Shown: positions 1-64,000 of the stretch, one piece after another | How the letters are laid out: the number at the start of each line of letters is the position of its first letter | Numbering within the stretch: position 1 is the first letter of the stretch | DNA from: Promethearchaeota archaeon | Lineage (GTDB): Archaea; Asgardarchaeota; Lokiarchaeia; Sigyniarchaeales; SOKP01 | Assembly (NCBI GenBank): GCA_018238625.1 | Contig: JABCSY010000008.1 | Location: 1 to 64,000 of the forward strand | Reading direction: 5' to 3' | DNA: 64,000 nt | Notes under the pieces: generated by a model | What the model saw: only the letters and a program-made list of their open reading frames with translations | The model's database searches: none | What the model was told of the DNA's origin: nothing | Translations under genes and position numbers: made by a program

Positions 1-68
1 ATAAATTTATAAAAAAACAATGTGTTAATTTTATTGTGTTTAAAACATATAATAAATGATGAATAAAT

Positions 69-374
69 ATGGGTAAGACTATAACATCAAGGTTACCAGA
101 TAAAATGGTTGAAGAGATAGAAAGAATTGCAAAGTTAGAGAATCTTGATAGGTCTAGTGTCGTGAGAAGGCTATTAAATAAGGCAATTCCCGAATGGAAA
201 CTAGAGTATGCTTTAAAATTATATCAACATAAAGAAATTTCTTTAGGAAAAGCAGCGGAATTAAGTTCTCTATCTATATGGGAAATGTTAGAAAAATTGT
301 CACAAAATAGTATTCCTCTTAATTATGACCTTGAAGAATTAGAAAGTGATTTGGAAAAGGTTAAAGAATTATGA
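69..374 (+). CDS. RHH / UPF0175-like antitoxin
   Basis: A 101-aa DNA-binding antitoxin candidate. Residues 1-45 (start MGKTITSRLPDKMVEEIERI, then SSVVRRLLNKAI) read as a ribbon-helix-helix domain, and residues 48-85 (LYQHKEISLGKAAELSSLSIWEML) match the UPF0175 family helix block that includes a second helix-turn-helix-like segment. The C-terminus is acidic and probably wraps the toxin. Its stop overlaps the start of the next gene by 4 bases (ATGA), so the two are translated together. By family knowledge the complex would repress its own promoter. The call as antitoxin rests on the neighbour and the fold pattern, not on proof of toxicity. Confidence 0.75.
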   Translation: MGKTITSRLPDKMVEEIERIAKLENLDRSSVVRRLLNKAIPEWKLEYALKLYQHKEISLGKAAELSSLSIWEMLEKLSQNSIPLNYDLEELESDLEKVKEL

Positions 375-871
375 CACAATATTCAATCATTTCAAATGCA
401 ACTCCTTTAATTGCATTCATTAAAAAAAATGAACTATCCATATTAAAAACCCTTTTTAAAGAAATAATTATTCCTAAAGCTGTTTATGATGAGATTTTAA
501 ATACACCTAGAACTTTAAATAAAGAAGGAGAGATTTTAAAGAAAGAAATAAAAAACAAATGGATTCGTATTAGAGAAATTACTAAACTAAAATTTTCTGA
601 ATTAAATCTTGGAAGAGGAGAAACCGAAGCACTTAATTTATGTATAGAATCCAATAACCCATTATTACTTATTGATGAAAAAAAAGCAAGGAATATCGCT
701 AAATCTTTAAAGATAGATGTATTAGGAACTATAGGGATATTATTACTCGTTAATAAAAGAGGGCTAAAAAATGAACAAGAAATATTAGAAAATTTAGATC
801 TTTTAATTAAAAAGGGGTTTTATTTGTCAAGCGAAGTAATTTTAGGTTTTTTAAATAAAATTAGGAAATGA
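371..871 (+). CDS. DUF3368 PIN-like toxin
   Basis: A 166-aa protein of the DUF3368 family, a branch of the PIN-domain RNase fold that is usually paired with UPF0175 or RHH antitoxins. Visible hallmarks are ISNATPLIAFIKKNEL at the N-terminus (the first acidic Asp of classical PIN is Asn here, as is common in DUF3368), the YDEIL segment, the LGRGETEAL helix with its conserved Glu, LLIDEKKARNIAKSL with an acidic pair, and VLGTIGILLLVNKRGL. Full length for the family. It overlaps the antitoxin by 4 bases. Predicted to cleave RNA when freed from the antitoxin; substrate unknown. Confidence 0.8.
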   Translation: MTQYSIISNATPLIAFIKKNELSILKTLFKEIIIPKAVYDEILNTPRTLNKEGEILKKEIKNKWIRIREITKLKFSELNLGRGETEALNLCIESNNPLLLIDEKKARNIAKSLKIDVLGTIGILLLVNKRGLKNEQEILENLDLLIKKGFYLSSEVILGFLNKIRK

Positions 872-1005
872 GTTATAAAATAAATTATAATATGTCTATT
901 AATTTAGATAATTTTAGTATATCGATTGATTATATTTGCATAGGGAAATATATCCATTTTCTCTTATTTCTTGTTTAATGTTCTATATTTTTCTATAACG
1001 ATAGG

Positions 1006-1266
1006 TTATTTAACCAGAAATACCATCAGACTAAGAACAAAGTAGTAGAGTTGATAAGGACTGACCATTATTCTTTCGATTAAACCCATGTAATTATTTT
1101 TGGCAAAGATGCCTGAGATAATTACAAGAATTAATGAAACTATAGCTGAAATGAGTGAGAACGTAGCAAAAGCACTCCATACTGCTACTAACTGTAATCG
1201 AAACCACAGTGCCACCATCCCAGCAATTGTGAATATTCCTATTGCAACCACAAGGTTGCAATATTT
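1006..1266 (-). pseudogene. Remnant of a DUF998-like membrane protein
   Basis: On the minus strand, directly after the HxlR stop codon and in the same reading frame, there are about 87 open codons. The last 81 (from a GTG at 1251) encode three hydrophobic helices ending in a segment IERIMVSPYQLYYFVLSLMV that resembles the C-terminus of DUF998-type multi-pass proteins. A whole protein of that family would have about 200 residues and six or more helices, so only the last part is present, and the usual first half is absent. I read this as a truncated copy. A real small three-helix protein started at the GTG is the alternative. DUF998 assignment is weak. Confidence 0.4.
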
Positions 1267-1698
1267 TTAGATCTTTCCCCGATGCATCCAAAAGAGAAAC
1301 AACGGTACTAATAAAAGAATTAATTTTCTCCCGTATTCGGTCAATTTATAAGACACGCCAACGGGGCGAGTGTTGTGGATTATCCTATCAAGAATCTTAT
1401 TTTCTTCCAATTCTTTTAATCGATCGTTAAGGATTCGTGAACTTATTTTTGGTAATCCTTTTTTTAATTCACTATAGTGGGATTCACCTAACACCAGTGT
1501 AAGATATAAAATATCAATTGTCCACTTACCTTGGATTAAACTTATTGCTTGGCGAAGGCCCTCTCTTTCCATATTAAGTCGATTGAGGTCGTGTGGAAAT
1601 TTATGTAATTCACGAACTACGCAATCCTCAGAAGTTTTTATAATTACAGGAATTAATTCCAAAAGTTCTTTAAAAGTTTCAAAATTTTCTTCATTCAT
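1267..1698 (-). CDS. HxlR-family winged-helix regulator
   Basis: A 143-aa transcription regulator of the HxlR/MarR-like type. The core reads LIQGKWTIDILYLTLVLGESHYSELKKG then PKISSRILNDRLKELEENKILDR and VSYKLTEYGRKL, the standard KW-x-I, helix-turn-helix, and wing pattern. The N-terminus has CVVRELHKF, with one cysteine upstream of the winged helix, where HxlR proteins often carry a redox-sensing cysteine. I place the start at the ATG at 1698, because GTGAT at 1703-1707 then serves as ribosome binding site; a GTG at 1707 would add three residues. The C-terminus (LLLVPLFLFWMHRGKI) is unusually hydrophobic. It is followed in frame by a membrane-protein remnant. Confidence 0.8.
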   Translation of the reverse strand: MNEENFETFKELLELIPVIIKTSEDCVVRELHKFPHDLNRLNMEREGLRQAISLIQGKWTIDILYLTLVLGESHYSELKKGLPKISSRILNDRLKELEENKILDRIIHNTRPVGVSYKLTEYGRKLILLLVPLFLFWMHRGKI

Positions 1699-1886
1699 TA
1701 AAATCACATATAGAAAGATGGTGTAAAATTATGCATCTTACGTTAAAAAAGTTCCTTTTTCCTTTATTAGGGAAGATTAAATTAATATAATTAACAATAA
1801 AAGTAATTGAAAGAAATGATGATACAATTAATTTTAAACTATATTTAATAGAAATTTAATTTTTGACTATTGGAGGATTAATTAAA

Positions 1887-2546
1887 ATGAAAGTGTTAGG
1901 AATAATTGGAGCTGCTCGTAAAAATGGAACTGTTAGTTCATTAACAAAAAAAGTTTTGGAAGGAACACAAGAAAATGGGAATTTAACAGAACTTATTAAC
2001 TTGTATGATTACGATATTCAACACTGTAAAGGTTGTTGGAGTTGTCATACGGGGAAGTGTACGATAGACGACGATTTTGAGAAAGTTTTTATTAAAATAA
2101 AAGAAGCAGATATTATTATTTTAGGAAGTCCAGTTTATTGGGCGAATATCTCAGGGATTATGAAAACATTTTTCGATAGACATACAGTTCACATGCATAA
2201 CCGATTCCCTGATGGACGTGATTTATGGAAACTTCCGACAAGAGAAAAAATTAAAAAAGGTAGAAATGCTTTGAAAAAATTTGGTCCCATGGATAGAGAA
2301 GATTTTAAGAAAAAGCAATATATCTTAATTGTAGCATCAACTGTTCCTTTTAAACACATCTTTGGTGGGAGAAAAGAAGTAGTTCCAACAATAAATGCAT
2401 TGAAAAGATATATTAACAAGTTACAAGGAAAATTAATTGGTAAACTCATTTACACGGATACATTGTTCCGATTTTTTAAGAAAAAAAGAGATAAAATGAT
2501 GAATAAAGCTTTTCGACTCGGAAAATCTCTTAAAAAAACGCCATAA
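1887..2546 (+). CDS. Iron-sulfur flavoprotein (NADPH-dependent FMN reductase family)
   Basis: A 219-aa flavodoxin-like protein. MKVLGIIGAARKNGTVSSL is the FMN phosphate-binding start, GSPVYWANISGIMKTFFDR the flavin-ring loop, and HCKGCWSCHTGKC a compact CX2CX2CX4C cluster that matches the 4Fe-4S site of archaeal iron-sulfur flavoproteins. It should pass electrons between ferredoxin-like partners and a small oxidant in the cytoplasm. The ATG at 1887 is preferred because a strong GGAGGA lies 9 bases upstream (1872-1877); a TTG at 1863 would place that motif inside the gene. The C-terminal 60 residues are lysine-rich and longer than in minimal members. It is a monocistronic gene. Confidence 0.85.
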   Translation: MKVLGIIGAARKNGTVSSLTKKVLEGTQENGNLTELINLYDYDIQHCKGCWSCHTGKCTIDDDFEKVFIKIKEADIIILGSPVYWANISGIMKTFFDRHTVHMHNRFPDGRDLWKLPTREKIKKGRNALKKFGPMDREDFKKKQYILIVASTVPFKHIFGGRKEVVPTINALKRYINKLQGKLIGKLIYTDTLFRFFKKKRDKMMNKAFRLGKSLKKTP

Positions 2547-2801
2547 GATTTGGGAAAAAACAAAAAGAAATGAGTAGAAGTTGAGATATTTTGAGGATAT
2601 GGAATCTTATTGATTATATAGACGACCCAATAGTTTTAAATGCGTTAAAAAAAATTATCACATTAAATTAGAAGAAATTAATAGTCTCTATTTGTTTTAT
2701 TTATTTAAAGATAAGATTTATTTGGTTAATCTTATTAGTTTTAAAGAATAATTTAGACGGAAAATATATTAAAATTAAAATATTTCATATGGGGTGATTT
2801 T

Positions 2802-2957
2802 TTGAGCAAACGAGGGAGAATGGGAGGATCTAAAGCTGCAGGACCGGGTGGTAGTTGCAAGTGTCCTAAATGTGGCAAAACTATGAAACATCAAGTGGGC
2901 ATACCTTGCTACCAGCAAAATTGTCCAAAATGTGGTACTAAAATGGTTAGAAAATAA
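2802..2957 (+). CDS. 51-aa double CPKCG zinc-ribbon protein
   Basis: A small protein started by TTG at 2802 behind GGGGTGAT (2791-2798), a good match to the archaeal anti-Shine-Dalgarno. The product begins with a basic glycine-rich stretch (SKRGRMGGSKAAGPGG) and then has two knuckles, CKCPKCGKTM and NCPKCGTKMVRK, 13 residues apart, which can bind one zinc ion as a ribbon. The GPGG-x-C-x-CPKCG layout recurs in short proteins of anaerobes, often near iron-sulfur or nitrogenase-cofactor-like genes; that association is from memory. The opposite strand also has an open frame, but the zinc-ribbon pattern and the ribosome binding site show this strand is coding. Confidence 0.75.
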   Translation: MSKRGRMGGSKAAGPGGSCKCPKCGKTMKHQVGIPCYQQNCPKCGTKMVRK

Positions 2958-3121
2958 GTAGATATTCATAAGACTTTAAAATATATTTATAATCCACTTT
3001 TTTTAATGAACGAATTTTCTTATATTTTATATTGTAGATTACGATGCGTACTTAATCGATCTTAAATTCCCTCTAAAAGATCATTAAATCTTATTATTTT
3101 TACCTTAATTTTTTAATAAGG

Positions 3122-3139
3122 TTATCATACGATTGATAA
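3122..3139. promoter_or_regulatory. Candidate operator palindrome TTATCA-N6-TGATAA
   Basis: A perfect inverted repeat with six-base arms and spacer TACGAT sits at the 5' end of the duplicated upstream region. A dimeric HTH protein could bind it. The Lrp-type regulator encoded at 8398-9282 lies between the two operator copies and is the obvious candidate, but nothing in the sequence proves the pairing. Confidence 0.5.
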
Positions 3140-3218
3140 TCGGTTTGTATTGGGTAATTTTTTATTTAATCTAATACTTGATTGAATAAAATTAAGTTAA
3201 TCTTTAAACAAAGATACT
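3122..3218. repeat. 97-bp upstream repeat, copy 1
   Basis: This stretch aligns without gaps to 11624-11720, with about five mismatches in 97 bases. It lies 40 bases before the chimeric mini-ORF at 3258, just as copy 2 lies 30 bases before the intact gene at 11750. It begins with a palindrome and contains an AT-rich TTTTTTATTTAA segment that could be the TATA box. The first 120 coding bases that follow are visibly less alike between the two loci than this non-coding stretch. Confidence 0.9.
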
Positions 3219-3257
3219 CAATTAAGTTAAAATTTAAATTTCAGTTAGGTTATTACT

Positions 3258-3458
3258 ATGCTAATCAGCTTCCCGAACATGGGTCCGAACTGGGTGGCTT
3301 TTAAAACCTTATTCACGAGTCTTGATTTAGATGTGGTTGTTCCAGATCCAACTAATCGAGAAGCTATTAAGATTCGAATAGAATCCTTCACTGAAATTAT
3401 TAAGCGCAAGAAGAGAATGCAAGCTGGAAAAAAGAAAGCGAAAAGAAGCGTGCAATAA
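3258..3458 (+). pseudogene. Chimeric mini-ORF: COG3581 start joined to a COG3580/DUF2229 tail
   Basis: A 66-codon frame. Residues 1-39 match the first 39 residues of the COG3581-type protein at 11750 almost exactly (SFPNMGPNWVAFKTLFTSL, PDPTNREAIKI). Residues 40-55 (RIESFTEIIKRKKRMQ) instead match the extreme C-terminus of the DUF2229 half of the gene that follows (RVESFVEMIRRKKYK). All cluster cysteines and the whole core are missing, so it cannot be a working enzyme. The simplest reading is one large in-frame deletion that ran from the first gene of a duplicated operon into the last gene. Whether the 66-aa peptide is still made is unknown. Confidence 0.75.
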
Positions 3459-3493
3459 TCGTTTCGTACAATAATCCCAACCCTGTGTTTAAC

Positions 3494-5911
3494 ATGAGCG
3501 AAGAAAAACTAGCAATACATAAAAGAAAAGTAGAAGCGATCTCTGAAATGGTTAGAAATGCGTACGATAACGCGAAGCCGGGGGAATATTTCTCTCTAAA
3601 AAAGGCAAGCGTTTCCCACATGGCTCCACAGCCGGATAATCCGACCTATAGTGACAAGCCGATAGACGTGAGGTCACTTACAGACATTATTGAGATAAAC
3701 ACGGATACAAGGACGTGTATTGCAGAAGCAGGGATTACTTTTGTTAGGCTTGCAACAGAAACCTTAAAGTATGGGCTCGTACCGCAATGTGTTTCCGAGC
3801 TCAAGGGAATCACGATAGGCGGGGTAGTAGCAGGATGTTCAGTTGAATCCATGTCTTTCAAGTATGGGGGATTTTTCGATTCCTGTGAAGAAATAGAGAT
3901 TGTGACAGGAACAGGTGACATAATGTTATGCACGAAAAGTGATAACCATGAAATATTCGAGATGCTGCACGGGAGTTTCGGCACGATTGCAATCATCACG
4001 CTCCTGAAGTTCAAGCTCGTTCCAGCAAAAGAGTGCGTCCGCATCGATTACATCCGTTACGATACTTTTAGTGAATACATGGAAGCTATCAAGCAACACT
4101 ACGAAAAGCAGGATATTGAAATGATGGACGGGCTTATCTTCTCCGAGAATATGAACGTACTCTGCGTTGCCAGCTTCGTTGATGAGGAGGAAGCTCCTTA
4201 CAAGAGTGAATATTTCTACGATATTTATTACAAAAGTGCGATGAAAAAAAAGCGAGACTTCCTCTCCACCATAGATTATTTTTTCAGGTATGATGCAGAT
4301 TGCCACTGGTCGATACGGAATGTTGCTGGAGGAATTTTTGAGAATAAAGTAGTCCGGTGGTTAGTAGGGCCCTTTATACTTGGATCGACAAATATTCTTA
4401 AGATCAGCGAACGATTGCCATTTTTAACTAAGAAGGGGGGAGAACCGGACGTGATTATTGATGTCTTCATACCAATCACTCACGCGGAAGAGTTTTTCAA
4501 TTGGTACCTGGAGTTATTTGATTACTTCCCGGTTTGGATCGTCCCTTACCGCATGCAAAAAAACAAACTAGATGGGTACAAGTTCTACCCGTGGCTCAAT
4601 CAAGACATGATCGCTCCCATCGAGGATGAACTATTCATAGATTTTGCCATCTACGGGTTCGAGCAAAAAAGAAAGGGATTTAACTTCTATAAAGCGCTAG
4701 AAGAAAAGGTTCATGAGCTCAGGGGAATGAAAACCCTGATAACTCACAATTTCTACGAGGAAGACTTGTTCTGGAAGGTATATAACAAAAAATTTTACGA
4801 TAAAGTGAAAGAACGAACGGATCCCAAGAACCTATTTCGAAACTTGTACGAAAAGACGAATTATAAAAATCAGAAAAAGACTGAAAAGACGAAAAGACTG
4901 AAGGTAGGTATACCACGTTCCCTGTATTTCTACAAGTATTTTCCATTATGGGAAGGAATGCTTACAAGTCTTGGTTGCGAAGTTATTGTGAGTCCAGAAA
5001 CAAACAAAGAAATTCTTACCAACGGATCTAATCAATCTGCAACCGATTTATGCATTCCAGTCAAGATTCATTATGGTCACGTGAATTATTTATCGAGAAA
5101 TCACCCCGATCTAGATTTTATATTTGTTCCAAGACTCATTAGTAAAAGTAATGATCATTATTTTTGTCCGAAATTCCTGATCCTTCCAGATGTCACTCAA
5201 CACTCAGCAGTTTCTAATATTCCCGTTATTGAATGGATTTTTAATGCCAGGGAACATTCAATGATGAAATCAGCAATAGATTTTGGAAAAACATTAGATA
5301 AATCAAAAGAAGAATCAAAACTGGCGTATGAGAATGGATATAAAAAACTTGAAGAATTCCATGAGTTGATTGAGGATGGAATTCTTGTTCCTGATGCATT
5401 TTACAAAATGTATCCTTTTGAAAAATATCCAAATTATAAGTTTAAGAAAAGATTTCGACCTAAACTTAACAAAGATTATGAAAATTATCCACTTTCATTA
5501 ATGGTTCTTGGTCATCCATACAATACTTATGAATCAATTATTAATCATGGATTAATGGATATTCTCAAATCCAATTTTGTTGATGTTGTAACTGTTGAAA
5601 ATGCTCCAAAGGAAATCTTCTCAAGAAGAGTTGAAATTGATGATAATTTTTGCAATTTCTGGGATAATGAAGATGAATTGATGCAATTATCTGATTATGT
5701 TATACATAATGAAGAGATTGATGGGGGTATTTTCTTGATTTCTTTTGCATGTGGTCCTGATTCTTTAATTCAAGAATTGGTAATGCAGGATTTTGACATG
5801 AAAGATAAGCCTTATATTAATCTCACATTAGATGAACACACTGGAGAATCTCAAATAACTACAAGAGTAGAATCTTTTGTCGAAATGATAAGGAGGAAGA
5901 AATACAAATGA
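3494..5911 (+). CDS. DHCR24-like FAD reductase fused to DUF2229 (COG3580) cluster protein
   Basis: An 805-aa fusion. Residues 1-455 follow the whole length of Delta24-sterol reductase (DHCR24, a PCMH-type FAD enzyme): ITIGGVVAGCSVESMSFKYG is the FAD-binding loop, then LHGSFGTIAIITLLKFKLVPAK, FENKVVRWLVGPFI, YFPVWIVPYR and the terminal EEDLFWKVYNKKFYDKVKER. Residues 467-805 are DUF2229: KRLKVGIPRSLYFYKYFPLW, LCIPVKIHYGHVNYL, IFVPRL, FCPKFLILPD, ISFACGPDS, with cysteines suited to an iron-sulfur cluster. The first half is visibly richer in G+C than the second, with the change near the joint (about 4840-4980), so the first half was probably acquired. The ATG at 3494 is chosen; a GTG at 3485 adds three residues. 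The stop overlaps the activase start by 4 bases. Substrate unknown; a C=C bond of a lipid or acyl group is an inference. Confidence 0.85.
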   Translation: MSEEKLAIHKRKVEAISEMVRNAYDNAKPGEYFSLKKASVSHMAPQPDNPTYSDKPIDVRSLTDIIEINTDTRTCIAEAGITFVRLATETLKYGLVPQCVSELKGITIGGVVAGCSVESMSFKYGGFFDSCEEIEIVTGTGDIMLCTKSDNHEIFEMLHGSFGTIAIITLLKFKLVPAKECVRIDYIRYDTFSEYMEAIKQHYEKQDIEMMDGLIFSENMNVLCVASFVDEEEAPYKSEYFYDIYYKSAMKKKRDFLSTIDYFFRYDADCHWSIRNVAGGIFENKVVRWLVGPFILGSTNILKISERLPFLTKKGGEPDVIIDVFIPITHAEEFFNWYLELFDYFPVWIVPYRMQKNKLDGYKFYPWLNQDMIAPIEDELFIDFAIYGFEQKRKGFNFYKALEEKVHELRGMKTLITHNFYEEDLFWKVYNKKFYDKVKERTDPKNLFRNLYEKTNYKNQKKTEKTKRLKVGIPRSLYFYKYFPLWEGMLTSLGCEVIVSPETNKEILTNGSNQSATDLCIPVKIHYGHVNYLSRNHPDLDFIFVPRLISKSNDHYFCPKFLILPDVTQHSAVSNIPVIEWIFNAREHSMMKSAIDFGKTLDKSKEESKLAYENGYKKLEEFHELIEDGILVPDAFYKMYPFEKYPNYKFKKRFRPKLNKDYENYPLSLMVLGHPYNTYESIINHGLMDILKSNFVDVVTVENAPKEIFSRRVEIDDNFCNFWDNEDELMQLSDYVIHNEEIDGGIFLISFACGPDSLIQELVMQDFDMKDKPYINLTLDEHTGESQITTRVESFVEMIRRKKYK

Positions 5912-6939
5912 ATGAACCAGAATTTATCAAAAATATTCTTTCAGATGATGTGGATGACAAGTTATATCTAGGAATCGATGTCGGAAGTGTCTCCACGAAA
6001 TGTGCAATAATTAATGAGAGAAATGAATTATTGTATGCTACCTGGACCAGAAATGATGGTTCTCCCATTGTTTCTACACAAGAAAATCTAAAATACATGG
6101 AAGAAGTCCTTCCCGATAACATCGAAAAAAGTATTTGTGGTGTTGGGACAACAGGTTCTGCCAGGTATTTAATAAAAGCTCTTATCGGTGCAGATATAGC
6201 AAAACCTGAAATAATTGCTCATGCAATTGGAGCTTCAACTTATACCCCTGATGTGAGAACAATTCTTGAAATCGGGGGACAGGACAGCAAAGTTATATTG
6301 ATGAAAAATGGCATCGTAACAGATTTTAACATGAACAGTGTTTGTGCTGCCGGAACTGGTTCTTTTCTAGATCACCAAGCAGTTCGGATCAAGGTTCCAA
6401 TTGAAGAATTTGGGGATTATGCTCTTCGGGCAGAAGAGGAGGTTTCAATTGCAGGACGATGCACAGTTTTTGCCGAATCTGATATGATCAGTAAACAACA
6501 AGAAGGATATTCTAAAGAATCAATTATCAAGGGATTGTGTAAAGCTCTTGTTAGAAACTACTTGAATAATGTTTGCAAGGGAAAAAAAATGTATCCTCCC
6601 TTTGTATTCCAGGGAGGAGTTGCAGCAAATTCCGGAATAAAAAATGCTTTTGAAGAAGAATTGGGGTATGAAGTCATTGTTCATGAGAACTATTACGTGA
6701 TGGGAGCATTTGGTTCAGCCATTTTGGCAAAGGAACATGTAAATGGACAGATATCTTCTTTTCATGGCCTAAAAGTTAGTGAAATGAACTTGGCTCCAGG
6801 TTCATTTGTCTGTCCTGATTGTGCAAATAGATGTACAGTTAAATACCTTGTCAGGGAAGAAGATAAAAGTAGAGTAACTGGAAGAGAAAAGGATGATGCG
6901 ATATTTGCACGATGGAATAGTAGGTGCGGTAAATGGTAA
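5908..6939 (+). CDS. BadF/HgdC-type ATPase, activator of 2-hydroxyacyl-CoA dehydratase-like reductases
   Basis: A 343-aa ASKHA-fold ATPase. GIDVGSVSTK (residues 22-31) is the first phosphate loop, EIGGQDSKVI the second, and Cys146 (NSVCAAGTGSF) and Cys185 (SIAGRCTVFAESDM) are the ligands through which two subunits hold one 4Fe-4S cluster. ATP hydrolysis drives a low-potential electron onto the partner cluster protein. The C-terminus adds a four-cysteine tail (Cys302, 305, 309, 340) that in the giant bacterial activases lies between the ATPase and DUF2229 parts. It overlaps the genes on both sides (4 and 7 bases), so the three form a tight operon. It is paralogous to 12959-13984. Confidence 0.92.
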   Translation: MNEPEFIKNILSDDVDDKLYLGIDVGSVSTKCAIINERNELLYATWTRNDGSPIVSTQENLKYMEEVLPDNIEKSICGVGTTGSARYLIKALIGADIAKPEIIAHAIGASTYTPDVRTILEIGGQDSKVILMKNGIVTDFNMNSVCAAGTGSFLDHQAVRIKVPIEEFGDYALRAEEEVSIAGRCTVFAESDMISKQQEGYSKESIIKGLCKALVRNYLNNVCKGKKMYPPFVFQGGVAANSGIKNAFEEELGYEVIVHENYYVMGAFGSAILAKEHVNGQISSFHGLKVSEMNLAPGSFVCPDCANRCTVKYLVREEDKSRVTGREKDDAIFARWNSRCGKW

Positions 6940-8267
6940 ATGTTAGAGTTTCATTTTCACGAATGGGTTGGAGCTATATTTTTTTCAAAGGTTTATTCCA
7001 TGATCTTCCTGGTATTGAAGTTGTTGAACCCCCTCTAGTAAACACTGAAATCGTTAGTGAAGGAGTCAAAAATTCTCCTGAATTCGTTTGTTTTCCATTT
7101 AAAGTCATTCTTGGTGAAATGATAAACCTGTATCGTAATTATGATGTTAAAGATTTTGCGATGATTGCTGACTACGGCCCTTGTCGAGCAGGAATGTATG
7201 GTGTTGTCCAGAAAAGAATCCTGAAAAGCATGGGATTCAAGGATGTTAGAATGTTTTATCTACGTCAAGATGATTTCAGAAATCTTGAATGGCTAAGGGT
7301 ATTTCGTGATTTAGAAAAAAGAACAGGAAGAAAATTTGAGGACTATAAAGTTTTAAGAAACACACTCTTGTTCATGGTCAAAGCATACTATGTTGAAAGA
7401 ATAACCCATATTGAAGGACTTGTTAGATGTCGAGAAAAAAACAAAGCAATGACTACCAAAGTAGTTCATACTTTGATGAATTTACTTGATAACGAAAATA
7501 ATTTGATGAAATTATCTAATTTTGATAGAACGATAGATGAAAAATTTCGCAAGATTCCTATTGACAAGGAAATGGAACCTTTGAGGGTTTGTTATACTGG
7601 GGAAATCCAAGTCATGTTGGAGAAATGGGTTAATTATGATCTGATGGGAGAATTAGGCGTCATGGGTATCGAGGTTCACAAGCAGTATGATGTCTTTGAT
7701 TGGGTCATGTACAAACTTGACGCCAGCAAACGAAGAAGACGGCTTAAACATAGTGCAAGAAAGTATATTCCAATGGATATAGGAGGCGAGGCATTATGGA
7801 ACATGGGAAGTTATCTTGAGTCTCAAGAAAAAGGCTTCAACGGCTATGTACACATTTTTCCCTTCACCTGCATGCCTGAAATATCCCTCATGGGAATGTT
7901 AGAAGCTGAGAAAAACATGGACAAGTTTTACATGCCCCACATTCATTTTAGTCTTGATGGAAGTTCTGGTTTTGAAGGACTTAGAACAAGAATCGAAGCA
8001 TTTCATGATTTAATGGTTGGCAACAAGAAAAATAATCCCTTGTTTAGAGATGCCAAGTATGTGGTCCCGGATGAGATAAAAAATATATATTTTAAGCCGA
8101 AATCCAATTTTGAATATTTCGTGTCTAGTATTGAAACCCCAATGTCAAAGGTTTTAACAATGCTGAATCCATCAAAGAAATTAGATGTAGGATTCGCCGT
8201 TAAGAATGGACTCGAGTTTTTTTCAAGAAATTCGTTTTTTGGTATCGGATCTCTTTTTAACCTTTGA
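6933..8267 (+). CDS. COG3581-type HgdB-like iron-sulfur protein
   Basis: A 444-aa protein related to the cluster-bearing subunits of 2-hydroxyacyl-CoA dehydratases and to double-cubane-cluster proteins. Conserved points are SRMGWSYIFFKGLF at the start, EFVCFPFK (Cys53), DYGPCRAGMYGVVQKRIL (Cys84), PMDIGGEALWNMGSYL and FPFTCMPE (a third cysteine). It ends with an extra 50-residue hydrophobic-basic tail (EYFVSSIETPMSKVLTML onward) that the paralogue at 11750 lacks. It would receive electrons from the ATPase encoded just upstream, with which it overlaps by 7 bases. The substrate is not evident; family members also reduce small molecules. Confidence 0.88.
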   Translation: MVNVRVSFSRMGWSYIFFKGLFHDLPGIEVVEPPLVNTEIVSEGVKNSPEFVCFPFKVILGEMINLYRNYDVKDFAMIADYGPCRAGMYGVVQKRILKSMGFKDVRMFYLRQDDFRNLEWLRVFRDLEKRTGRKFEDYKVLRNTLLFMVKAYYVERITHIEGLVRCREKNKAMTTKVVHTLMNLLDNENNLMKLSNFDRTIDEKFRKIPIDKEMEPLRVCYTGEIQVMLEKWVNYDLMGELGVMGIEVHKQYDVFDWVMYKLDASKRRRRLKHSARKYIPMDIGGEALWNMGSYLESQEKGFNGYVHIFPFTCMPEISLMGMLEAEKNMDKFYMPHIHFSLDGSSGFEGLRTRIEAFHDLMVGNKKNNPLFRDAKYVVPDEIKNIYFKPKSNFEYFVSSIETPMSKVLTMLNPSKKLDVGFAVKNGLEFFSRNSFFGIGSLFNL

Positions 8268-8397
8268 GAAGCTATTTTGTTATGAAAGAAATATCAACAG
8301 ACTAAGAATGAACCTAAAATTAAAACCTTACTTTCAATTAACTTTATTTTTTAAGCAAATTATAATAAATAATAATATTGACTTTCTAGTTAGAATT

Positions 8398-9282
8398 ATG
8401 GATGAAATTGATTTTATCATTCTTAAAAAACTAATGGAAAACTCTCGCGTGACGTATAGAGAATTAGCAGAAATAATCGATATGTCCGTAAGCTCTACTC
8501 ATAAACGTATAAATAAACTTTTAGAAAATGGGGTTATCAAGGCATTTACTGCCCGACCAAGTGCAATAGCATTAAAATATCTATCTGTTATAGTTTTTGG
8601 TACTTCTAATGCAAAATCATTGGATGCTGTTAGTAAAGAGTTAGGGCAACATGAAAATATTAATAACGTTGCTATTGCAACCGGTAAAATGCTGTATATC
8701 TCTTCATATTTAAGAGATATAACAGGTCTTCGTGATTTTTCTGCTTATGTCTCAAAAACAGCTAATATAAGCGAACCTACTGTTGGAATTATGGATATAC
8801 CTTATATAACAACCCCAGAACCACTAACCACCATTGATTATAAAATACTAAAGTCTCTAAATAGAGATTCAAGGAAGCCTCTAACAGATATTGCAGATGA
8901 AGTAGGGCTTTCTGCTAAAACCGTTAGAAAACGATTAGATCGAATGATTGAGAATTACTTAGTAGAATTTACAATTGAAATGACCTTAAAATCTGAACAT
9001 AATTTGATTACAGGGTTCCATATATCTTTAAACGAAGGCACTAGCATAGACTCATCAATACAAAATATATATGAGAAATTTAAACAAAATGTTATTTATT
9101 GTATAAGCTATAGTAATATTCCTAACTTCTTTACAATGTATATATGGACAAAAGCGATTCAAAACTCCCAGAAAATTAACGAAGAACTACAATCTGAAGG
9201 ATTCAAAGATATTATTCCTATTATCTTCTTACATTCAGAATTTTACGATTGTTGGGTTGATCAATTACTTAGAACTAAATGA
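8398..9282 (+). CDS. Double-HTH Lrp/AsnC-family regulator
   Basis: A 294-aa transcription regulator with two Lrp-type winged helices: residues 4-48 (DFIILKKLMENSRVTYREL, then SSTHKRINKLLENGVI) and 145-190 (TIDYKILKSLNRDSRKPLTD, then SAKTVRKRLDRMIENYLV). Each is followed by a region of alpha-beta character that resembles a degenerate RAM sensor. The open frame extends upstream to 8206, but that part overlaps the previous gene and is not Lrp-like, so the ATG at 8398 is used. Archaeal Lrp proteins of this double form exist; their ligands are mostly unknown. It follows the reductase operon by 130 bases and is the best candidate to bind the palindromes at 3122 and 11625. Confidence 0.88.
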   Translation: MDEIDFIILKKLMENSRVTYRELAEIIDMSVSSTHKRINKLLENGVIKAFTARPSAIALKYLSVIVFGTSNAKSLDAVSKELGQHENINNVAIATGKMLYISSYLRDITGLRDFSAYVSKTANISEPTVGIMDIPYITTPEPLTTIDYKILKSLNRDSRKPLTDIADEVGLSAKTVRKRLDRMIENYLVEFTIEMTLKSEHNLITGFHISLNEGTSIDSSIQNIYEKFKQNVIYCISYSNIPNFFTMYIWTKAIQNSQKINEELQSEGFKDIIPIIFLHSEFYDCWVDQLLRTK

Positions 9283-9566
9283 AATTGCGATTTTTTTCTA
9301 TTCCCAAATTTCACCTAAATGGCTAGAATTTTGGTAAATTTAGTTTCATTTTATTTCGAGATGAGGCTAAAAATGAGGACTTTATTGTTTTTTTTGATTA
9401 GTTTATTATTTTAGAATTTGAAAATTTCATCAAGAATCCCTCCCTACCATTTAAGGTAAATAAACACCCATGGTTGATTTTTTTCATTCTTGGCGAACAT
9501 GCTCTTATTAGAGCCCCAATCCCTATTAAAATTATAAAAAAAATAAAAAAAAATAAAAATAAATAG

Positions 9567-10382
9567 GTGATAAAAATTACACAAAATACCAAAACAACAA
9601 TATATTATTTCTCAGGCACAGGAAACTCATTACATATGGCCAAAACTCTTAAAGAAAAGCTAAATGATTGTGAACTTATACCGATTGCGGGTCTTATTAA
9701 TCAAGATTCCATAATCGCCACATCGGAAAAAGTTGGCTTTGTTTTTCCAGTGTACAATTGGGCTCTACCTAAAATCGTCGCTGATTTTATTGAGAAGATT
9801 GATTTAAGTAATATAAAATATATTTTTGCTCTTTGTACTAAAGGCGGTCCTGGCAGGCAGTATGTGATACCAATGATGAATAGTTTATTGAAACCAAAAA
9901 ACAAGCAACTTGATGCAGCATTCCTAATAAAAGTTTTTTCAGCTTTCATATTAGCCGGACACAACCCCATGCATTCAAAAGAAAAACAACTAAAAAGAAT
10001 AAAGGACGCTGAATTAAAATTAGATAAAATTGTTGAGATTATTCGTAATAATGAGAAAGGAAAGGGAAAGAAAGGTTCTATAATACCAATGAAAGGGACA
10101 TATAAATCTTTTATAGAGAAGGTAAATACTGAAGATGAAAACTACTATACAGATGAAAAGTGTAATGGTTGTGGAATTTGTCAAAAAATCTGTCCTGTCG
10201 ATAATATTAAACTCGTAAATGACAAACCTGAGTGGCAACATAAATGTCAACAGTGCTTATGTTGCCTCCATTATTGTCCCCAAAAAGCTATTCAATTTGG
10301 TGAATATACTCCAGGTAGGGAGAGATATAATCATCCACATATAAAAGTGAAGGAATTAATTAATCAAAAACAAGTAGTATAA
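9567..10382 (+). CDS. EFR1-type flavodoxin-ferredoxin protein
   Basis: A 271-aa electron carrier. The N-terminal half is a flavodoxin (TIYYFSGTGNSLHMAKTL for the FMN phosphate, FVFPVYNWALPKIVADFI for the ring loop). The C-terminus has two 4Fe-4S motifs, CNGCGICQKICPV and CQQCLCCLHYCPQ, as in EFR1 family ferredoxins. It can exchange electrons between flavin and two clusters in the cytoplasm and so could feed the BadF activases on either side. The start is GTG at 9567 within AGGTGAT; that motif also looks like a ribosome binding site, so the exact start is uncertain. The gene downstream follows after 13 bases. Confidence 0.88.
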   Translation: MIKITQNTKTTIYYFSGTGNSLHMAKTLKEKLNDCELIPIAGLINQDSIIATSEKVGFVFPVYNWALPKIVADFIEKIDLSNIKYIFALCTKGGPGRQYVIPMMNSLLKPKNKQLDAAFLIKVFSAFILAGHNPMHSKEKQLKRIKDAELKLDKIVEIIRNNEKGKGKKGSIIPMKGTYKSFIEKVNTEDENYYTDEKCNGCGICQKICPVDNIKLVNDKPEWQHKCQQCLCCLHYCPQKAIQFGEYTPGRERYNHPHIKVKELINQKQVV

Positions 10383-10395
10383 AGGTGGAAACAAG

Positions 10396-10935
10396 TTGAA
10401 CAAGAGAGAAGCGATTAAAAGCTGGTTATCTGAACGCGTAGAGGAAGAATTGGAAGATTACGACGAACTCTCGTTGGAAGATCGTGTCATATCCATCGCT
10501 ATAATTATGGTTTTCCCCTTGATTGTGTTTTACTTCGTTGCCCATCAGACTTTATCAACAGGTTTTTTCACTGCAACATTCGGCACGTTGGAAATGGTCC
10601 TGCTGTATGGATCTCTGATTTATTGGATTTTTACATGTACCGTGTTATTACTTGAGCTCAAAGACCTCTCTCGCGACATAGATTCTTTTGGTGGGCTTTT
10701 TTTTGCCGCTGTCGGCTTTGCTTGGCTCTTTGTGGTCTTTCCCTTTGACTTTGCTTATTTTGCAGACGTGATGCCGGATTCCCTCAGATTTCTGGTACTG
10801 TGGGTTTCCAATGACATTGCTCGAGTGCTGTTGGTGCTAGGATTCATAGTGCATCTATTTTTGGCAGTATTCTCAGGGATACACCGCGTGATGGTTCGCA
10901 AGGAGCTCGCGCGAAGAAAAAAAATAAATAAATAG
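10396..10935 (+). CDS. Four-helix membrane protein, unknown function
   Basis: A 179-aa protein with an acidic amphipathic N-terminus (SERVEEELEDYDELSLEDR) and four hydrophobic segments at about 30-50, 60-85, 95-118 and 130-158, ending in a basic tail (RKELARRKKINK) that points to a cytoplasmic C-terminus. The start is TTG at 10396 with AAGGTGG at 10382-10388. I do not recognise the family. Its codons are visibly richer in G+C than those of the genes beside it, like the first half of the fusion gene at 3494, so it may also be a recent arrival. It lies 13 bases after the EFR1 gene and is probably cotranscribed. Confidence 0.7.
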   Translation: MNKREAIKSWLSERVEEELEDYDELSLEDRVISIAIIMVFPLIVFYFVAHQTLSTGFFTATFGTLEMVLLYGSLIYWIFTCTVLLLELKDLSRDIDSFGGLFFAAVGFAWLFVVFPFDFAYFADVMPDSLRFLVLWVSNDIARVLLVLGFIVHLFLAVFSGIHRVMVRKELARRKKINK

Positions 10936-10975
10936 GTAAATCTTATAATTTTTTTTTTAATTATGGAAAAGGTGA

Positions 10976-11464
10976 ATGAAAATAAAACTATGGATAATAC
11001 ATAAGAACGGAATTGGATTCTCAAAGATTATTGCTGAGATGGTTCAGGATCGTTTAGAAGATGATATTGATGTATCAGTAGGAAATGCCAAAAAGATTGA
11101 TCCTTCTTTCTTGTTGGAGGAAAAGTTAGATTACATAATTATCGGAGATATTATTAGTGAGGCAATACCTAGTTTAGAAATCCAAAAGTGGTTGTTAAAA
11201 TTCGGTGAAATTTCAAAAATTAATAATCTTATCCTTAAGGCTTTATCAGGTTTTTATATTGCAATAACTAATATTAAAATCGAACCACTCTGGGTTGAAT
11301 TTCTTCAAGAAAAAGTAAAAGCTGAAATAATCTACCCTCCAATATTACATTTAAAGTTAAATATAGCAGAATTTGCACTAGAAAATGGAGCTCTTGAATT
11401 AATTAAAGATTATTCTAATAATTTAATTGAATTTTTTATTGAGAATAAAAAAAAGAAAAACTAG
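10976..11464 (+). CDS. Flavodoxin-like domain protein
   Basis: A 162-aa protein with the alternating beta-alpha pattern of flavodoxins: LWIIHKNGIGFSKIIAEMVQ in the place of the FMN phosphate loop, DYIIIGDIISEAIPSLEIQKWL at the position of the ring loop, and FYIAITNIKIEPLWVEFLQE in the core. The usual T/S-rich phosphate loop is poor (HKNGIG), so FMN binding is uncertain. The start is ATG at 10976, preceded closely by AAAGGTGA. It ends the run of electron-transfer genes between the two activase sets. A degenerate flavodoxin or a non-redox relative are both possible. Confidence 0.6.
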   Translation: MKIKLWIIHKNGIGFSKIIAEMVQDRLEDDIDVSVGNAKKIDPSFLLEEKLDYIIIGDIISEAIPSLEIQKWLLKFGEISKINNLILKALSGFYIAITNIKIEPLWVEFLQEKVKAEIIYPPILHLKLNIAEFALENGALELIKDYSNNLIEFFIENKKKKN

Positions 11465-11623
11465 AGTTGTAGAATATGGAAGAACAAAAGATTATTGAAT
11501 AATTTTTCTATAGTGATAATTCTACTCAGTTTTTTTATTAAGATTAATTTTACTATTTTAATAAGATAGGTTTATTGATATCTATTTTTTAATTATTAAT
11601 TTTACTCAGTTTTTTTATTAAAA

Positions 11624-11720
11624 ATATCATACGATTGATAATCTGTTTGTATTGGGTAATTTTTTATTTAATCAAATACTTGATTGAGTAAATTTAAGTT
11701 AATCTTTAAACAAAGATACT
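11624..11720. repeat. 97-bp upstream repeat, copy 2
   Basis: Gapless partner of 3122-3218, lying 30 bases before the intact COG3581 gene at 11750. It includes the palindrome TATCA-TACGAT-TGATA at 11625-11640 and the same AT-rich candidate TATA region. A second, short repeat (TACTCAGTTTTTTTATTAA) occurs twice just upstream, at about 11523 and 11603. Confidence 0.9.
11625..11640. promoter_or_regulatory. Candidate operator palindrome TATCA-N6-TGATA
   Basis: Five-base arms around the same spacer TACGAT as the copy at 3122-3139. The sixth base pair of the arm is lost here. Its presence at both loci in the same position makes it a plausible binding site for a shared regulator. Confidence 0.5.
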
Positions 11721-11749
11721 GACTATTAACTTGAGGATTTTTCCAAGAA

Positions 11750-12940
11750 ATGATAATTTCTTTTCCCAATATGGGCCCCAACTGGGTAGCATTTAAGACG
11801 CTATTTACAAGCCTTGGTCTAGATGTAGTTATTCCAGATCCAACGAATCGAGAAGCGATTAAGATTGGGGTAAAACACTCCCCCGAATTTGTGTGTTTCC
11901 CGTTTAAAGCGACTATTGGAGATTTCGTGAATGCTATAAAGAAGGGAGCAGATACGCTAGTCATGGCAATAGATTGTGGACCATGTAGATTTGGCTTTTA
12001 CGCGAGCGTCCAAGAACGTATTTTGAAGGATATGGGATATAAAAATATTACGGTTATCCCCCTCGACCAAGCAGATTTACTTGATTTTAAATGGGTCAAA
12101 ACTCTTCAAGAAGTTAGTGGTCGAAAGGACTTGTTTATGTATTCAAAGTTCGTTAAGGCTGTAATTCTTTTCCTAAAGAAAGCTAAGCTATTAAACGATA
12201 TTCAAACTGCCGAAGGTATCTTCCGAGCTTACGAGCGCAATCAGGGAGATACGACGGAATTGATTAGAAACTTATTGAATAAGCTTGATCAAGCTAATAC
12301 GCTCCCAGAATTGAGAAAATTCAAAAGCGTTATTAAGCAAGATTTTAGCAATTTAGATACAGATAAGACCCGAACGCCTCTACGGGTTGGTGTTTCGGGA
12401 GAGATTCACATTAATTTGGAACCATACGTAAATTTAGATATCCGTAGAAAGCTGGGTGAGATGAACATTGAAGTACACCAGAGCTTGAGCTTATACGATT
12501 GGGTTGTCCATAAATTCCATTTAAATTATCACAGAAAGTGGTTAGAACACCTTTCGCAACCATATTTACCGATGGACATTGGCGGAGAGGCGATGTGGGT
12601 GCTAGGTGAATATATAAATAAAGCTCAAGCGGGGTTTGATGGCTTCGTTCATCAATATCCGTTCCTCTGTATGCCAGAAGTGACGGCACGGACGATTTTA
12701 ACTAATAAACTTAAGGGAATTTACGATCTTCCCATCATTTACTTCTCTTTCGACGAGCAGAGCGGATTGGCGGGCTTCAGGACTAGGCTAGAAGCATTCT
12801 CTGACCTAATGTATGGTCGTAGGAATAAAGAAATTAAAAATAACGCCAAATTCGTAGCAAATGGTAATAAAAAGATTTATCCGCATTATGGCGGTTTATT
12901 TTATAATGAATGCGCTCAATTAATTCAAAATTCGGTTTAA
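11750..12940 (+). CDS. COG3581-type HgdB-like iron-sulfur protein (second set)
   Basis: A 396-aa paralogue of 6933-8267. Conserved points are SFPNMGPNWVAFKTLF, EFVCFPFK (Cys49), IDCGPCRFGFYASVQERIL (Cys76, Cys79), PMDIGGEAMWVLGEYI and YPFLCMPE. It has one cysteine more than its paralogue before the GPCR motif and lacks the long C-terminal tail. The protein should carry an iron-sulfur cluster and take electrons from the ATPase encoded 18 bases downstream. No DUF2229/COG3580 gene follows in this set; the only local DUF2229 is in the fusion at 3494, so the two sets may share it. The duplicated leader upstream implies separate control from region 3.4-8.3 kb. Confidence 0.88.
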   Translation: MIISFPNMGPNWVAFKTLFTSLGLDVVIPDPTNREAIKIGVKHSPEFVCFPFKATIGDFVNAIKKGADTLVMAIDCGPCRFGFYASVQERILKDMGYKNITVIPLDQADLLDFKWVKTLQEVSGRKDLFMYSKFVKAVILFLKKAKLLNDIQTAEGIFRAYERNQGDTTELIRNLLNKLDQANTLPELRKFKSVIKQDFSNLDTDKTRTPLRVGVSGEIHINLEPYVNLDIRRKLGEMNIEVHQSLSLYDWVVHKFHLNYHRKWLEHLSQPYLPMDIGGEAMWVLGEYINKAQAGFDGFVHQYPFLCMPEVTARTILTNKLKGIYDLPIIYFSFDEQSGLAGFRTRLEAFSDLMYGRRNKEIKNNAKFVANGNKKIYPHYGGLFYNECAQLIQNSV

Positions 12941-12958
12941 TGATAAAGGTGAGATTAT

Positions 12959-13984
12959 ATGGAAGAAGTTACTGAAAAAGTTACTAAAGTAGGAAAAAAA
13001 AAAGATGCTTTCCTTGGTATTGACATAGGAAGCGTGAGTTGCAAATTTGTTTTAATGGATACAGATGGAAATTTACTTACTAGCGTGTTTTTACGAAATA
13101 GAGGTTCTCCCATCGACTCAGCCAAGGCAGGAATGGCCGAGTTACGCGATAACATAGAAGAAAGCGAAAATTTAGGCGATTACGAGATTCGTTGCTGTGG
13201 TACCACAGGTTCGGCACGGTATCTAACAAAAGCAATCGTTGGTGCCGATCTCGCTAAAACCGAGATAATAGCCCACGCAGTTGCAGCGCAAACTATCTAT
13301 CCCGATGTAAAAACGATATTAGAAATTGGCGGTCAAGATTCGAAAATTATCATTCTACGGGACGGAATAATCGTAGATTTTGCGATGAATTCTGTATGCG
13401 CTGCTGGAACGGGTTCATTTCTCGATCACCAAGCAGCGAGGCTTGGGACAGTTATAGAAGATTTTGGCTCTTACGCTATAAAATCAAAAAATCCTGTAAG
13501 TATTGCGGGAAGATGTACTGTTTTCGCAGAGTCTGATATGATTCACAAGCAAAACGCGGGTTACTCTAAAGAGGATATTATTGCAGGTTTATGCGATTCA
13601 CTTGTGCGCAACTATATGAACAACGTAGGTAAGGGCAAAGACTTAGAAGAACCCATTGTATTCCAAGGTGGCGTTTCTTACAACGAAGGGATCATTGAAG
13701 CATTTGAAAGACATTTAGGTTGCAAAGTAATTGTTCCTGAATATAATGTCCTAATGGGGGCTTTAGGAATGGCAATTTTGGTTAGAGATTTCTATTTAGA
13801 GCACGAACATCAAACCGTATTTCGAGGACTCGAAGTATCAGATATTGAGTTCACGACATCAGCGTTTAACTGTGGAGATTGCCCGAATAACTGCGAAATA
13901 GTCCAAGTAAAGATGCCTCAAGAAGGAAATAAGATTATAGCACGCTGGGGCTCTCGTTGTGGTAAATGGGATCAAGTAGATTAA
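12959..13984 (+). CDS. BadF/HgdC-type ATPase (second set)
   Basis: A 341-aa activase closely similar to 5908-6939. GIDIGSVSCK (residues 20-29) is the phosphate loop, EIGGQDSKII the second, and Cys147 and Cys186 (VCAAGTGSF, AGRCTVFAESDM) are the 4Fe-4S ligands at the dimer interface. The C-terminal cysteine tail (FNCGDCPNNCEI and SRCGKW) is kept. The start ATG has AAAGGTGAG a few bases upstream. It would couple ATP hydrolysis to reduction of the neighbouring COG3581 protein. An alternative role is activation of a dehydratase encoded elsewhere. Confidence 0.92.
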   Translation: MEEVTEKVTKVGKKKDAFLGIDIGSVSCKFVLMDTDGNLLTSVFLRNRGSPIDSAKAGMAELRDNIEESENLGDYEIRCCGTTGSARYLTKAIVGADLAKTEIIAHAVAAQTIYPDVKTILEIGGQDSKIIILRDGIIVDFAMNSVCAAGTGSFLDHQAARLGTVIEDFGSYAIKSKNPVSIAGRCTVFAESDMIHKQNAGYSKEDIIAGLCDSLVRNYMNNVGKGKDLEEPIVFQGGVSYNEGIIEAFERHLGCKVIVPEYNVLMGALGMAILVRDFYLEHEHQTVFRGLEVSDIEFTTSAFNCGDCPNNCEIVQVKMPQEGNKIIARWGSRCGKWDQVD

Positions 13985-14146
13985 TTTCGAATTATATAAT
14001 CTAATCTTTTGATAACATACTTTTCAAACTATTATTGTATTTATAACCTTTAAATTTAATAAACGAATATTTGAATAAAAATAAGAAAAAACATATCTAG
14101 TAGAGTTATTAAAATATTGTCCAATTTTTAATAAAAGAGAAGTAAA

Positions 14147-14341
14147 ATGACAGAATTTTTTAAGCAATTAAAGGACTTGGGCGAGGGTTTTCTCGAGTCC
14201 TTGCAACATAATACAAAACTATCGACAATATTTGATATTTATTTAGAAAAAGTAATCCCTTCATTTGTTTCCGAAAAAGAGTTAAAGGAATATTACGAGA
14301 GACGGATGGAGGAAGTTAATAACTTCATAGACAAACTATAA
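14147..14341 (+). CDS. Small helical protein, unknown
   Basis: A 64-aa protein, predicted all-helical with two amphipathic helices (EFFKQLKDLGEGFLESLQH and SEKELKEYYERRMEEVNNFI). No signal peptide, membrane segment or metal site. It lies 14 bases before the acyltransferase gene and is probably cotranscribed with it. It shares a general phenylalanine-leucine helical pattern with the small protein on the other side of that gene, but they are not clearly homologous. I do not recognise a family. Confidence 0.6.
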   Translation: MTEFFKQLKDLGEGFLESLQHNTKLSTIFDIYLEKVIPSFVSEKELKEYYERRMEEVNNFIDKL

Positions 14342-14355
14342 GCGAGGGAAAAAAG

Positions 14356-15045
14356 ATGGTTGAAACATCTTCCGAGGAGACGGAAACGAAAGGAAAAGAT
14401 AAGGTGCTTAGTAAGAATCTTATGGAAGACATTTTTTACGCAGTTACCAAAGGTTTAGGAAACTTTGGTTTAACGGCATTCGCAGACTTACAAATTGAAG
14501 GGCGTGAAAACGTACCTATTATAGGAAGAGCGATTTTAACTACGATTAGCCACAACGCGTTAAGAGATATGGCGATTATAAGTCAAGTTACTGGACGAAG
14601 AGTTCACTTTATGGTCCATCATAAACTGATGAAGAATCAAATGTACGGGCCCGTTCTTAAGTCGTTAGGCATGTTTCGCAGTACCCTCGATAAGGACGAT
14701 ACCATACCTATAGATAAAGTGTTCCACTATCTTAACGAAGTTGGGGATCTTGTAGCCATGACGCCGGAATCAAAACTTACACCCGAAATTCAGGTGAAAG
14801 CAATGGCGGGAATCATTAAATTTGCAGTTGCTGGAAAAGCACCTATAATCCCCATAGCAATATACACGGAAAACGCGAAAATTTTAGGTATGTTTAAAAC
14901 ACAGGGGTTAAGAGTAAAAATCGGGACCCCACTTAAGGTAGAGAAACGATTGTCTCGACCAAAATATCGAGATGAGAGATACGAACTCGCTGAGGATATT
15001 TTAAGAATTATTGATTCCCTTAAACCAGAACCCGATATTGAATAA
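14356..15045 (+). CDS. PlsC-like (LPLAT superfamily) acyltransferase
   Basis: A 229-aa protein of the lysophospholipid acyltransferase superfamily. Motif I is ISHNALRDMAI (His-X4-Asp, the catalytic pair), and the region VHFMVHHKLMKNQMYGPVLKSLG with MFRS aligns with motif II. Motif III, normally F-P-E-G, reads MTPESKL, so the glycine is replaced. The N-terminal 20 residues are charged, with no clear membrane anchor. It should transfer an acyl chain to a hydroxyl group of a lipid or other acceptor; archaeal membrane lipids are ether-linked, so the acceptor is not obvious. It lies between two small genes that may form an operon with it. Confidence 0.8.
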   Translation: MVETSSEETETKGKDKVLSKNLMEDIFYAVTKGLGNFGLTAFADLQIEGRENVPIIGRAILTTISHNALRDMAIISQVTGRRVHFMVHHKLMKNQMYGPVLKSLGMFRSTLDKDDTIPIDKVFHYLNEVGDLVAMTPESKLTPEIQVKAMAGIIKFAVAGKAPIIPIAIYTENAKILGMFKTQGLRVKIGTPLKVEKRLSRPKYRDERYELAEDILRIIDSLKPEPDIE

Positions 15046-15078
15046 ATATAAAATTAAACATAAAAACGAGGTTTTATT

Positions 15079-15342
15079 ATGGAAAAGAGCCAAAGTTCAG
15101 AACTGAACAATTTTCAAATAAACATAAGTAGTTTAAGTGAAGAGTTAGAACACAGAAAAGAAGATCTTATAAAAGAATTAAATATCCCTGGAAAGATTGA
15201 GCCCTCGTCTGAACCAAATGTGGATTTAGGCGATGTTATAGGAGATATCTTCTATGAATCGATGAAAAACTTCTTTGAAGTAGGGTTTAAACTTGCCGAA
15301 AGTTTAAGTCTTGAGTTTAACACAGTAAATCAGGATGAGTAA
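15079..15342 (+). CDS. Small acidic protein, unknown
   Basis: An 87-aa acidic protein that begins with a polar region containing ISSLSEELEHRKEDLIKELN and ends with a hydrophobic amphipathic helix (GDIFYESMKNFFEVGFKLAE). The start ATG has GAGGTTT upstream. It follows the acyltransferase by 33 bases and is likely cotranscribed. The pattern would suit a protein that sits on a membrane or binds the acyltransferase, but this is inference from layout only. I do not recognise a family. Confidence 0.55.
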   Translation: MEKSQSSELNNFQINISSLSEELEHRKEDLIKELNIPGKIEPSSEPNVDLGDVIGDIFYESMKNFFEVGFKLAESLSLEFNTVNQDE

Positions 15343-15456
15343 ACTAAATTTTATAAAATAATAGAGAAAAAAAGTTTTTAGTTAGTTAAATTGTTTAGAA
15401 TTCTTATAATTCTAATTTTTTCATTTTAAATATTATTAGAGTTAATTTTTGTTAAC

Positions 15457-16077
15457 CTATTTAATATAAATCAACCATTCAAACTTTTGACCTTTATAAT
15501 CTCCATCTCCAGTACCTACAAGTTCAAAACCAGTATGCTCGTGCCATAGAGCGGACGCTTTGTTCATTAAAGGTAGTTTTACTATGAACGCAACTAAAGG
15601 AATGTCTATTTCTACCAACGCTTTCTCCAAAATGGCAGTCCCAACGCCTTTGCGTTTGAATTCGGGTACGATGCTAATTTGGTCCAAATAAGCAAAACTT
15701 CTTTTTTCGTTAACGAGCAAATCTAAAATTTCTTTATCTTCAATATGGAGATTTTGCAAAGTTTTCCTAATCGTTTTTATGTTATTTTCGTTATTATATA
15801 TACTTGCGAAGCCAATGACATCTCCGCGTTTATTTTTCGCAACATAAATCTTCTTGTTAACATCTTGAATAAGTTGGACGTAAAAATCTTCGTCAACTTC
15901 TTTTCTCAGGAAGCCACGCTCTTCTAATTCTTTTCTTTGTTCATCTGTAATATCGTCGAAATCGCGTATTTCAATTAAGTTTTGCTTAAGTGCGTTGTGA
16001 ATTCCTAAAGAATCTTTTAAACCTGCAATTTGAACTATTACTTCAAAATTTTTTGAGTCTACATTTTTATTAACCAT
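15457..16077 (-). CDS. GNAT-family N-acetyltransferase
   Basis: A 206-aa protein. The C-terminal 120 residues carry the GNAT fold: IYVAKNKRGDVIGFASIY (strands before the core), SFAYLDQISIVPEFKRKGVGTAILEKAL with the R-x-x-G-x-G acetyl-CoA loop, and LWHEHTGFELVGTGDG. The first 70 residues (up to DEDFYVQLIQ) form a charged helical extension. The donor is acetyl-CoA; the acceptor amine cannot be told. It is convergent with the acyltransferase group and divergent from the gene at 16197. Confidence 0.85.
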   Translation of the reverse strand: MVNKNVDSKNFEVIVQIAGLKDSLGIHNALKQNLIEIRDFDDITDEQRKELEERGFLRKEVDEDFYVQLIQDVNKKIYVAKNKRGDVIGFASIYNNENNIKTIRKTLQNLHIEDKEILDLLVNEKRSFAYLDQISIVPEFKRKGVGTAILEKALVEIDIPLVAFIVKLPLMNKASALWHEHTGFELVGTGDGDYKGQKFEWLIYIK

Positions 16078-16196
16078 TTAAAACTCACCATAATTTACGT
16101 AAAAGTCTAACAAATGATTGTAATATTCATCCAAATAAAAGAATATTTTAAATTTATAATATATTTAGATTAGTTAAACTTTTCAAGGAAATAAAT

Positions 16197-17591
16197 ATGA
16201 CAATCTCAACTGAAGAAGAGTATACTTTTAAAGTTACTCTTGTTTTTTGGAAATTTTATGAGCTAGGACTATATTTTGAGCTACCAGAAGTAAGAAAGTA
16301 TTTAGAAAAAGAAGGCTCTCTAAAACTATATAAAGACTATCGGTGTAAAATCGATGTTCCCGGACAAGAAAAAAAATGTAGCCAACCATTAAAGTGGATT
16401 TCAAGTCAATCTGTGAATTTTGCTCCCGTTTGTTTTAAGATCGGCGAGTCAGATAGGTTTTCTTGCGCTACAGTACCTGATGTGGTTGGAAAGATTAGAT
16501 TAGAAGGGCACATCCATTACGGCTCAGTTTTAGTAATCCATTGCGAATTAACTTTCGAGAATTACCACAAGATTGAGGATTTTATAGAAATATCCCAACC
16601 CTCAAACATGATCCTGGAAAGCACCGGGAGACCCATAACAGAAAAATTCGTAGAAATAAGAGAAAATGTTATAACGTTATTAAAAAAAGGTAATTTTCCG
16701 GAAAAGGCAAAATTAGAATCTTCGCTAGAGCCGTGGCACCATACTTGGTTTATTTGGGACGCAAAACCCGACTTTAACAGAGCAGATTATCGCTTTATTG
16801 GAAAAGATATCGGTAAGAATGCGCGATATTCAATAGGACTTACTTTAAGAACGGACAAATATAGAGAACTAGATCCTGTAGCGTATCGAGATCAGATTAA
16901 CCTTAAAAACTTATCTCCATATTTAGACGAATTCGTGATGATTACTCACGCTGGGAACGTGATAATCCCGGGACCAGGTCTTATGGATCCCAATTCTATG
17001 AAAAACTTACTTATCGATACACTCTTTGGTCCAGAAGTTGGCAACGTTCAGAGATTTTTAATCCTCATGCATATGGAAAACATACTAATTGTAGCAGATA
17101 AATTCGATGAAGTCATCTCAGAGACCAGAGCTAGAGAAGAAAGCTTGACTTTGATGGATACAATCGAGAGATTAGAAAAACTGGAAACAGAACTCAACAG
17201 AATAATTCTTGAATTAAATAAAGATATAATAATCTCTAAAATAACTCGCTTATTATTTACTAGCACTTTTAAAACAAGTATGTTTAACGAAATGATAGAT
17301 AAGCTAGATGGTTTTAAGTTTTCAAAGCAAACTGACGATGTAATCGGCAGAGTCAGGAAGACTCTTAATAGACAGAGGAACACTCTAAATACAAAATCGG
17401 CAGCAATAGAAAATAAATTTTTAGCTATTCTAAATTATCTTGCCGTTTTCGAGATAGCGATTTTAATCATATCTTTAGCTTTAGGTGATATATTCGAAGG
17501 TACGATTTGGGGTATTGCCCAGATTGGAGTAGCTATTGCATTTGTTATTGGAGCATTTTCTGTATATAGATCGCAAGAAAAAAAGCTATAA
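16197..17591 (+). CDS. Cytosolic domain plus coiled coil with C-terminal membrane hairpin, unknown
   Basis: A 464-aa protein. Residues 1-300 are soluble with aromatic-rich stretches (WHHTWFIWDAKPDFNRADYR) and strands such as EFVMITHAGNVIIPGPG. Residues about 305-415 are helical and probably coiled (LTLMDTIERLEKLETELNRI, then VRKTLNRQRNTLNTKSAAIE). Two transmembrane helices close the protein (FLAILNYLAVFEIAILIISL and WGIAQIGVAIAFVIGAFSVY), followed by a basic end. The late coil and hairpin recall CorA-like and RMD1-like proteins, but no GMN motif is present. I do not recognise the soluble domain. A sensor or scaffold tethered to the membrane is a guess. Confidence 0.65.
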   Translation: MTISTEEEYTFKVTLVFWKFYELGLYFELPEVRKYLEKEGSLKLYKDYRCKIDVPGQEKKCSQPLKWISSQSVNFAPVCFKIGESDRFSCATVPDVVGKIRLEGHIHYGSVLVIHCELTFENYHKIEDFIEISQPSNMILESTGRPITEKFVEIRENVITLLKKGNFPEKAKLESSLEPWHHTWFIWDAKPDFNRADYRFIGKDIGKNARYSIGLTLRTDKYRELDPVAYRDQINLKNLSPYLDEFVMITHAGNVIIPGPGLMDPNSMKNLLIDTLFGPEVGNVQRFLILMHMENILIVADKFDEVISETRAREESLTLMDTIERLEKLETELNRIILELNKDIIISKITRLLFTSTFKTSMFNEMIDKLDGFKFSKQTDDVIGRVRKTLNRQRNTLNTKSAAIENKFLAILNYLAVFEIAILIISLALGDIFEGTIWGIAQIGVAIAFVIGAFSVYRSQEKKL

Positions 17592-17602
17592 CGTCGTACA
17601 AT

Positions 17603-17640
17603 TCTATTAAACTTAATTTTTTTTTTAAATTTTTTCCTTT
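17603..17640 (+). terminator. T-rich termination region between convergent genes
   Basis: After the stop at 17591 there is a run of ten T (17617-17626) and further T tracts on the plus strand. Archaeal RNA polymerase terminates on such U-rich stretches without a hairpin. The minus-strand transporter ends at 17690, on the other side. Confidence 0.4.
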
Positions 17641-17689
17641 GTTTAATCATTAAAAAATATAAAACAAAAATAAAAATGAAAGTTATTTA

Positions 17690-19102
17690 TTAAACTCTTG
17701 ATTGCTTTTCCGCGTGAAGTTCTTGAAGTTTTTCCTTTACTTTCTTTAGCTTTTCACCATCCAAGGGGTATTTATAGACGGCAATTAAACCAAGACACAT
17801 TGCTATTACTGGAAATATAAATATCAATACCCTTAACCCAAAAATAATTTCTTGAGTTATAGTTTCTGGTTCAAAAACAGTCCATCCAGCGCTCGTAAAC
17901 ACAGTACTAATAGCGAGAACGACGAAAACAGTAGATAATCTGAAGAAAAAAGCTTTTACTCCGTAATAACCAGCTTCTCTACGAGTCCCTGTAATCGTTT
18001 CGTCTTCATCGATAATATCGGCCAAAATTAGATCGCCAAGAAATATGGGGCCGGCTAACCCTATTCCTATTAGAAAAAACACAATTAAACCTTGTATTTT
18101 ATCGTTTATAAACATTAAAGGAATAAGTGTTAATATCCAAACGATTACAGATATTAACCAAGTTTTTCGAGGACCCATCTTTTTAACAACGGGTTTCCAC
18201 AGAACATTTATGAAAAACGCTGATGAAATAAACGTTATGGCTAATAATAATCCTAGAAAAATAGTTTCTCCTTCGCCAATATTTAAAGCGTATTTACCGT
18301 ATAGCGGTACTATCGTAGTTTGCATTCCTATTACAAACCAAATAGCTATTTCGGCGGGGATGTAGGTCATAAATGTTTTATTCTTAATACATATCTTTAC
18401 CGATTCAAGTAAGCTAGGTGCGTTTTTATATTCGTGTTGAAATGCAACTCTTTCCTTTGGACTAATTTTTAAAAAAAGTAAGCCAAAAATTACGATTATG
18501 ACCGCATTAATCACTCCAAAAATTTGAAATTCAGGCAAATAAGTTGGATTTGAAAAATCGGGGATGAAGATTGTTGGTAAAACAAAAGATATAAGTAATC
18601 CAATTATGTAAAATGCCATTTTAATAGCGTTAGCTTTCCTTCTTTCAGCATCAGTAATAAATAACTCTGGAAATAAAGCTATTAAATTTACATCGAACAT
18701 TGTAAAGAAAAACTCAAAAATGATAATAATAACGAGAAAATAAGCGAAATTAATAAGCTCGTTAGTGATCCCGAATGATAGCGGTGGATAAAACAACAAT
18801 ATAGATATTATGGCCATAGGAATAATCGAAATCATCATATAAGGGAAACGGCGCCCCCATTTTGTATGAGTTCGATCTGATAGCGCACCTAAAATGGGAT
18901 CATTGATGCTATTCCAAACCGACCAAATAATGAAACCAATTGTTATTAAATGAACATTGATTCCAATTACAGCAAAATAAAACGTGAACGTTAGAAGAGC
19001 AAACGTTTGATACGCCGCTGTATTAACTATTTGACTTGTGCTATAGGCTGCTGCTTTTTTAAATGAATACCGTGTTGTATCATATTTTTCTTTTTCATTC
19101 AT
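17690..19102 (-). CDS. GPH-family (glycoside-pentoside-hexuronide) cation symporter
   Basis: A 470-aa MFS protein with about 12 transmembrane helices. The start is the GPH hallmark: KKAAAYSTSQIVNTAAYQTF, then WSVWNSINDPILGALSDRTHTKWGRRFPYM, where NDP and the D-R-T/WGRR loop mark the family. The second half contains GPRKTWLISVIVW and AGPIFLGDLILADIIDEDE. Members move sugars or sugar conjugates with Na+ or H+. It stands alone next to hypothetical genes, so its substrate is not indicated. A second, longer member lies at 32869. Confidence 0.9.
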   Translation of the reverse strand: MNEKEKYDTTRYSFKKAAAYSTSQIVNTAAYQTFALLTFTFYFAVIGINVHLITIGFIIWSVWNSINDPILGALSDRTHTKWGRRFPYMMISIIPMAIISILLFYPPLSFGITNELINFAYFLVIIIIFEFFFTMFDVNLIALFPELFITDAERRKANAIKMAFYIIGLLISFVLPTIFIPDFSNPTYLPEFQIFGVINAVIIVIFGLLFLKISPKERVAFQHEYKNAPSLLESVKICIKNKTFMTYIPAEIAIWFVIGMQTTIVPLYGKYALNIGEGETIFLGLLLAITFISSAFFINVLWKPVVKKMGPRKTWLISVIVWILTLIPLMFINDKIQGLIVFFLIGIGLAGPIFLGDLILADIIDEDETITGTRREAGYYGVKAFFFRLSTVFVVLAISTVFTSAGWTVFEPETITQEIIFGLRVLIFIFPVIAMCLGLIAVYKYPLDGEKLKKVKEKLQELHAEKQSRV

Positions 19103-19303
19103 AATTTATCGTTTTAAAAAGAATTTTTATTAATTGGAATAATGTGAATCTTATATTTAATCATTTATTTATTGATTTTAAATACGTAAGAAGAATAAGT
19201 GATCTAATACCTACAAATTAATTTTAAAACTTTAGTTCTTCTTCTAAAAAATCGCTTTCAATAAAAGCTGTAATAAAAAATAGAATAAAAAAATGTTTTT
19301 TGT

Positions 19304-19795
19304 TTAATATCTTGTTCTTGAAGCTTGAATTCGTAGCTTTGCTTTTGTTCGTTCTTTATCGTCCTGTAAAATAACATACCGGGTTTTAGAAGGAAGAATT
19401 ATTTCGTATTCTTCTTCAGCGATTGTGGAGTCCTTCTTTAAATGGTCTTTCTCTCTCAATATTACTGTAACCCTTTCTATGGCATCCCTTCCTGCTTTAA
19501 CTGTTTTGAACTGACTCCACACATTCATATCCGCTTTAGACGTAAAGCTTTGATTTCTTTGAAGCTTTATCGTTCCCTTATTTGGGAATCTAGCCTTAAA
19601 GACCTTAGGCCCGTCCACTTTGAAATAGAATTCGCCGCGCCAACCGAGCATATCGTAATCCTTGAGAGTTTTTAGGCTCATTAAGTCAATACTGATGAGG
19701 AAACGCTCTTTCTCTTCTCCGACATTGTCCTGTGTAAAACTTTGGTCTTTAGCATAAGTTTTCTTACCTTTTGCGTAATATCTTCTTGACGTTAT
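19304..19795 (-). CDS. Hypothetical beta-rich protein with a probable non-ATG start
   Basis: The ATG-initiated frame gives 125 aa (19304-19681), beginning MSLKTLKDYDMLGWRGEFYF. In the same frame the coding pattern clearly runs on upstream for 38 codons without a stop (TSRRYYAKGKKTYAKDQSFT, then EEKERFLISIDL), and RFLISIDLMSLKTL reads as one continuous strand. No ATG, GTG or TTG exists there. AAAGGTG at 19800-19806 lies four bases before an ATA at 19795-19793, which could be the start, giving 163 aa. A one-base error in the adjacent T run would alternatively give a GTG start. Function unknown; the pattern around KDYDMLGWRGEFYFKVDG hints at a C2-like beta sandwich. Confidence 0.5.
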   Translation of the reverse strand: MTSRRYYAKGKKTYAKDQSFTQDNVGEEKERFLISIDLMSLKTLKDYDMLGWRGEFYFKVDGPKVFKARFPNKGTIKLQRNQSFTSKADMNVWSQFKTVKAGRDAIERVTVILREKDHLKKDSTIAEEEYEIILPSKTRYVILQDDKERTKAKLRIQASRTRY

Positions 19796-20069
19796 AAAAC
19801 ACCTTTACAATCAATAGTTAAGTTTTAAAATTTATATAGTGAGAGAATTTATATTTTTATTTATTAAAAAACATAATAATAATGGAATAATAATTTAGCC
19901 TACTTTTTCCCTTTATTCTCAAAATGCAAATTTTCTTTTAATTTCTGAAATTGGGAAGAATGTGGGCGAGTAAAATATATATAGTCTTGATAATTAAAAC
20001 AATATAATTGATTATTTCAATTATAACGCGAAATTCTAATTAAAAATTATAAAAAAAAAACTGATATCG

Positions 20070-20777
20070 ATGGATGATAATAGTTTAACGAAAAAGTTCG
20101 ATGTATCTGTAGGAAAAGATAATTTACCAAGAATCAAACTCTATGTAAAAACTTGGTGGTATAGACTTTTAATCGGTTCTGGAGCGTTTGCTGCCTTATG
20201 GATTTTCATGACATTTATTTGGGTAAAAAATATAAATAATTTTGGTGCTGAGATCGCTGAAATTTGCATATTTTGGACAAATATTTTTTTAGGTACCTTA
20301 ACTTTTAGTACCCTTATCATTGGATGGCTACAGAGAACGGCTTTTGTAGTATTCAAAATTGACGCTCAACAAAATCTCTTAATTTACGAAATGTATTGGT
20401 CAAGCATTCGGGCTAAGCATAAAAAGTTCAAATTAGAAGATATAGACCGTTTTGACGTTTTTAAACGCTTAAGAAGCCGAGGAAAGTATGGAAGCGTTGA
20501 ATGGGAGTGTTTAGGTTTAAATTTTCGTGCAGGAAGTCCAATGTACATAACCAGCCCAAAAGAGGAACCTAATACAATTAAGTACGCCAAAAGACTGAAC
20601 GAATTCTTAGCATCTAATACAAACATTAATAAAGGTCGGTTAAGTGAAGAAATAACGCCAGAATTTAGCGAACGAGCTAAAAAATTAATGAAGGTTTATT
20701 GCATAGCTTTATTAGCAATCATTATTACAGCGATTATCGTAGTAGTCTGGATTATAGTAGGTAACCCTCCAACATAA
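20070..20777 (+). CDS. Membrane protein with internal PH-like region, unknown
   Basis: A 235-aa protein with two membrane helices at about 32-52 and 66-92, a soluble middle part, and one membrane helix at the C-terminus (YCIALLAIIITAIIVVVWII). The middle part, FVVFKIDAQQNLLIYEMYW to GLNFRAGSPMYITSPKEEPN, has the strand-and-turn pattern of membrane-bound PH-like domains that follow a helix pair. I do not recognise a named family. It is monocistronic, 175 bases before the corrinoid gene set. Confidence 0.6.
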   Translation: MDDNSLTKKFDVSVGKDNLPRIKLYVKTWWYRLLIGSGAFAALWIFMTFIWVKNINNFGAEIAEICIFWTNIFLGTLTFSTLIIGWLQRTAFVVFKIDAQQNLLIYEMYWSSIRAKHKKFKLEDIDRFDVFKRLRSRGKYGSVEWECLGLNFRAGSPMYITSPKEEPNTIKYAKRLNEFLASNTNINKGRLSEEITPEFSERAKKLMKVYCIALLAIIITAIIVVVWIIVGNPPT

Positions 20778-20952
20778 ACTGAATTAATTGAATCATTAAA
20801 AAAAATTACATTTTTCTTATTTTTATTTTTAGGATTTTCTATCTGTTTTTTGAATGAATACTCGCTTCATACAAATAATTTTTCGATATTTTAATTAATA
20901 AACCATGATATTTTTAGAATTATAACTAATTAAGTTTTTAGATGAGAATTTC

Positions 20953-21600
20953 GTGTCTAATGATAAATTTTATCAAGAAATAACTGAAGCAATCGTAAGT
21001 CTTGACAAAGAAAAAACTATTGAATTGGCTAATAAAGCAATTCAAGAAAAGATGAATCTTCTTGAAGTAATAGAGAAAGGGTTTGGCGCGGGGATCCGTA
21101 AAATAGGGGATTTATGGGACGAAGGAGAGTTTTTCCTTCCAGAACTAATGCTTGGAGGGACTATTATGCAAGAATCTATGCAACTTCTTTTTCCACACAT
21201 AGGAACAGAGAGAGATAGCATCTCAAATGGAAAAGTAGTAATTGCAACAATAGAAGGAGACATTCACTCAATAGGAAAAACGATTGTCGCTACAATGTTG
21301 AGTGCCAATGGTTTTGAAGTTTTTGATCTAGGCGCTGACATTCCAGCTGAAAAAATTATCGAAGTTGCTATTGAAAAGAATGCAGACATCATTGGAGTTT
21401 CTGCTCTATTGACTACAACTATGATCGGTCAAAAAAAGATAATAGAAATACTCGAAACTAAAGGCATCCGAGACAATTTCAAAGTGATACTTGGGGGCGC
21501 TCCAGTTTCTAACGCTTGGGTAGAAGAGTGCAAAGCAGATGGATTTGCTGGTAGCGCCGTAGAGGCTGTTAATTTAGTTAAGAACCTTTTAAAAATTTAA
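20953..21600 (+). CDS. Corrinoid protein of the MtbC/MttC type
   Basis: A 215-aa methyl carrier. Residues 1-90 form the helical cap (KGFGAGIRKIGDLWDEGEFF, LPELMLGG), and residues 95-215 the Rossmann-like B12 domain. GDIHSIGK gives the D-x-H-x-x-G signature with His105 as the lower ligand of cobalt; SALLTTTM and the GGAPVS loop hold the cofactor tail. The start is GTG at 20953. It would accept a methyl group from the MttB-type protein encoded at 22542 and hand it on. The two following genes are at 26 and 24 bases, so this is one operon. No reductive activator gene (RamA type) is in the window. Confidence 0.92.
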   Translation: MSNDKFYQEITEAIVSLDKEKTIELANKAIQEKMNLLEVIEKGFGAGIRKIGDLWDEGEFFLPELMLGGTIMQESMQLLFPHIGTERDSISNGKVVIATIEGDIHSIGKTIVATMLSANGFEVFDLGADIPAEKIIEVAIEKNADIIGVSALLTTTMIGQKKIIEILETKGIRDNFKVILGGAPVSNAWVEECKADGFAGSAVEAVNLVKNLLKI

Positions 21601-21626
21601 AGATCGCTTATTTGAGGTAAATTGCT

Positions 21627-22517
21627 GTGTTGTTCCACGATTGGTTAAAAAACGATTCGAAAATCATATTATTTGACGGAGGAATGGGATCAGAGATATT
21701 TAAGCGTGGAATCACGCCCGGAAAGCTTCCCGATACCCTCAATATCGATCGACCGGACGTAATTTTTGAGATACATAAATCTTATTACGACGCTGGCGCA
21801 GATATGTGCCAAACAAGTACTTTTGGATCCAGTTTTTTAAATTTGCAAGGCTATAAAATTGAGAGCCAAATTAAAGAGTTAACTGAGAGCGCCTTAAAAA
21901 ATATAAAAAGAGCTTGCCCTCCCAATCGATTAATTGTAGGCGATATTGGCCCGTCTGGTGTATTTAAGCCTCCAGTAGGAAAAGCAACCGTTGACCAATG
22001 GGTTTCCAGCTATGTAAAACAGGTAGGCTTTTTAGAAAAAGGAGTAGATCTCTGGCATATTGAGACTATTTCAGACATTGAAGAAATGGAAGCTGCGATA
22101 AAAGCGATAAGAGAGATTTCAAAAAAACCCATTATAAGCTCAATGACATACAAAAAAACTAAAAAAAAAAAATTTTTCACCATTATGGGCGATTCTTTAG
22201 AAAAGTGCGTGCGAAGACAAGAGGATTTAAATGTTGACGTGATTGGAGCGAATTGTACGTTAGGAAGCGATGAAATGATAGGATTAATAAAGGAATTAAA
22301 AGAGCTTACTAATAAACCCATATCAGCAAAACCTAACGCGGGTCAACCAGGAATCGATCAAAACAATAGAGCCGTTTATGCTCAACCAATAAAGGATTTC
22401 GTAAGTGATATTCACGAAATTATTCAAATAGGTGCTAAAATCGTTGGAGGGTGCTGTGGTACGTCTCCAACTACTATAAAAGAAATAAAAAAACTTATAG
22501 ATTCACTAGAGAATTAA
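21627..22517 (+). CDS. Homocysteine S-methyltransferase-family protein
   Basis: A 296-aa TIM-barrel protein of the BHMT/MetH N-terminal type. LFDGGMGSEIFKRGI opens the barrel, GADMCQTSTFG follows, and Cys210 (GANCTLGSDEM) with Cys276 and Cys277 (GGCCGTSP) provides the three thiolate zinc ligands that activate homocysteine. Between a corrinoid protein and an MttB-type methyltransferase, it most likely moves the methyl group from methyl-cobalt to homocysteine, giving methionine, rather than to coenzyme M. Another thiol acceptor is possible. The start is GTG at 21627 after TGAGGTAA. It is about the length of the catalytic domain alone. Confidence 0.9.
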   Translation: MLFHDWLKNDSKIILFDGGMGSEIFKRGITPGKLPDTLNIDRPDVIFEIHKSYYDAGADMCQTSTFGSSFLNLQGYKIESQIKELTESALKNIKRACPPNRLIVGDIGPSGVFKPPVGKATVDQWVSSYVKQVGFLEKGVDLWHIETISDIEEMEAAIKAIREISKKPIISSMTYKKTKKKKFFTIMGDSLEKCVRRQEDLNVDVIGANCTLGSDEMIGLIKELKELTNKPISAKPNAGQPGIDQNNRAVYAQPIKDFVSDIHEIIQIGAKIVGGCCGTSPTTIKEIKKLIDSLEN

Positions 22518-22541
22518 CTAAATGAGAGTGAGTATGTTAAG

Positions 22542-23978
22542 ATGGGAATATTAAGGCCAAGAATTAACGTTTTAGATGAAGATCATAAAGTAAAGATATT
22601 CAATGAGGCTAAAGATATTTTAGAAAATCTGGGAATATTTTTAGAAAATGATGACGCTAAAGAATTATTTAACAGCGAGGGAGTTAATCACGAGGGTTCT
22701 CGATACTTCATTCCTTCTGATTTAGTCGATAAATGTCTCAAATCTGTTCCAAGTGAGATCAAACTTTTTGATAGAGAGGGTAAAGAGCATATTACTCTAG
22801 CGAATGATAATGTTCATTACGATCCTGGCTCAGCAGCGATATTATTTTTGGACGAGAATACGGGGACAATTAGAAACGCGTTCGAAAAAGATTTCGTACG
22901 CTTTTCAAAGGTAGTAGAGCATTTAAAGTATATTGAAGCTCAAAGTACTGCTATAGTTTATCAAGATGTCCCCACCCAGGCACAAGATTGGCATAGGTTA
23001 TATGTCGCATTATCTAATTGTTATAAACCAGTTATTACAGGGACATTTCGAAAAGAAAGTTTTCCAATTATGAAAGAATTATTGTTAAGTTGTCGATTAT
23101 CAGAGGATGATTTAGCAAGGAAACCTTTAGCTATCTTCGATGCTTGTCCGAGTCCTCCACTAAAGTGGTCTGACTTAACATCTCAATCCCTTATCGATGC
23201 CGCCAAGAGTATGATCCCATCTGAGTTTGTGTCTATGCCGTTAGCAGGGGCTAGCGCTCCAATAAGTTTGATAGGGTGCATAACTCAACACTCTGCAGAA
23301 TGTTTAGCAGGGGTTGTAATTGGACAGCTAGCAAAAAAGGGCGCGCCTTTGATTTGGGGTGGATCGCCCGCAGTATTAGACATGAAGCAAGGTACAACTC
23401 CAATGGGGGCAATTGAAACAATGATGATTAATTTAGGGGATGTTGAAATGGGAAAATTTATGAAAATGCCCACTCATGCTTATATGAGCCTTAGTGACTC
23501 CAAAGTTCCAGACGCTCAAGCAGGATTCGAAGGGGGCATGGGAGCTCTTTTAGCGGGACTTGCTGGCATAAATATGATTTCGGGCCCTGGCATGTTAGAT
23601 TTTGAATCCACGCAAAGCATTGAAAAATTAGTAATTGATAATGAAATAGTAGGAATGGTAAAAAGACTCCTAAGAGGGGTAGAAGATCACGGTACTCCAT
23701 TTGCTTCTGAAATTTTAAAGGACTACAATGATAAAGAGGAATTACTCTCGCATCCAACAACTTTAAAGCTTTTTAGAAAGGAGCTTTTTATAGTTAGTCC
23801 GGTAATAGATCGCATGTCTCGAGACGCTTGGAAAGAGAATGGCGCTAAATCTGCACGAAAAAGAGCTAAAGAGCAAGCTTCGAAATTAATCAATAAAGGT
23901 TCACTCAAACCTATCGATGATAATTTAATCAAAGAATTAGAGATCATCACTTTAAAGAACCTAAAATCCTTAAAATAA
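22542..23978 (+). CDS. MttB-superfamily methyltransferase without pyrrolysine
   Basis: A 478-aa member of the trimethylamine methyltransferase superfamily (COG5598). The frame is continuous with no in-frame amber codon, so it belongs with the non-pyrrolysine branch, whose known members (for example MtgB) demethylate quaternary amines such as glycine betaine. Recognisable parts are VHYDPGSAAILFLDENTG, AQSTAIVYQDVPTQA, PLAGASAPISLIGCITQHSA, HAYMSLSDSKVPDAQAGFEG and ISGPGMLDFESTQSIEKL. It would methylate the corrinoid protein encoded first in the operon. The actual amine is not deducible from sequence alone. Confidence 0.92.
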   Translation: MGILRPRINVLDEDHKVKIFNEAKDILENLGIFLENDDAKELFNSEGVNHEGSRYFIPSDLVDKCLKSVPSEIKLFDREGKEHITLANDNVHYDPGSAAILFLDENTGTIRNAFEKDFVRFSKVVEHLKYIEAQSTAIVYQDVPTQAQDWHRLYVALSNCYKPVITGTFRKESFPIMKELLLSCRLSEDDLARKPLAIFDACPSPPLKWSDLTSQSLIDAAKSMIPSEFVSMPLAGASAPISLIGCITQHSAECLAGVVIGQLAKKGAPLIWGGSPAVLDMKQGTTPMGAIETMMINLGDVEMGKFMKMPTHAYMSLSDSKVPDAQAGFEGGMGALLAGLAGINMISGPGMLDFESTQSIEKLVIDNEIVGMVKRLLRGVEDHGTPFASEILKDYNDKEELLSHPTTLKLFRKELFIVSPVIDRMSRDAWKENGAKSARKRAKEQASKLINKGSLKPIDDNLIKELEIITLKNLKSLK

Positions 23979-24012
23979 TATCAATAAAATTTAGGATTTA
24001 TTCATAGCTCAC

Positions 24013-24106
24013 ATATTATATTTTAACTTACACTCCTAATGATAGAATATATATATTTACTAAATACCATATATATTATATTTTAACTTACCTAATGATA
24101 GAATAT
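24013..24106. repeat. Duplicated 35-bp leader before the winged-helix membrane gene
   Basis: ATATTATATTTTAACTTAC followed by CTAATGATAGAATAT occurs at 24013-24050 and again at 24073-24106. The first copy has four extra bases between the two parts. The second copy runs into the start codon at 24105. The AT-rich part could carry the promoter, so the gene may have a doubled promoter. Confidence 0.75.
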
Positions 24107-24782
24107 GCTTGATAATAAATCGGATATATTGATACTGATTCATTTGATTAAAAGCCCTGATAAAAAATTCCATGTTAATGAATTATATGCATCTCTGAAA
24201 TTGAACCGTAAAATGAAACACGAAGAAGAATATGGTAGAAAAGCAATTGCGAGCTTAATAGGGAACAGGATGATTCGCGAGACTCCTACAGAGATACCTC
24301 TGGAAAAAAAATACCAAATTACAGATAAAGGCGTTAAAGCCTTGAAGATTCATTTTCGGGAGTCTGTTTACAAGTTTCTTTTATGGAAAAAGGAAAAAGA
24401 GTTTACAGTAGAGAATCTACAGGGTTTTTATTCATTTGAAGTTGATCAGGAAATGTTAGTAAAGGTTACAAATGATATTGTTAAAGAAAAGGGAATAATT
24501 CGAACCATTCATTCTAACGATGGAGAACTCAAATTTGTAATTACAGAAAAGGGACAAAAAGAAAGAGAGAGGGAAACTCGTAGAACTCTTAGTGGAATAC
24601 GTCGTAAAGCTAAAAAAAAGGAAAGCTCTAAAACTTTTTATGTGGATGAGGTAGGTCTGGGTGGTCAAGTAGTAAGAAGTTATTCTACATCAAAAGGTGA
24701 ACTCAAATGGGTTATAATATGTATTGCTGTCTTTACAGTTGTTGCTATCCTTGCACTCGTACTTATGACAGAGTTTCGGTAA
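24105..24782 (+). CDS. Membrane-anchored winged-helix protein
   Basis: A 225-aa protein. Residues 8-75 form a winged helix (LILIHLIKSPDKKFHVNELY, GRKAIASLIGNRMIRETPTE, KKYQITDKGVKAL), and residues 85-145 a second similar unit (RESVYKFLLWKKEKEFTVEN to ELKFVITEKGQKER). A basic region (RRTLSGIRRKAKKKE) leads to one C-terminal membrane helix (WVIICIAVFTVVAILALVLM). Such tail-anchored DNA-binding proteins occur in archaea, where they may link a membrane signal to transcription; the ligand is unknown. The start overlaps the second copy of the duplicated leader. Confidence 0.7.
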   Translation: MLDNKSDILILIHLIKSPDKKFHVNELYASLKLNRKMKHEEEYGRKAIASLIGNRMIRETPTEIPLEKKYQITDKGVKALKIHFRESVYKFLLWKKEKEFTVENLQGFYSFEVDQEMLVKVTNDIVKEKGIIRTIHSNDGELKFVITEKGQKERERETRRTLSGIRRKAKKKESSKTFYVDEVGLGGQVVRSYSTSKGELKWVIICIAVFTVVAILALVLMTEFR

Positions 24783-24941
24783 AGTTTTATGGATGAGTTG
24801 AAGCGCCCATTTTCGGTGTTAGATTATGAATCAATCGATGAAAATCTTTCATAATATATCCCTGGTGGGGACAATCCGTCCTATGTTATTAGGTCGTCAA
24901 TATAATTCCTTAACTCCTCAAATTTCTCAACTTTATCATAC

Positions 24942-25637
24942 CTAAATTATATCTAAAATTCGAGATATCTCTCTGGCGTAAATTATCGCACCTTTGCTAT
25001 TGAGGTGTCCGCCGTCTATAGTCAACATCAACTGTCTTTTCCTACTTATTTTTTCTACCCAGTTCACTCTTTTTGATCTAAAATAATCTAAAGGTAAGTT
25101 TAAAGGATGATCCATTAGATTATAACCAGATATGCTTTTTCTTAATATCTTATCAAAAAATGGACTTACATCTGCTACATATGCTCCATGTTTAGAACCA
25201 ACTTCCTTAATTTGATCGTTAACTAATCTTCTTTTTTGGTTTATCGAAGAATTTAAGTCTTCTCCTAAGCAACTTAAGGTAGTTATTATTATCTTTGCTT
25301 TGCTATGCAAACTTATCGTTCTTAATCCTTTATCATACAAGTCTTTTATCTTGTTTAATGGAGTTACTTTTCTAATGCTTGTGAAATTCCACTTTTTTTT
25401 GACATAAGGTAAGAAAAGATCGTTGTGCCCAGCTTCAATTACTATTATATCGTAATTTTCAGTATGTGTTTTCAAAATTTTTAAAAGTCTCGTAAAAATT
25501 CCAGATATGGTATCTCCACCGCGTCCATGATTTTTACACCGAAATTCAGGGAAATAATGTTGAATTATATCTACATATCCGATTCCTATTTTACCCTCAG
25601 TAATGCTATCGCCAATAAAAAGTATTTTTTTGGTCAT
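24942..25637 (-). CDS. SGNH/GDSL-family hydrolase
   Basis: A 231-aa esterase-like protein. The four family blocks are visible: IGDSITEG (catalytic Ser), KNHGRGGDTI (Gly), IEAGHNDLFL (Asn) and TIDGGHLNSKGA (catalytic Asp-x-x-His). No signal peptide, so it acts in the cytoplasm on an ester or acetyl group that cannot be named. It follows the EamA transporter gene by only 6 bases on the same strand, which suggests that the transported compound and the hydrolysed one are related. Confidence 0.88.
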   Translation of the reverse strand: MTKKILFIGDSITEGKIGIGYVDIIQHYFPEFRCKNHGRGGDTISGIFTRLLKILKTHTENYDIIVIEAGHNDLFLPYVKKKWNFTSIRKVTPLNKIKDLYDKGLRTISLHSKAKIIITTLSCLGEDLNSSINQKRRLVNDQIKEVGSKHGAYVADVSPFFDKILRKSISGYNLMDHPLNLPLDYFRSKRVNWVEKISRKRQLMLTIDGGHLNSKGAIIYAREISRILDII

Positions 25638-25643
25638 CTCAAT

Positions 25644-26588
25644 TCATAATATATTTTTTTCGTAATTAATTACGAGCACAGCAACTAACACAATAACTCC
25701 ACCAACCATATTCCATAGTAGGATAGTTTCAGTTCTGTTTAAAAGCATTGAAAATAGTAGAGTTAAAAACGGTTCTAAATACAAGAAAGAAGCTCCTTTC
25801 GAAGATTTAAGCTCCTTTTGTGATTTCTGCCAGATGAAATACCCGATAATATAACAGCCAATACCCAAATATATTCCTGATAGGAAAACATAAATATTAA
25901 AAAAATTATGGATAAAAATGAGCAATTCCTTATTTAATATTACGATAATGAACAACTCTATAGTCCCAAAATAAGCGATGTATTTTAAGGTTTTGAAATT
26001 TGGTTTATTTCTTATAATTCTTTTTGTTATTATTGAATAAAACGCCCATGTTATTGGCGTCATAAGAGCGTATAAATAGCCTAAGAAGTTAGGCGTTGTT
26101 GGAGTAAGCGTTCGTAAATCTCCTCCCGTAACTAATAAAAAACCACCTACGGTTGCAATAGCAAAACCCAGGATTTTAACCTTAGTCAACCTTTCTTTAA
26201 AAAAGATTAAAGCTAAAAATGTTATTACTACTGGGGATAAAAGGCACACAAAAAAAGCGGGTAAAGAGGGTCCAATTAATTCTATTGCAGAATATTGAGC
26301 GCCAAAGAAAAGTAAAATACCACAAAAGCTTGCGATAATTAAATATATCCATTCCTTTCTTGTGTATCGAAGATTTTCTTTTTTCTTATTCTTGCGGTAT
26401 TTATCAACCTGTCTTTTTCGATTAATAAGAAAATATAGATCAGCAATAATAAATACCAGTGATACTATTAGAAATCGGGTTAACGCAATAGACATAGGTG
26501 GAATAAATTGCAGTGCAATATCCACTAGAACAAATGAGAAACTCCAGATAATAATCATTACGATTAATAACGCGTAAATTATTAACAT
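25644..26588 (-). CDS. EamA/DMT-superfamily transporter
   Basis: A 314-aa protein with ten membrane helices in two EamA halves. The N-terminus reads IIWSFSFVLVDIALQFIPPM with ALTRFLIVSLVF; the end of the first half has ERLTKVKILGFAIATVGGFLLV, and the second half has YALMTPITWAFYSIITKRI and YLEPFLTLLFSMLL before the last helix. Members export amino acids, nucleosides or other metabolites. It is the first gene of a two-gene unit with the SGNH hydrolase. A charged loop (RKRQVDKYRKNKKKENLRY) separates the second and third helices, longer than usual. Confidence 0.9.
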   Translation of the reverse strand: MLIIYALLIVMIIIWSFSFVLVDIALQFIPPMSIALTRFLIVSLVFIIADLYFLINRKRQVDKYRKNKKKENLRYTRKEWIYLIIASFCGILLFFGAQYSAIELIGPSLPAFFVCLLSPVVITFLALIFFKERLTKVKILGFAIATVGGFLLVTGGDLRTLTPTTPNFLGYLYALMTPITWAFYSIITKRIIRNKPNFKTLKYIAYFGTIELFIIVILNKELLIFIHNFFNIYVFLSGIYLGIGCYIIGYFIWQKSQKELKSSKGASFLYLEPFLTLLFSMLLNRTETILLWNMVGGVIVLVAVLVINYEKNIL

Positions 26589-26668
26589 TTTGAAAAGATT
26601 ATTTAATCAATATTTTATATTTGCATTATTTTATTATATTATTAAATTAAGAAGCATAATTATTTTTT

Positions 26669-27268
26669 TTGGCAAGCAAAGTTTTGAAAGAATTTAGTTA
26701 TTCCATCAATTTGGCTCTTGTTGGAGCAGAAGATTCTAAAAAAAGGATCTTTTTAGATTATTTAAAGGAGATTTCCTTAAAATTTTCTTCGGAAGACTTA
26801 ATTTGGAAGTTTTTCTTTCTATTTGAGGATATTCCTATAAATCTAAAAGTCATTCTTGCAGATAGTTTTGAGGATTTAATTAGTAAGAAAATTCCCTTTA
26901 AGAGATTTGACGCAATAATAATTGCAGCAAATATTTACAATGATAAATCGATTAATATTATTAATATTGAAAATTATACGACATTTTCTCAACGCTTTAT
27001 GTTCGATGGCATATCTGTTTTAGCAGGAATTGATCCTTTTTTAATCTTAAAAAATAAACCTCTAATTGAAAGGAGAATAAATGAATTTAGTTTAATCCAT
27101 AAAACAAGAGAACTCGAACTTTTATATTGTTTTAAAATTCAAAACCTACAAAGAGATGTTAAAGATGTATTCGATAAAATTTTAAACGATATACATTTCA
27201 AATTAGAATTTTTAAACCCAGAGTTATTTGAACGAGCAAAGGCTTACGGAAGAATTCTTTCTAAGTAG
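26669..27268 (+). CDS. Degenerate Ras-like GTPase candidate
   Basis: A 199-aa protein started by TTG at 26669. The layout follows a small GTPase: strand and loop LALVGAEDSKKRIFLDYL (residues 16-31) in the P-loop position, FDAIIIAANIYNDKS near the third strand, and LLYCFKIQNLQRDVKDVFDKIL in the place of the SAK loop and last helix. But the P-loop lacks the GK[ST] triad, and no NKxD motif is seen, so GTP binding is doubtful. Asgard archaea carry many Ras-family proteins, some decayed. A non-GTPase alpha/beta protein remains possible. Confidence 0.4.
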   Translation: MASKVLKEFSYSINLALVGAEDSKKRIFLDYLKEISLKFSSEDLIWKFFFLFEDIPINLKVILADSFEDLISKKIPFKRFDAIIIAANIYNDKSINIINIENYTTFSQRFMFDGISVLAGIDPFLILKNKPLIERRINEFSLIHKTRELELLYCFKIQNLQRDVKDVFDKILNDIHFKLEFLNPELFERAKAYGRILSK

Positions 27269-27428
27269 ATTGAATTGTGTAAGATAGGTAACTAAATCAA
27301 CGACCAAACTAAGTAAATAATATAAGGATACATTTTAGATATGAAAAACAAGTTAACTTATTATTCTTGAATTTATTAAGAAACTTAGCACCAAAATAAA
27401 AATGTTTATTTTTTAGAGTTGAAATTAA

Positions 27429-27617
27429 ATGGGAGAAGATAACTTACTGACAATTGAAAAAACTGAAGGCAGACGAATATGTCCATCCTGCAGTGAAGAA
27501 CATAAAAATTTGATTCACGAGTCGACTGACAAAACAAATATTATAAACGATTATCCCAGAGTATACGGTAAGAAATATCGTTGTGGAAGATGTGGTCAAG
27601 AGTGGCGTGAAAAATGA
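27429..27617 (+). CDS. 62-aa zinc-ribbon protein
   Basis: A short protein with two knuckles, RICPSCSEEH (Cys18, Cys21) and RCGRCGQEWREK (Cys52, Cys55), joined by a conserved run with KTNIINDYPRVYGKKY. The same arrangement is found as the last third of the 173-aa protein at 59964 (EGRRLCPICD, IYGKKYTCSGCGTVWKEK), so the two share a domain. The spacing is that of a four-cysteine zinc ribbon of the transcription-factor or RNA-polymerase type. Target unknown. It is monocistronic. Confidence 0.75.
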   Translation: MGEDNLLTIEKTEGRRICPSCSEEHKNLIHESTDKTNIINDYPRVYGKKYRCGRCGQEWREK

Positions 27618-27784
27618 ACCTAATTCTGTAAAACTTTTTATTATTCCTTTTTTTGAGAACTTTGCTTTTAAAATAAATAGTTAAATAGCAAAAAATCTAA
27701 TATAAATATCAAACAAAAAAATTAATCTTGTCTAATTATAAACTAACAGAAATGGGACAATATTTGATTTTTTTAGCATAATAT

Positions 27785-28474
27785 ATGGATATAGCAAGAT
27801 TCATTCAAGTTTTTATAGTTCAAGGGTTAACCGGTTTATTTTATCTGTTTATAGCGTATAGAATTTTAAAGAGAGAATCGAAAGGACCTAACCTTATATT
27901 AAGTGGATTTTATTTATCTGTGGCTTTTGCTGTTATTATAAATGTGATTTACGCGTTCATTTTAGTAGAATTCGTTGTCCATATACTACACTTTTTAACT
28001 TACTATCTGCTGTGCCTTTCTTTAATCTTCTTACTCATTTTTGTATTATTAGTTGACAAATCGGACAAGGTTATAACTCCCAAAATTCAATTAGTATTAA
28101 TAATTTCATTTGGCGTTCTTTTACTTGGCCTATGGTTTATACCAGACGGTATTGTAATTAATGCAAGTACGGATTGGAAACCCGAGTGGAGTTGGCCTTT
28201 CTTAACCTATAGTTTTATTATTTGTAGCTCGATAGCTATTGTTCCTACAACTTATTTTTCTTTAAAACTATATTTTAAATTCGAGTACAAGGAATTAAAG
28301 AAGAGATGGAAGTATTTTTTAGTTGGTATTTTCGCATATTTCTTTTTATTTTGTGGTACTACAATCTCCAATACATTAGCCGACCCAACTTTTAGGTTAA
28401 TATGGTCTCTCGCATCGTTACCGGTGCTTATTTTTCTGTACTTTGTTTATTATGGCGTTGCGAAGCAATTTTAA
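27785..28474 (+). CDS. Stand-alone 7TM protein (paralogue 1)
   Basis: A 229-aa integral membrane protein with seven hydrophobic segments at about 7-26, 34-58, 61-91, 99-118, 138-162, 171-193 and 202-225. Basic loops (RILKRESKG, KELKKRWKY) alternate with less charged ones, fixing an N-out or N-in topology that I cannot decide. A tryptophan-rich stretch before helix five (STDWKPEWSWPF) is shared with the next gene. The shape resembles the sensor part of 7TM histidine kinases, but no output domain follows. Function unknown; a ligand-binding receptor or a transporter subunit are both open. Confidence 0.75.
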   Translation: MDIARFIQVFIVQGLTGLFYLFIAYRILKRESKGPNLILSGFYLSVAFAVIINVIYAFILVEFVVHILHFLTYYLLCLSLIFLLIFVLLVDKSDKVITPKIQLVLIISFGVLLLGLWFIPDGIVINASTDWKPEWSWPFLTYSFIICSSIAIVPTTYFSLKLYFKFEYKELKKRWKYFLVGIFAYFFLFCGTTISNTLADPTFRLIWSLASLPVLIFLYFVYYGVAKQF

Positions 28475-28544
28475 TATTATTTCTATTTTTTACCATTCAA
28501 AAAATTACAAATTAAATTTTTTACTCCTCAATACAAATCAGATT

Positions 28545-28582
28545 TAAATAGGAAAAATACAATTAAATAGGAAAAATACAAT
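28545..28582. repeat. Perfect 19-bp tandem repeat in the leader of 7TM paralogue 2
   Basis: TAAATAGGAAAAATACAAT occurs twice head to tail (28545-28563 and 28564-28582), between the two 7TM genes and 68 bases before the start of the second. It could be a slipped-strand duplication or two binding sites spaced by roughly two helical turns. Confidence 0.85.
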
Positions 28583-28650
28583 TATATGTTATCAAAATTA
28601 AAAAATTAAAAAATTTCAAACAATAAAAAAAATTCAAGTGAAGTCAAAAA

Positions 28651-29373
28651 ATGACTCTTTATGAAATGTCACCGGCTCGTATTATAACTGTATATGCAGC
28701 ACAAGGTTTTATGTGTCTTTTTTTCCTTTTTTTGGCCTACAAAATTCTCAAAAGAGATAGAAAACGACTAAACTTAATCTTTTCAGGGTTTTATATATCT
28801 CCCGCTATTGGATTTATTATAAATTTTATTTATGCCCCTCTTACCGATGTATCTGTTGTGCTAATGCTAAACTTTCTCACTAACTTCTTTATCTTCTATG
28901 CTGTAATATTTATTGTAGTTTTTAATTTAATTCTTTTAAAATCTGAAAAGGCAATTACGTCAAAGAAGCAACTAACAATTCTCATTTTGTACGGTATTGC
29001 TATGTTTTCAATGATAGGATTTTTATTATATCCTGTTCCTGGTTTTGGTGTTACTTTTAACGCAAATTGGAGCCCTATTTGGAGCGCCCCATTCTTCTTA
29101 TATCTTGTAGTAATCGAAACTATTGGAACATTTCCAGCACTTTATCTATCATTTCAGGTTTATAAGAAATTTGAAGATGAGCAAATAAAAAAGAAGTGGA
29201 AATTCTTTATATTCGGATTATGCTCAATTTTTATCTTTATGTATGGAATTTTTATTTCTAACGCTTTAAATATTGACATCTTTAGAACCGTAATAGGATT
29301 AGTAGGCTTGATATTAGCTCTTATAGGCGCTTATATGATGTACTATGGAGTGGGACGTCAAATAGAAAAATAA
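28651..29373 (+). CDS. Stand-alone 7TM protein (paralogue 2)
   Basis: A 240-aa paralogue of the preceding gene. It keeps seven hydrophobic segments, the loop AYKILKRDRKRLNLIFSGFY (compare AYRILKRESKGPNLILSGFY upstream), the tryptophan-rich stretch NANWSPIWSAPF, the basic loop FEDEQIKKKWKFF before helix six, and the ending YMMYYGVGRQ (YFVYYGVAKQ upstream). Identity is spread over the whole length, so the pair arose by tandem duplication. Each gene has its own leader. Function unknown. Confidence 0.75.
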   Translation: MTLYEMSPARIITVYAAQGFMCLFFLFLAYKILKRDRKRLNLIFSGFYISPAIGFIINFIYAPLTDVSVVLMLNFLTNFFIFYAVIFIVVFNLILLKSEKAITSKKQLTILILYGIAMFSMIGFLLYPVPGFGVTFNANWSPIWSAPFFLYLVVIETIGTFPALYLSFQVYKKFEDEQIKKKWKFFIFGLCSIFIFMYGIFISNALNIDIFRTVIGLVGLILALIGAYMMYYGVGRQIEK

Positions 29374-29544
29374 TTTTTATTAAAATCTTTCCTTTTTTTT
29401 ATCATCTCAAATTTTATCTTTTAGTATTGCAATTAATTATTATAGATAAATTCAAAATTAGCGTAAGTTAAAATTCATTTTAATTCATTCAAGTAGTAAT
29501 ATTTATCATTCTTAAGTGTAATAATACATATAAAAGTGTTTTTT

Positions 29545-29892
29545 ATGTCTAGTGAGCTCGAACGGGTTAGAGGTGTTGGACCAATAGCTGCTATAAACCT
29601 CAATAAAGCAGGTGTGAATACAATTGAAGAGGTCGCAAACTCTACAACCGAACAGCTAGCATGGATTAAGGGCATTGGTATCATCTCGGCGAAAAAAATA
29701 ATAGAAAACGCAAATGAATTACTTCAACTAGAGAAAAGCATCCAGAAAGTTTTAGATTCCATAAAAGAGAACTTTGTAAAAAACTGTCCAAAATGCGGCG
29801 GGGATATGAAAAGCAAATATATTATTCTTGGACCTGATAGGCGAATAAAAGCAAAACAATGTACTGTTTGTAAGTTTTATTTACCTGAATAA
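29545..29892 (+). CDS. Helix-hairpin-helix protein with C-terminal zinc ribbon
   Basis: A 115-aa protein. Residues 3-53 hold two helix-hairpin-helix motifs (VRGVGPIAAINLNKAGVNTI and AWIKGIGIISAKKIIENANE), the non-specific DNA-binding module of RuvA, ERCC1 and Rad51 paralogues. The C-terminus has CPKCGGDM and, 24 residues on, CTVCKFYLPE, a four-cysteine zinc ribbon. The ATG at 29545 is preferred over a GTG nine bases upstream. It probably binds branched or single-stranded nucleic acid; no enzyme domain is present. Confidence 0.8.
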   Translation: MSSELERVRGVGPIAAINLNKAGVNTIEEVANSTTEQLAWIKGIGIISAKKIIENANELLQLEKSIQKVLDSIKENFVKNCPKCGGDMKSKYIILGPDRRIKAKQCTVCKFYLPE

Positions 29893-29918
29893 TCTTGTTC
29901 AATTAAAAAAGTCAAGGC

Positions 29919-30878
29919 TTACATTCCTAATCCAAATAGAAATACGAAGGCCATAGCATAAAGGAATATAAAAAATATTCCCGCTTTTTTGTCCATTTTT
30001 TTTCTGGCTGCTACTACAACAATTACAATTATACTAACAAAGAGCGTATATAAAACCGTAGGTACCGCTAATTCTGCTGAGACCGCTTGAGGGAAGAAGA
30101 CCTGGCCAATACCTATAGATAAAGTAGAATCTACTATACAAGACCCGACTATATCTCCAATTGCAATGGAATGATGCCCGTGACGAAGGGCGTGTACGTC
30201 AACGACGAGTTCTGGTAGCGATGTTCCTATTGAGAGTATGAAGAAACTAATGATATATTCGTGAATACTTAGAGCTTGCGATATATAAATAACAGATTCT
30301 ACGATGGCATAGGAGCCAATTGTGACGCCCCCAAAACCAATTGCAGCAAACAAAAGTAGAAATTTTTTACTCTTCGTTGGTTGCGTCGTTTCTATCAATT
30401 CTACCCTGTGCATTATACTCTCCTTATTAGCGTTAAATATCAACCAAAAATAAATTACAAGGCTGAAAACCATAAATAGCGCGTTTAAACGAGTAATGTA
30501 TCCTTTCTCAACAACAGAAAAGATCAATAATAAAGACAGAACTTCGCAAGAACCTAATATAATTATGTCCTTTCTATTAACATGAAACGCACCACAAATT
30601 AGTGGCAGAAGTCCAAAAACTAAAGTGAGTTGCGTGAGATCTGAACCAACAGAATCTCCTACGTCGATATCTCCGTGACCTAAAGAACATGAAATAATTG
30701 AATTAAAAATTTCAGAAATATCAGTGCCTATGGAGACTAAAGTCACTCCAATTATTAATGGTGATATCCCTAAGGCTGTTGCAAGTAAAGCTGAGTTTTT
30801 TACGGCAAATTGACTAGAAAAGATTATAACAACAACTCCTCCTATGAGAATAAAAAAAGCTACGATTATTTCAAACAT
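29919..30878 (-). CDS. Sodium/calcium exchanger (CaCA family)
   Basis: A 319-aa protein with ten membrane helices arranged as two inverted repeats. Each repeat has the alpha motif: GTDISEIFNSIISCSLGHGD in the first and SIGTSLPELVVDVHALRHGH with GDIVGSCIVDSTLSIG in the second. The acidic residues in the middle of these motifs bind the cation. The length is typical of prokaryotic YrbG-like exchangers. It would export Ca2+ using a Na+ gradient. No functional link to its neighbours is evident. Confidence 0.92.
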   Translation of the reverse strand: MFEIIVAFFILIGGVVVIIFSSQFAVKNSALLATALGISPLIIGVTLVSIGTDISEIFNSIISCSLGHGDIDVGDSVGSDLTQLTLVFGLLPLICGAFHVNRKDIIILGSCEVLSLLLIFSVVEKGYITRLNALFMVFSLVIYFWLIFNANKESIMHRVELIETTQPTKSKKFLLLFAAIGFGGVTIGSYAIVESVIYISQALSIHEYIISFFILSIGTSLPELVVDVHALRHGHHSIAIGDIVGSCIVDSTLSIGIGQVFFPQAVSAELAVPTVLYTLFVSIIVIVVVAARKKMDKKAGIFFIFLYAMAFVFLFGLGM

Positions 30879-31177
30879 TAAATTACATCCTCTTTATAAA
30901 ATATTCCGTTGTATCGTAAATCCCAAAATAGAATTCATCAAGAAATACCAACTAAGTTTATCGGTCTAACTTGAATTAGCGTCTAAAAACATTTTTGAAT
31001 AAATGATATTGCAGCTTAATTTTCGAGATTAATTGAATAAAAATTCAAATTATTTAAAGTAGTGTACCATTCATCATTTAGCTGTAAATTATTTAAATAT
31101 TATCTTTTTTCTTTGCAAAAATTACTTGGTTAAAAATTGACTTTAATTTCAGTAAAAACTTCTTGATTTTACTTCTT

Positions 31178-31930
31178 TCATAGTCTTTGGATTAATTCTG
31201 ACATTATTTCTCCTCCATTACCTCTTAAAAAGAGATCAGCAATATTATCCATTGCGGTACGCTCTCGATTTACGAAGATTACTTTTGCTCCACTTTCTTT
31301 CGCGATAGAAGGTAAAAGGTTTGCTGGGGATATCAGTAAAGAGCTTCCTATCATCAGAAAACAATCACAAGATCTACAAGCGTTCATTGCTCTTTCTATC
31401 ACGCTTGGGCGCAATGGTTCTCCAAATAGCACTACTTTTGGTTTTATATACCCACTACATTCACAAACGGGATATTTAACGCTCTTAGTCTCAACTTCTT
31501 CAAATAGAAATTCTTTTTTACACCTAATACACTCTAATTTTTCATAAGAACCGTGTAATTCGTAAATTGGTAGATTAGTATAAGTTCCACTTCCCGCGCG
31601 TTTATGTAGTACGTCTACATTTTGAGTGATTATTGCAATCATTTTTCCTAGCTTTTCCAGCTCAACAATCGCGTAATGAATTTGATTCGGCTTCGCGTTA
31701 ACTACGATGTCGACTAATTCGTTGTGCATAGTCCAGAACTTGCTCGGATCTTCTAGAAAGTAGCGGTAGCTCGCATAAATCGAAGGGTCGTAGCGAGACC
31801 ACAAACCCCCCTCGCTTCTAAAGTCTGCGATTCCAGATTCAGTTGAAGCTCCTGCTCCCGTAAACACAACGATTTTCTCGGAATTCTTTACGATTTCAGT
31901 TGCTTTCTTTAGGCTTTCTTCATTAGACAT
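31178..31930 (-). CDS. Sir2-family NAD-dependent protein deacylase (sirtuin)
   Basis: A 250-aa sirtuin. TGAGASTESGIADFRSEGG is the NAD-binding start, ITQNVDVLHKRAGS the ribose loop, His126 in ELHGSYE the catalytic base, and Cys134, Cys137, Cys156 and Cys158 bind zinc. GSSLLISPANLLP and VNRERTAMD close the Rossmann part. The spacing of the second zinc pair is C-x-C rather than C-x-x-C, as in several archaeal and class III-like members. It removes acyl groups from lysines; in archaea Alba is a classic target, and an Alba gene lies at 57366. The PIG-L gene lies 26 bases upstream on the same strand. Confidence 0.93.
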   Translation of the reverse strand: MSNEESLKKATEIVKNSEKIVVFTGAGASTESGIADFRSEGGLWSRYDPSIYASYRYFLEDPSKFWTMHNELVDIVVNAKPNQIHYAIVELEKLGKMIAIITQNVDVLHKRAGSGTYTNLPIYELHGSYEKLECIRCKKEFLFEEVETKSVKYPVCECSGYIKPKVVLFGEPLRPSVIERAMNACRSCDCFLMIGSSLLISPANLLPSIAKESGAKVIFVNRERTAMDNIADLFLRGNGGEIMSELIQRL

Positions 31931-31956
31931 TAAATCACAATAATAAATAATCTATT

Positions 31957-32640
31957 TTAAAAATTATAATATGTTCCAATATCGGCAAAAGTATATCTAG
32001 CATAAGTCCAAGTTCGTATTTTCCGTATAAATCGCGCGAATAATTTCCACGTCCATTTGATCTTTGCCTGGGATTGATATATATTTAACCATTCCTTCAG
32101 AACCTCTGCTTTGACATCATCGATGGTGTATTCAAATTGCAGATCCTTCGAATCTTCCTGAAATTTACCGTAGGAGGGAATAAAATAAACAAAGTATTCA
32201 ATATCTGCTAAGTTAAGTTCTTTCGCAGCGCCTACGGCTATATCGTGAGTAGCTTGATGGTCCGCGTGAAAGTTGTGAGTGCTTGGTAAAACCAATCTAT
32301 CGACACCTTTAATAATTGGCATTGCTTTTTCGATCCCTTCTTTTACATATTTCTGTCCGTCGGCATCGTGAAAATTAAATAAATGATGATTTTGATGAGG
32401 AAGCCCCAAAAATTCAATTGCATTTTTTGCTTCATTTGTCCTCATTTTGGCAACATCATCTTCGGTCATTTTGGCAACATCTTCGGAATACACATCGTTT
32501 CCAGATCTATAGCACGCTCTTCCGTCAGTGACGGTAATGATATGGATATCGTGTGTGTTTTCTTTAATCCATTCAAGGAGAATAGGGCCGGGTCCGAATA
32601 ACAAATCGTCCGGATGAGGTTCAAAAATAACGATCTTCAA
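31957..32640 (-). CDS. PIG-L/LmbE-family deacetylase
   Basis: A 227-aa zinc-dependent N-deacetylase. IFEPHPDDLLFG holds the PHPDD zinc motif (His9, Asp11, Asp12), and HNFHADHQATHD gives the H-x-x-H part near the middle. The start is taken as TTG at 32640, because GGAG at 32647-32650 then lies about 7 bases upstream; an in-frame TTG at 32652 would consume that motif. Family members remove acetyl groups from N-acetylglucosamine conjugates or similar. The Sir2 gene follows after 26 bases. Confidence 0.88.
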   Translation of the reverse strand: MKIVIFEPHPDDLLFGPGPILLEWIKENTHDIHIITVTDGRACYRSGNDVYSEDVAKMTEDDVAKMRTNEAKNAIEFLGLPHQNHHLFNFHDADGQKYVKEGIEKAMPIIKGVDRLVLPSTHNFHADHQATHDIAVGAAKELNLADIEYFVYFIPSYGKFQEDSKDLQFEYTIDDVKAEVLKEWLNIYQSQAKIKWTWKLFARFIRKIRTWTYARYTFADIGTYYNF

Positions 32641-32868
32641 TATAAACTCCAAATTAAGTTTTAAATAGTTCTTTGACTAACAATATAATTAAATTTGTAA
32701 TAAAAGTTTTTAAAATTTCAACAATAAACAAGTAAGAGAAAATAAATTTCGAGGTTAATTAAACAATATTTAAATGAGATATTGTATAAATTAACTTAAA
32801 ATTTAAACCAATTGATAATTAAAAGATTTAGGATTTTAAATTAAAACTTAAATATGTAGTGAATAATA

Positions 32869-34329
32869 ATGGCTAAAATAAAAAAACAAAAAGGATATGA
32901 GAATTCTAGGATTATCATGTCATCTTATGGAATGGCTCAGTTCTTCGGTCAATGGATCACAGGACCATTTGGATTATTTGTTTTCTTTTTCTATGAGGCA
33001 GAAATCGGATTGAATGTAGTATTATGCGGCACTGCTTTTATTATATTCTCATTGTGGAATGCTATTAACGATCCACTTATAGGTTATTTGCTGGAACGTA
33101 TAAAGATGCCATGGGAGAAAAGATGGGGAAAAAGATTTCCATGGATATTACTTATATCAATACCATGGCTTTTTTCTTACTTATCGATATTTTTAGTTCC
33201 ACCCAGTTGGTATGGTACGCCTCAGTTAGTAGCAAACAATCAATGGCTAATTTTTGCGTGGTTTTTGATTACACTTTGTTTATATGATACACTTTATACA
33301 CTTTGGAATGTAAATTCAAACGCACTTTATCCTGATAAATTTCAGAGTTTGGGTGAACGAAGAACAGCAACTACGATTGGAACTTTAATTGGTATGATGG
33401 GCATTGTCGCAGGATTCATTATTCCGCCTATGTTTGTTCAAAATTCATTTCCTGAAACTTATCGTTTAGCAGGTTGGATTAGCGTTGGATTAGGAATAAT
33501 ATTCTTCCTCTTAATGGTTCCTGGTGTCTTTGAAGGACCAAAATTAAGAGCCAGATATCAAGAATATAGGATGAAAGCTGAAGAACTAGAACGCGAACCA
33601 TTTTTAAAAAGTGTTAGAAGAGCAGTATCAGATCGTCGCTTTATGGTTAAAACTATATTTTTCTTTGGATATCAAACAGGTGTTGCTTTATTACAAGCTT
33701 CAGCATTTTATATGGTTATTTTTGTCTTAAACGAAGATTCAGGGTTTTTAAGCATTCTGATGGCATTTATGCTCCTTGGTGCTTTCGCTTCAGTACCTCT
33801 TTGGGGGTATTTTGCGCATAGAGTAAATAATAATAAAAAATTGAGTCTTTATGCTGGCTTGGCAATGTTTATAACTTTTTTACCAATTTTTTTCGTAGAT
33901 GGATTACTATTTTATCTCATAGCATTGTTCTTGTTTGGAATAGGTCTTGGGGGTCAGTGGGTAATGGACCCTCCAACTATGGGGGATGTTCTCGACGATC
34001 TAGCTGTTCGGACAGGAAAAAGACAAGCAGCACTCTATTATGGATATAATTTATTTTTCATTCGACTTAGTGGAACTTTTCAAGCGTTAGTATTTATTGT
34101 TGTTCATATCCTAACAAATTTTCCTGCAGGAGTACAAACTTATGAAGGTTTAGTTAGTGTGGTTGGAGCTGATAATGTTTTCTGGCCTTTATTGGGGATT
34201 AGAATCCATGCTGCTCTTATTCCAGCTATATTTGTGCTTATCACAATCTTAATTTTTTGGAAGTGGTATGATCTTACGCCAGACAAGGTTGCGGCAAATC
34301 AAGAAAAATTAAAAGAACTTGGTCTATAA
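32869..34329 (+). CDS. GPH-family cation symporter, second copy
   Basis: A 486-aa MFS protein with 12 membrane helices. YGMAQFFGQWITGPFGLFVF and FSLWNAINDPLIGYLLERIK with EKRWGKRFPWI give the GPH signature, and GIGLGGQWVMDPPTMGDVLDD is the loop after helix ten, with KRQAALYYGYN. It is about 16 residues longer than the member at 17690 and not closely similar. The likely cargo is a glycoside or a related conjugate. It precedes, with a gap, a group containing a sugar-type kinase, an aminotransferase and an acyl-CoA ligase. Confidence 0.9.
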   Translation: MAKIKKQKGYENSRIIMSSYGMAQFFGQWITGPFGLFVFFFYEAEIGLNVVLCGTAFIIFSLWNAINDPLIGYLLERIKMPWEKRWGKRFPWILLISIPWLFSYLSIFLVPPSWYGTPQLVANNQWLIFAWFLITLCLYDTLYTLWNVNSNALYPDKFQSLGERRTATTIGTLIGMMGIVAGFIIPPMFVQNSFPETYRLAGWISVGLGIIFFLLMVPGVFEGPKLRARYQEYRMKAEELEREPFLKSVRRAVSDRRFMVKTIFFFGYQTGVALLQASAFYMVIFVLNEDSGFLSILMAFMLLGAFASVPLWGYFAHRVNNNKKLSLYAGLAMFITFLPIFFVDGLLFYLIALFLFGIGLGGQWVMDPPTMGDVLDDLAVRTGKRQAALYYGYNLFFIRLSGTFQALVFIVVHILTNFPAGVQTYEGLVSVVGADNVFWPLLGIRIHAALIPAIFVLITILIFWKWYDLTPDKVAANQEKLKELGL

Positions 34330-34555
34330 TTACAACTTTCATTTTTTTTTTTATAAAAGTATTAAAAATAATATCTACAGAATTTCTTTTATTTATTATA
34401 TTTCTATTTTACTGTGTAAACTGCAAAACTTTAAAGAAATATTCAATAAACATTTTAAAAAAAAAAAGATTATATGGAACTTCACGAATTACGCACGCTA
34501 CTAATGTTAAACCTGCAAAAGTGTATAGGGATTGGGAGTTTTATTCGAACATAAG

Positions 34556-35593
34556 TCACCAACGCCAATAAATATCTTCAGCGTGACCTAACATCTTTTC
34601 AATATGAATCTTTTCTCCATTATCTAAAACTAGGTCGCCAGAAAAAAAGCCGTGCATCAAGGAAGAGTTAAGATAAATTAAGCCAAAATTCATTTTTTCT
34701 CTGTGTGGTATAATTGGTTCAATCACCATATTAAACCTATTATCGTTGCTCGTAAATTTCCAAGGTTTAGTAGGATCACGATTTTCGTGGTGGAAGGTAA
34801 CCTCATCAAATTTATGAGCTTTTCCATCGTAGAAAATGATGTTTTCCGTATGGGTTGCCCCTTCTTTACTACCGACTGAACCGAAACCATAGCCAATGTT
34901 AAAAGCAACTGGCACTCCAGAGACAAGTCCGCAACCAGAAGCCCAAAGCCAATGCGTTTTATAAGGCCATATCCCGCGCCCCCAGTCCATGAGACCAAAA
35001 GATGTTTCAGGTTCAAATGTATACGATTTATCTCCAATCGCAATAGAGCCCTCTGCAGGCATGTAATTAATCTTATGGTTATAGTAAAACAACCTTGGAT
35101 CGTTATATCCAGTAACGACCACAGTGTTATCCATTTTAGGGTCGTCATTAAGAGTGATTGAACCTTTTAACCCTTTATTTTGAAAGGAGGGGTCGTCAAT
35201 AGTAAGAATTCGTTTATTGCCTTGTTTCGAGATAGTAGCGTTAAATTTTTTGGTTGGAAACTCAATAACGCTATCTTCTAAAGAGTTTAAGGGGAGAACT
35301 TTAGATTTTGTAAAGAATTTAAACAAACCTCTACCGTTTCTTTTAATGTTTTTAAAATCGAGCCATACATAACTCATTTGAGTCAAATACCCTATATCTC
35401 CTATAGTTAACTGAAATCCAAAGTCCTTGTTTAATACAGAAAAATGGTCCCATTCTTTTATTCTCGTCCAACCTTTACCTATTTTTTCCTTATTGTATTT
35501 TAATAAAGGTTTTCTTGCCCATCCGCGTTGAACAAGCGAACCATCGTCGTTAAATAGGTTTGAGGGTTCTATTATCTCATTTTGATTACCCAT
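34556..35593 (-). CDS. DUF2804 protein
   Basis: A 345-aa protein of family DUF2804. The N-terminus (LFNDDGSLVQRGWARKPLLKY, then EWDHFSVLNKDFGFQLTIGD) and the central segment (FGLMDWGRGIWPYKTHWLWA) followed by NIGYGFG are typical. The family is predicted to be beta-rich and resembles the lipocalin-like AttH/CrtC group by pattern; no activity is established. The ATG at 35593 is chosen; a GTG at 35602 would add three residues. The aminotransferase gene lies upstream on the same strand with a gap of 117 bases. Confidence 0.85.
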   Translation of the reverse strand: MGNQNEIIEPSNLFNDDGSLVQRGWARKPLLKYNKEKIGKGWTRIKEWDHFSVLNKDFGFQLTIGDIGYLTQMSYVWLDFKNIKRNGRGLFKFFTKSKVLPLNSLEDSVIEFPTKKFNATISKQGNKRILTIDDPSFQNKGLKGSITLNDDPKMDNTVVVTGYNDPRLFYYNHKINYMPAEGSIAIGDKSYTFEPETSFGLMDWGRGIWPYKTHWLWASGCGLVSGVPVAFNIGYGFGSVGSKEGATHTENIIFYDGKAHKFDEVTFHHENRDPTKPWKFTSNDNRFNMVIEPIIPHREKMNFGLIYLNSSLMHGFFSGDLVLDNGEKIHIEKMLGHAEDIYWRW

Positions 35594-35710
35594 AACTTTC
35601 ACTTTAAATTTGTTTAAGAATATTAATATTTCAAGTTTTAAAAAAATAAAGATTGTTGTTTGTGTTTGTTTTTTCCTACTGTTAAAAATCTTAAAAAAAA
35701 ATATGGAAGA

Positions 35711-37108
35711 TTATTCTATTTTCTGACAGATTAGGTCTATTTTTTCAATTGTCCCGTCAACAATTTCGTTAGAGTGAAGAATACACATGTAAAATCTACT
35801 TCCAGCTACAGAAATGATTTCTTGATCCACTAAAGCGGCACCAATATGTTCCATAAACTTTTTCCTTGACGGGAGCTGACCTACTTGTTCAGAAATGTCA
35901 AAACTTAAACCAAAAAGGCACGATGTATGAAAGTGAACTGTACCGCCAAGATTATATGAAAACCACGGTAATTCATATTTAGCGAAAACTTCATTTAACC
36001 CATTTGCTAATCGAGCTCCTGCCTTTCCAACTTTTTCTGTTGCACCCGTTTCCTCAACTAATTTCATCGCATGATAAGCAGCGGCACATGTTAAAGGATT
36101 TGCTGCTAATGTCCCTCCACTATAAGCTCTTTTTCCACCACCCACTCCAGCTGCGCAAAAGCGCATTATTTCTTCCTTACCACCAATAGCGGCCGCAGAA
36201 GGATATCCATGTCCTACAATTTTCCCAAAAACAGATAAATCAGGAGTATAACCGTAATATGCTTGACCCCCACCCATATGCAACCTAAAAGCGCACACAA
36301 CTTCGTCTGAAATCAATAATGCTCCATTTTCGCGGCACAATTCTTCTACTTCTTTATTGAAACCAAGTCTTACGGGATTGGCTCCTGACTCGCCCCCCAT
36401 AGGCTCGATAATTACGGCAGCTACTTTGCGCTTCTCTTTAAACATCTGGCGCAACATTTCAATGTCGTTGGGAGGGCAGGAATCCATCCATTTGAATATT
36501 GATTTTGGAATCCCATGTGATTCTAATAATTTTGTACCGGGCACATGCATGTCGTAAACCAATTGATCTGACCATCCGTGGTAGCTTCCACCGATTTTAA
36601 TAATCCATTTACGATTTGTAGCAACTCTGGCAATCCTTATAGCAAGCATATCGGCTTCCGTACCCGTTTGAAGCCATCTTATAACTTCACAAGATGGAAA
36701 ATGTTTCTGAAGTTCTTCAGCGGCAAGATATTCGTATTCGTTAGTTATTCCATGACATGGTCCAATATTCCGAATAACTTCGATAACCTTTTCCGTCAAA
36801 ACCGGATGATTATGACCAAGGATTATAGGTCCTCCGTCCATTAAATAATCAGTAAGTATAATATCATCTACAGTTTCCATGTAACAGTCAAAAACGCGCT
36901 TACTAGCTAAGGGGAATGGATAATTAAAAGCAAGGTTATGTTCTACACCTCCAGGGATTATTTTTCTTGCTCTCTCAAAAGCAATCTTTGATTTCGCATG
37001 ATTTTTCTCATACCTTTCTATTATTGCTTTTAATTCGTTTGGCTTAAATTTGCTAACAGGCAAATCAACAATATTTTTAATTTTAGTTATTTTTTCCTCA
37101 TATTCCAT
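35711..37108 (-). CDS. Class III aminotransferase, glutamate-1-semialdehyde aminomutase-like
   Basis: A 465-aa PLP enzyme of fold type I. IIPGGVEHNLAFNYPFPLAS, GGPIILGHNHPVL, WLQTGTEADMLAIRIARVAT, IIEPMGG, ISDEVVCAFR and VFGKIVGHGYPSAAAIGGKE are in order; the lysine of the last motif forms the aldimine with PLP. The family match is closest to HemL-like subgroups, but no other haem genes are near, and the gene sits divergently beside an FGGY kinase, so a role in amino-sugar or amino-acid breakdown is as likely. The first 35 residues are an extra helical extension (SKFKPNELKAIIERYEKN). Confidence 0.88.
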   Translation of the reverse strand: MEYEEKITKIKNIVDLPVSKFKPNELKAIIERYEKNHAKSKIAFERARKIIPGGVEHNLAFNYPFPLASKRVFDCYMETVDDIILTDYLMDGGPIILGHNHPVLTEKVIEVIRNIGPCHGITNEYEYLAAEELQKHFPSCEVIRWLQTGTEADMLAIRIARVATNRKWIIKIGGSYHGWSDQLVYDMHVPGTKLLESHGIPKSIFKWMDSCPPNDIEMLRQMFKEKRKVAAVIIEPMGGESGANPVRLGFNKEVEELCRENGALLISDEVVCAFRLHMGGGQAYYGYTPDLSVFGKIVGHGYPSAAAIGGKEEIMRFCAAGVGGGKRAYSGGTLAANPLTCAAAYHAMKLVEETGATEKVGKAGARLANGLNEVFAKYELPWFSYNLGGTVHFHTSCLFGLSFDISEQVGQLPSRKKFMEHIGAALVDQEIISVAGSRFYMCILHSNEIVDGTIEKIDLICQKIE

Positions 37109-37219
37109 AAAAATCCCTTTAAATTATTAAATGGTAAAGCCAATTAAAAAGACTTATTTTAAATAGGAAAGCCTTCCATAAAAAAATCTTTATTTACTTT
37201 AAGAACATTTATATTTAAT

Positions 37220-38845
37220 ATGTCAGACTCACAAAAAAAATATATTCTTGCAATTGATCACGGTACAGGTGGACCTAAGACCGCTATAGTCTCAACCCAA
37301 GGTGAAGTTGTCGATTGGGCATTTCAAGAAGTTCCTTTACACGTAGAAAAAGGAGGCGGAGTTGAACAGGATCCAAACGATTGGTGGAATGCCATTCTTA
37401 AGACAGCTAAACAAGTGATTGGCAACGGAAAAGTCTCGGTTAATGACATAGTGGGTGTTTGTAATTCGAGTCAATGGAGTGGTACTGTGGCTCTAGATAA
37501 AAATGGAGATCATTTAATGAATTCTATAATATGGATGGACACTCGAGGCGCACCTTATATGAAAAAATTCCATAAAAGTTTAATCCAAGTAAGTGGATAT
37601 TCTGCGCGTAAAATGTTAAAATTAATTAAGGTTACAGGTGGAGGCGCAAGTTTATCCGGAAAGGATCCTCTTGCCCATATTTTGTGGATAAAAGATTGCC
37701 GTCCAGAAATTTACGATAAAACTTTTATGTTTTTGGAACCCCACGATTATGTGAATTTAAAATTTACGGGCAAATTTGCTGCCTCTTACGCTTCCATTCA
37801 CATGCATTTTTTAACAGACATTCGAGATATCAACGATATCAAGTATTACAATAAATTAATGAAAATGGCTAAAGTCGACCCAAATAAATTCCCTACAGAT
37901 TTAAGATGGTCTACAGAGGTTCTAGGACCAATCAAAGACGAAATTGCTGACGAGCTTGGTTTAAAAAAAGGTATTAAAATGATCATGGGCGCGCCAGATC
38001 TACAAACAGCAACTATTGGTTCAGGAGCGGTTAGAGATTACGAAGGACACATTTACATAGGAACGTCCGACTGGCTATTATGTCACGTACCATACAAAAA
38101 AACAGATATCTTTCATAATATGGCTAGCTTCCCATCAGCAATAAAAGGGCGGTATTTTGTAGCAAACGAACAAGAAATAGCGGGTGGAGCTTTATCGTTT
38201 CTAAGAGATAAGATTCTATATCATAAGGATGAACTATTAAGAGAGGAACAAGTTCCAGATGTCTATAAAATATTCGATCGAATCGTAGAAAATGTTCCAG
38301 CAGGTTCTAATAATTTAATTTTTACGCCGTGGCTTATCGGAGAAAGAGCTCCCGTAGACGACCATGCCGTTCGTGGTGGTTTCTACAACTTATCGTTAGA
38401 GATGTCGCGAGAACATCTAATAAGAGCAATCTTTGAGGGTGTTGCATATAACGTGAAGTGGCTTCTTCAATATGTTGAAAAATTCATCCAAAAATGGAAA
38501 ATGAAAGAAACTCCGGGAATGACGAAAAAAGACTTTGTAATGCCCGAGCTTAACATAATTGGTGGTGGAGCGACTAGTAATATCTGGTGTCAAATTTTTG
38601 CCGATGTTCTTAATAGGACAATTAAACAAGTTAAAGACCCAATACAAGCAAATGCTCGTGGAGCCGCATTTATCGCGTCAGTTGGGCTGGGGTACCTTAC
38701 TTGGGACCAAATCCCCGGACTAATCGAATATTCAAATGTCTTTAAACCAAATCCCGAAAACAGAGCTATATACGACAAGCTTTTTAGCGAATACACCAAT
38801 ATATATAAAATTATGCGTAAAACATATAAACGCTTGAATGAGTGA
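37220..38845 (+). CDS. FGGY-family carbohydrate kinase
   Basis: A 541-aa kinase of the xylulokinase/glycerol kinase superfamily. ILAIDHGTGGPKTAIVSTQG is the first phosphate loop, VEQDPNDWWNAIL the conserved W-x-x segment, NSSQWSGTVALDKNGDHL the substrate region, IYIGTSDWL and MGAPDLQ the second loop, and IFEGVAYNVKWLLQYVE with IIGGGATSNIWCQIFADVLN the C-terminal family signature. It phosphorylates a sugar or polyol in the cytoplasm. The gene is divergent from the class III aminotransferase (111-base gap), and convergent with the acyl-CoA ligase (30-base gap). Substrate not determined. Confidence 0.9.
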   Translation: MSDSQKKYILAIDHGTGGPKTAIVSTQGEVVDWAFQEVPLHVEKGGGVEQDPNDWWNAILKTAKQVIGNGKVSVNDIVGVCNSSQWSGTVALDKNGDHLMNSIIWMDTRGAPYMKKFHKSLIQVSGYSARKMLKLIKVTGGGASLSGKDPLAHILWIKDCRPEIYDKTFMFLEPHDYVNLKFTGKFAASYASIHMHFLTDIRDINDIKYYNKLMKMAKVDPNKFPTDLRWSTEVLGPIKDEIADELGLKKGIKMIMGAPDLQTATIGSGAVRDYEGHIYIGTSDWLLCHVPYKKTDIFHNMASFPSAIKGRYFVANEQEIAGGALSFLRDKILYHKDELLREEQVPDVYKIFDRIVENVPAGSNNLIFTPWLIGERAPVDDHAVRGGFYNLSLEMSREHLIRAIFEGVAYNVKWLLQYVEKFIQKWKMKETPGMTKKDFVMPELNIIGGGATSNIWCQIFADVLNRTIKQVKDPIQANARGAAFIASVGLGYLTWDQIPGLIEYSNVFKPNPENRAIYDKLFSEYTNIYKIMRKTYKRLNE

Positions 38846-38875
38846 GTAATATAAAAAAAAATAATAAAAAAAATT

Positions 38876-40732
38876 TTAACCTTTTATTTCTTTTCCGCTT
38901 TCCATTTTTGCGAAATCTTTTTCTTGGAGTGTTCTTCTCTGTACTTTTCCAGTTATTGACACGGGAAGTTTTCGAGCGACCTCAATTAGTCTTGGGCTCT
39001 TCCATTTCGCCATATTTTCCAAGCACCATTTCTTAATATCTTCAATTTCGATATTTTTTCCAACTTTAAACCCTTTCTTTAATACAACCCAGGCTTTCAC
39101 CTTTTCACCAGTGTTTTCGTCAGGTAATCCCGCTACAGCAACTTGATCTATCGCAGGATGGTGTCCTAATAAATCCTCGACTTCTTTTGGGTACACAGAA
39201 TGTCCAGAAACTTTAATTAGCGATTTCTTCCTATCTCTTATTTCACAGAAACCGTGCTCGTCCATAAATCCAATATCTCCCGTAAGTAGCCAGCGTTTTC
39301 CGCCCCACATTTTAAGGTTATCTTCCTGTTCCTTTTGTTTTCCCAAATAACCCAGCATGACTTGAGGGCCCGCAACACATATTTCACCCGTATGTTCTAC
39401 GCCAAAATTATTTCTTTCAAGAGTTCCGTCACAAATTGGTCCAGCTTCAAAATTATCGGAATCGAAGATAGCCCAATCGGTACCCGGGAGGGGTAGTCCT
39501 AATTTTCCAGATTTGTTTGGCCCCCAAAATGGTGCTACACTTACTACAGGAGATGTTTCGGTTAAACCATAACCAACTCGTATCGGGCAAAAGATTTCTT
39601 CGAAAGAAACGCGAATATTATCGTGGAGAGGTCCCGCTCCTTGTGTCGCATATTTTAGTTTTTTGGTAAAATCGTACTTCTTGTTATACTCCTCAACGCC
39701 CATTTTATTTACATAATCAGTCAATCTCTTAAATAACATTTCAACGCCCGTATACATAATTCCTTGAGGGGTATCAAGTTTATTTATCGTCTCGGATAAA
39801 ACATCGTCAGAAGGGGGTTTTGGAAATAGAAGCATTTGCATTCCTAAAGATAAAGCACCCGACATAACGCACGTTAACCCAAAGCTATGAAAGAAAGGTA
39901 TACTGCCAATTGTTACCATACCCGGTTGGAGATTTGTCCACGGTTTAATCATATATAAGTTTGAGATGAGGTTAGCATGACTAAGCATAGCAACTTTAGG
40001 TAACCCCGTTGTTCCGCCAGTCATAAGGTATACTGCGGGATCGGTCCATGGGTCTATATCTACGGTAACATCTTTTGGTTCGGTTTCTTCAATTATTTGT
40101 TTCATCCAATAAATCTTGTAATCTTCTGTTTCACTAGGAATTTTATCTTTTGCGCTTGGAATTCCAAGTTGTTGTACAGTTTCCTCGTCAGCAGTGAAAA
40201 AATCGGTAAAATTCGAAGGTATCAAGTACTTTACGCTAGTTTTTGGAAGAATAGTAGCAGGTCCAGCGATATATAACATATCCATTAGTACTAAAACTTT
40301 CGCCTTCGTCATAGTTAGAGCATGTAATAACTCCATAGGTTTATATGTAGGATTGATACCTTGTACGATTGCCCCAATATATTGACAACCCATATAGGCA
40401 ACAACAAAATTTATGGAATTAGGAAGGTCAATTGCTACGACATCTCCTTTTCTGATACCTAACGTATGGTAAAGGAATGTGCCAAATTTTTTTCCGTATT
40501 CGAATAATTTTCTTAGTTTAACTTTTTCCATGTAGGAACCATAAGCAAATATACAAATATCATTATCCCATATTCCATAGTCATCGGCAGACTTAATAAA
40601 TCCCTTCCACAGCGGGGTTATATCAATACCATCCACATCTTTAAGTTGTTTTGGAACGCCTTCAGGCCAATAATCCCCGAACCATACTTTATTTTCGTCG
40701 ACTAAAAATTCTTTATCATTTAAACTTGTCAT
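38876..40732 (-). CDS. AMP-forming acyl-CoA ligase
   Basis: A 618-aa adenylating enzyme of the fatty-acid CoA ligase type. MTGGTTGLPKVAMLSH is the ATP phosphate loop, YGLTETSPVVSVAP the adenine motif, LLTGDIGFMDEHGFCEIRDR the hinge, and GKVQRRTL the C-terminal lysine loop. The N-terminal 40 residues (VWFGDYWPEGVPKQLKDVDG) are common in archaeal medium- and long-chain ligases. It makes acyl-CoA from a free acid, ATP and CoA. The ATG at 40732 is preferred; a GTG at 40741 would add three residues. Substrates of the acyl-CoA-type reductases at 3.4-14 kb might in principle come from here. Confidence 0.92.
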   Translation of the reverse strand: MTSLNDKEFLVDENKVWFGDYWPEGVPKQLKDVDGIDITPLWKGFIKSADDYGIWDNDICIFAYGSYMEKVKLRKLFEYGKKFGTFLYHTLGIRKGDVVAIDLPNSINFVVAYMGCQYIGAIVQGINPTYKPMELLHALTMTKAKVLVLMDMLYIAGPATILPKTSVKYLIPSNFTDFFTADEETVQQLGIPSAKDKIPSETEDYKIYWMKQIIEETEPKDVTVDIDPWTDPAVYLMTGGTTGLPKVAMLSHANLISNLYMIKPWTNLQPGMVTIGSIPFFHSFGLTCVMSGALSLGMQMLLFPKPPSDDVLSETINKLDTPQGIMYTGVEMLFKRLTDYVNKMGVEEYNKKYDFTKKLKYATQGAGPLHDNIRVSFEEIFCPIRVGYGLTETSPVVSVAPFWGPNKSGKLGLPLPGTDWAIFDSDNFEAGPICDGTLERNNFGVEHTGEICVAGPQVMLGYLGKQKEQEDNLKMWGGKRWLLTGDIGFMDEHGFCEIRDRKKSLIKVSGHSVYPKEVEDLLGHHPAIDQVAVAGLPDENTGEKVKAWVVLKKGFKVGKNIEIEDIKKWCLENMAKWKSPRLIEVARKLPVSITGKVQRRTLQEKDFAKMESGKEIKG

Positions 40733-40878
40733 TTTATCCACTAATCTTTCAGTATCATATTTTATATTAGATAATAGAAATTTTTCTATTATTATAATAT
40801 CTTTGATATACTATTATATAATAATTTAACTTGCTTTGGTTTAAGTTTCAATTTATTAATTGACAATTTTGAACATTT

Positions 40879-41736
40879 ATGGGATTTAAAGAAAACTTCA
40901 AGGAAAAGTTAAGAGAAATACTGAGCGAGGAGGAATTATCCGTTCTTCCGCGGGGTTTCCAAACCATAGGTAGAGTAATAATAATTAGATTAAACCCCGT
41001 ATTGCTGGAGAAAAAAATCCTTATTGCAAAAAAGTATATGGAACTTTTACCGAGTACTAGATCTGTCTATCTAAACATGGGCAGAATTAAAGGAAAATAT
41101 AGAACGCCAGAAAATATCGTGTTTTTAGTGGGAGAAGATAATCCAATTGTGGACCATAGAGAACACGGAGTTATCTATAGATTCGATTTTACTAAGATTA
41201 TGTTTAGTATGGGAAATCTGAACGAAAGAAAATTTTTAGCAACTTTAGTGAAAGAAAATGAGGTAATTGTGGACATGTTCGCGGGTATTGGATACTTTTC
41301 TTTGCCAATCGCGAAACATTCGAAGCCAAAAATAATATATAGTATAGAGCTCAACCTTGAATCCTTTAAATTCTTAACTGAAAATATCAAAATTAATCAT
41401 CTCGATGATATAATTGTCCCAATTAATGGCGATAGTAAGATTGAAGTTATTAAATTGAGTAAATCTGGAGTGAGAGCTGACCGAGTGATAATGGGCGTCT
41501 TTCCGGCTCCAAAAGACTTTATTAAAGAAGCCTTAACTTTAACAAAGGAGAGTGGAACAACCTTTCATTATGAAGGGGTCGCTACGAAAGAAAATTACCT
41601 AAGTTTGTTCAATGAATTTAAAGAAATTGCAGAAACAAGTAGTTTCAAATGCGATTTATTATCAGAAAGATTTGTAAAAAGTTATGGTCCACATTTATAC
41701 CATGTTGTTATCGATATCTTAGTAAGTAAAGATTAA
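40879..41736 (+). CDS. taw2: Taw2-like wyosine-base enzyme (Trm5 superfamily)
   Basis: A 285-aa class I SAM-dependent protein for tRNA-Phe position 37. FSMGNLNERKFLATLV is the Trm5/Taw2 family motif, VDMFAGIGYFSLPIA the SAM loop, and IYSIELNLESFKFLTENIKI the acidic second strand. Where Trm5 methyltransferases have an N-L-P catalytic motif, this protein has DRVIMGVFPAPKDFI, the form seen in Taw2, which transfers the 3-amino-3-carboxypropyl group of SAM to 4-demethylwyosine. The short length also fits Taw2. Trm5 would be the alternative. It is convergent with the MFS gene, separated by 6 bases. Confidence 0.82.
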   Translation: MGFKENFKEKLREILSEEELSVLPRGFQTIGRVIIIRLNPVLLEKKILIAKKYMELLPSTRSVYLNMGRIKGKYRTPENIVFLVGEDNPIVDHREHGVIYRFDFTKIMFSMGNLNERKFLATLVKENEVIVDMFAGIGYFSLPIAKHSKPKIIYSIELNLESFKFLTENIKINHLDDIIVPINGDSKIEVIKLSKSGVRADRVIMGVFPAPKDFIKEALTLTKESGTTFHYEGVATKENYLSLFNEFKEIAETSSFKCDLLSERFVKSYGPHLYHVVIDILVSKD

Positions 41737-41742
41737 GACGCT

Positions 41743-43197
41743 TTATTCGTTTCTTACTTCTTGATCTGTTATCATTAGCGCTCTCTTTTTCATAATTTCA
41801 TTTATTTCATTATAATCTTTTTCAGCAGTAAAGAAAAGTGGAACCCAAAAACAAATTGAAATTAGTCCAAAAATTAGCGTGGACCAAAAAATTGTAGCAG
41901 AAAAACTACCTGTCATAGTAACCACGAATCCTCCAATAACGGCACCTGATGCTCGCCCTATAGTGTCAATAAAGGAGCCCACCGCAATCATGGTACCTCG
42001 GTTTTCGGGGAAGTTTACGTCAATAAGAGAACTATACCAGTTAGGACCAATACCCATTGTAAAAGCAAGCCCAAGCCCTATAAACATGCAGTAAATTAAC
42101 CAAAAGACCCAAAATACAATGTCGTTGACGATTAGAGCACCAAAAAAGAAGGATGAGCTCGTTACGTTAGGCGACATCGCAAATGCGAATAGAAGAAATG
42201 GTAGATTTAAAATTGAACAGATTACTGCCACCTTCACCCTACCAGAAAGATCTCCATTTTGAACTTTTTTATCTCCCCAATGAGCAAGCCCAAACTGACC
42301 AATGATTAATCCTAACACCACCGCAAACAATAATAATATAATGACCTTGAGATCAACGACATTAACACCAATCTCAAGTTGAATATAAGGAAAAATGTAA
42401 GCTACTAATAGTCCGGAAGCAATAACATCGAAAAAGTTAAACATTAAAAAGAAGTTCGACTTTCTTTTAAAAATAAACTTCAAATCTGAAAATTTAATTT
42501 TATATGAATAGCGAATGTCTTCGTCTGTTAAAACATTTTCTAAAGATTTCTCTTTTGCCGCTCTTTTAGGTTCTACGGTAATAAAAAAATTTAATATAGT
42601 AAAAATAAGCGCAATAATTCCCAGGAAAAAGTACGGTAACCGCCATGTGTATAAAAATTCGGGATAAGTAATGGCAATAAAGTTAATTTTTTCAGGAATG
42701 GTTAACGATTCAATCGCTCCATAGTCAATCGCGTTAAACGCTAAAGCAATTGCTCCAGCAACGAGACTTCCAATAGTGGATATTAAACCCCAGAAGGCGA
42801 AAGATTTTGAACGAGAATCCGATGAGACTATATCAGCTAAATAAGAAATTACAAGTGGAGTTGTTACGCTTACAGCAATCGCAGCAACGATTCTAGTAAG
42901 GATTAATTGCCAAAACTCTTCAACAAATATGTGTAATATCGCCGTTATTGACCATAAACACCCCGCAAAAATTAAAATCTTTTTTCTTTGTATCAAATCG
43001 GTCAAATAACCAAACATTAGTACCGAAACTCCATTAACGATCGTATAAACGCTAATGATGATCCCTATACTATCAAAATATATACCTAAATCTGCAGCAA
43101 TTAAAACTTCATTAGGAAGGAATAAAGCACTGTCCATTAAAATGATTAAGATTAAAGATAAAAAGAAAAATAACGAAATAAGCTCCCTTTTCTTCAT
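41743..43197 (-). CDS. MFS transporter
   Basis: A 484-aa protein with 12 membrane helices. VLMFGYLTDLIQRKKILIFA is the loop 2-3 signature (G-x-x-x-D-x-x-x-R-K-x), LILTRIVAAIAVSVTTPLVI the fourth helix, and PENRGTMIAVGSFIDTIGRA the loop after helix ten. A charged central loop (EPKRAAKEKSLENVLTDEDI) is longer than usual. The pattern resembles sphingolipid- or sugar-type MFS members, but the cargo cannot be named. It stops 6 bases from the convergent Taw2 gene. Confidence 0.9.
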   Translation of the reverse strand: MKKRELISLFFFLSLILIILMDSALFLPNEVLIAADLGIYFDSIGIIISVYTIVNGVSVLMFGYLTDLIQRKKILIFAGCLWSITAILHIFVEEFWQLILTRIVAAIAVSVTTPLVISYLADIVSSDSRSKSFAFWGLISTIGSLVAGAIALAFNAIDYGAIESLTIPEKINFIAITYPEFLYTWRLPYFFLGIIALIFTILNFFITVEPKRAAKEKSLENVLTDEDIRYSYKIKFSDLKFIFKRKSNFFLMFNFFDVIASGLLVAYIFPYIQLEIGVNVVDLKVIILLLFAVVLGLIIGQFGLAHWGDKKVQNGDLSGRVKVAVICSILNLPFLLFAFAMSPNVTSSSFFFGALIVNDIVFWVFWLIYCMFIGLGLAFTMGIGPNWYSSLIDVNFPENRGTMIAVGSFIDTIGRASGAVIGGFVVTMTGSFSATIFWSTLIFGLISICFWVPLFFTAEKDYNEINEIMKKRALMITDQEVRNE

Positions 43198-43367
43198 ATT
43201 AAGCTCACATGTATAAATTTTATAAAATTAATTTTAATTCGTCGTAATCTTATAATAACCTTTACCTTTTTCTATAGCGATATTTTTAAATTCGCATCTA
43301 TCAAAACTAATAATTACACATATATTTTTAAAAATTTTATACAATAAATCGAAAAAAATGATTGAAA

Positions 43368-44465
43368 ATGTCTGAAGAAAAAATTGAAGTTGAATCAGAA
43401 AGATCGGAACAATTACACAAGCGATACGAGTGGTTAGATCAATTCAGAGGGTTAGTTATTGTTTTATTGATCGTCTCTGTAATAACTTGGCCGCTATCGG
43501 GTGATTTTTTAGGTAGCGTTATTCCAATAGGACCTCCTCTTTTAAACCATGGCTTTCAATACTATAAAGGATATCCAGCAATAATCACTATTATAGACAT
43601 CGGCCAGCAAATCTTTATGTTTATATTAGGGTATGTAGGATTTATCGCGTTTAATAGTAGAAGAGAGAAAAAAGGCATTGTTGCGGCGTGGAAACATGGT
43701 CTTATAAGGGTTGCCGTTCTATACGGCTTATCCTTATTGGCTGACGGATTAATTGGTGGATTGCTTCTTGGAGGCTCTATCCCTTGGGATGAGGTTTTAT
43801 ATAAAGGAACGCTAGCAAATCTGGCGATTGGCTCGTTTGCAGCGTATTTAAGCGTATTTCTTATTCCAAAAAAAGCGGATCATAGAATCTATTTGTGTAT
43901 CGGCATACTAATTTTGCACGCTGCATTATATTTTCTCCCGGGTTTTGACCATTACGGACCAGTCGATGGACCTCTAATATTTCCGTGGAACGCACTTAAT
44001 CACGCCGCCATTGCGATAGCGGGTACTTGCTTTTCTCAATGGTACAAACTTGATCCTAGCGATCCGAGCGTTGGATTTAAGAAAAGAATCCTCCCAATAT
44101 CTACAATTGCTATTATAGCGTTTTATTGCTTTGACTGGATTCAATACGCAGAGCACCACGATGCCACAACCTCTCTTGCTTTGTTAGCAATAGCTGCTTC
44201 TGGATTCTTGATCGCAGTCTTTTATGGGTTTGAGAAAATGAATTTTAAAGTCCCGGTGCTTTCCGAAATGGGAAAAAACATGCTACTTTTGTTCATTATT
44301 GCTTTTATCTTCGATCAATATGTTGGCTTTTTGGCAGATGGTTATAGAGATTTTCTTATAGCAAACCCCATACTTACTATGATTCTGGTTGGAGTTTTAC
44401 CAATTGCTATAGAAGCAGGAATCGCAATGCTGCTAGCAAGAAAAAACATTATTGTCAAAATCTAA
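43368..44465 (+). CDS. HGSNAT-like (DUF5009/DUF1624) membrane protein
   Basis: A 365-aa protein with about ten membrane helices, related to heparan-alpha-glucosaminide N-acetyltransferase and similar acyltransferase-3-fold proteins. The N-terminal RYEWLDQFRGLVIVLLIVSV is the family hallmark, and IDIGQQIFMFILGYVGFIAF with SRREKKGIVAAWKHGLIRV follows. The C-terminus holds VPVLSEMGKNMLLLFIIAFI. Such proteins may carry acetyl groups across the membrane onto sugars. The ATG at 43368 is preferred to a TTG at 43362. No partner is evident nearby. Confidence 0.78.
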   Translation: MSEEKIEVESERSEQLHKRYEWLDQFRGLVIVLLIVSVITWPLSGDFLGSVIPIGPPLLNHGFQYYKGYPAIITIIDIGQQIFMFILGYVGFIAFNSRREKKGIVAAWKHGLIRVAVLYGLSLLADGLIGGLLLGGSIPWDEVLYKGTLANLAIGSFAAYLSVFLIPKKADHRIYLCIGILILHAALYFLPGFDHYGPVDGPLIFPWNALNHAAIAIAGTCFSQWYKLDPSDPSVGFKKRILPISTIAIIAFYCFDWIQYAEHHDATTSLALLAIAASGFLIAVFYGFEKMNFKVPVLSEMGKNMLLLFIIAFIFDQYVGFLADGYRDFLIANPILTMILVGVLPIAIEAGIAMLLARKNIIVKI

Positions 44466-44659
44466 TTATTATCTAACTTTTTTTCTTTTATTTTTTGAAC
44501 CAAATCAACATTATACAATTTTATAAAATGGAAATATTACTTGGTTTTATTATTCTCTTTAAGTGAGTAAAAAAGTAAGAATTTTACTGTAAAATATATA
44601 AAAGCAGAAAATTATTATATTTTTGAATAAAATTATTAAAATGATTCTGGTGGGTATTT

Positions 44660-45934
44660 TTGAAAATTATTAAAATTGGATTAGACTATAGTCACGACGG
44701 CATGTTAACTTTAGAAGCGTCTAGCTATGCGGATTTCACTCAGTTCTTATTTGCTTCTGGTTATAAATTAGGAAAGATCGAGGCTGGCTTTTACGCGTTA
44801 GAAAAAGCTCGAATTTACGATGCAGTTATTATATCTATACCTAAAAACATTAACTTAAAACCGAAAGAAATAGAAGTTTTAGAGGAATACGTAAGAACTG
44901 GCGGAAGTTTACTTATTATAGGCTCCCGAGGCGGAGAGTATTTAAATAGAACCAATATAAATGAATTAACGAGGAAGTTTGGGTTTGAATTCTTTACGGA
45001 TGATGTTAATGATTCAGTGAATTACGTTAATTTGCAAAAAAGACCGTTATTAACTGATTTTAAACAACATTATATCACCGAAAACATAAAAAAGATAGTT
45101 TTATCAAGCTCCTGTTCGTTAGCAACCTTAGGTTTTGTAGAAGACGAAAAAAACATACAGGTTGAGGTGTTAGTAAGAGGCGGCTTAAATTGTTGGAGGA
45201 ATAAATTCGAAGATCAGAAATGGATTGAAGAGGATAGTCCTAAAATCCCATTACTTGTTGCCGTTAATTACTACAAAGGTAAAGTCGTTGCCTTTGGGAC
45301 ATTATCCATATTTTCATCTCTTGGAAGAGAATACGGGTTTTCTGCTTTTGATAACGATATAATAATTGCAAACATATTAAGATGGCTCACTTTAGACGTT
45401 GAATCCGAAGGACAAGTGGTTACTATCGATCTACAAAAGGATTTGTTTTATTGGGCGAATTCTATTGCTAAAGAAGAAAGGTGGGGAAGTTTCTCTGATT
45501 TAATTAATGTTAGCCTAAAACATTTTAAAGATAATTATAATTCAATAATAAAGGAATTAAAAGATATTCAACAAGAAAGATATCAGAGAAAACAAGAGTA
45601 CAAAGAAGCTGTAAAAGAAGAAAAAGAAGAGGAAAAAGTTATAGATTTGATACCGAAAAGGAAGAAAGAAGATTTAGAAGATATAATAAGCGCAATTGAA
45701 AACGCTTCAGGAGAGACATTTGAACGCTCATTTAAGTCCGATGAGGAAGAATCTACAGAAGAAACTAAAGAAAACGCACCAGAAGAATTTTCTGAAGAAT
45801 TGCCAGAAGATCTTAACAGTTTAACCGTGAAAGAATTGAAAAGCTATTGTAAAAAGCATGAGATTAACCTCCCCGCTAAAGCAAGGAAAGCAGACATCAT
45901 TAAGATTCTTCTATATGTTTTAGACGAAGATTAA
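44660..45934 (+). CDS. IFT52-like GIFT domain protein with C-terminal SAP domain
   Basis: A 424-aa protein started by TTG at 44660 behind GGTGG. Residues 1-250 form a GIFT/DUF4350-type glutamine-amidotransferase-like fold: DYSHDGMLTLEASSYADFTQ, KARIYDAVIISIPKN, LKPKEIEVLEEYVRTGGSLL and KVVAFGTLSIFSS. The catalytic cysteine-histidine pair of true amidotransferases is not seen. Residues 290-395 are charged and helical, probably coiled and disordered. Residues 385-424 (LNSLTVKELKSYCKKHEINL, then ARKADIIKILL) form a SAP domain, a DNA-binding motif. The GIFT fold is the one at the N-terminus of eukaryotic IFT52. The role here is unknown; the SAP end suggests a nucleic-acid link. Confidence 0.75.
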   Translation: MKIIKIGLDYSHDGMLTLEASSYADFTQFLFASGYKLGKIEAGFYALEKARIYDAVIISIPKNINLKPKEIEVLEEYVRTGGSLLIIGSRGGEYLNRTNINELTRKFGFEFFTDDVNDSVNYVNLQKRPLLTDFKQHYITENIKKIVLSSSCSLATLGFVEDEKNIQVEVLVRGGLNCWRNKFEDQKWIEEDSPKIPLLVAVNYYKGKVVAFGTLSIFSSLGREYGFSAFDNDIIIANILRWLTLDVESEGQVVTIDLQKDLFYWANSIAKEERWGSFSDLINVSLKHFKDNYNSIIKELKDIQQERYQRKQEYKEAVKEEKEEEKVIDLIPKRKKEDLEDIISAIENASGETFERSFKSDEEESTEETKENAPEEFSEELPEDLNSLTVKELKSYCKKHEINLPAKARKADIIKILLYVLDED

Positions 45935-46022
45935 TCTTAACTCAACCTAAAAATAAAAATAACATGCTTCTTTTTCAAAATCATCACTATAAACTACTTT
46001 TAACTAACAAATAGGTTTTTTT

Positions 46023-47426
46023 TTGAATAGATTTCTTTTTGTGTTAGGATCGAACTGGCAGCTGTCTTTGGCAGAACTGGACAATCTTTTAAAGAATTCG
46101 GAATTTCAAGGACGAATAACCGATTATTCGGCAAACATCGCGATAGTTGAGTTTGAATCGCTGCAAAAGAGCAAGTATTATGTAAACGATTTGATGAAAA
46201 TTCAATATATTTTAGGAGGTTGCCAGAAAATTGCTGAAATCTATGATTTTATTGACATCCAAACTATCTACGACGCCTTTCCGACAACTGTAGAGAAATT
46301 TAAAAAGATTGATTTTACTAGAAAGGGAATTTTGAAGGTTGTAAACTCCACGCTTAATAAAATATTCCCAAGGATACAAAATGAAAGTATATTTTACGCT
46401 GTATCGGTCTATCCAAACCTATTTGATGATGATTATTATTCTGATGTGTTAGTAAAGCATTTTCTACCGTTTTTGAATAAATCCATTATGAGCTTGTTAA
46501 AAGAGAACGGTGCTAAAAAATCGTTATACTATAAATACCCCGAAGAAAATATTAAAGCGGGTAATTTAAATCCAATTTTCCCCCATCACTTAATAAAATA
46601 TGGCTTATTCAATAAGGATCGCGCAGAAATTATATTCGGATTTACAGAAGAAGGAGTATATATCGCGCGTACTTTTACTGCTGACGATCCGAATTTTAAA
46701 AAAAAGATTGACGAAGAAAGGCCATTTAAGGAGTTTAAAAGCAGTATTTCGCCAAAATTGGCAATTATTATGCTAAATTTTTTAAATTTGTTTGAAGAAA
46801 GAGAAAATAATCTAATTCTTGATCCATTTGTGGGTAATGGTACAGTTCTTTTATTTGCATTAATAGAAGATTTTCAAATTTGTGGTTCTGATATTGATGG
46901 TACCAAAGTTAAGAATACTTTGCGTAATATAAATTGGCTTTTAAAGGAGCTTGAAGAGCCAATTCCACTAATGTTAAATGAAAGTGTTAAAAAAGCAGAC
47001 GTTAAGAAATTGTCATCTTCTTTTAGCAAGGAATATTTTGATGGGATTTGTACGGAACCGGAATTGGGACCTTTTTTCAAACAAAAACCTTACTACACAG
47101 AAGCCAAAGAGCTTATTGATTCAAAACTAAACTCGATTTACGAAGCTACTTTTAGAGAAGGTTATAAAGTTTTAAAACCTAAGCGTAGAATATGTATCGT
47201 ATTACCGATCTTCAATACAATTGATGGAGGCGAAGTTCAATTAAGAATTGAAGAAATAGCTAGGAAACACAACTTTGAACTCGTGCCAATGTTAGATCTA
47301 AATAGAATAGTTAATAAATCGAACCGGAAGCTTCAATTTAAGAAAGGACAAGTTAGAGCTATAATCGATGCCAAAAAGAATCAAATAATTAAAAGAAAAC
47401 TTTATGTTTTCGAAAAGATGAGCTAA
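46023..47426 (+). CDS. TRM11-like SAM-dependent methyltransferase with altered catalytic motif
   Basis: A 467-aa protein. An N-terminal RNA-binding half (THUMP-like; FLFVLGSNWQLSLAELDNLL at the start) leads to the methyltransferase core: ISPKLAIIMLNFLNLFEERE, LILDPFVGNGTVLLFALIED as the SAM loop and ICGSDIDGTKVKNTLRNINW. The motif that is D-P-P-Y in tRNA-G10 methyltransferases reads TEPELGPFF, a variant found in a side branch of the family. It should modify RNA, perhaps a tRNA guanine, but the exact base is uncertain. The start is TTG at 46023. Endonuclease III follows after 12 bases. Confidence 0.8.
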   Translation: MNRFLFVLGSNWQLSLAELDNLLKNSEFQGRITDYSANIAIVEFESLQKSKYYVNDLMKIQYILGGCQKIAEIYDFIDIQTIYDAFPTTVEKFKKIDFTRKGILKVVNSTLNKIFPRIQNESIFYAVSVYPNLFDDDYYSDVLVKHFLPFLNKSIMSLLKENGAKKSLYYKYPEENIKAGNLNPIFPHHLIKYGLFNKDRAEIIFGFTEEGVYIARTFTADDPNFKKKIDEERPFKEFKSSISPKLAIIMLNFLNLFEERENNLILDPFVGNGTVLLFALIEDFQICGSDIDGTKVKNTLRNINWLLKELEEPIPLMLNESVKKADVKKLSSSFSKEYFDGICTEPELGPFFKQKPYYTEAKELIDSKLNSIYEATFREGYKVLKPKRRICIVLPIFNTIDGGEVQLRIEEIARKHNFELVPMLDLNRIVNKSNRKLQFKKGQVRAIIDAKKNQIIKRKLYVFEKMS

Positions 47427-47438
47427 CCCGGTTAAAAT

Positions 47439-48119
47439 ATGAATCATATCAAAATTCTAGACCAAATTGAACGAGTCTTAAAAGGAGAGGCTCACCTTGA
47501 TGGGCTAGCTAGAAAAAAGCAAGACCCATTTAAAATCTTAATATCTACAATATTATCTGCAAGATCTAGAGATGCAAATACTCGAGAAGCTACAAATAGT
47601 TTATTTACAAAATATCAAACTCCAAAAGAAATCGCAGAAGCGAGCGTAGAAGATTTAGAGATTTTAGTCCATAAATCAGGCTTTTATAAGGTTAAAGCGG
47701 CTCGCATTAAAGAAGTTTCTCGAATAATAAAAGAAGATTATCAAGGAATTGTACCAAAAGATTTTGAAGAGTTAGTTTCTCTTCCTGGAGTAGGCCCTAA
47801 AACAGCTAATTGTGTATTGGTATACGCCTTTAAAATTCCCGCAATACCAGTGGATGTTCACGTTCATAGAATCCCTAACAGATTAGGTTGGATAAAAACA
47901 ACTAAACCAGGGCAAACCGAAGAAGAATTAAAGCGAATTATTCCTCGAGATCAATGGATTAGAGTGAATCGATTATTTGTGAGGTTTGGACAAGAGATTT
48001 GCTTGCCAATTCGTCCAAAATGCGATATTTGCCCTTTAAACGACATTTGTCCTAAGGATTTTTCGATGGAAATAGCTATGAGAAACAAAAAAAAGAAAAC
48101 TCAATCAAATAAACGATGA
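47439..48119 (+). CDS. nth: Endonuclease III
   Basis: A 226-aa DNA glycosylase/AP lyase that removes oxidised pyrimidines. ILSARSRDANTREATNSLF is the first family block, LPGVGPKTANCVLVYAF the helix-hairpin-helix with the catalytic Lys121, and VDVHVHRIPNRLGW carries the catalytic Asp139. Cys188, Cys195, Cys198 and Cys204 (C-X6-C-X2-C-X5-C) hold the 4Fe-4S cluster. The C-terminus adds a basic tail. The gene is 12 bases after the TRM11-like gene. Confidence 0.95.
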   Translation: MNHIKILDQIERVLKGEAHLDGLARKKQDPFKILISTILSARSRDANTREATNSLFTKYQTPKEIAEASVEDLEILVHKSGFYKVKAARIKEVSRIIKEDYQGIVPKDFEELVSLPGVGPKTANCVLVYAFKIPAIPVDVHVHRIPNRLGWIKTTKPGQTEEELKRIIPRDQWIRVNRLFVRFGQEICLPIRPKCDICPLNDICPKDFSMEIAMRNKKKKTQSNKR

Positions 48120-48230
48120 ATGATTGAACCAGGTTTTTGTGTCTTTATCAATCCAGATTTACTCGATTAAAAATGAAATTTAAATATATTTAATAATAAT
48201 CTTGTTTATAACATCATATTACTAATATTA

Positions 48231-49172
48231 ATGAGAAGTTCTTCGCTTTTAATGTCAATTATTACTCTTAAAGGATTATCGAAAAAATACGGGAAGAAAA
48301 CCGTTGTAAACAACCTCTCACTTGAAATCAAAAAGTCTTGTTTCGCCTTTTTAGGTCCAAACGGTGCTGGAAAAACAACCACGCTTTTAATGATCTTGGG
48401 GCTGATAAAACCTTTGAAAGGAGAAATAACGATTCTAGGGAAAAACATCAAAAATCAATCGAAACTAGTGCGCCAAAAAGTAGGGTTTCTACCAGAAAAC
48501 GTAGGTTTTTATCCTAGTAAGACCGGAAGAGAATTAGTAGCTTTAATTTTAGAACTGAGAACTAAACAAAAACAAGCGACCGAACAAATCGATTCTAATT
48601 TAAAATGGTGCGGATTAAAAGAAGAATATTGGGATAAAAAAACGAAATCTTATTCGCAAGGTATGCGTCAACGATTAGGTATCGCGCTAGCATTTGCAGG
48701 AAATCCTGAAATTGTTGTTTTAGACGAACCTTTCTCTAACATCGATCCGCTTGGAAGAGAAGATTTTATTAACAAAATTAATGTAAAACAAAAACAAGGT
48801 ATTACCATACTTATTTCAAGCCATATTACCTCAGATGTAGAAAAATTAGCAGATACAGTAACGATCATAGATGACGGCGTAGTAAAAATTTCTGATTCGA
48901 TTTTCACGCTCATGAAAAACTTAGAGTACGACGAATACGAAATCTTTTCCAACAAATTTCAAGCAAACGATGTAATTACAAAAATTAACGAAATTTATTT
49001 AGATAAAAAAGAGTGGTTCCTCGAACCACCAACAGTCTTAAGAGATAGTTTAATTGTCAAAACCAAATTTCCATACGAATTAAAAACCTACTTGGAAAAC
49101 TTTAACAACTTTGAAATGAAACCACTAACGGGAGTGTTACAAAAAATATATAAATTAACTATGGAGGGTTAA
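48231..49172 (+). CDS. ABC transporter ATP-binding protein
   Basis: A 313-aa ATPase of the ABC-2 exporter type. FLGPNGAGKTTTLLMILGLI is Walker A, YSQGMRQRLGIALAFAGNPE the signature, IVVLDEPFSNIDPLG Walker B, and LISSHITSDVEKLADTV the switch histidine. The C-terminal 80 residues form the usual extra domain. Two starts are possible, 48231 and 48252 (MSIITLKGL); the second matches family starts better, but neither has a clear ribosome binding site. It is cotranscribed with the permease gene, 3 bases downstream. Cargo unknown. Confidence 0.92.
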   Translation: MRSSSLLMSIITLKGLSKKYGKKTVVNNLSLEIKKSCFAFLGPNGAGKTTTLLMILGLIKPLKGEITILGKNIKNQSKLVRQKVGFLPENVGFYPSKTGRELVALILELRTKQKQATEQIDSNLKWCGLKEEYWDKKTKSYSQGMRQRLGIALAFAGNPEIVVLDEPFSNIDPLGREDFINKINVKQKQGITILISSHITSDVEKLADTVTIIDDGVVKISDSIFTLMKNLEYDEYEIFSNKFQANDVITKINEIYLDKKEWFLEPPTVLRDSLIVKTKFPYELKTYLENFNNFEMKPLTGVLQKIYKLTMEG

Positions 49173-49175
49173 ATC

Positions 49176-49955
49176 GTGTTAAAGAATGTTACGCAAAACG
49201 AGTTCATTAAGTATCAAATTATTTTAATTAAATTCTTTTTTAAAAAAATATTGAAAAGTTGGCGAACTATTTTTTGCGTAATAATGATAATTTTTCCCGT
49301 TTTTACTGCTTATCGTATGATTAACAGTCCAATCACTCAATATAATATCGATTATTTGTTTTTCAATGGTTTTGTTGGTTTTTCCATTTTACTTTTTCGG
49401 TTGATGTACATAATAATATTTAGCGATATCGTATCAGAGGAATTTTCAAATAAATTTGCTATGATGCTGTATTCTACGCCACCCTCACGTAAAAGGATTT
49501 TATTATCAAAAGTTATAGCGATAATTCTATATTCTACAGCGTTAGAACTCATGTCTTTCGTTATAGTGGGGGCAGTTTTATTAATAAGCACTGGTTTAAT
49601 TGTTTCTTTAGAAATTTTACTTATAGGATTCCTCATGATATTTTTGACTTTTCTCTTTAGTTTCTCGATATCGTTTATGCTGTCAACATTAACGCGTAAT
49701 GTAATCATTTCAATACTTATCCCCATTCTTTATTTTTTCTTTGTAGAACAATTCTTTATAGTTATCGGTTTAGAAAATTTTTCATATTACTATTTTGTTA
49801 ATAGAATGATCGAGGTAATCTCCAATTATCTCCTTAGTGGAGCGTTTATCTTAGGAATAGAAGAAGTAAGTTGGTTAATTGGCTTAATTTCCTTTCCAGT
49901 AATTATGTTTCTAATAACTATATTTATTTTTAGTAAATTGGACATTAGAACTTAA
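49176..49955 (+). CDS. ABC-2 type permease
   Basis: A 259-aa protein with six membrane helices. The soluble N-terminus is short (KNVTQNEFIKYQIILIKFFF), the second helix pair has FSDIVSEEFSNKFAMMLYST, and PPSRKRILLSKVIAIILYST is the coupling region that meets the ATPase. The start is GTG at 49176, 7 bases after GGAGGG. With the ATPase encoded 3 bases upstream it should form a dimeric exporter. The substrate is not indicated by neighbours. Confidence 0.88.
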   Translation: MLKNVTQNEFIKYQIILIKFFFKKILKSWRTIFCVIMIIFPVFTAYRMINSPITQYNIDYLFFNGFVGFSILLFRLMYIIIFSDIVSEEFSNKFAMMLYSTPPSRKRILLSKVIAIILYSTALELMSFVIVGAVLLISTGLIVSLEILLIGFLMIFLTFLFSFSISFMLSTLTRNVIISILIPILYFFFVEQFFIVIGLENFSYYYFVNRMIEVISNYLLSGAFILGIEEVSWLIGLISFPVIMFLITIFIFSKLDIRT

Positions 49956-49963
49956 AAATGATT

Positions 49964-50542
49964 TTAATAAGTTTCAAAGGTTTTTTTCTTCCTCTTAAAA
50001 GCAAAACCGATTGAAAAGCCTCCTAATAACCCAAAGATATGAGCAAAATAGTTGATTCCGGGCGAAAACGAGGAAACTAAGAAATAAAACACGTAAAATA
50101 AGCCTAACATTATTAAGGGAGTGTCCCTTTCCACTATTACTAACGATAAAGTAGCCCCAATCAATCCGAAAATTGCACCAGATGCGCCTAGGCTTATTAC
50201 ATTAAGGGGTAACAAATATAATGAAAACATATTTCCAATCAATCCTGAAATGAAATATATCAATAAGAATTCGAATTTGGAAAAATTGAGCTCGACATAA
50301 GTTCCAAAAAGCAAGAGTGCGATCATATTAGAGAAAAGGTGCATAACGTCACCGTGTAAAAACATAGAAGTAAATAGGCGCCAAACTTCAAGTTCGACAA
50401 AGATTTTGCTATTAATTTGAACCAATTGATAAAATAAATCCTCGAAAGCTAAAGAGAAAAAAAAGTACAAAAGTGCATTTATAGAAATCAGAAAAATAGT
50501 TATCCTAGCTTCCTTAAAATTTGATGTCTCTAAAACAAACAT
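49964..50542 (-). CDS. Rhomboid-family intramembrane serine protease
   Basis: A 192-aa six-helix membrane protease. EVWRLFTSMFLHGDVMHLFSN holds the oxyanion H-x-x-x-N pair (His68, Asn72), LGASGAIFGLIGA carries the catalytic Ser121, and NYFAHIFGLLGGFSIGFAF the catalytic His168. All residues needed for activity are present. It cleaves membrane helices within the bilayer; substrates are unknown. It is convergent with the ABC permease gene, with 8 bases between them. Confidence 0.93.
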   Translation of the reverse strand: MFVLETSNFKEARITIFLISINALLYFFFSLAFEDLFYQLVQINSKIFVELEVWRLFTSMFLHGDVMHLFSNMIALLLFGTYVELNFSKFEFLLIYFISGLIGNMFSLYLLPLNVISLGASGAIFGLIGATLSLVIVERDTPLIMLGLFYVFYFLVSSFSPGINYFAHIFGLLGGFSIGFAFKRKKKTFETY

Positions 50543-50652
50543 AACTTAATTATCCCAAAAGATTTGACACAATTAGTATTTTATAATCTTTTAATATAAA
50601 TAGTTTTAATAACTATAATGTTTATCAATAAGTTTGTAGACAAAACGGAAAA

Positions 50653-51792
50653 ATGGAAAATCGTAAATTATTTCGTTCAAAAATACAGCTGTTATTTACG
50701 CTATATTTTAACGGCTATTTGAAAGATATTAGGCTATTTAAGGCATTTTTAGATGTTCCTCTAAAAGAATTTATACCAAAAGAAATACAGGATCAAGTTA
50801 GAATTTACAACGACGCCCCAGTTCTATTTTACTTCGATAAAGAACGGCCAGATACGCTTAGAACGATCTCTGCCCCCCATATGATTTCGATCATGTTACA
50901 AGAATTAATATTGAATGACAATGACGATTTACTTATTTTAGGAGCAAAAAGCGGATATATCGCCGCGTTAGCTCATAAATTAGCTCCAAATGGTAGAATT
51001 GTAATAATAGAAGCAAATCCAAAGATCGCAAATGTTACTTTAGAAAATTTAAGAAAAGCTAATCTTCTTGATAAAGTTGAAGTTATCGTAAGAAATCCTT
51101 TATTAGGATTTAGTGAACGATACCCTTGGCAAAAAATCCTCGTAACTGGTGCTATAAAAGAAGATAGAATATCTACATTATTGCAACAACTCGACCCGAA
51201 CGAAGGCGTTTTGTTCGCTCCAATTGGTGAAGAGATGATTCAGACATACACCCAAATAATTCGTTATGAGGAAGAAAGGTTTTATGGAAAGAAGCATTTA
51301 CAAGTAAGGTTTACACCACTAATGACTCAAGTTGAATTAGACGAATTAAAATTGGATACTGATTTTGAAGAATTGGATGAATCAATCAACCAATCAAGAA
51401 CAGATCAATTTAATGACGTTTCTTATACGAAAAATATATCTGTTAATTATGAATCTAATATATTGGATGAAGTAAGGCTAGAACCTTATTCAAAAAGTCA
51501 ATCTTACGATATAAAACCTGAGAATATCTTTTATGCTTTTCTACAGCATAAGGACCAAACAATCGATTCGGCAAATAATAAGGAAAATTTAGAATATTTA
51601 GAAAATATAATTAATTCTTTAGAACAAATAAAAACATATAATAGCTTGGTTAAAAAAGAAATTGAAAAAAGGAAAACTGATTCTCCAATATTGGATAAAA
51701 AAATTAAAATAATTGATAAATATCAATTAGAAGTTGATATTGTACAAACAAAAATTAAGAAAGAGATGAATAAATTCCAAAAACACGCTTAA
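50653..51792 (+). CDS. PCMT-like methyltransferase domain with long C-terminal extension
   Basis: A 379-aa protein. Residues 25-225 follow the protein-L-isoaspartate methyltransferase pattern: FLDVPLKEFIPKEI, TLRTISAPHMISIMLQELIL, DDLLILGAKSGYIAALAHKL as the SAM loop, and RIVIIEANPKIANVTLENLR. The usual G-x-G-x-G-Y is reduced to GAKSGY, so one glycine is replaced. Residues 235-379 are a family-unlike, acidic and helical tail, with a coiled-coil region (LEYLENIINSLEQIKTYNSL). It may repair isoaspartate, or be a derived form that has another acceptor. It is monocistronic. Confidence 0.75.
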   Translation: MENRKLFRSKIQLLFTLYFNGYLKDIRLFKAFLDVPLKEFIPKEIQDQVRIYNDAPVLFYFDKERPDTLRTISAPHMISIMLQELILNDNDDLLILGAKSGYIAALAHKLAPNGRIVIIEANPKIANVTLENLRKANLLDKVEVIVRNPLLGFSERYPWQKILVTGAIKEDRISTLLQQLDPNEGVLFAPIGEEMIQTYTQIIRYEEERFYGKKHLQVRFTPLMTQVELDELKLDTDFEELDESINQSRTDQFNDVSYTKNISVNYESNILDEVRLEPYSKSQSYDIKPENIFYAFLQHKDQTIDSANNKENLEYLENIINSLEQIKTYNSLVKKEIEKRKTDSPILDKKIKIIDKYQLEVDIVQTKIKKEMNKFQKHA

Positions 51793-51847
51793 GACTGCAT
51801 TTTAAATTAAATAAAAAATAAAAAAATAGAATAATAAAAAAGATTTT

Positions 51848-53953
51848 TTAAGTATATTTTCCCTTAAACTCCTTTAACTTTGCTAACACTTCGTCTCTTA
51901 AAGAACCAACAACTAATTTATCTGTTTTGATATCTTTAGCAAACTGCATAAATTGATGTAAAACAGGCCCCGGTGGAAATTGGTCCCTCATATCTTCTAT
52001 GAAAGCGCTTAAGACATTTCCGGTTATGGTTTGATCTATTTTCTTAAAAATATTTGAAAAAAGATCGTTAATAATAGCACTTTTCCCTGTACTTATTGAA
52101 GTAATAGAACCCTTAACAGTTTGAGCGGGAGCCCCCTCTTGATTATCAGATGATTGAGCCGATTCAGAACCTTCACGGCCTTGAACAATGATCTCTGGTT
52201 CATATCTTGGATAGTCCCCCTGTCCAGAACAGCTGTAATTAAGGCTTAATGAATCATTCCCCTTCAATTCAGCAATTTTGACTTGTAATTCAGATTCTTC
52301 CCCAATTTTAACTACATTATAGTCATCGATGTTAATATTAGTTAAATCAAAGCCTTTAGGGATTTTATCCTTAACAATAATATTTTCTAACTCTACGTTT
52401 CCTTTATTTTGAATTCTAACGCTAATGGAGAATTCTCCTTCAGACGTTCCAGGTTTTATGCTTTTAAGCGTTTTCAGTTTGCGCTTAACGTATTTCACTT
52501 TAATCTCTGGTTCTATATCTGGAGATTTAGTAAATAAATTTCCTTCAACTGGGCTATTTATTTCTATTTTTATAGGAGTTTTATAAAGCGTTTCTGTAGG
52601 TGGTCTTGGATTCCTTGCTTTAAGTGGGTATGAGACAATTAATTTAGCGTCTTGGATAAATTCGTTAGATAGATTGAAAAATTCGAGGATAATTTGGTGT
52701 TTTGAGTCTGGACTTTGGTCACTCGGTGCAAGTTCAATTTTTTTAGTAAAATCAGTTCGAGAACTAATATCTATATTCCCTAGCGTAACTTTAACTTGAT
52801 TTATTAATGGTGGTACAAAATCTTGAGGAATTTCATCTATAATGTTAATTGCTCCTATAATTGAAGTACCATTATTGACAATTGTATTTTCTATTACCAT
52901 GTCTGTATTCGCGTAGGCATCAACCTCGGGAGGGTTAATAGATTTATTTATACTAGCTCTTAAAACGGGGTAAACGGTGGACTCCTTATTAATTTCACCA
53001 ACAACTCTAGTAAGCACCACAAATAACGGTGTAAACTCGATCGAGGAACTTAATTCAGGAACGTCCTTAGATTCAACTTGAAAATCAAAATCCCACGACT
53101 GTTCAGGATTAAGTAATCGGTTAGGGGCTTGAGATACGACATTTTCGGTTCCCGTAGTAATTTTTTGTGAAACTTTAACGTTTTCTACTCTAACTTGAAA
53201 CTCCGACTCGTTAATAAATTCAACACTACAATCCCACATTCCCGGTTGAGAACCTTCGTCTCTATCAATTCCAGACATCGAATCAGTGAGTCCTCGAACT
53301 TCGGGAGTAATCATGGTTAGTTTATAATTATTGATTAAGTAAGTAACATCTAACGTTCCTAAGGCTTTTACATCGCTATCTTTTAAATTTACCGTACAAG
53401 TTAATTCTAACTCAGCTCTTTGTTGTCCATCTAACGATACGATATCCCAACTCAGAAATCTTAATTCTGACTCCTCAATTATACCAGCAACACCGATATT
53501 AGGGGTAAGAATCTCAATTTCTTGGAAGAACGAAGGTATCTCTCTTTTCACTTTAATGTTTGATATAGGTATGTCTAAAGGGTTCGTTAAGACAAGCTTT
53601 AATTTGCATTTATTTTCAGTTTCAAACAGAAATGCGTTATTTACTTTATCTGAAATTGACATAGTAGTATCAAAAATATCGACGACTTTAAGGGAAGGTT
53701 CTTTTAAATTTTGAACTTCGTATTCGTTTTTATATTCTTGAGTAGGGTTTAAAATCCCCACATCCAATTCTCTTGAACTGATTGTTGTATTAACAATTTC
53801 TTTTAAATCGCATCCTAAATTCCATAGCCGACTTTTCTGGGAAGGGTTCTTTATTAAAATTTTTCCGTTTCCTTTAATTTCTTTTTGATTTAATTGACCA
53901 TCTAAAAGAGTTTTTTCATTTTCTGTAATATCAACGATTATTAAATCCGACAT
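51848..53953 (-). CDS. Large beta-sandwich (DUF11/COG1361-like) protein without signal peptide
   Basis: A 701-aa protein built of several immunoglobulin-like units, about 100-130 residues each. Clear units are ENKCKLKLVLTNPLDIPISN, IRVNN-like segments such as TDMVIENTIVNNGTSIIGAI, and FSISVRIQNKGNVELENIIV followed by KDKIPKGFD, the DUF11/COG1361 pattern. The N-terminus is plain (SDLIIVDITENEKTLLDGQL), with no signal peptide or membrane helix, so unlike most relatives it stays in the cytoplasm. The end is a helical domain of about 80 residues (SNIFKKIDQTITGNVLSAFI onward). Function unknown; a scaffold or adaptor is an inference. Confidence 0.65.
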   Translation of the reverse strand: MSDLIIVDITENEKTLLDGQLNQKEIKGNGKILIKNPSQKSRLWNLGCDLKEIVNTTISSRELDVGILNPTQEYKNEYEVQNLKEPSLKVVDIFDTTMSISDKVNNAFLFETENKCKLKLVLTNPLDIPISNIKVKREIPSFFQEIEILTPNIGVAGIIEESELRFLSWDIVSLDGQQRAELELTCTVNLKDSDVKALGTLDVTYLINNYKLTMITPEVRGLTDSMSGIDRDEGSQPGMWDCSVEFINESEFQVRVENVKVSQKITTGTENVVSQAPNRLLNPEQSWDFDFQVESKDVPELSSSIEFTPLFVVLTRVVGEINKESTVYPVLRASINKSINPPEVDAYANTDMVIENTIVNNGTSIIGAINIIDEIPQDFVPPLINQVKVTLGNIDISSRTDFTKKIELAPSDQSPDSKHQIILEFFNLSNEFIQDAKLIVSYPLKARNPRPPTETLYKTPIKIEINSPVEGNLFTKSPDIEPEIKVKYVKRKLKTLKSIKPGTSEGEFSISVRIQNKGNVELENIIVKDKIPKGFDLTNINIDDYNVVKIGEESELQVKIAELKGNDSLSLNYSCSGQGDYPRYEPEIIVQGREGSESAQSSDNQEGAPAQTVKGSITSISTGKSAIINDLFSNIFKKIDQTITGNVLSAFIEDMRDQFPPGPVLHQFMQFAKDIKTDKLVVGSLRDEVLAKLKEFKGKYT

Positions 53954-54079
53954 TTTCTCTGCTTCCTTACTTTATATTGTTTTATTGACAAATTTTTAAC
54001 AATAAAAAAATAAAGTTCAAATTAATAAATTTTAGGAAATAGAGAATTTTAAAATCAAAATTAAGATTAATTAATTAAG

Positions 54080-54934
54080 TTGAAAGATCAAAATAATTTT
54101 TACTTTTGGCAAATTATCGCGCAATTTAATGTTTTAATGAAATCTGCCATTGAAGGACCCAATTGTACAGATCCTCAAATTTGTAAGGGAGATTGTTGTT
54201 CTATCAAAATTGATGTTCCAAAAATTCTAGCTGAAGAATATATTAAAAGAGGATATGCCAGTAAGAGAGATTTCGTTAGAAGCAACATATTTACTTTTCA
54301 GTTAAGGTTTAATGAAAAAACGGGAAAATGTTTTTTATTTGATAAAGAAATAAATGGATGTTTGATTCACAAATCTGGAATTAAACCCCCCCAATGTTGG
54401 ATTTATCCTACAGGATTCTCAAATCTGAATAGTAATGAAATCAGTTGTAAGAAAAGCTCTGGATGGAGTATAATTAATATTACAAAGGCAAAAGAAGCCG
54501 AAAAGCTTTTGCAAAAATATATTTTTCTATGTCATATTGAAGCTAAAAAAGAATTCAGATTAATTAGAGAGAGATTAGGTTATAAGGATAGTAGAAATTC
54601 AAAATTGAAGTTTAAACTTTTAAAAGAAGAGCTTATGAGTATTGCTCCAAGTCATTTAGGAGGGTTTAAAGATTTTTGGGACCGTATTAGCCTCTTACCC
54701 GCTGAAGGATTGTCTTTACAGATGAAAAAATTTTGTTTTATTCATAACAATAATTGTAATATTCTCTCTGATAACTTCTTGAGCTGTAATAAAATATGTG
54801 AAGTGGTAGCAATCAAATTAATCGAATTTCTACGACTTAATTTATATCCATACATTAAAAACAATGGTTCGGATATCTGCGGCGATTACCCTTTGTTTAA
54901 ATTGTTTAACCACAGCAAATTATTCGCTGTTTAA
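54080..54934 (+). CDS. YkgJ-family cysteine-cluster protein
   Basis: A 284-aa protein started by TTG at 54080. ICKGDCCSIKIDVPK, GKCFLFDKEINGCLIHKSGI and PPQCWIYPTGF give the UPF0153/YkgJ cysteine pattern, thought to bind a metal or an iron-sulfur cluster. The C-terminal half is longer than in typical members and holds a second set of cysteines (CFIHNNNCNILS, FLSCNKICEV) that could bind another metal. Activity unknown. It is divergent from the large beta-sandwich gene. Confidence 0.75.
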   Translation: MKDQNNFYFWQIIAQFNVLMKSAIEGPNCTDPQICKGDCCSIKIDVPKILAEEYIKRGYASKRDFVRSNIFTFQLRFNEKTGKCFLFDKEINGCLIHKSGIKPPQCWIYPTGFSNLNSNEISCKKSSGWSIINITKAKEAEKLLQKYIFLCHIEAKKEFRLIRERLGYKDSRNSKLKFKLLKEELMSIAPSHLGGFKDFWDRISLLPAEGLSLQMKKFCFIHNNNCNILSDNFLSCNKICEVVAIKLIEFLRLNLYPYIKNNGSDICGDYPLFKLFNHSKLFAV

Positions 54935-55116
54935 TAATGTTGTGTCATTAAGGAATTTTGTCGGATATCTAAATAGTTATTAATCTTACTATTTATTGGA
55001 TATTCCGAAGATAATATCTACGTATTACTTATTTTTAAGATTATTATCTTTATCTGTTTAAATAAGATTTATATATTACGTATGAAATATATTTAATTAA
55101 AACTTAATGTGATTTT

Positions 55117-55485
55117 ATGTCATTTGGAGATAAACCTTTATCTGAATTAACCGAGAAAGTTTTTTCTGAGAAATATGAATTTGTTAACGGCCCGCAAAAA
55201 TTAAAAGGGCAATCCGGTAAATACTGGACGTTTAATGCGGTTATTAATAACGGGAAGCATGGTAGATATGGCGTATTTATTCGAGATTGGAAAAGAGAAA
55301 TATCTATTACTCAATTAAGACAACTACATAAAGCGTGCGTTGATATCCCCGAGATAGAAGGGGGTATTATGATTTGTAATATTGCCACAGATTTTTCGCG
55401 TGATTATAGCACTCAATTTGGAATTCAGCTTCTCTCACGTGGTCATCTGGTAAGCAAATTGCGTAATAGGGAATTTCAATTTTAA
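55117..55485 (+). CDS. Small Mrr-like restriction-endonuclease-fold protein
   Basis: A 122-aa protein whose core follows the Mrr-like nuclease fold: KYWTFNAVINNGKHGRYGVF, then IRDWKREISITQLRQLHKAC as the strand with the D-x-K pair, EIEGGIMICNIATDFSRDYS, and FGIQLLSRGHLVSKL at the end. The first acidic residue of the nuclease triad is not obvious, so the protein may be an inactive or partial form. It is preceded by GTGAT as ribosome binding site. The domain stands alone, with no helicase or methylase nearby. Confidence 0.45.
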   Translation: MSFGDKPLSELTEKVFSEKYEFVNGPQKLKGQSGKYWTFNAVINNGKHGRYGVFIRDWKREISITQLRQLHKACVDIPEIEGGIMICNIATDFSRDYSTQFGIQLLSRGHLVSKLRNREFQF

Positions 55486-55598
55486 ATTTTTTTAATTTTA
55501 TTAGACCCATTCTCAAGATAGTAAATTTATTTATTTCTCATTCTATTTACTTAAGTGTACTATATTAATTAATTATTAAAAGTATAAAGTGGAATATT

Positions 55599-56783
55599 TT
55601 GCTTACAAATAGAGTAAAAGGCGTTGAATACGCAATAAGAGAAATAGCTGCTGTTGCTCATGAAGTAGCTAAAAGTGGTAAAAAGGTTTATCATTTAAAT
55701 ATTGGAGATCCAGTTGCCTATGACTTTCCTACTCCCGAATTTATTTCAGAGGCTTTATTTAAAGCTAGTCGCGAGGGTAAAAATAATTACGTCAATTCAC
55801 TAGGTGTTATTGAGCTACGAGAAGAAATTGGCAGAATTCTTAGTGAAAAACAAAACTTAAATATTGGAATCGATGATATTCTGGTTACTTCAGGAGTTAC
55901 TGAAGGAATTTATTTTATTATAGCCGGATTAATCGAAAACGGTAAAGAATTACTTATACCAGGTCCATCGTACCCATTATATATTAATTACGCTAAATTT
56001 TTTGATGGAAAACCAGTCGAATATGCGCTTAACGAGGATGATGATTGGGAGCCTGACATTGAAGATTTAAGGAAGAAAATTACAAATAAGACTCAAGCAA
56101 TATTAATATGCACTCCAAATAATCCAACTGGGGTCATGTACGGAGAGAAAAAGATTAAGGAAATAATAGATTTAGCTGGAGAATATGACTTACCTATTTT
56201 ATCTGATGAAATTTACGATCAAATAGTATATGATAAGCCTTATGTCTGTCCCGCTTCCTTAACTAAAGACGTTCCCATTATTGGCTTAAACGGTTTTTCA
56301 AAAACGCATTTAGTAACTGGATGGAGGCTCGGATATCTTTATTACCACGACCCTGAAAATAAACTCGACGAATTAAAGAATGGCATAGCAAAAATGGCGA
56401 GAGCGCGTCTATCTGCTAATTCCGTTGCTCAATTTGCGGCAGTAGATATTTTAAAAACTTCAAGCAACCACACCGTAGAAATGGTACAAAAATTAAAAGA
56501 ACGAAGGGATTACTCGTACAATAGGTTGCGAAAAATTGAGGGTATTAGTTGCGTTAAGCCTAATGGAGCGTTTTACCTCTTCCCAAAACTAGATCTTAAA
56601 GAATTAGGAAAATGGAAAGACGATAAGGAGTTAGTAGTGGATTTACTTAAAGAAACAGGCGTTTGTACGGTTTATGGTTCTGGTTTTGGAGATTATGGAA
56701 AAGGACATCTGCGAATAACTTTTCTGCCAAAAGTAGAAATCCTTGAAAAAGTATACAACCTAATTGAAGAACACTTAAAGTAA
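55599..56783 (+). CDS. Class I/II aminotransferase (alanine/aspartate type)
   Basis: A 394-aa PLP enzyme. HLNIGDPVAYDFPTPEFISE, NNYVNSLGVIELREEIGRIL, VTSGVTEGIYFIIAGLIENG, TPNNPTGVMYGEKKIKEI, LSDEIYDQIVYD and GLNGFSKTHLVTGWRLGYLY are in order; the lysine of the last motif carries PLP. It is most like the archaeal AlaT/AspC group that make alanine or aspartate from glutamate. The start is TTG at 55599. It is convergent with the histone gene, with 50 bases between. Confidence 0.92.
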   Translation: MLTNRVKGVEYAIREIAAVAHEVAKSGKKVYHLNIGDPVAYDFPTPEFISEALFKASREGKNNYVNSLGVIELREEIGRILSEKQNLNIGIDDILVTSGVTEGIYFIIAGLIENGKELLIPGPSYPLYINYAKFFDGKPVEYALNEDDDWEPDIEDLRKKITNKTQAILICTPNNPTGVMYGEKKIKEIIDLAGEYDLPILSDEIYDQIVYDKPYVCPASLTKDVPIIGLNGFSKTHLVTGWRLGYLYYHDPENKLDELKNGIAKMARARLSANSVAQFAAVDILKTSSNHTVEMVQKLKERRDYSYNRLRKIEGISCVKPNGAFYLFPKLDLKELGKWKDDKELVVDLLKETGVCTVYGSGFGDYGKGHLRITFLPKVEILEKVYNLIEEHLK

Positions 56784-56833
56784 AGATTGAATAATAATAA
56801 AAAAAAGAAAAGTGGAATTTAATATAAATTTGT

Positions 56834-57022
56834 CTATAAATCTCTTGCTTTAACCGTTTTTCTTCCATTTGCTTTAGCACGCCGAATGGCATTGTCAAGG
56901 ATCTTAATTATTATACCATTAAAAGTATCTCCATCAAGCACACCTGAGCTTGTGTTACATGCCTTTGCTTTTATATACTCTCGAACTTTTGATTTTACAT
57001 ATAAGGGTTCTACCTTAGCCAT
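56834..57022 (-). CDS. Single histone-fold protein
   Basis: A 62-aa protein with a histone fold: helix one LYVKSKVREYIKA, central helix DGDTFNGIIIKILDNAIRRA, and the ending AKANGRKTVKARDL, in which R-K-T-V-K-x-R-D is the loop-two and helix-three mark. It resembles the short archaeal and bacterial histone-like (DUF1931-type) proteins. Dimers would bind DNA. The gene is preceded by a purine-rich ribosome binding site, and a CTTTATAA box lies at 57049-57056. It is next to an Alba gene on the same strand, so two chromatin proteins sit together. Confidence 0.88.
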   Translation of the reverse strand: MAKVEPLYVKSKVREYIKAKACNTSSGVLDGDTFNGIIIKILDNAIRRAKANGRKTVKARDL

Positions 57023-57365
57023 TTTTTTCCTTCCTCTTCTTATAATTCTTATAAAGTATTAAAAAATCAGTTACAAATCAATTATAATTGATTTTTTATT
57101 AATATTAATTTTACCATCTGAGCTTTTAAATGTTTTGTCATATCTTAATAATCTTCCAAATAATTATCCAAATACGGCATTATTTGAACCACTATGGGAC
57201 TTAAGAAATTAATCGTAAAGGTGCTATTTAATTGATGCAGAGTAAAAAAAATCAAATCCTAATAACAATTCAAGGCATCGCGATTGAACTAAGAAGGGAA
57301 AATTAAGAAAAAAAAGAGTGGTTTTTTGTTATTTTGTTTTAGCGAAGAGAAATTTATGTTTTTCT
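57023..57365. other. Gene-free stretch between histone and Alba genes
   Basis: These 343 bases hold the histone promoter region (candidate TATA at 57049-57056) and a 20-bp perfect palindrome at 57074-57093. No open frame of useful length, tRNA or repeat was seen in the rest (57100-57365), which is ordinary AT-rich sequence. Confidence 0.5.
57074..57093. promoter_or_regulatory. 20-bp perfect palindrome upstream of the histone gene
   Basis: AAATCAATTA is followed directly by its reverse complement TAATTGATTT. It lies 52 bases upstream of the histone start on the minus strand, just outside the candidate TATA box, where a regulator could bind. The Alba gene ends on the far side of the palindrome, so the site is not adjacent to an Alba stop codon. 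Confidence 0.4.
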
Positions 57366-57710
57366 CTATTTTGGAGGAGCAAGCACGATTTCAATGCTTG
57401 AAACGTTGTTAGTCTGCCCATTTTCTCCTTCGAGTTGTTCTGTACTGAGTGTAATTCCTTTGTATTCGGTTCCTTTTAAGAATCTATTTCTTAAAATCTC
57501 ACATACATCAACAGCATGGGAAATAGCTCTCCCTCTGGCCTTAACTGTGCAATCTTCTCCTTTATTGAGGATCATCATAGTGGCCATAACATAATTCATA
57601 GTGGGTCTACGTCCAACAAAGACCGAATTTTCTTCTCGAGGCATTCGTTTTTTAACTTCTTTAACTTCTGTTTCTGTTTCTGTTTCTGTTTCTGTTTTTT
57701 CTTCAGGCAT
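57366..57710 (-). CDS. Alba-family chromatin/RNA-binding protein
   Basis: A 114-aa Alba protein. FVGRRPTMNYVMATMMIL and CTVKARGRAISHAVDVCEIL, then RNRFLKGTEYKGI, are the family core, and the C-terminal strand is SSIEIVLAPP. The lysine that Sir2 deacetylates in crenarchaeal Alba is replaced (FVGRRPTM), so regulation by the sirtuin at 31178 is uncertain. The N-terminus has a run of Thr-Glu pairs from a hexanucleotide repeat, an acidic extension that the family normally lacks. The ATG at 57710 is preferred; a GTG at 57722 would add four residues. Confidence 0.92.
   Translation of the reverse strand: MPEEKTETETETETEVKEVKKRMPREENSVFVGRRPTMNYVMATMMILNKGEDCTVKARGRAISHAVDVCEILRNRFLKGTEYKGITLSTEQLEGENGQTNNVSSIEIVLAPPK
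57665..57694. repeat. TTTCTG hexanucleotide repeat in the Alba gene
   Basis: Four perfect TTTCTG units (57671-57694) follow one imperfect unit. On the coding strand they encode the alternating Thr-Glu run near the N-terminus. Such a repeat can gain or lose units by slippage without breaking the frame. Confidence 0.85.
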
Positions 57711-57994
57711 TTTTTTTTTCACTTTTCTGTTTTGTATTTTTTTGTATACTGTATCGTTGTTATCTCGTAATTTTTTTATTATTACGATTTTTAAACTATA
57801 ATTTTTAAAATATTTTTCTTCATAAAAATTTTATTATCTTACTAATAATGTGATTTAATATTCTATACTCAGATTTTCAACTCATTTAAAGGTGTTTTAG
57901 CAATCTACTTCTCTAAAACGTTTTTTAAGAAGGTTTATAATTCAAATGTAACTTTTGGATAATAACAAAAAAACTATAAAAAAATTAAGAAAAA

Positions 57995-58219
57995 TTACAA
58001 ATCTTCCAATTTCAGTCCAAGAAACATTAGAAACCATGCGAGAAAAAGTAGTACCGTTCCTATAATGCCCCAAGATTCCGTGTGGTTGAATATTCCAAGA
58101 GCTAGAGGGGGCAGTACACCTGTAAGTCCAAAGAATAAACCAGTTAATACATACAATCCTCCTGCTATTGCGAGGATAGATAAAATTACAATCCCTTTTG
58201 TTAGTGGAGTCCAAGCCAT
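57995..58219 (-). CDS. 74-aa two-helix membrane protein, copy A
   Basis: A 74-aa protein beginning MAWTPLTKGIVILSILAI with two membrane helices (about 8-30 and 48-68) joined by a loop containing ALGIFNHTESWGIIG, and ending FLMFLGLKLEDL. The start codon follows TTAGGCGAT, a weak ribosome binding site. It is the last of three tandem copies on the minus strand, each exactly 360 bases from the next. Family not recognised. A frame in another phase overlaps this gene but is a shadow. Confidence 0.75.
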   Translation of the reverse strand: MAWTPLTKGIVILSILAIAGGLYVLTGLFFGLTGVLPPLALGIFNHTESWGIIGTVLLFLAWFLMFLGLKLEDL

Positions 58220-58354
58220 TTAGTATCGCCTAATTTATCAAAATAAAATGTGTAATTAATAATTCCTAATTATTCCTACATAAAAGGTTTATTTTTAACT
58301 TTTGGAAAATCATAGAGATCTTAATAGTAAAAAAATAAAAAAAAATATGAAAAA

Positions 58355-58579
58355 TTACAAACTTTCTAATTTTAGTCCAAGAAACATTAACCACCATGCG
58401 AAAAACATTAGTATCGTTCCTATAATGCCCCAGGTTTCCGTGTGGTTGTATGTTCCAAGAGCCAAAGCGGGCAGTAGATCTGGAGTTACAAAGAATAAAT
58501 TGATTAATATATAAAATCCCCCTACGAATAGGAGGAACGATAAAATTACTGTAAATTTCACTAGTGGAGTCCAAGCCAT
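58355..58579 (-). CDS. 74-aa two-helix membrane protein, copy B
   Basis: The middle copy: MAWTPLVKFTVILSFLLF at the start, loop ALGTYNHTETWGIIG, end WLMFLGLKLESL. It has the same length as both neighbours. Differences among copies are mostly in the second half of helix one and the short loop after it (VTPDLLPAL here, GLTGVLPPL in copy A, GFSGVLPTL in copy C), while the N-terminal AWTP and the W-G-x-I-G part are fixed, which suggests selection on those parts. The leader carries TAGGTGAT. Confidence 0.75.
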   Translation of the reverse strand: MAWTPLVKFTVILSFLLFVGGFYILINLFFVTPDLLPALALGTYNHTETWGIIGTILMFFAWWLMFLGLKLESL

Positions 58580-58714
58580 TTAATATCACCTAATTTATCA
58601 AAATAAAATGTGTAGTTAATATTCGCTAATTATTCACTAACAAAAGGTTTATTTTTAACTTTTGAAAAATCATAAAGAACTTAATAGTAAAAAAATAAAA
58701 AAAAATATTAAAAA

Positions 58715-58939
58715 TTACAAACCTTTTAATTTTACGCCAAGAAACATTAGAAACCAAGCGAGAAATACTAGTCCCATTCCTATAACGCCCCAAGTTTCTG
58801 AGGGGGTGAATGTTCCAAGAGCCAAAGTGGGTAATACACCTGAAAATCCAAAGAATATTTCAGTTAATACAAACAATCCTCCCGCTAATACGAGGAAGGA
58901 GAACATTACAGTCCATTTTGTTGGTGGAGTCCAAGCCAT
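58715..58939 (-). CDS. 74-aa two-helix membrane protein, copy C
   Basis: The first copy in transcription order: MAWTPPTKWTVMFSFLVL at the start, loop ALGTFTPSETWGVIG, end FLMFLGVKLKGL. It is the most divergent copy in the loop (TPSE instead of NHTE). The leader carries TAGGTGAT five bases before ATG. It lies 106 bases from the end of the signal peptidase gene on the same strand; whether it depends on that enzyme is unknown. Confidence 0.75.
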   Translation of the reverse strand: MAWTPPTKWTVMFSFLVLAGGLFVLTEIFFGFSGVLPTLALGTFTPSETWGVIGMGLVFLAWFLMFLGVKLKGL

Positions 58940-59045
58940 TTAATATCACCTAATTTATCAAAATATAATGTGTAATTAATATTTACTAATTATTCCTATA
59001 TATAAGTTTAATTTTTATAAACAAAAAGTAGGTATTTAATTTAAT

Positions 59046-59723
59046 TTAATTTATTTGTTTTTGATTTGTTTTTGGTGGTTGTATCTCAGAAGAATCTTGG
59101 TTATTATCATTAATTTTCTTTTGGTTTTTATCTCTATCTTCATCATCTTCTTGAAAAATATCCCGAATTATGCTTATTACGAGGAACACAGATATTATGA
59201 CTAGTAAAGGAATTAATAACCCAGACTCTGTTAAGACAATCTTTACCCATCCAATATATGGTATTCCACCTATTACCACCCCTATTATACGAGTTTCTGG
59301 GACAGATGCTTGATCTGGTAGCGAGTTAGCGTCCCCTTTTGTAATGAAATACCATGTATCTCCATTCAAATACTTACCAACTACGCGATGGACAATAGGT
59401 TCTTCAGGAGCTCCAACCCATAATCCACGAGCGTCAAATACTATTACATCTCCATTTTTATCTTCAGCTGTACCATTTATTATATCCTCAGGATTGGCAC
59501 CCGCTACGAATAATAAGTCTCCTTCGCGAATATTAGGCTCCATAGAGCCAGAAACTACGATAACTATAGGGGCCTCTGTATTAAGAACAACTTGTAAACC
59601 AAAATAGAGCAAAAAGGAGCCGAAGAACGCAATACATATCATTACACCAGCAATAATTACTTTTTTGTGAGATATGGGGGTTTTTTCTTTTTCTTTTGAG
59701 TTCTTCAAATTTTTCGTATCCAT
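59046..59723 (-). CDS. Archaeal (Sec11-like) signal peptidase I
   Basis: A 225-aa membrane protease. After a charged N-terminus, helix 21-45 spans the membrane. IVVSGSMEPNIREGDLLFV carries catalytic Ser60, EPIVHRVVGKYLN the His112 that replaces the bacterial lysine, and ITKGDANSLPD the conserved Asp131. A second membrane helix follows (SGLLIPLLVIISVFLVISII), and then a 45-residue acidic and polar tail (EDDEDRDKNQKKINDNNQDS) that is longer than usual. It removes signal peptides outside the membrane. Confidence 0.93.
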   Translation of the reverse strand: MDTKNLKNSKEKEKTPISHKKVIIAGVMICIAFFGSFLLYFGLQVVLNTEAPIVIVVSGSMEPNIREGDLLFVAGANPEDIINGTAEDKNGDVIVFDARGLWVGAPEEPIVHRVVGKYLNGDTWYFITKGDANSLPDQASVPETRIIGVVIGGIPYIGWVKIVLTESGLLIPLLVIISVFLVISIIRDIFQEDDEDRDKNQKKINDNNQDSSEIQPPKTNQKQIN

Positions 59724-59963
59724 CTTTTTTAAAAATCTCCTTTCTCTTGTCTAAATAAATAAAGATGCTAATATATATTTTCTTCTTACACTAATGATGA
59801 GATTTAAAATATCGAATCGAGTTATTTCATGTGTTTTTTGGTCCTTTTTGTCTAGAAATAAATCTAGAGATAGTATTTTATAGAATAGCATCTTAAAATA
59901 TTTGTATTAAACTAATTAAAACATAAATCATCTCAAAAACTCATAAGGTTGAGGCTTTACTGC

Positions 59964-60485
59964 ATGTTTTTAGAAGATCCGGTCTTAAAAGAATATATTA
60001 TTGACGATATTGTTAGAGAAGTTAATCATAAAGGATTGAATATCGAAAAGATTTATGTAGAGAGTTTTGTCGACAATTTTTTTGACGAATATGAACGATT
60101 ACCAAAAAGGAGTGAGATTAATCCTATTGTTTCAAGTTATATTAAAATGATCAAAGATAGCGCACCAATTATTGAATTATCTCAAACTTCTGATGAATTT
60201 AAATCAAATGTAGACGTGATTGAACCTGTAGTTAAAAGTTTTCTTCAGAAAAAAAACTTAATTGTCTCAATTAAAAGCGAAGGGCTTTTCTGTCGCTCAG
60301 GAGAAACATTAACGATTCCAAAACCAGAGGGCCGTAGATTATGTCCAATATGCGACAACGAAAACTGGTACAAAATCCATGAAACAATCGATCGAACAGA
60401 TATTATTTGCGATACAACGTTTCCTAAAATTTACGGAAAGAAATATACTTGTAGCGGTTGCGGAACTGTTTGGAAGGAAAAGTAA
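59964..60485 (+). CDS. Protein with C-terminal zinc ribbon, Asgard-type
   Basis: A 173-aa protein. Residues 1-110 are helical (EDPVLKEYIIDDIVREVNHK, DNFFDEYERLPKRSEINPIV) with no recognised fold. Residues 120-173 form the zinc ribbon GRRLCPICDNENWYKIHETI, then PKIYGKKYTCSGCGTVWKEK, the same as in the 62-aa protein at 27429. A TTG at 59949 is also in frame; the ATG at 59964 is chosen because it is the stronger codon. The ribbon is of the kind found in transcription and translation factors, but a function is not assigned. Confidence 0.7.
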   Translation: MFLEDPVLKEYIIDDIVREVNHKGLNIEKIYVESFVDNFFDEYERLPKRSEINPIVSSYIKMIKDSAPIIELSQTSDEFKSNVDVIEPVVKSFLQKKNLIVSIKSEGLFCRSGETLTIPKPEGRRLCPICDNENWYKIHETIDRTDIICDTTFPKIYGKKYTCSGCGTVWKEK

Positions 60486-60695
60486 ATTCTGTAAGATAAC
60501 GTTACAAGTCTTAATGATTAAGATAATTTGCGTTGCGTTCCTTTCCCTCAATAAAGCATTCAATTTCGAGAAAAATCTGATTATATTTCATAAGTTTTAA
60601 AACTAGAAATTTTAAATAGTTCGAGGTTCAAAGTTAAATTAAAATAAAAAATTGACTTTCTTTTATTAAAATATTAAAAATTAAGCGTGTTAATT

Positions 60696-61655
60696 ATGGA
60701 AACAGATTATGCAATAATTTATAATCCTATTGCTGGAAAACCAACACAGACCGAGAAAGATATAGAATATGCAAAAAAATGTTTAGATGATTTTAAGATT
60801 TCTTACAAGTTATTCAAAACAGAATTTGCAGGACATGCTATCAGTCTGGCTAACCAGTTAGCAAAAGAGGGATATCGTGTCATTGGAGCTGGCGGAGATG
60901 GAACTTGTAATGAAGTTTTTCACGGCGTTATTAGCTCTAATTCAGGAGCTTTATGCGGGTTTATCCCAATGGGTTCTGGAAACGACATCCCTGCGGCAAT
61001 TGGAATCACACCTGACATTAAAAGAGCGTGCGAAATTATAGCAGAAAACCACACTAGTAAGTCAGATATTGGGTTCGCCAAAACAGACGAAGGAGTAGAG
61101 CGATACTTTCTGGGCATTGGAAGCCAGGGATTTGACGGTGAGGTGGCTAGAAGATCAAATGAAAATAAAGAAAAAAATTATAATGCGATTATTCTTAAAA
61201 CGTTATTCTCGTGGAAAAGTAGAGAGATAAAGGTCACGATGGATAACGACACTTACGAAGGAATAGCTAACCTGGCTGCTGTAGGTAATGGAGGTGCTTA
61301 TGGGGGCGGGATGTATGTATGTCAAAGAGCTAAAGTTGATGATGGGTTATTTGATATAAGCGTAGTAAACATTGGAAAATTTAAACTTCTTCTTCAATTT
61401 AAAAGGATGTATGACGCGTCGCTTTTGCCTCATCCGGATATTTCTGAATACCAAAGCAAGAAAGTGAGGATTGAAATGAAAAATCCTGAAGATGAGCCTT
61501 ACGTGTGTCAAGTTGACGGCGAGGTTTTAGGGACCCTTCCAATTACATATGAAAGTATTAAAGACGGCTACGAATTTATTCGTCCCAAAATAGACGAAGT
61601 CGCAGAAGCATTTAAAGAGAAGTATGGAAGATACTTCTATGTATGTGAACATTAA
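60696..61655 (+). CDS. Diacylglycerol kinase-family lipid kinase
   Basis: A 319-aa kinase of the DagK/YegS/LCB5 group. AIIYNPIAGKPTQTEKDIEY is the N-terminal nucleotide region, GYRVIGAGGDGTCNEVFHGV the G-G-D-G-T catalytic loop, and CGFIPMGSGNDIPAAIGI the third motif. The C-terminal half is the beta-rich lipid domain (VGNGGAYGGGMYVCQRAKVD, then DDGLFDISVVN), with the final YVCQVDGEVLG signature. It phosphorylates a lipid hydroxyl, perhaps an archaeol-type or glycerolipid. A GTG at 60687 would add three residues. Confidence 0.92.
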   Translation: METDYAIIYNPIAGKPTQTEKDIEYAKKCLDDFKISYKLFKTEFAGHAISLANQLAKEGYRVIGAGGDGTCNEVFHGVISSNSGALCGFIPMGSGNDIPAAIGITPDIKRACEIIAENHTSKSDIGFAKTDEGVERYFLGIGSQGFDGEVARRSNENKEKNYNAIILKTLFSWKSREIKVTMDNDTYEGIANLAAVGNGGAYGGGMYVCQRAKVDDGLFDISVVNIGKFKLLLQFKRMYDASLLPHPDISEYQSKKVRIEMKNPEDEPYVCQVDGEVLGTLPITYESIKDGYEFIRPKIDEVAEAFKEKYGRYFYVCEH

Positions 61656-61701
61656 ATAATATTTTATTTTCTTTTGAGAATTTAATTACATAAGTATTGA
61701 T

Positions 61702-62322
61702 ATGCCTGACTGGGACGATATATTCACAAAACGAGGTAAAGTCTTTACAAATCCACATCAAGATATGGAAAGATTAACCAAAGTCTTTAAGGAAAGTGGC
61801 GTTCAGCGCGTTTTAGACTTAGGATGTGGGGCCGGCAGGCATCTATTGTTTTTCTCAAAGAAAGGGTTTGATGTTTACGGTCTCGATAAATCGCCAAAAG
61901 GTTTAGAAATTGCTAAAAATTGGTTAGACGAAGAAAAATTATCAGCAAAACTAATAAATCAGAGAATTGATGAAAAATTTCCTTATGAGAACGATTTTTT
62001 TGATGTTATTATCTCAATTCAAGTAATTCATCATAATTTAATGAAAAAAATACGCTTTTCCGTTAAAGAAATTGAGAGAGTCTTAAAACCAAAAGGATTT
62101 ATTTTTATCACAGTTCCTTTTCTTCAAGTTTTCCCCGTAAAAAAGTGGGAATTGAAAAAAGTCGAAAAAAGAACTTATATTCCTCAATCAGGTCCAGAAG
62201 AGGGGCTTCCTCATCATTTCTTTACAATAGCTGAACTAAAACGTGTTTTTAACGCTTTTGAATTGTTAGAAATATATACAGATAAAACCAATCATCGCGC
62301 AATCTTAGGAAAGAAGAAATAA
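61702..62322 (+). CDS. Class I SAM-dependent methyltransferase
   Basis: A 206-aa methyltransferase of the UbiE/methyltransf_11 type. RVLDLGCGAGRHLLFFSKKG is motif I, FDVYGLDKSPKGLEIAKNWL motif post-I, NDFFDVIISIQVIHHNL motif II, and ERVLKPKGFIFITVPFL motif III. The substrate is not evident; small metabolites and quinones are typical for the family. It follows the lipid kinase by 46 bases on the same strand, so a lipid-related role is possible but not shown. Confidence 0.88.
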   Translation: MPDWDDIFTKRGKVFTNPHQDMERLTKVFKESGVQRVLDLGCGAGRHLLFFSKKGFDVYGLDKSPKGLEIAKNWLDEEKLSAKLINQRIDEKFPYENDFFDVIISIQVIHHNLMKKIRFSVKEIERVLKPKGFIFITVPFLQVFPVKKWELKKVEKRTYIPQSGPEEGLPHHFFTIAELKRVFNAFELLEIYTDKTNHRAILGKKK

Positions 62323-62336
62323 AATGCAATGTCCGT

Positions 62337-63521
62337 TTAGACTGAATTTTTAGGTTTGATCAACCTTGAACGAACGATTAACAAAACAGATGCTATACCG
62401 ATGATTGGTAGAAGAATCACAATTAAAGTCAATAAATCAGAATTAGGAAGGTTAAAATCGTCGTTCCACGGAAATTTTCCTTGAAATTGGTTGTTAGGTT
62501 CTAAGTAGTTATTGTAAATGAATTGCTCTACTGTTTTTCCCGTTACTTCGAGACTATAATTTGAAATATGAGATAAATTATCTTCGGTCGTGTGATGGTA
62601 AGGCCAAGAGGGGTTATTCCAAAAGTTAATGATTAAATCTGCTGAGGGAATTCCGTAATTTACAAATGGTACGTGGTCATCGGTAATGGAATTGATTGTT
62701 GGATCAGAAGGAAATTGGGAAGTATATCCTAATTCTCTACCGGTCTCAAATAATTCGTTCAATAACGAGGAGGTTGAATGTTGTTCGCTAATAAATTTTA
62801 AATTTGCTCCTCCAACCATATCTAATAATATCATCGCATCAAAATGCTCTTTAGAAGAATTATAAAAGTTTTCAATGTCTTGTACAAATTTTGTAGAACC
62901 TTCACACCAGTCCCAAAGTAAAATTCCATGGCTATAATCATCACCTTGATCTTCCGCATCAAAAAACAAAAACCAAATTTGTACAGACAGATTTTGTCTT
63001 CTATCATATAAAACATTAGCAAGTTCTATTAAAACGGCGCTACCACTAGCTCCATCGTTGGCTCCTGGAACGGGTAAGTTTTGATTTGCGCTATCTTTTG
63101 TGGCTCTCGCCCTTGAGTCGTAATGAGCGCCTAAAATTAAAATATTAGAAAAGTTTTCGTTCATTTTAAACAACACATTTTGACAATCTACCGAATAAAT
63201 TGTAAAGTTATGAAGAGTGTAGTTTATCGAAGGTTCGATTTCTTGAAATTTTGAGACGAAATATGTGGCACAATCTTCTCTACCTTGAGTCCCAGGCGTC
63301 CTATAATGCGTTGTATTGATATTTAACTGATCTTCTACATATGTATACGCGTTATCACCGTTAAAATATAAATTAACATCTAAATTTGTGAATGTATTAC
63401 TATTCGATAATAAAATAATTGAGATAGTAATCGGTATTACCACAATTAGCACAATCGATATAGTCAAGATTAGTTTGTGAGATTTTTTTATATGAATCCA
63501 CCAATGATAAGATACATTCAA
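62337..63521 (-). CDS. M28-family zinc aminopeptidase, membrane-anchored
   Basis: A 394-aa metallopeptidase. A basic start and one membrane helix (LILTISIVLIVVIPITISII, about 17-38) place the enzyme outside. NILILGAHYDSRARATKDS and NLPVPGANDGASGSAVLIEL carry the first zinc His and the bridging Asp; LFFDAEDQGDDYSHG the catalytic acid pair, and ITDDHVPFVNYGIPSADLII the last His region. A second helix at the C-terminus (LLTLIVILLPIIGIASVLLI) adds another anchor. It cleaves N-terminal residues of peptides at the cell surface. Confidence 0.9.
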   Translation of the reverse strand: MNVSYHWWIHIKKSHKLILTISIVLIVVIPITISIILLSNSNTFTNLDVNLYFNGDNAYTYVEDQLNINTTHYRTPGTQGREDCATYFVSKFQEIEPSINYTLHNFTIYSVDCQNVLFKMNENFSNILILGAHYDSRARATKDSANQNLPVPGANDGASGSAVLIELANVLYDRRQNLSVQIWFLFFDAEDQGDDYSHGILLWDWCEGSTKFVQDIENFYNSSKEHFDAMILLDMVGGANLKFISEQHSTSSLLNELFETGRELGYTSQFPSDPTINSITDDHVPFVNYGIPSADLIINFWNNPSWPYHHTTEDNLSHISNYSLEVTGKTVEQFIYNNYLEPNNQFQGKFPWNDDFNLPNSDLLTLIVILLPIIGIASVLLIVRSRLIKPKNSV

Positions 63522-63575
63522 ACAACTTAGTATTATTATAATAAAAATAAAAAATAAAAAATATATTTATTTAGT

Positions 63576-63998
63576 TTAGAGTGGTTCAAAACCTAAATCT
63601 ATTTTTGTTTCACCTTTTATATCTGTCTCCAAAAATGTAGATTTTACTGGCATACCTACGTTAATTGTTTCTGGTTTACTTTCGTCCACACCTACTAATT
63701 GGCCACTAACCATTGGTCCTTCGTCAAGCTTAATAACCGAGAAACAATAAGGTTTATTTCTGCCGTAGCCTTTCTCTACAAAAAAAGGTGTACCTACAGT
63801 AATGCATGTAAAGGCAGCAATTTTACCTTTTCCTGACATCTCAACCCATTCCATATTAGCTGAATTACATTTCGTGCATAACTTTCTAACAGGAACATAT
63901 TGCTCGCCACAATCTTTGCATTTTGAACCCATCAATTTTTTATTACGAATATAATCCAAATAACTTTCTATTGTAAAATCTTTATCTGCTTCTGTCAT
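63576..63998 (-). CDS. DUF35 zinc-ribbon/OB-fold acyl-CoA-binding protein
   Basis: A 140-aa protein with the two DUF35 parts. The N-terminal rubredoxin-like zinc ribbon has KCKDCGEQYVPVRKLCTKCN (two C-x-x-C pairs), followed by the OB-fold (SGKGKIAAFTCITVGTPFFV, then GPMVSGQLVG). Family members bind acyl-CoA and pair with a thiolase or HMG-CoA synthase; in archaea they sit next to the thiolase gene, which would be just outside the window on this side. The start ATG at 63998 is two bases from the edge, and the gene is complete. Confidence 0.92.
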   Translation of the reverse strand: MTEADKDFTIESYLDYIRNKKLMGSKCKDCGEQYVPVRKLCTKCNSANMEWVEMSGKGKIAAFTCITVGTPFFVEKGYGRNKPYCFSVIKLDEGPMVSGQLVGVDESKPETINVGMPVKSTFLETDIKGETKIDLGFEPL

Positions 63999-64000
63999 TT

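What the first reader, a model, noticed from the sequence alone, without database searches (positions are those of the whole stretch)
3122..3218. 97-bp non-coding repeat is better conserved than the coding sequence beside it
Copies at 3122-3218 and 11624-11720 differ at about five positions with no gaps, while the next 120 coding bases differ at roughly a quarter of positions. Non-coding DNA that outlives coding DNA suggests function (operator plus promoter, or a structured leader) or gene conversion. Both begin with TATCA-TACGAT-TGATA.
Basis: seen in the sequence. Interest (0 to 1): 0.65.

Follow-up and report, generated by a model that had tools for sequence, protein, structure and literature searches.

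The report
Conserved archaeal promoter, copied by recombination
The repeated 97-base stretch contains a promoter that many Lokiarchaeia keep in front of one family of enzyme genes, and in this genome one copy was overwritten by the other, so function and gene conversion together explain why it is more alike than the genes beside it.

Summary
In detail: 3122-3218 and 11624-11720 differ at 5 of 97 positions, while the next 117 coding bases are 79% identical. The genome has only these two copies. Related Lokiarchaeia carry 46 strong matches in 35 of 65 genomes of the same family; where context is held, they lie in one gene cluster for 2-hydroxyacyl-CoA-dehydratase/benzoyl-CoA-reductase-like proteins, up to four per cluster. 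A 41-base core never has an indel (CATACnnTTG, 14 bases, ATGGGTAAwTTTTTAT). Across 276 pairs the core is 83% identical, fourfold synonymous sites next door 34%. There is no RNA structure. Best reading: a promoter, with a factor-binding site upstream of a BRE/TATA box. The 97-bp block is longer than that core because it is also a recombination tract: outside it copy 1 matches another species (98 vs 20 informative sites), inside it copy 2 (37 vs 2; p=5e-19). A structured leader and a link to the Lrp at 8398 are not supported. Copy 1 now stands before a truncated gene stub fused to a 4.8-kb cassette shared almost unchanged across genera; other species have the cassette behind the same promoter with different junctions.

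The parts
3123..3138 (+). Module A of copy 1: proposed regulator site (TATCATACGATTGATA; family-wide conserved part CATACnnTTG)
   Evidence: alignment of 41 elements
3153..3165 (+). Module B of copy 1: BRE-like GGTAAT plus TATA-like TTTTTTAT
   Evidence: invariant spacing to module A in 41 of 41 elements; BRE/TATA identity inferred
3164..3190 (+). Module C of copy 1: A+T-rich conserved downstream motif, at variable distance from module B in relatives
3122..3218 (+). Recombination (gene-conversion) tract in copy 1, near-identical to 11624-11720
3258..3458 (+). 66-codon stub: first 39 codons of the 11750-type gene, then sequence that elsewhere lies just upstream of the FAD fusion gene
3470..8288 (+). 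Cassette of three genes (FAD-binding/DUF2229/HGD-D fusion, BcrAD-type activase, DUF2229-like protein), nearly identical across genera
11625..11640 (+). Module A of copy 2
11655..11667 (+). Module B of copy 2: BRE-like GGTAAT plus TATA-like TTTTTTAT
   Evidence: identity inferred
11666..11692 (+). Module C of copy 2
11624..11720 (+). Copy 2 of the block; probable donor-type sequence of the tract, shared with G009 and G014
11750..13984 (+). Genes behind copy 2: DUF2229-type protein (11750-12940) and BcrAD-type activase (12959-13984)

Best explanation
The core of the block (3123-3167 and 11625-11669) is the promoter of a Lokiarchaeial 2-hydroxyacyl-CoA-dehydratase/benzoyl-CoA-reductase-like gene cluster. 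A DNA-binding regulator, probably an activator, binds CATACnnTTG directly upstream of a BRE/TATA box, at a fixed distance that lets it act on TBP/TFB recruitment. Shown: strong constraint on the core, fixed spacing, restriction to this cluster, no RNA structure. Inferred: the BRE/TATA identity, binding by a regulator, and activation rather than repression. The near-identity over the full 97 bp is a second, separate event, shown by site patterns: a recombination tract, most simply gene conversion, replaced the promoter of copy 1 with a copy-2-like sequence.
For: 46 strong elements in 35 of 65 family genomes with a gap from 42 to 27 bits, plus one in a sister family; gene context is one cluster; separate transcription units of one cluster each carry one (G006 three, G008 four). 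Core gapless in 41 of 41; core identity 0.83 vs fourfold 0.34, core higher in 275 of 276 pairs. No Rfam match, no consensus pairs, no covariation. Mosaic: 72:6 sites with G012 upstream, 2:37 inside, 26:14 downstream, Fisher p = 5e-19. Archaeal activator sites lie upstream of BRE/TATA (PMC4158304, PMC6737238).
Against: No transcription start or binding data. The TATA assignment rests on resemblance and a weak word enrichment. Module A is only partly symmetric. No regulator gene is conserved nearby. Some of the sharing may come from horizontal transfer of the cluster. The conversion test rests on one outgroup genome (G012), the downstream coding signal is weak (13:7), and direction is inferred from the ordinary form being common.
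Confidence: 0.7

Rival explanations
1. Recombination alone: the core has no special function and is copied along with the gene cluster by conversion and horizontal transfer.
For: A recombination tract is shown in this genome, and DNA of this cluster moves between genera.
Against: Across 276 pairs the core is far more alike than fourfold sites of the adjacent gene (0.83 vs 0.34), and flanking non-coding DNA is not conserved. The same core stands before different genes of the cluster.
Confidence: 0.12
2. A structured RNA leader or riboswitch in the 5' UTR of the cluster.
For: Position upstream of start codons; one hairpin-like stretch ATCTTTAAACAAAGAT lies in the tail of the window copies.
Against: No Rfam match, 0 consensus pairs, palindrome arms do not covary; the tail hairpin is absent from most relatives.
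Confidence: 0.05
3. The same promoter, but repressed by a regulator at module A and/or module C, which could overlap the start site, rather than activated.
For: Module C is conserved and lies about where a start site would fall in the ordinary spacing.
Against: Module C spacing varies by about 30 nt while module A spacing never varies; sites upstream of BRE/TATA are typically activator sites.
Confidence: 0.2
4. The Lrp-type protein encoded at 8398 is the dedicated regulator of both copies.
For: Its gene lies between the two copies, and Lrp-type proteins are common archaeal regulators.
Against: No relative has it beside the element. Orthologues at 60% identity or more occur in 14 genomes, 9 with the element where about 7.5 are expected, and 26 of 35 element-bearing genomes lack one (draft genomes).
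Confidence: 0.06

Closest known systems
Archaeal promoters with an activator site upstream of BRE/TATA (TK0271 of Thermococcus kodakarensis; Ptr2; TFB-RF1)
   Same: Partly palindromic site directly upstream of a BRE/TATA-like sequence, before metabolic operons, with fixed geometry.
   Different: Regulator unknown; promoter activity and binding untested; other sequence; confined to one gene cluster of Lokiarchaeia.
Thermococcales glycolytic motif TGM (TATCAC-N5-GTGATA; TrmBL1/Tgr)
   Same: Half-sites TATCA/TGATA in the window copies.
   Different: Spacer between TATCA and TGATA is 6, not 7; the perfect form is in only 9 of 39 elements; the genes are not glycolytic.
Gene conversion between paralogous loci
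   Same: Short tract with sharp edges, near-identical to a paralogous copy, inside flanks of another ancestry.
   Different: Incoming DNA from a G009/G014-like relative could have been the source; not distinguishable here.

Membership tests
Archaeal promoter with upstream activator site | Conserved site at fixed distance upstream of a BRE/TATA-like box | tested here: met
   41 of 41 elements gapless across the core; BRE/TATA identity by resemblance only
Archaeal promoter with upstream activator site | Transcription starts 20-30 nt downstream of the TATA box | not testable with these tools
   no transcript data
Archaeal promoter with upstream activator site | A regulator binds the site and raises transcription | not testable with these tools
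   no conserved neighbouring regulator found; Lrp 8398 does not track the element
Thermococcales glycolytic motif (TrmBL1/Tgr) | TATCAC-N5-GTGATA | tested here: not met
   spacing 6 instead of 7 between TATCA and TGATA; perfect arms in 9 of 39
Structured RNA leader | Consensus structure with covariation | tested here: not met
Gene-conversion tract | Ancestry switches at both edges of the tract | tested here: met
   sites with G012 vs copy 2: 72:6 upstream, 2:37 inside, 26:14 downstream; downstream edge weaker
Dispersed mobile repeat | Copies in unrelated places of the genome | tested here: not met
   two copies in the genome, same gene context in relatives

The most novel reading that the evidence does not exclude
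The promoter is a reusable socket for gene exchange: a 4.8-kb enzyme cassette spreading between Lokiarchaeia genera has repeatedly been fused behind this promoter, or behind the truncated first gene it drives, and the promoter copies flanking the cassette serve as homology for further exchange and conversion.
Probability: 0.4. Interest if true: 0.65.

Novelty: new member of a known kind. Interest (0 to 1): 0.48.

Why it matters
Promoter elements of Lokiarchaeia, relatives of the archaeal ancestor of eukaryotes, are little charted. This one has base-level conservation across a family, a defined gene cluster and clear mutational tests. It also shows a promoter overwritten by a paralogue and placed before a travelling gene cassette, a concrete case of how operons are rewired in uncultured archaea.

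Tried and rejected
Structured RNA: rejected. Dispersed or mobile repeat: rejected. Lrp 8398 as dedicated regulator: not supported. TGM/TrmB site: spacing and half-sites fail, and the TrmB effector domain occurs in 57 of 65 genomes, mostly as weak matches, so it does not discriminate. tRNA upstream regions as a guide to the TATA consensus were too A+T-rich to read. Viral contigs gave neither the element pattern nor a relative of the FAD fusion protein. No solved structure matches the 11750 protein by sequence. A conserved neighbouring regulator was sought by clustering ORFs; none found. Literature searches found no description of this element (open-access library only). A first attempt at cutting the cores by a text anchor was faulty and was replaced by alignment columns.

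Full report
Observation. 3122-3218 and 11624-11720 align without gaps and differ at five positions. Coding sequence downstream, 3258-3398 against 11750-11890, is 76% identical. Only two full copies exist in the 4.3-Mb draft genome. Named relatives are all Candidatus Lokiarchaeota/Lokiarchaeia.

What follows the block. Copy 2 precedes a protein with a DUF2229 match (11750-12940) and a BadF/BadG/BcrA/BcrD-type activase (12959-13984). Copy 1 precedes a 66-codon stub. Its first 39 codons match the 11750 protein at all but three residues, and the rest matches sequence that in other genomes lies just upstream of the FAD-binding/DUF2229/HGD-D fusion gene, which follows here at 3485.

Conservation in relatives. 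An iterated profile found 44 related elements in the loci fetched. A sequence-only covariance model then found 46 strong elements in 35 of 65 genomes of the family, with a clear gap from 42 down to 27 bits, and one in a sister family (G068). Where gene context is held they belong to this cluster, in front of the 11750-type gene, the FAD fusion or the 12959-type activase; G006 has three and G008 four. They mark separate transcription units of one cluster, not just one duplicated gene start.

Anatomy. The alignment has a 41-base core with no gap in 41 of 41 sequences: CATACnnTTG, 14 bases, ATGGGTAAwTTTTTAT. The second part reads as BRE (GGTAAW) plus a TATA-like box. This is inferred from the known archaeal pattern, with weak support from enrichment of AATTTTA/ATTTTAT words 25-75 nt upstream of other genes (not corrected for multiple testing). 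A third module (roughly TTnATCAAATACTTGAnTnAGTAAA) follows at 0, about 15 or about 29 nt; this window and its close relatives G009 and G014 have the shortest spacing.

Selection. Over 276 pairs of elements in front of the 11750-type gene, mean core identity is 0.83, coding identity 0.76 and fourfold-site identity 0.34; the core exceeds fourfold sites in 275 pairs. Pairs are not independent, but the size of the difference is large.

RNA. No Rfam match, no consensus pair, and the palindrome's arms do not covary. A structured leader is not supported.

Gene conversion. G012 carries, behind the same upstream genes as copy 1, an element of the ordinary type before an 11750-type gene that is open to the contig end. 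Compared with G012 and copy 2, copy 1 switches ancestry: 2961-3121, 72 sites with G012 and 6 with copy 2; 3122-3218, 2 and 37; 3219-3377, 26 and 14. Fisher's test for inside against outside gives p = 5e-19. In most relatives the 3168-3218 part is only 40-75% identical, so constraint does not explain its 94% identity here. The simplest account is conversion of copy 1 by copy 2; incoming DNA from a G009/G014-like relative would look the same.

Regulator. The Lrp-type gene at 8398 is not beside any other element, and its orthologues at 60% identity or more do not track the element. No regulator gene is conserved in the neighbourhood. In characterised archaeal promoters, sites upstream of BRE/TATA belong to activators and sites downstream to repressors (PMC4158304, PMC6737238), so an activator is the favoured, unproven, reading. 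The half-sites resemble the Thermococcales glycolytic motif TATCAC-N5-GTGATA, but spacing and conservation fail.

A travelling cassette. The segment about 3470-8288 is mostly 92-98% identical at DNA level across several genera (87-92% in genus g2), while 11612-13975 is only 69-77% identical in the other-genus genomes. Its left junction differs from genome to genome: inside the element (G005), after a few codons of the 11750-type gene (G034, G006), after about 39 codons (this window and G010) or further in (G046, G017, G023). In several genomes another element follows its right end. No recombinase gene is inside, and variable junctions argue against site-specific insertion. Later deletions could also have shaped the junctions. 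This was followed only far enough to interpret copy 1.

Verdict. Function and gene conversion both hold, for overlapping but different parts. The core is a new member of a known kind, an archaeal promoter with an upstream factor site. The rewiring around it is the more unusual part and deserves its own study.

Noticed in passing
window 3470-8288; L055, L056, L059, L063, L067, L212: Three-gene cassette mostly 92-98% identical in DNA across Lokiarchaeia genera while neighbouring genes are about 70-75%; left and right junctions vary between genomes and no recombinase is inside.
   Followed up: partly
L091, L230 and contig starts of G007:C75, G056:C24, G060:C78, G099:C177: Contigs begin exactly 127 bases inside the cassette, as if assembly broke where several species in one sample share the same sequence.
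   Followed up: no
L082 near 76 (minus strand): The cassette junction carries TTATTTGATTTCATAGTTTTGATC, a piece of the element form found in other genomes (for example L060), as if the cassette brought part of an earlier promoter along.
   Followed up: no
L056:6978-7064: The element in G010 contains a tandem duplication of TTGGGTAATTTTTTA, the proposed BRE/TATA part.
   Followed up: no
window about 3092-3121 and 11593-11623: An inverted repeat TTATTAA...TTAATAA lies just upstream of the core in most related elements; possibly an upstream terminator or a second site.
   Followed up: no
window 69-871; L055:7968-8776; L081:975-1777: Two adjacent small genes (101 and 166 aa), toxin-antitoxin-like in layout, lie upstream of an element in this genome, G005 and G012, at different distances.
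   Followed up: no

What the first reader, a model, noticed from the sequence alone, without database searches (positions are those of the whole stretch)
3494..5911. DHCR24-like sterol-reductase domain fused to a DUF2229 low-potential reductase subunit
The N-terminal 455 residues align by eye over full length with the Delta24-sterol reductase family, including the FAD loop (TIGGVVAGCSVESMSFKYG), a region like DHCR24's FRYLFGWMVPP (VVRWLVGPFI), the V-W-I-V-P-Y block and the EEDLFWKVYN end. The rest is a full DUF2229 domain (KVGIPRSLYFYKYFPLW, CIPVKIHYGH). I know of no described protein with both. An ATP-fed iron-sulfur partner tied to a FAD C=C reductase suggests reduction of an unactivated double bond, for example an isoprenoid side chain or polyprenyl lipid. 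That role is inference.
Basis: partly seen in the sequence, partly recalled or inferred. Interest (0 to 1): 0.88.

Follow-up and report, generated by a model that had tools for sequence, protein, structure and literature searches.

The report
Flavin reductase fused to lipid-ester reductase
Some Lokiarchaea carry a real, repeatedly observed fusion of a flavin enzyme of a kind that saturates lipid double bonds with one subunit of an ATP-driven machine related to bacterial enzymes that turn ester lipids into ether lipids, which gives a testable route to fatty-acid-based ether lipids in archaea close to the origin of eukaryotes.

Summary
The fusion is real. The 805-aa frame (window 3494-5911) joins a PCMH-type FAD reductase domain to a DUF2229/HGD-D subunit. 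One frame crosses the joint in 15 of 25 Lokiarchaeal genomes holding the gene; in the other ten, contig ends cut it. It heads a three-gene cassette (fusion, activase, second reductase subunit), a ~4.8 kb unit recently exchanged between genera.

Working reading: a split PlsA/Ger-like lipid-ester reductase with its own C=C reductase (ester to vinyl ether to alkyl ether). Support: PlsA-type cysteines; the FAD-free paralogue lies near PlsC and/or HAD genes in 24 of 26 loci; stand-alone bacterial FAD relatives lie next to PlsA-like genes in 2 of 21 loci (two phyla); all 13 Myxococcota genomes with the FAD family have DUF2229 (136 of 282 overall); full-length homology to BfaA-type loci.

Against: no substrate data; in Spirochaetota co-occurrence shows nothing (2 of 3; base 157 of 247); Sigynarchaeota has the FAD protein without DUF2229; Ger makes alkyl ethers alone. 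Kinship to DHCR24 itself was not testable here.

The parts
3494..4876 (+). FAD-binding PCMH-type lipid C=C reductase-like domain (residues 1-461 of the fusion); FAD loop ITIGGVVAGCSVESMSFKYGG at 3809-3871, family motif YDADCHW at 4289-4309, FPVWIVPYR at 4526-4552
   Evidence: Pfam FAD_binding_4; alignment A3 of 14 relatives; fold DprE1 Z 26 over 356 residues; coordinates
4850..4891 (+). flexible linker / joint between the two halves (about residues 453-466)
   Evidence: pLDDT below 50 at residues 459-467; joint spanned by one frame in 15 of 25 Lokiarchaeal genomes, contig ends before it in the other ten
4901..5908 (+). Red1: DUF2229 (4901-5599) plus HGD-D C-terminal part (5651-5890) with three conserved cysteines C520, C558, C753 (codons at 5051, 5165, 5750), presumed [4Fe-4S] ligands
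   Evidence: Pfam; cysteines invariant in 10 of 10 aligned Red1 sequences incl. three PlsA-like proteins; positions
5908..6939 (+). Activase (BcrAD_BadFG / COG1924-like ATPase), C146 and C185 in the motifs CAAGTG and GRCTVF, further Cys near the C-terminus; overlaps the fusion's stop by 4 bases
   Evidence: Pfam BcrAD_BadFG E 2.7e-47; NCBIfam TIGR00241 above cut-off; positions; COG label recalled
6933..8267 (+). Red2: second DUF2229-like (COG3581-like) subunit with C53, C84, C313
   Evidence: weak DUF2229 match (E 3.8e-6, 27.1 bits, below the cut-off 29.4); cysteines conserved in 7 of 8 aligned Red2 sequences; COG label recalled
3458..8288 (+). Discrete ~4.8 kb cassette; both edges agree within about 35 bases in five other genomes
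   Evidence: blastn edges in G005, G150, G026, G024, G161, left edge also in L110 and G032, edge alignments; exceptions: G010, G034, G017, G015 share more DNA to the left, G006 ends earlier on the right
3297..3458 (+). Scar ORF: N-terminal COG3581-like piece joined to a COG3580-like C-terminal tail, directly upstream of the cassette
   Evidence: translation; similarity to the 11750 gene
11750..12940 (+). Paralogous Red2 (d3581B) of the FAD-free lipid operon
   Evidence: Pfam DUF2229 E 2.4e-11; operon context in relatives
12959..13984 (+). Paralogous activase (actB) of the FAD-free lipid operon
   Evidence: Pfam BcrAD_BadFG E 4.7e-48
14356..15045 (+). PlsC-type acyltransferase of the FAD-free lipid operon
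   Evidence: Pfam Acyltransferase E 1.4e-9

Best explanation
The cassette encodes a split PlsA/Ger-like glycerolipid ester reductase with a built-in C=C reductase. The activase hydrolyses ATP and passes low-potential electrons one at a time to the [4Fe-4S] sites of Red1 (C-terminal half of the fusion) and Red2. By analogy with PlsA, these reduce the ester carbonyl of an acyl-glycerolipid and dehydrate it to a vinyl (alk-1-enyl) ether. The N-terminal FAD domain, tethered by a flexible linker, then hydrogenates the vinyl-ether double bond to a saturated alkyl ether, using FAD reduced by NAD(P)H or by an unknown donor, as BfaA is thought to do for a 10-methylene acyl chain. Shown: domains, intact fusion, conserved cysteines, gene order, recent horizontal spread, and the bacterial genomic linkage of the FAD family to PlsA-like genes. 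Inferred: that the complex acts on a lipid ester (about 0.7), and that the FAD domain saturates the vinyl ether rather than another double bond (about 0.5-0.6 given the first).
For: 1) Rosetta-stone fusion to Red1 under purifying selection on both halves; the activase follows wherever the contig goes on past the fusion, and Red2 after it (in G156 the Red2 frame lacks its first 62 residues). 2) Three Red1 cysteines invariant in 10 of 10, and three Red2 cysteines in 7 of 8, aligned proteins including PlsA-like ones. 3) The FAD-free paralogous three-gene set has PlsC-type acyltransferase and/or HAD phosphatase genes with at most two genes between in 24 of 26 Lokiarchaeal loci (5 of 6; 19 of 20; Pfam of examples); in G006 a two-gene PlsA+PlsR-like layout lies between that operon and the cassette, and in G030 between it and the contig end where the cassette's first 89 codons begin. 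4) Stand-alone FAD relatives next to PlsA-like genes in two bacterial phyla: G644, same strand, 55 bp apart; G772, convergent; Pfam of both. That is 2 of 21 non-Asgard loci, both flanks visible in 15 of the 21. 5) Myxococcota: 13 of 13 FAD-family genomes have DUF2229 against 136 of 282 overall, P 5.6e-5; without the two genomes known beforehand 11 of 11, P 2.4e-4. 6) FAD family homologous over full length to BfaA-type loci. [quoted passage not shown] this cassette has one activase plus a C=C-reductase-type domain.
Against: No biochemical or lipid data. Ger of Desulfatibacillum alkenivorans makes alkyl ethers alone in E. coli (PMC11150832, passages), so a FAD partner is not generally needed; the PlsA-like neighbours in G644 and G772 have two activation domains, the layout linked to alkyl ethers without help. 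Sigynarchaeota G045 has the FAD protein but no DUF2229; so do G227, G231, G232 and G727. In Spirochaetota co-occurrence is 2 of 3 against a base rate of 157 of 247, no signal. The Myxococcota test is not corrected for relatedness. The PlsA-like subtype beside the cassette in G006 also occurs in genomes where the FAD gene was not found. The cassette may sit in the lipid operon because of sequence homology with it (homologous recombination), not function; in G026, G034, G024, G150 and G161 it lies elsewhere. A three-gene set also exists away from lipid genes (Monoglobus).
Confidence: 0.42

Rival explanations
1. One reading: the complex hydrogenates an isoprenoid or polyprenyl double bond, using ATP-energised electrons through Red1 to FAD.
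For: FAD half belongs to a superfamily acting on lipid substrates (closest solved fold DprE1, a decaprenyl-phosphoryl-sugar enzyme; BfaA-type loci); archaea have many unsaturated isoprenoids (general knowledge).
Against: Geranylgeranyl-reductase superfamily genes above cut-off in 11 of 11 genomes (broad model, above cut-off in 6 of 14 controls too); neighbours of the paralogous complex include acyltransferases and phosphatases, though I did not search them for prenyltransferases; BfaA works in E. coli with only its methyltransferase (PMC5660069, passages), so such a flavin reductase needs no ATP-driven partner.
Confidence: 0.15
2. The FAD domain is an electron-entry module: it takes electrons from NAD(P)H or another donor and feeds the activase/Red1 clusters; it reduces no substrate itself.
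For: Fused directly to the cluster-bearing subunit; FAD domains of this fold occur in electron-transfer complexes such as lactate dehydrogenase LctD (weak hit E 0.001).
Against: PlsA and Ger work in E. coli without such a module (passages); full-length homology, including the substrate half, to BfaA-type reductases; stand-alone relatives in genomes without DUF2229.
Confidence: 0.15
3. The FAD half reduces another C=C of the same lipid, for instance a methylene or chain double bond as BfaA does, and the Red complex is a separate ester reductase; the fusion co-localises two lipid-modifying steps.
For: BfaA-type homology; Sigynarchaeota G045 and three small genomes (G227, G231, G232) keep the FAD gene without DUF2229.
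Against: No relative of the Variovorax SAM methyltransferase (blastp E <= 1e-5) in the FAD loci of 15 bacterial genomes.
Confidence: 0.18
4. The Red/activase part is not a lipid enzyme at all but a 2-hydroxyacyl-CoA dehydratase or aryl-CoA reductase relative, and the recent FAD fusion is a chimera spread by transfer with little joint function.
For: Very different base composition of the halves (GC3 49 vs 23.5); cassette spread by recent transfer; Monoglobus three-gene set next to lysine-pathway genes.
Against: dN/dS 0.06-0.20 over both halves at larger distances; bacterial adjacency and Myxococcota co-occurrence independent of the fusion; PlsC/HAD context of the paralogue.
Confidence: 0.1

Closest known systems
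PlsA / PlsA-PlsR plasmalogen synthase (Clostridium perfringens, Enterococcus; PMC9702350 and PMC12838417, passages seen)
   Same: Activase (BcrAD_BadFG), Red1 (DUF2229) and Red2 parts, with cysteines shared with aligned PlsA-like proteins
   Different: Three separate genes, one activase, low sequence identity, and an extra N-terminal FAD domain on Red1; no proven PlsA sequence was at hand, only PlsA-like relatives
Ger, glycerol ester reductase (Thermotoga, Desulfatibacillum; PMC13274423, PMC11150832, passages seen)
   Same: PlsA-like family; product class (saturated alkyl ether) is the one predicted here
   Different: Ger has two activation domains in one chain and makes alkyl ethers without a flavin partner
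BfaA, FAD-binding oxidoreductase for 10-methyl stearate (Mycobacterium chlorophenolicum, PMC5660069, passages seen)
   Same: Full-length homology to BfaA-type loci, 28-30% identity; thought to reduce an unactivated C=C in an acyl lipid
   Different: Stand-alone, paired with a SAM methyltransferase; no iron-sulfur partner
DHCR24 sterol Delta24-reductase (recalled)
   Different: No squalene cyclase above cut-off in 9 genomes; no DHCR24 sequence found here to compare with
FAD-free Lokiarchaeal operon HAD - PlsC - COG3580 - COG3581 - COG1924 - PlsC (seen here; end of it at window 11750-15045, whole in L083, L077)
   Same: Paralogous Red1 (about 44% identity), Red2 and activase
   Different: No FAD domain; linked to acyltransferases; no sign of recent transfer in the pairs measured

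Membership tests
BfaA/DHCR24-type PCMH-FAD C=C reductases | FAD_binding_4 domain above curated cut-off | tested here: met
   49.9 bits vs 26.4
BfaA/DHCR24-type PCMH-FAD C=C reductases | homology over the whole chain, beyond the FAD domain | tested here: met
   three BfaA-type sequences align over 414-474 columns, E <= 3e-53, and score 250-295 bits with the family profile, against 32-35 bits for three GlcD-type proteins of the own genome
BfaA/DHCR24-type PCMH-FAD C=C reductases | reduction of a lipid C=C with NAD(P)H | not tested
   needs an enzyme assay
DHCR24 (sterol reductase) | a sterol pathway in the organism (squalene cyclase) | tested here: not met
   no TIGR01787 match over cut-off in 9 of 9 genomes; sub-threshold matches in 4
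DHCR24 (sterol reductase) | direct sequence kinship to DHCR24 | not testable with these tools
   no DHCR24 entry seen among PDB or viral hits listed; resemblance is recalled
PlsA/Ger | BcrAD_BadFG activation domain(s) | tested here: met
   separate activase gene 5908-6939, E 2.7e-47; one, not two
PlsA/Ger | Red1 with DUF2229 and three conserved Cys | tested here: met
PlsA/Ger | Red2 with three conserved Cys | tested here: met
   conserved in 7 of 8 aligned; the Paraclostridium row lacks them in this alignment
PlsA/Ger | one chain, or PlsA plus PlsR (activation domains fused to Red1) | tested here: not met
   activase is a separate gene and Red1 is fused to the FAD domain instead
PlsA/Ger | conversion of glycerolipid ester to vinyl or alkyl ether | not tested
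   needs expression and lipid analysis
Geranylgeranyl reductase | TIGR02032 match | tested here: not met
   not among the NCBIfam hits of the fusion at E <= 0.01; such genes lie elsewhere in the genome
2-hydroxyacyl-CoA dehydratase (HgdABC) | HGD-D family over the subunit | tested here: inconclusive
   only the last ~80 residues match HGD-D, 30.0 vs 28.4 bits

The most novel reading that the evidence does not exclude
The FAD family is the missing vinyl-ether (alkenyl-lipid) reductase. In bacteria it works beside PlsA; in Lokiarchaea it is welded to Red1. Lokiarchaea then make fatty-acid-derived saturated alkyl-ether glycerolipids by reducing ester lipids, i.e. a hybrid lipid between the bacterial and archaeal types, through a PlsC-HAD-ester-reductase operon plus a transferable FAD-linked cassette.
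Probability: 0.33. Interest if true: 0.92.

Novelty: new variant of a known kind. Interest (0 to 1): 0.72.

Why it matters
Asgard archaea are the closest archaeal relatives of eukaryotes, and how ester and fatty-acid lipids arose on that line is an open question; their genomes carry plsC and plsY, while lipid analysis of the cultured Lokiarchaeon showed archaeal lipids only, by a method that might have overlooked ester lipids (PMC13400652, PMC6431249, passages). A recurrent PlsC-HAD-ester-reductase operon gives those acyltransferases a possible product. The FAD-linked cassette also offers a candidate for the enzyme, called unknown in 2026 (PMC13274423), that turns vinyl ethers into alkyl ethers, with bacterial stand-alone versions that can be tested in E. 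coli.

Tried and rejected
Frameshift or assembly artefact at the joint: rejected, although contigs often break in this gene, ten of 25 times before the joint.

Sterol reductase: not supported for these organisms, no squalene cyclase over cut-off in 9 genomes. Replacement of geranylgeranyl reductase: not needed, TIGR02032 genes over cut-off in 11 of 11.

High conservation as a sign of constraint alone: rejected. Fourfold-site distance between the window and G156 (another genus) is 0.02-0.16 for the three cassette segments that could be compared (DUF2229 half, activase, Red2) but 1.1-1.8 for three neighbouring operon genes, so the cassette moved recently; distances to G024 and G161 are larger (0.24-0.47). 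No terminal repeats or transposase were evident by reading the aligned edges (not a systematic search), so how it moves is unknown.

That one PlsA subtype tracks the FAD gene: not supported. The subtype 36-38% identical to the G006 protein is also in G370, G533, G702 and G667, where the FAD family was not found at the cut-offs used. I compared identities only; no PlsA tree was built. Spirochaetota co-occurrence gave no signal. Neighbours of the FAD relatives: apart from PlsA-like, three other two-genome clusters, which I did not identify; my ORF caller missed the FAD gene itself in three of the 21 loci.

Facing of FAD pocket and cluster cysteines: not testable; the model of the fusion has pTM 0.57 and its coordinates are not shown. 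DHCR24 did not appear among listed structure hits; that absence proves nothing. My Paraclostridium Red2 row is partly misaligned. In the FAD tree one ORF next to a GlcD-type gene, with a very long branch, was left in; it falls inside the Loki clade and should be ignored. Six of 50 loci gave no PlsA-like frame to my simple ORF caller and are missing (L198, L200, L201, L202, L206, L209). The lipid-operon count of 26 leaves out the loci, which were annotated before the PlsC and HAD references existed (taken from one of them).
Full report
WHAT IS THERE. The frame 3494-5911 (or from GTG 3485) is open and encodes 805 aa. Pfam finds FAD_binding_4 at 56-146 (E 3.5e-13), DUF2229 at 470-702 (E 6.6e-45) and HGD-D at 720-799 (E 5.2e-7). 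Directly behind it, overlapping by 4 and 7 bases, lie an activase gene (5908-6939, BcrAD_BadFG E 2.7e-47) and a second DUF2229-like gene (6933-8267, E 3.8e-6, below the Pfam cut-off). I call the parts FAD domain, Red1, Act and Red2. COG numbers used below are recalled labels.

IS THE FUSION REAL. A search of 58 genomes, the own one included, found the full-length fusion in seven (G000, and G010, G005, G006, G026, G034, G024 at 89-98% identity) and pieces cut by contig ends in more. Over 227 genomes of the phylum at E <= 1e-10, 25 genomes, all of one family, carry the FAD domain at 88% identity or more; besides these there are G045 (64%), a partial match in G103 (29%), and general FAD_binding_4 proteins. 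Counting, an open frame crosses the joint in 15 of the 25; in the other ten the contig ends before it. A contig filed under Ignavibacteriales (L110) has the fusion too and is probably misbinned (inference). Record titles name the holders Candidatus Lokiarchaeota/Lokiarchaeia (14 of the 23 loci). dN/dS is 0.06-0.12 for the FAD half and 0.10-0.20 for Red1 in pairs whose FAD-half dS exceeds 0.4: both halves are kept by selection. Some very close pairs have higher ratios (up to 0.97 for Red1 in G005/G150), as is usual for recent divergence (inference).

A MOVING CASSETTE. blastn shows nearly the same two edges (window 3454-3488 and 8277-8288) around fusion-Act-Red2 in G005, G150, G026, G024 and G161, and the same left edge in L110 and G032, while the flanking DNA differs; G010, G034, G017 and G015 share more to the left, and G006 ends at 8234. 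Fourfold-site distance from the window to G156 (another genus) is 0.03 for Red1, 0.02 for Act and 0.16 for Red2, but 1.2, 1.8 and 1.1 for three neighbouring genes of the paralogous operon; to G150 it is 0.01-0.12 for the four cassette segments, to G024 and G161 0.24-0.47. So the unit has spread recently between genera. The left edge in several genomes holds the tail of another COG3580-like gene, and the right edge in G005, G150 and G027 the start of another COG3581-like gene, so the source probably had a longer operon (inference). The FAD half is richer in GC than Red1 in all seven fusions measured (window GC3 49 vs 23.5); the Sigynarchaeota stand-alone version is 53.8% GC: the FAD half looks like the later arrival (inference).

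THE PARALOGOUS LIPID OPERON. Without the FAD domain, the same three-part set forms an operon with glycerolipid genes. In G014 (L083) and G028 (L077) the order is HAD phosphatase, double PlsC acyltransferase, COG3580, COG3581, activase, PlsC (Pfam of the G010 copies and of the window's PlsC). I examined 26 loci with a stand-alone COG3580 gene, picked by their match to the DUF2229 half and not by neighbours: PlsC-type and/or HAD genes lie with at most two genes between in 5 of 6 (G040 not) and 19 of 20 (G043 not). The window holds the end of this operon (11750-15045), with the cassette upstream; its COG3580 gene is on another contig (L038). In G006 a 977-aa protein (two activase domains plus DUF2229) and a 469-aa partner (24% identical to the C-terminal part of a 1389-aa PlsA-like protein of G040), the PlsA plus PlsR layout, lie between this operon and the cassette; in G030 a 985-aa and a 474-aa gene lie between it and the contig end, where the first 89 codons of the cassette start. 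In G034 the cassette is the only DUF2229 system found (genome 92% complete).

THE FAD FAMILY OUTSIDE LOKIARCHAEA. A pattern scan of the GTDB species genomes found 23 loci (it needs exact short peptides, so it is not exhaustive): 14 Lokiarchaea, L110, Sigynarchaeota (stand-alone), and seven stand-alone relatives at 40-46% in Peregrinibacteria, Spirochaetaceae, a Cyanobacteria-type bin, Deltaproteobacteria, a Nanoarchaeota bin, an unnamed bacterium and Minicystis rosea. In Spirochaetota G644 the FAD gene (438 aa) is followed 55 bp later, same strand, by a 1443-aa PlsA-like gene. In G772 (phylum of the Cyanobacteria-type bin) a 1479-aa PlsA-like gene and the FAD gene are convergent neighbours. 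Both PlsA-like proteins have two BcrAD_BadFG stretches and DUF2229. That is 2 of 21 non-Asgard loci; both flanks are visible (600 bp or more) in 15 of the 21. Assuming 3 such genes per 4,000, 0.03 are expected and P(>=2) is about 5e-4 (a rough estimate). In Myxococcota (phylum of M. rosea) 13 of 282 genomes have the FAD family (E <= 1e-60) and 136 have DUF2229 (E <= 1e-15); all 13 are among the 136, P = 5.6e-5. Two of the 13 (G230, G233) were known; without them 11 of 11, P = 2.4e-4. Neither figure is corrected for relatedness. In Spirochaetota it is 2 of 3 against 157 of 247, no signal. Of the seven genomes behind the stand-alone hits, four have DUF2229 and three small ones do not; Sigynarchaeota G045 has none. 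Over all 20 non-Asgard FAD-family genomes searched for DUF2229, 16 have it (cut-offs differ).

WHAT THE FAD DOMAIN IS. The separate model (pLDDT 83, pTM 0.86) has the PCMH/VAO fold, nearest DprE1 (Z 26, 356 residues, 3.2 A), then lactone and cytokinin dehydrogenases. By sequence the nearest named type I could test is BfaA: loci with a FAD oxidoreductase beside a class I SAM methyltransferase (Variovorax, Tsukamurella) plus a Nonomuraea relative whose record has no annotation there, 28-30% identical over 414-474 columns; the family profile scores these 250-295 bits against 32-35 for three GlcD-type proteins. BfaA is reported as necessary for 10-methyl stearate and is thought to reduce the 10-methylene intermediate (PMC5660069, passages). 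That those three loci are BfaA is my reading of gene order and similarity.

HOW IT MOST LIKELY WORKS. PlsA (with or without PlsR) turns an acyl ester into a vinyl ether, and Ger, its relative with two activation domains, gives alkyl ethers (PMC9702350, PMC12838417, PMC13274423; passages). Red1 of the cassette, of the FAD-free sets and of PlsA-like proteins share three cysteines in 10 of 10, and Red2 three in 7 of 8. So I read the cassette as an ATP-driven ester reductase with one activase, whose vinyl-ether product is saturated by the tethered FAD domain. [quoted passage not shown] the FAD family fits that gap. The substrate, the electron donor of FAD and the step order are inferred.

AGAINST AND OPEN. 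Ger alone makes alkyl ethers in E. coli (PMC11150832, passages). The FAD gene exists without DUF2229 in Sigynarchaeota, G727 and three small genomes. The location of the cassette inside the lipid operon may reflect homologous recombination. The PlsA subtype is not tied to the FAD gene. Identity between the cassette and PlsA-like proteins is low (22.5% for Red1 against the G006 protein), and a three-gene set occurs beside non-lipid genes (Monoglobus). Isoprenoid reduction remains possible, but genes of the geranylgeranyl-reductase superfamily are present.

NOVELTY. In the open-access library the word DUF2229 occurs in one paper, on hydrocarbon degradation (listing); DHCR24 does not occur together with 2-hydroxyacyl-CoA dehydratase or activase (three papers, none with DHCR24); and among the papers listed (titles and abstract openings; one search lists 15 of 186 and one search lists 20 of 158) none announces PlsA or Ger in Asgard archaea. 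In PMC11868695 and PMC6431249 the passages seen do not either. Subscription papers, including Jackson 2021 (not held) and Sahonero-Canavesi 2022 (known only through citing papers), were not read. I rate it a new variant of a known kind.

Noticed in passing
window 11750-15045; L083 3347-10455; L077 3110-10342; L136-L155: FAD-free operon HAD phosphatase - PlsC(-PlsC) - COG3580 - COG3581 - activase - PlsC recurs in several Lokiarchaeal families: a candidate lipid ester-to-ether operon in its own right.
   Followed up: partly
L027 10975-15335; L037 6019-10404: Two-gene PlsA+PlsR-like layout (977+469 aa; 985+474 aa) between the lipid operon and the cassette (in L037, the contig end where the cassette begins).
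   Followed up: partly
window 69-871; L026 7900-8775: UPF0175 + DUF3368 gene pair (toxin-antitoxin-like, my reading); a 96% identical copy lies on the other side of the cassette in G005, so the locus has been reshuffled.
   Followed up: no
window 20953-23978: B12-binding corrinoid protein, homocysteine S-methyltransferase family and MttB-family methyltransferase in a row: a methylamine- or betaine-type methyl transfer set.
   Followed up: no
window 31178-32652: Sirtuin (SIR2) next to a PIG-L family deacetylase, same strand.
   Followed up: no
L025 12533-15658 and 16451-17671: 1041-aa ORF with a LAGLIDADG domain beside the cassette in G010; the downstream COG3581 gene is split into two frames there.
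   Followed up: no
L069 8730-9674: A FAD-family relative in G103 (26-29% identity) seems truncated or broken at its N-terminal half.
   Followed up: partly
L110 3693-7701: The cassette at about 93% identity on a contig filed under Ignavibacteriales, probably a binning error.
   Followed up: no
L134 4019-7236: A three-gene COG3580/COG3581/activase set in Monoglobus next to lysine-pathway genes and away from lipid genes; function unknown.
   Followed up: no
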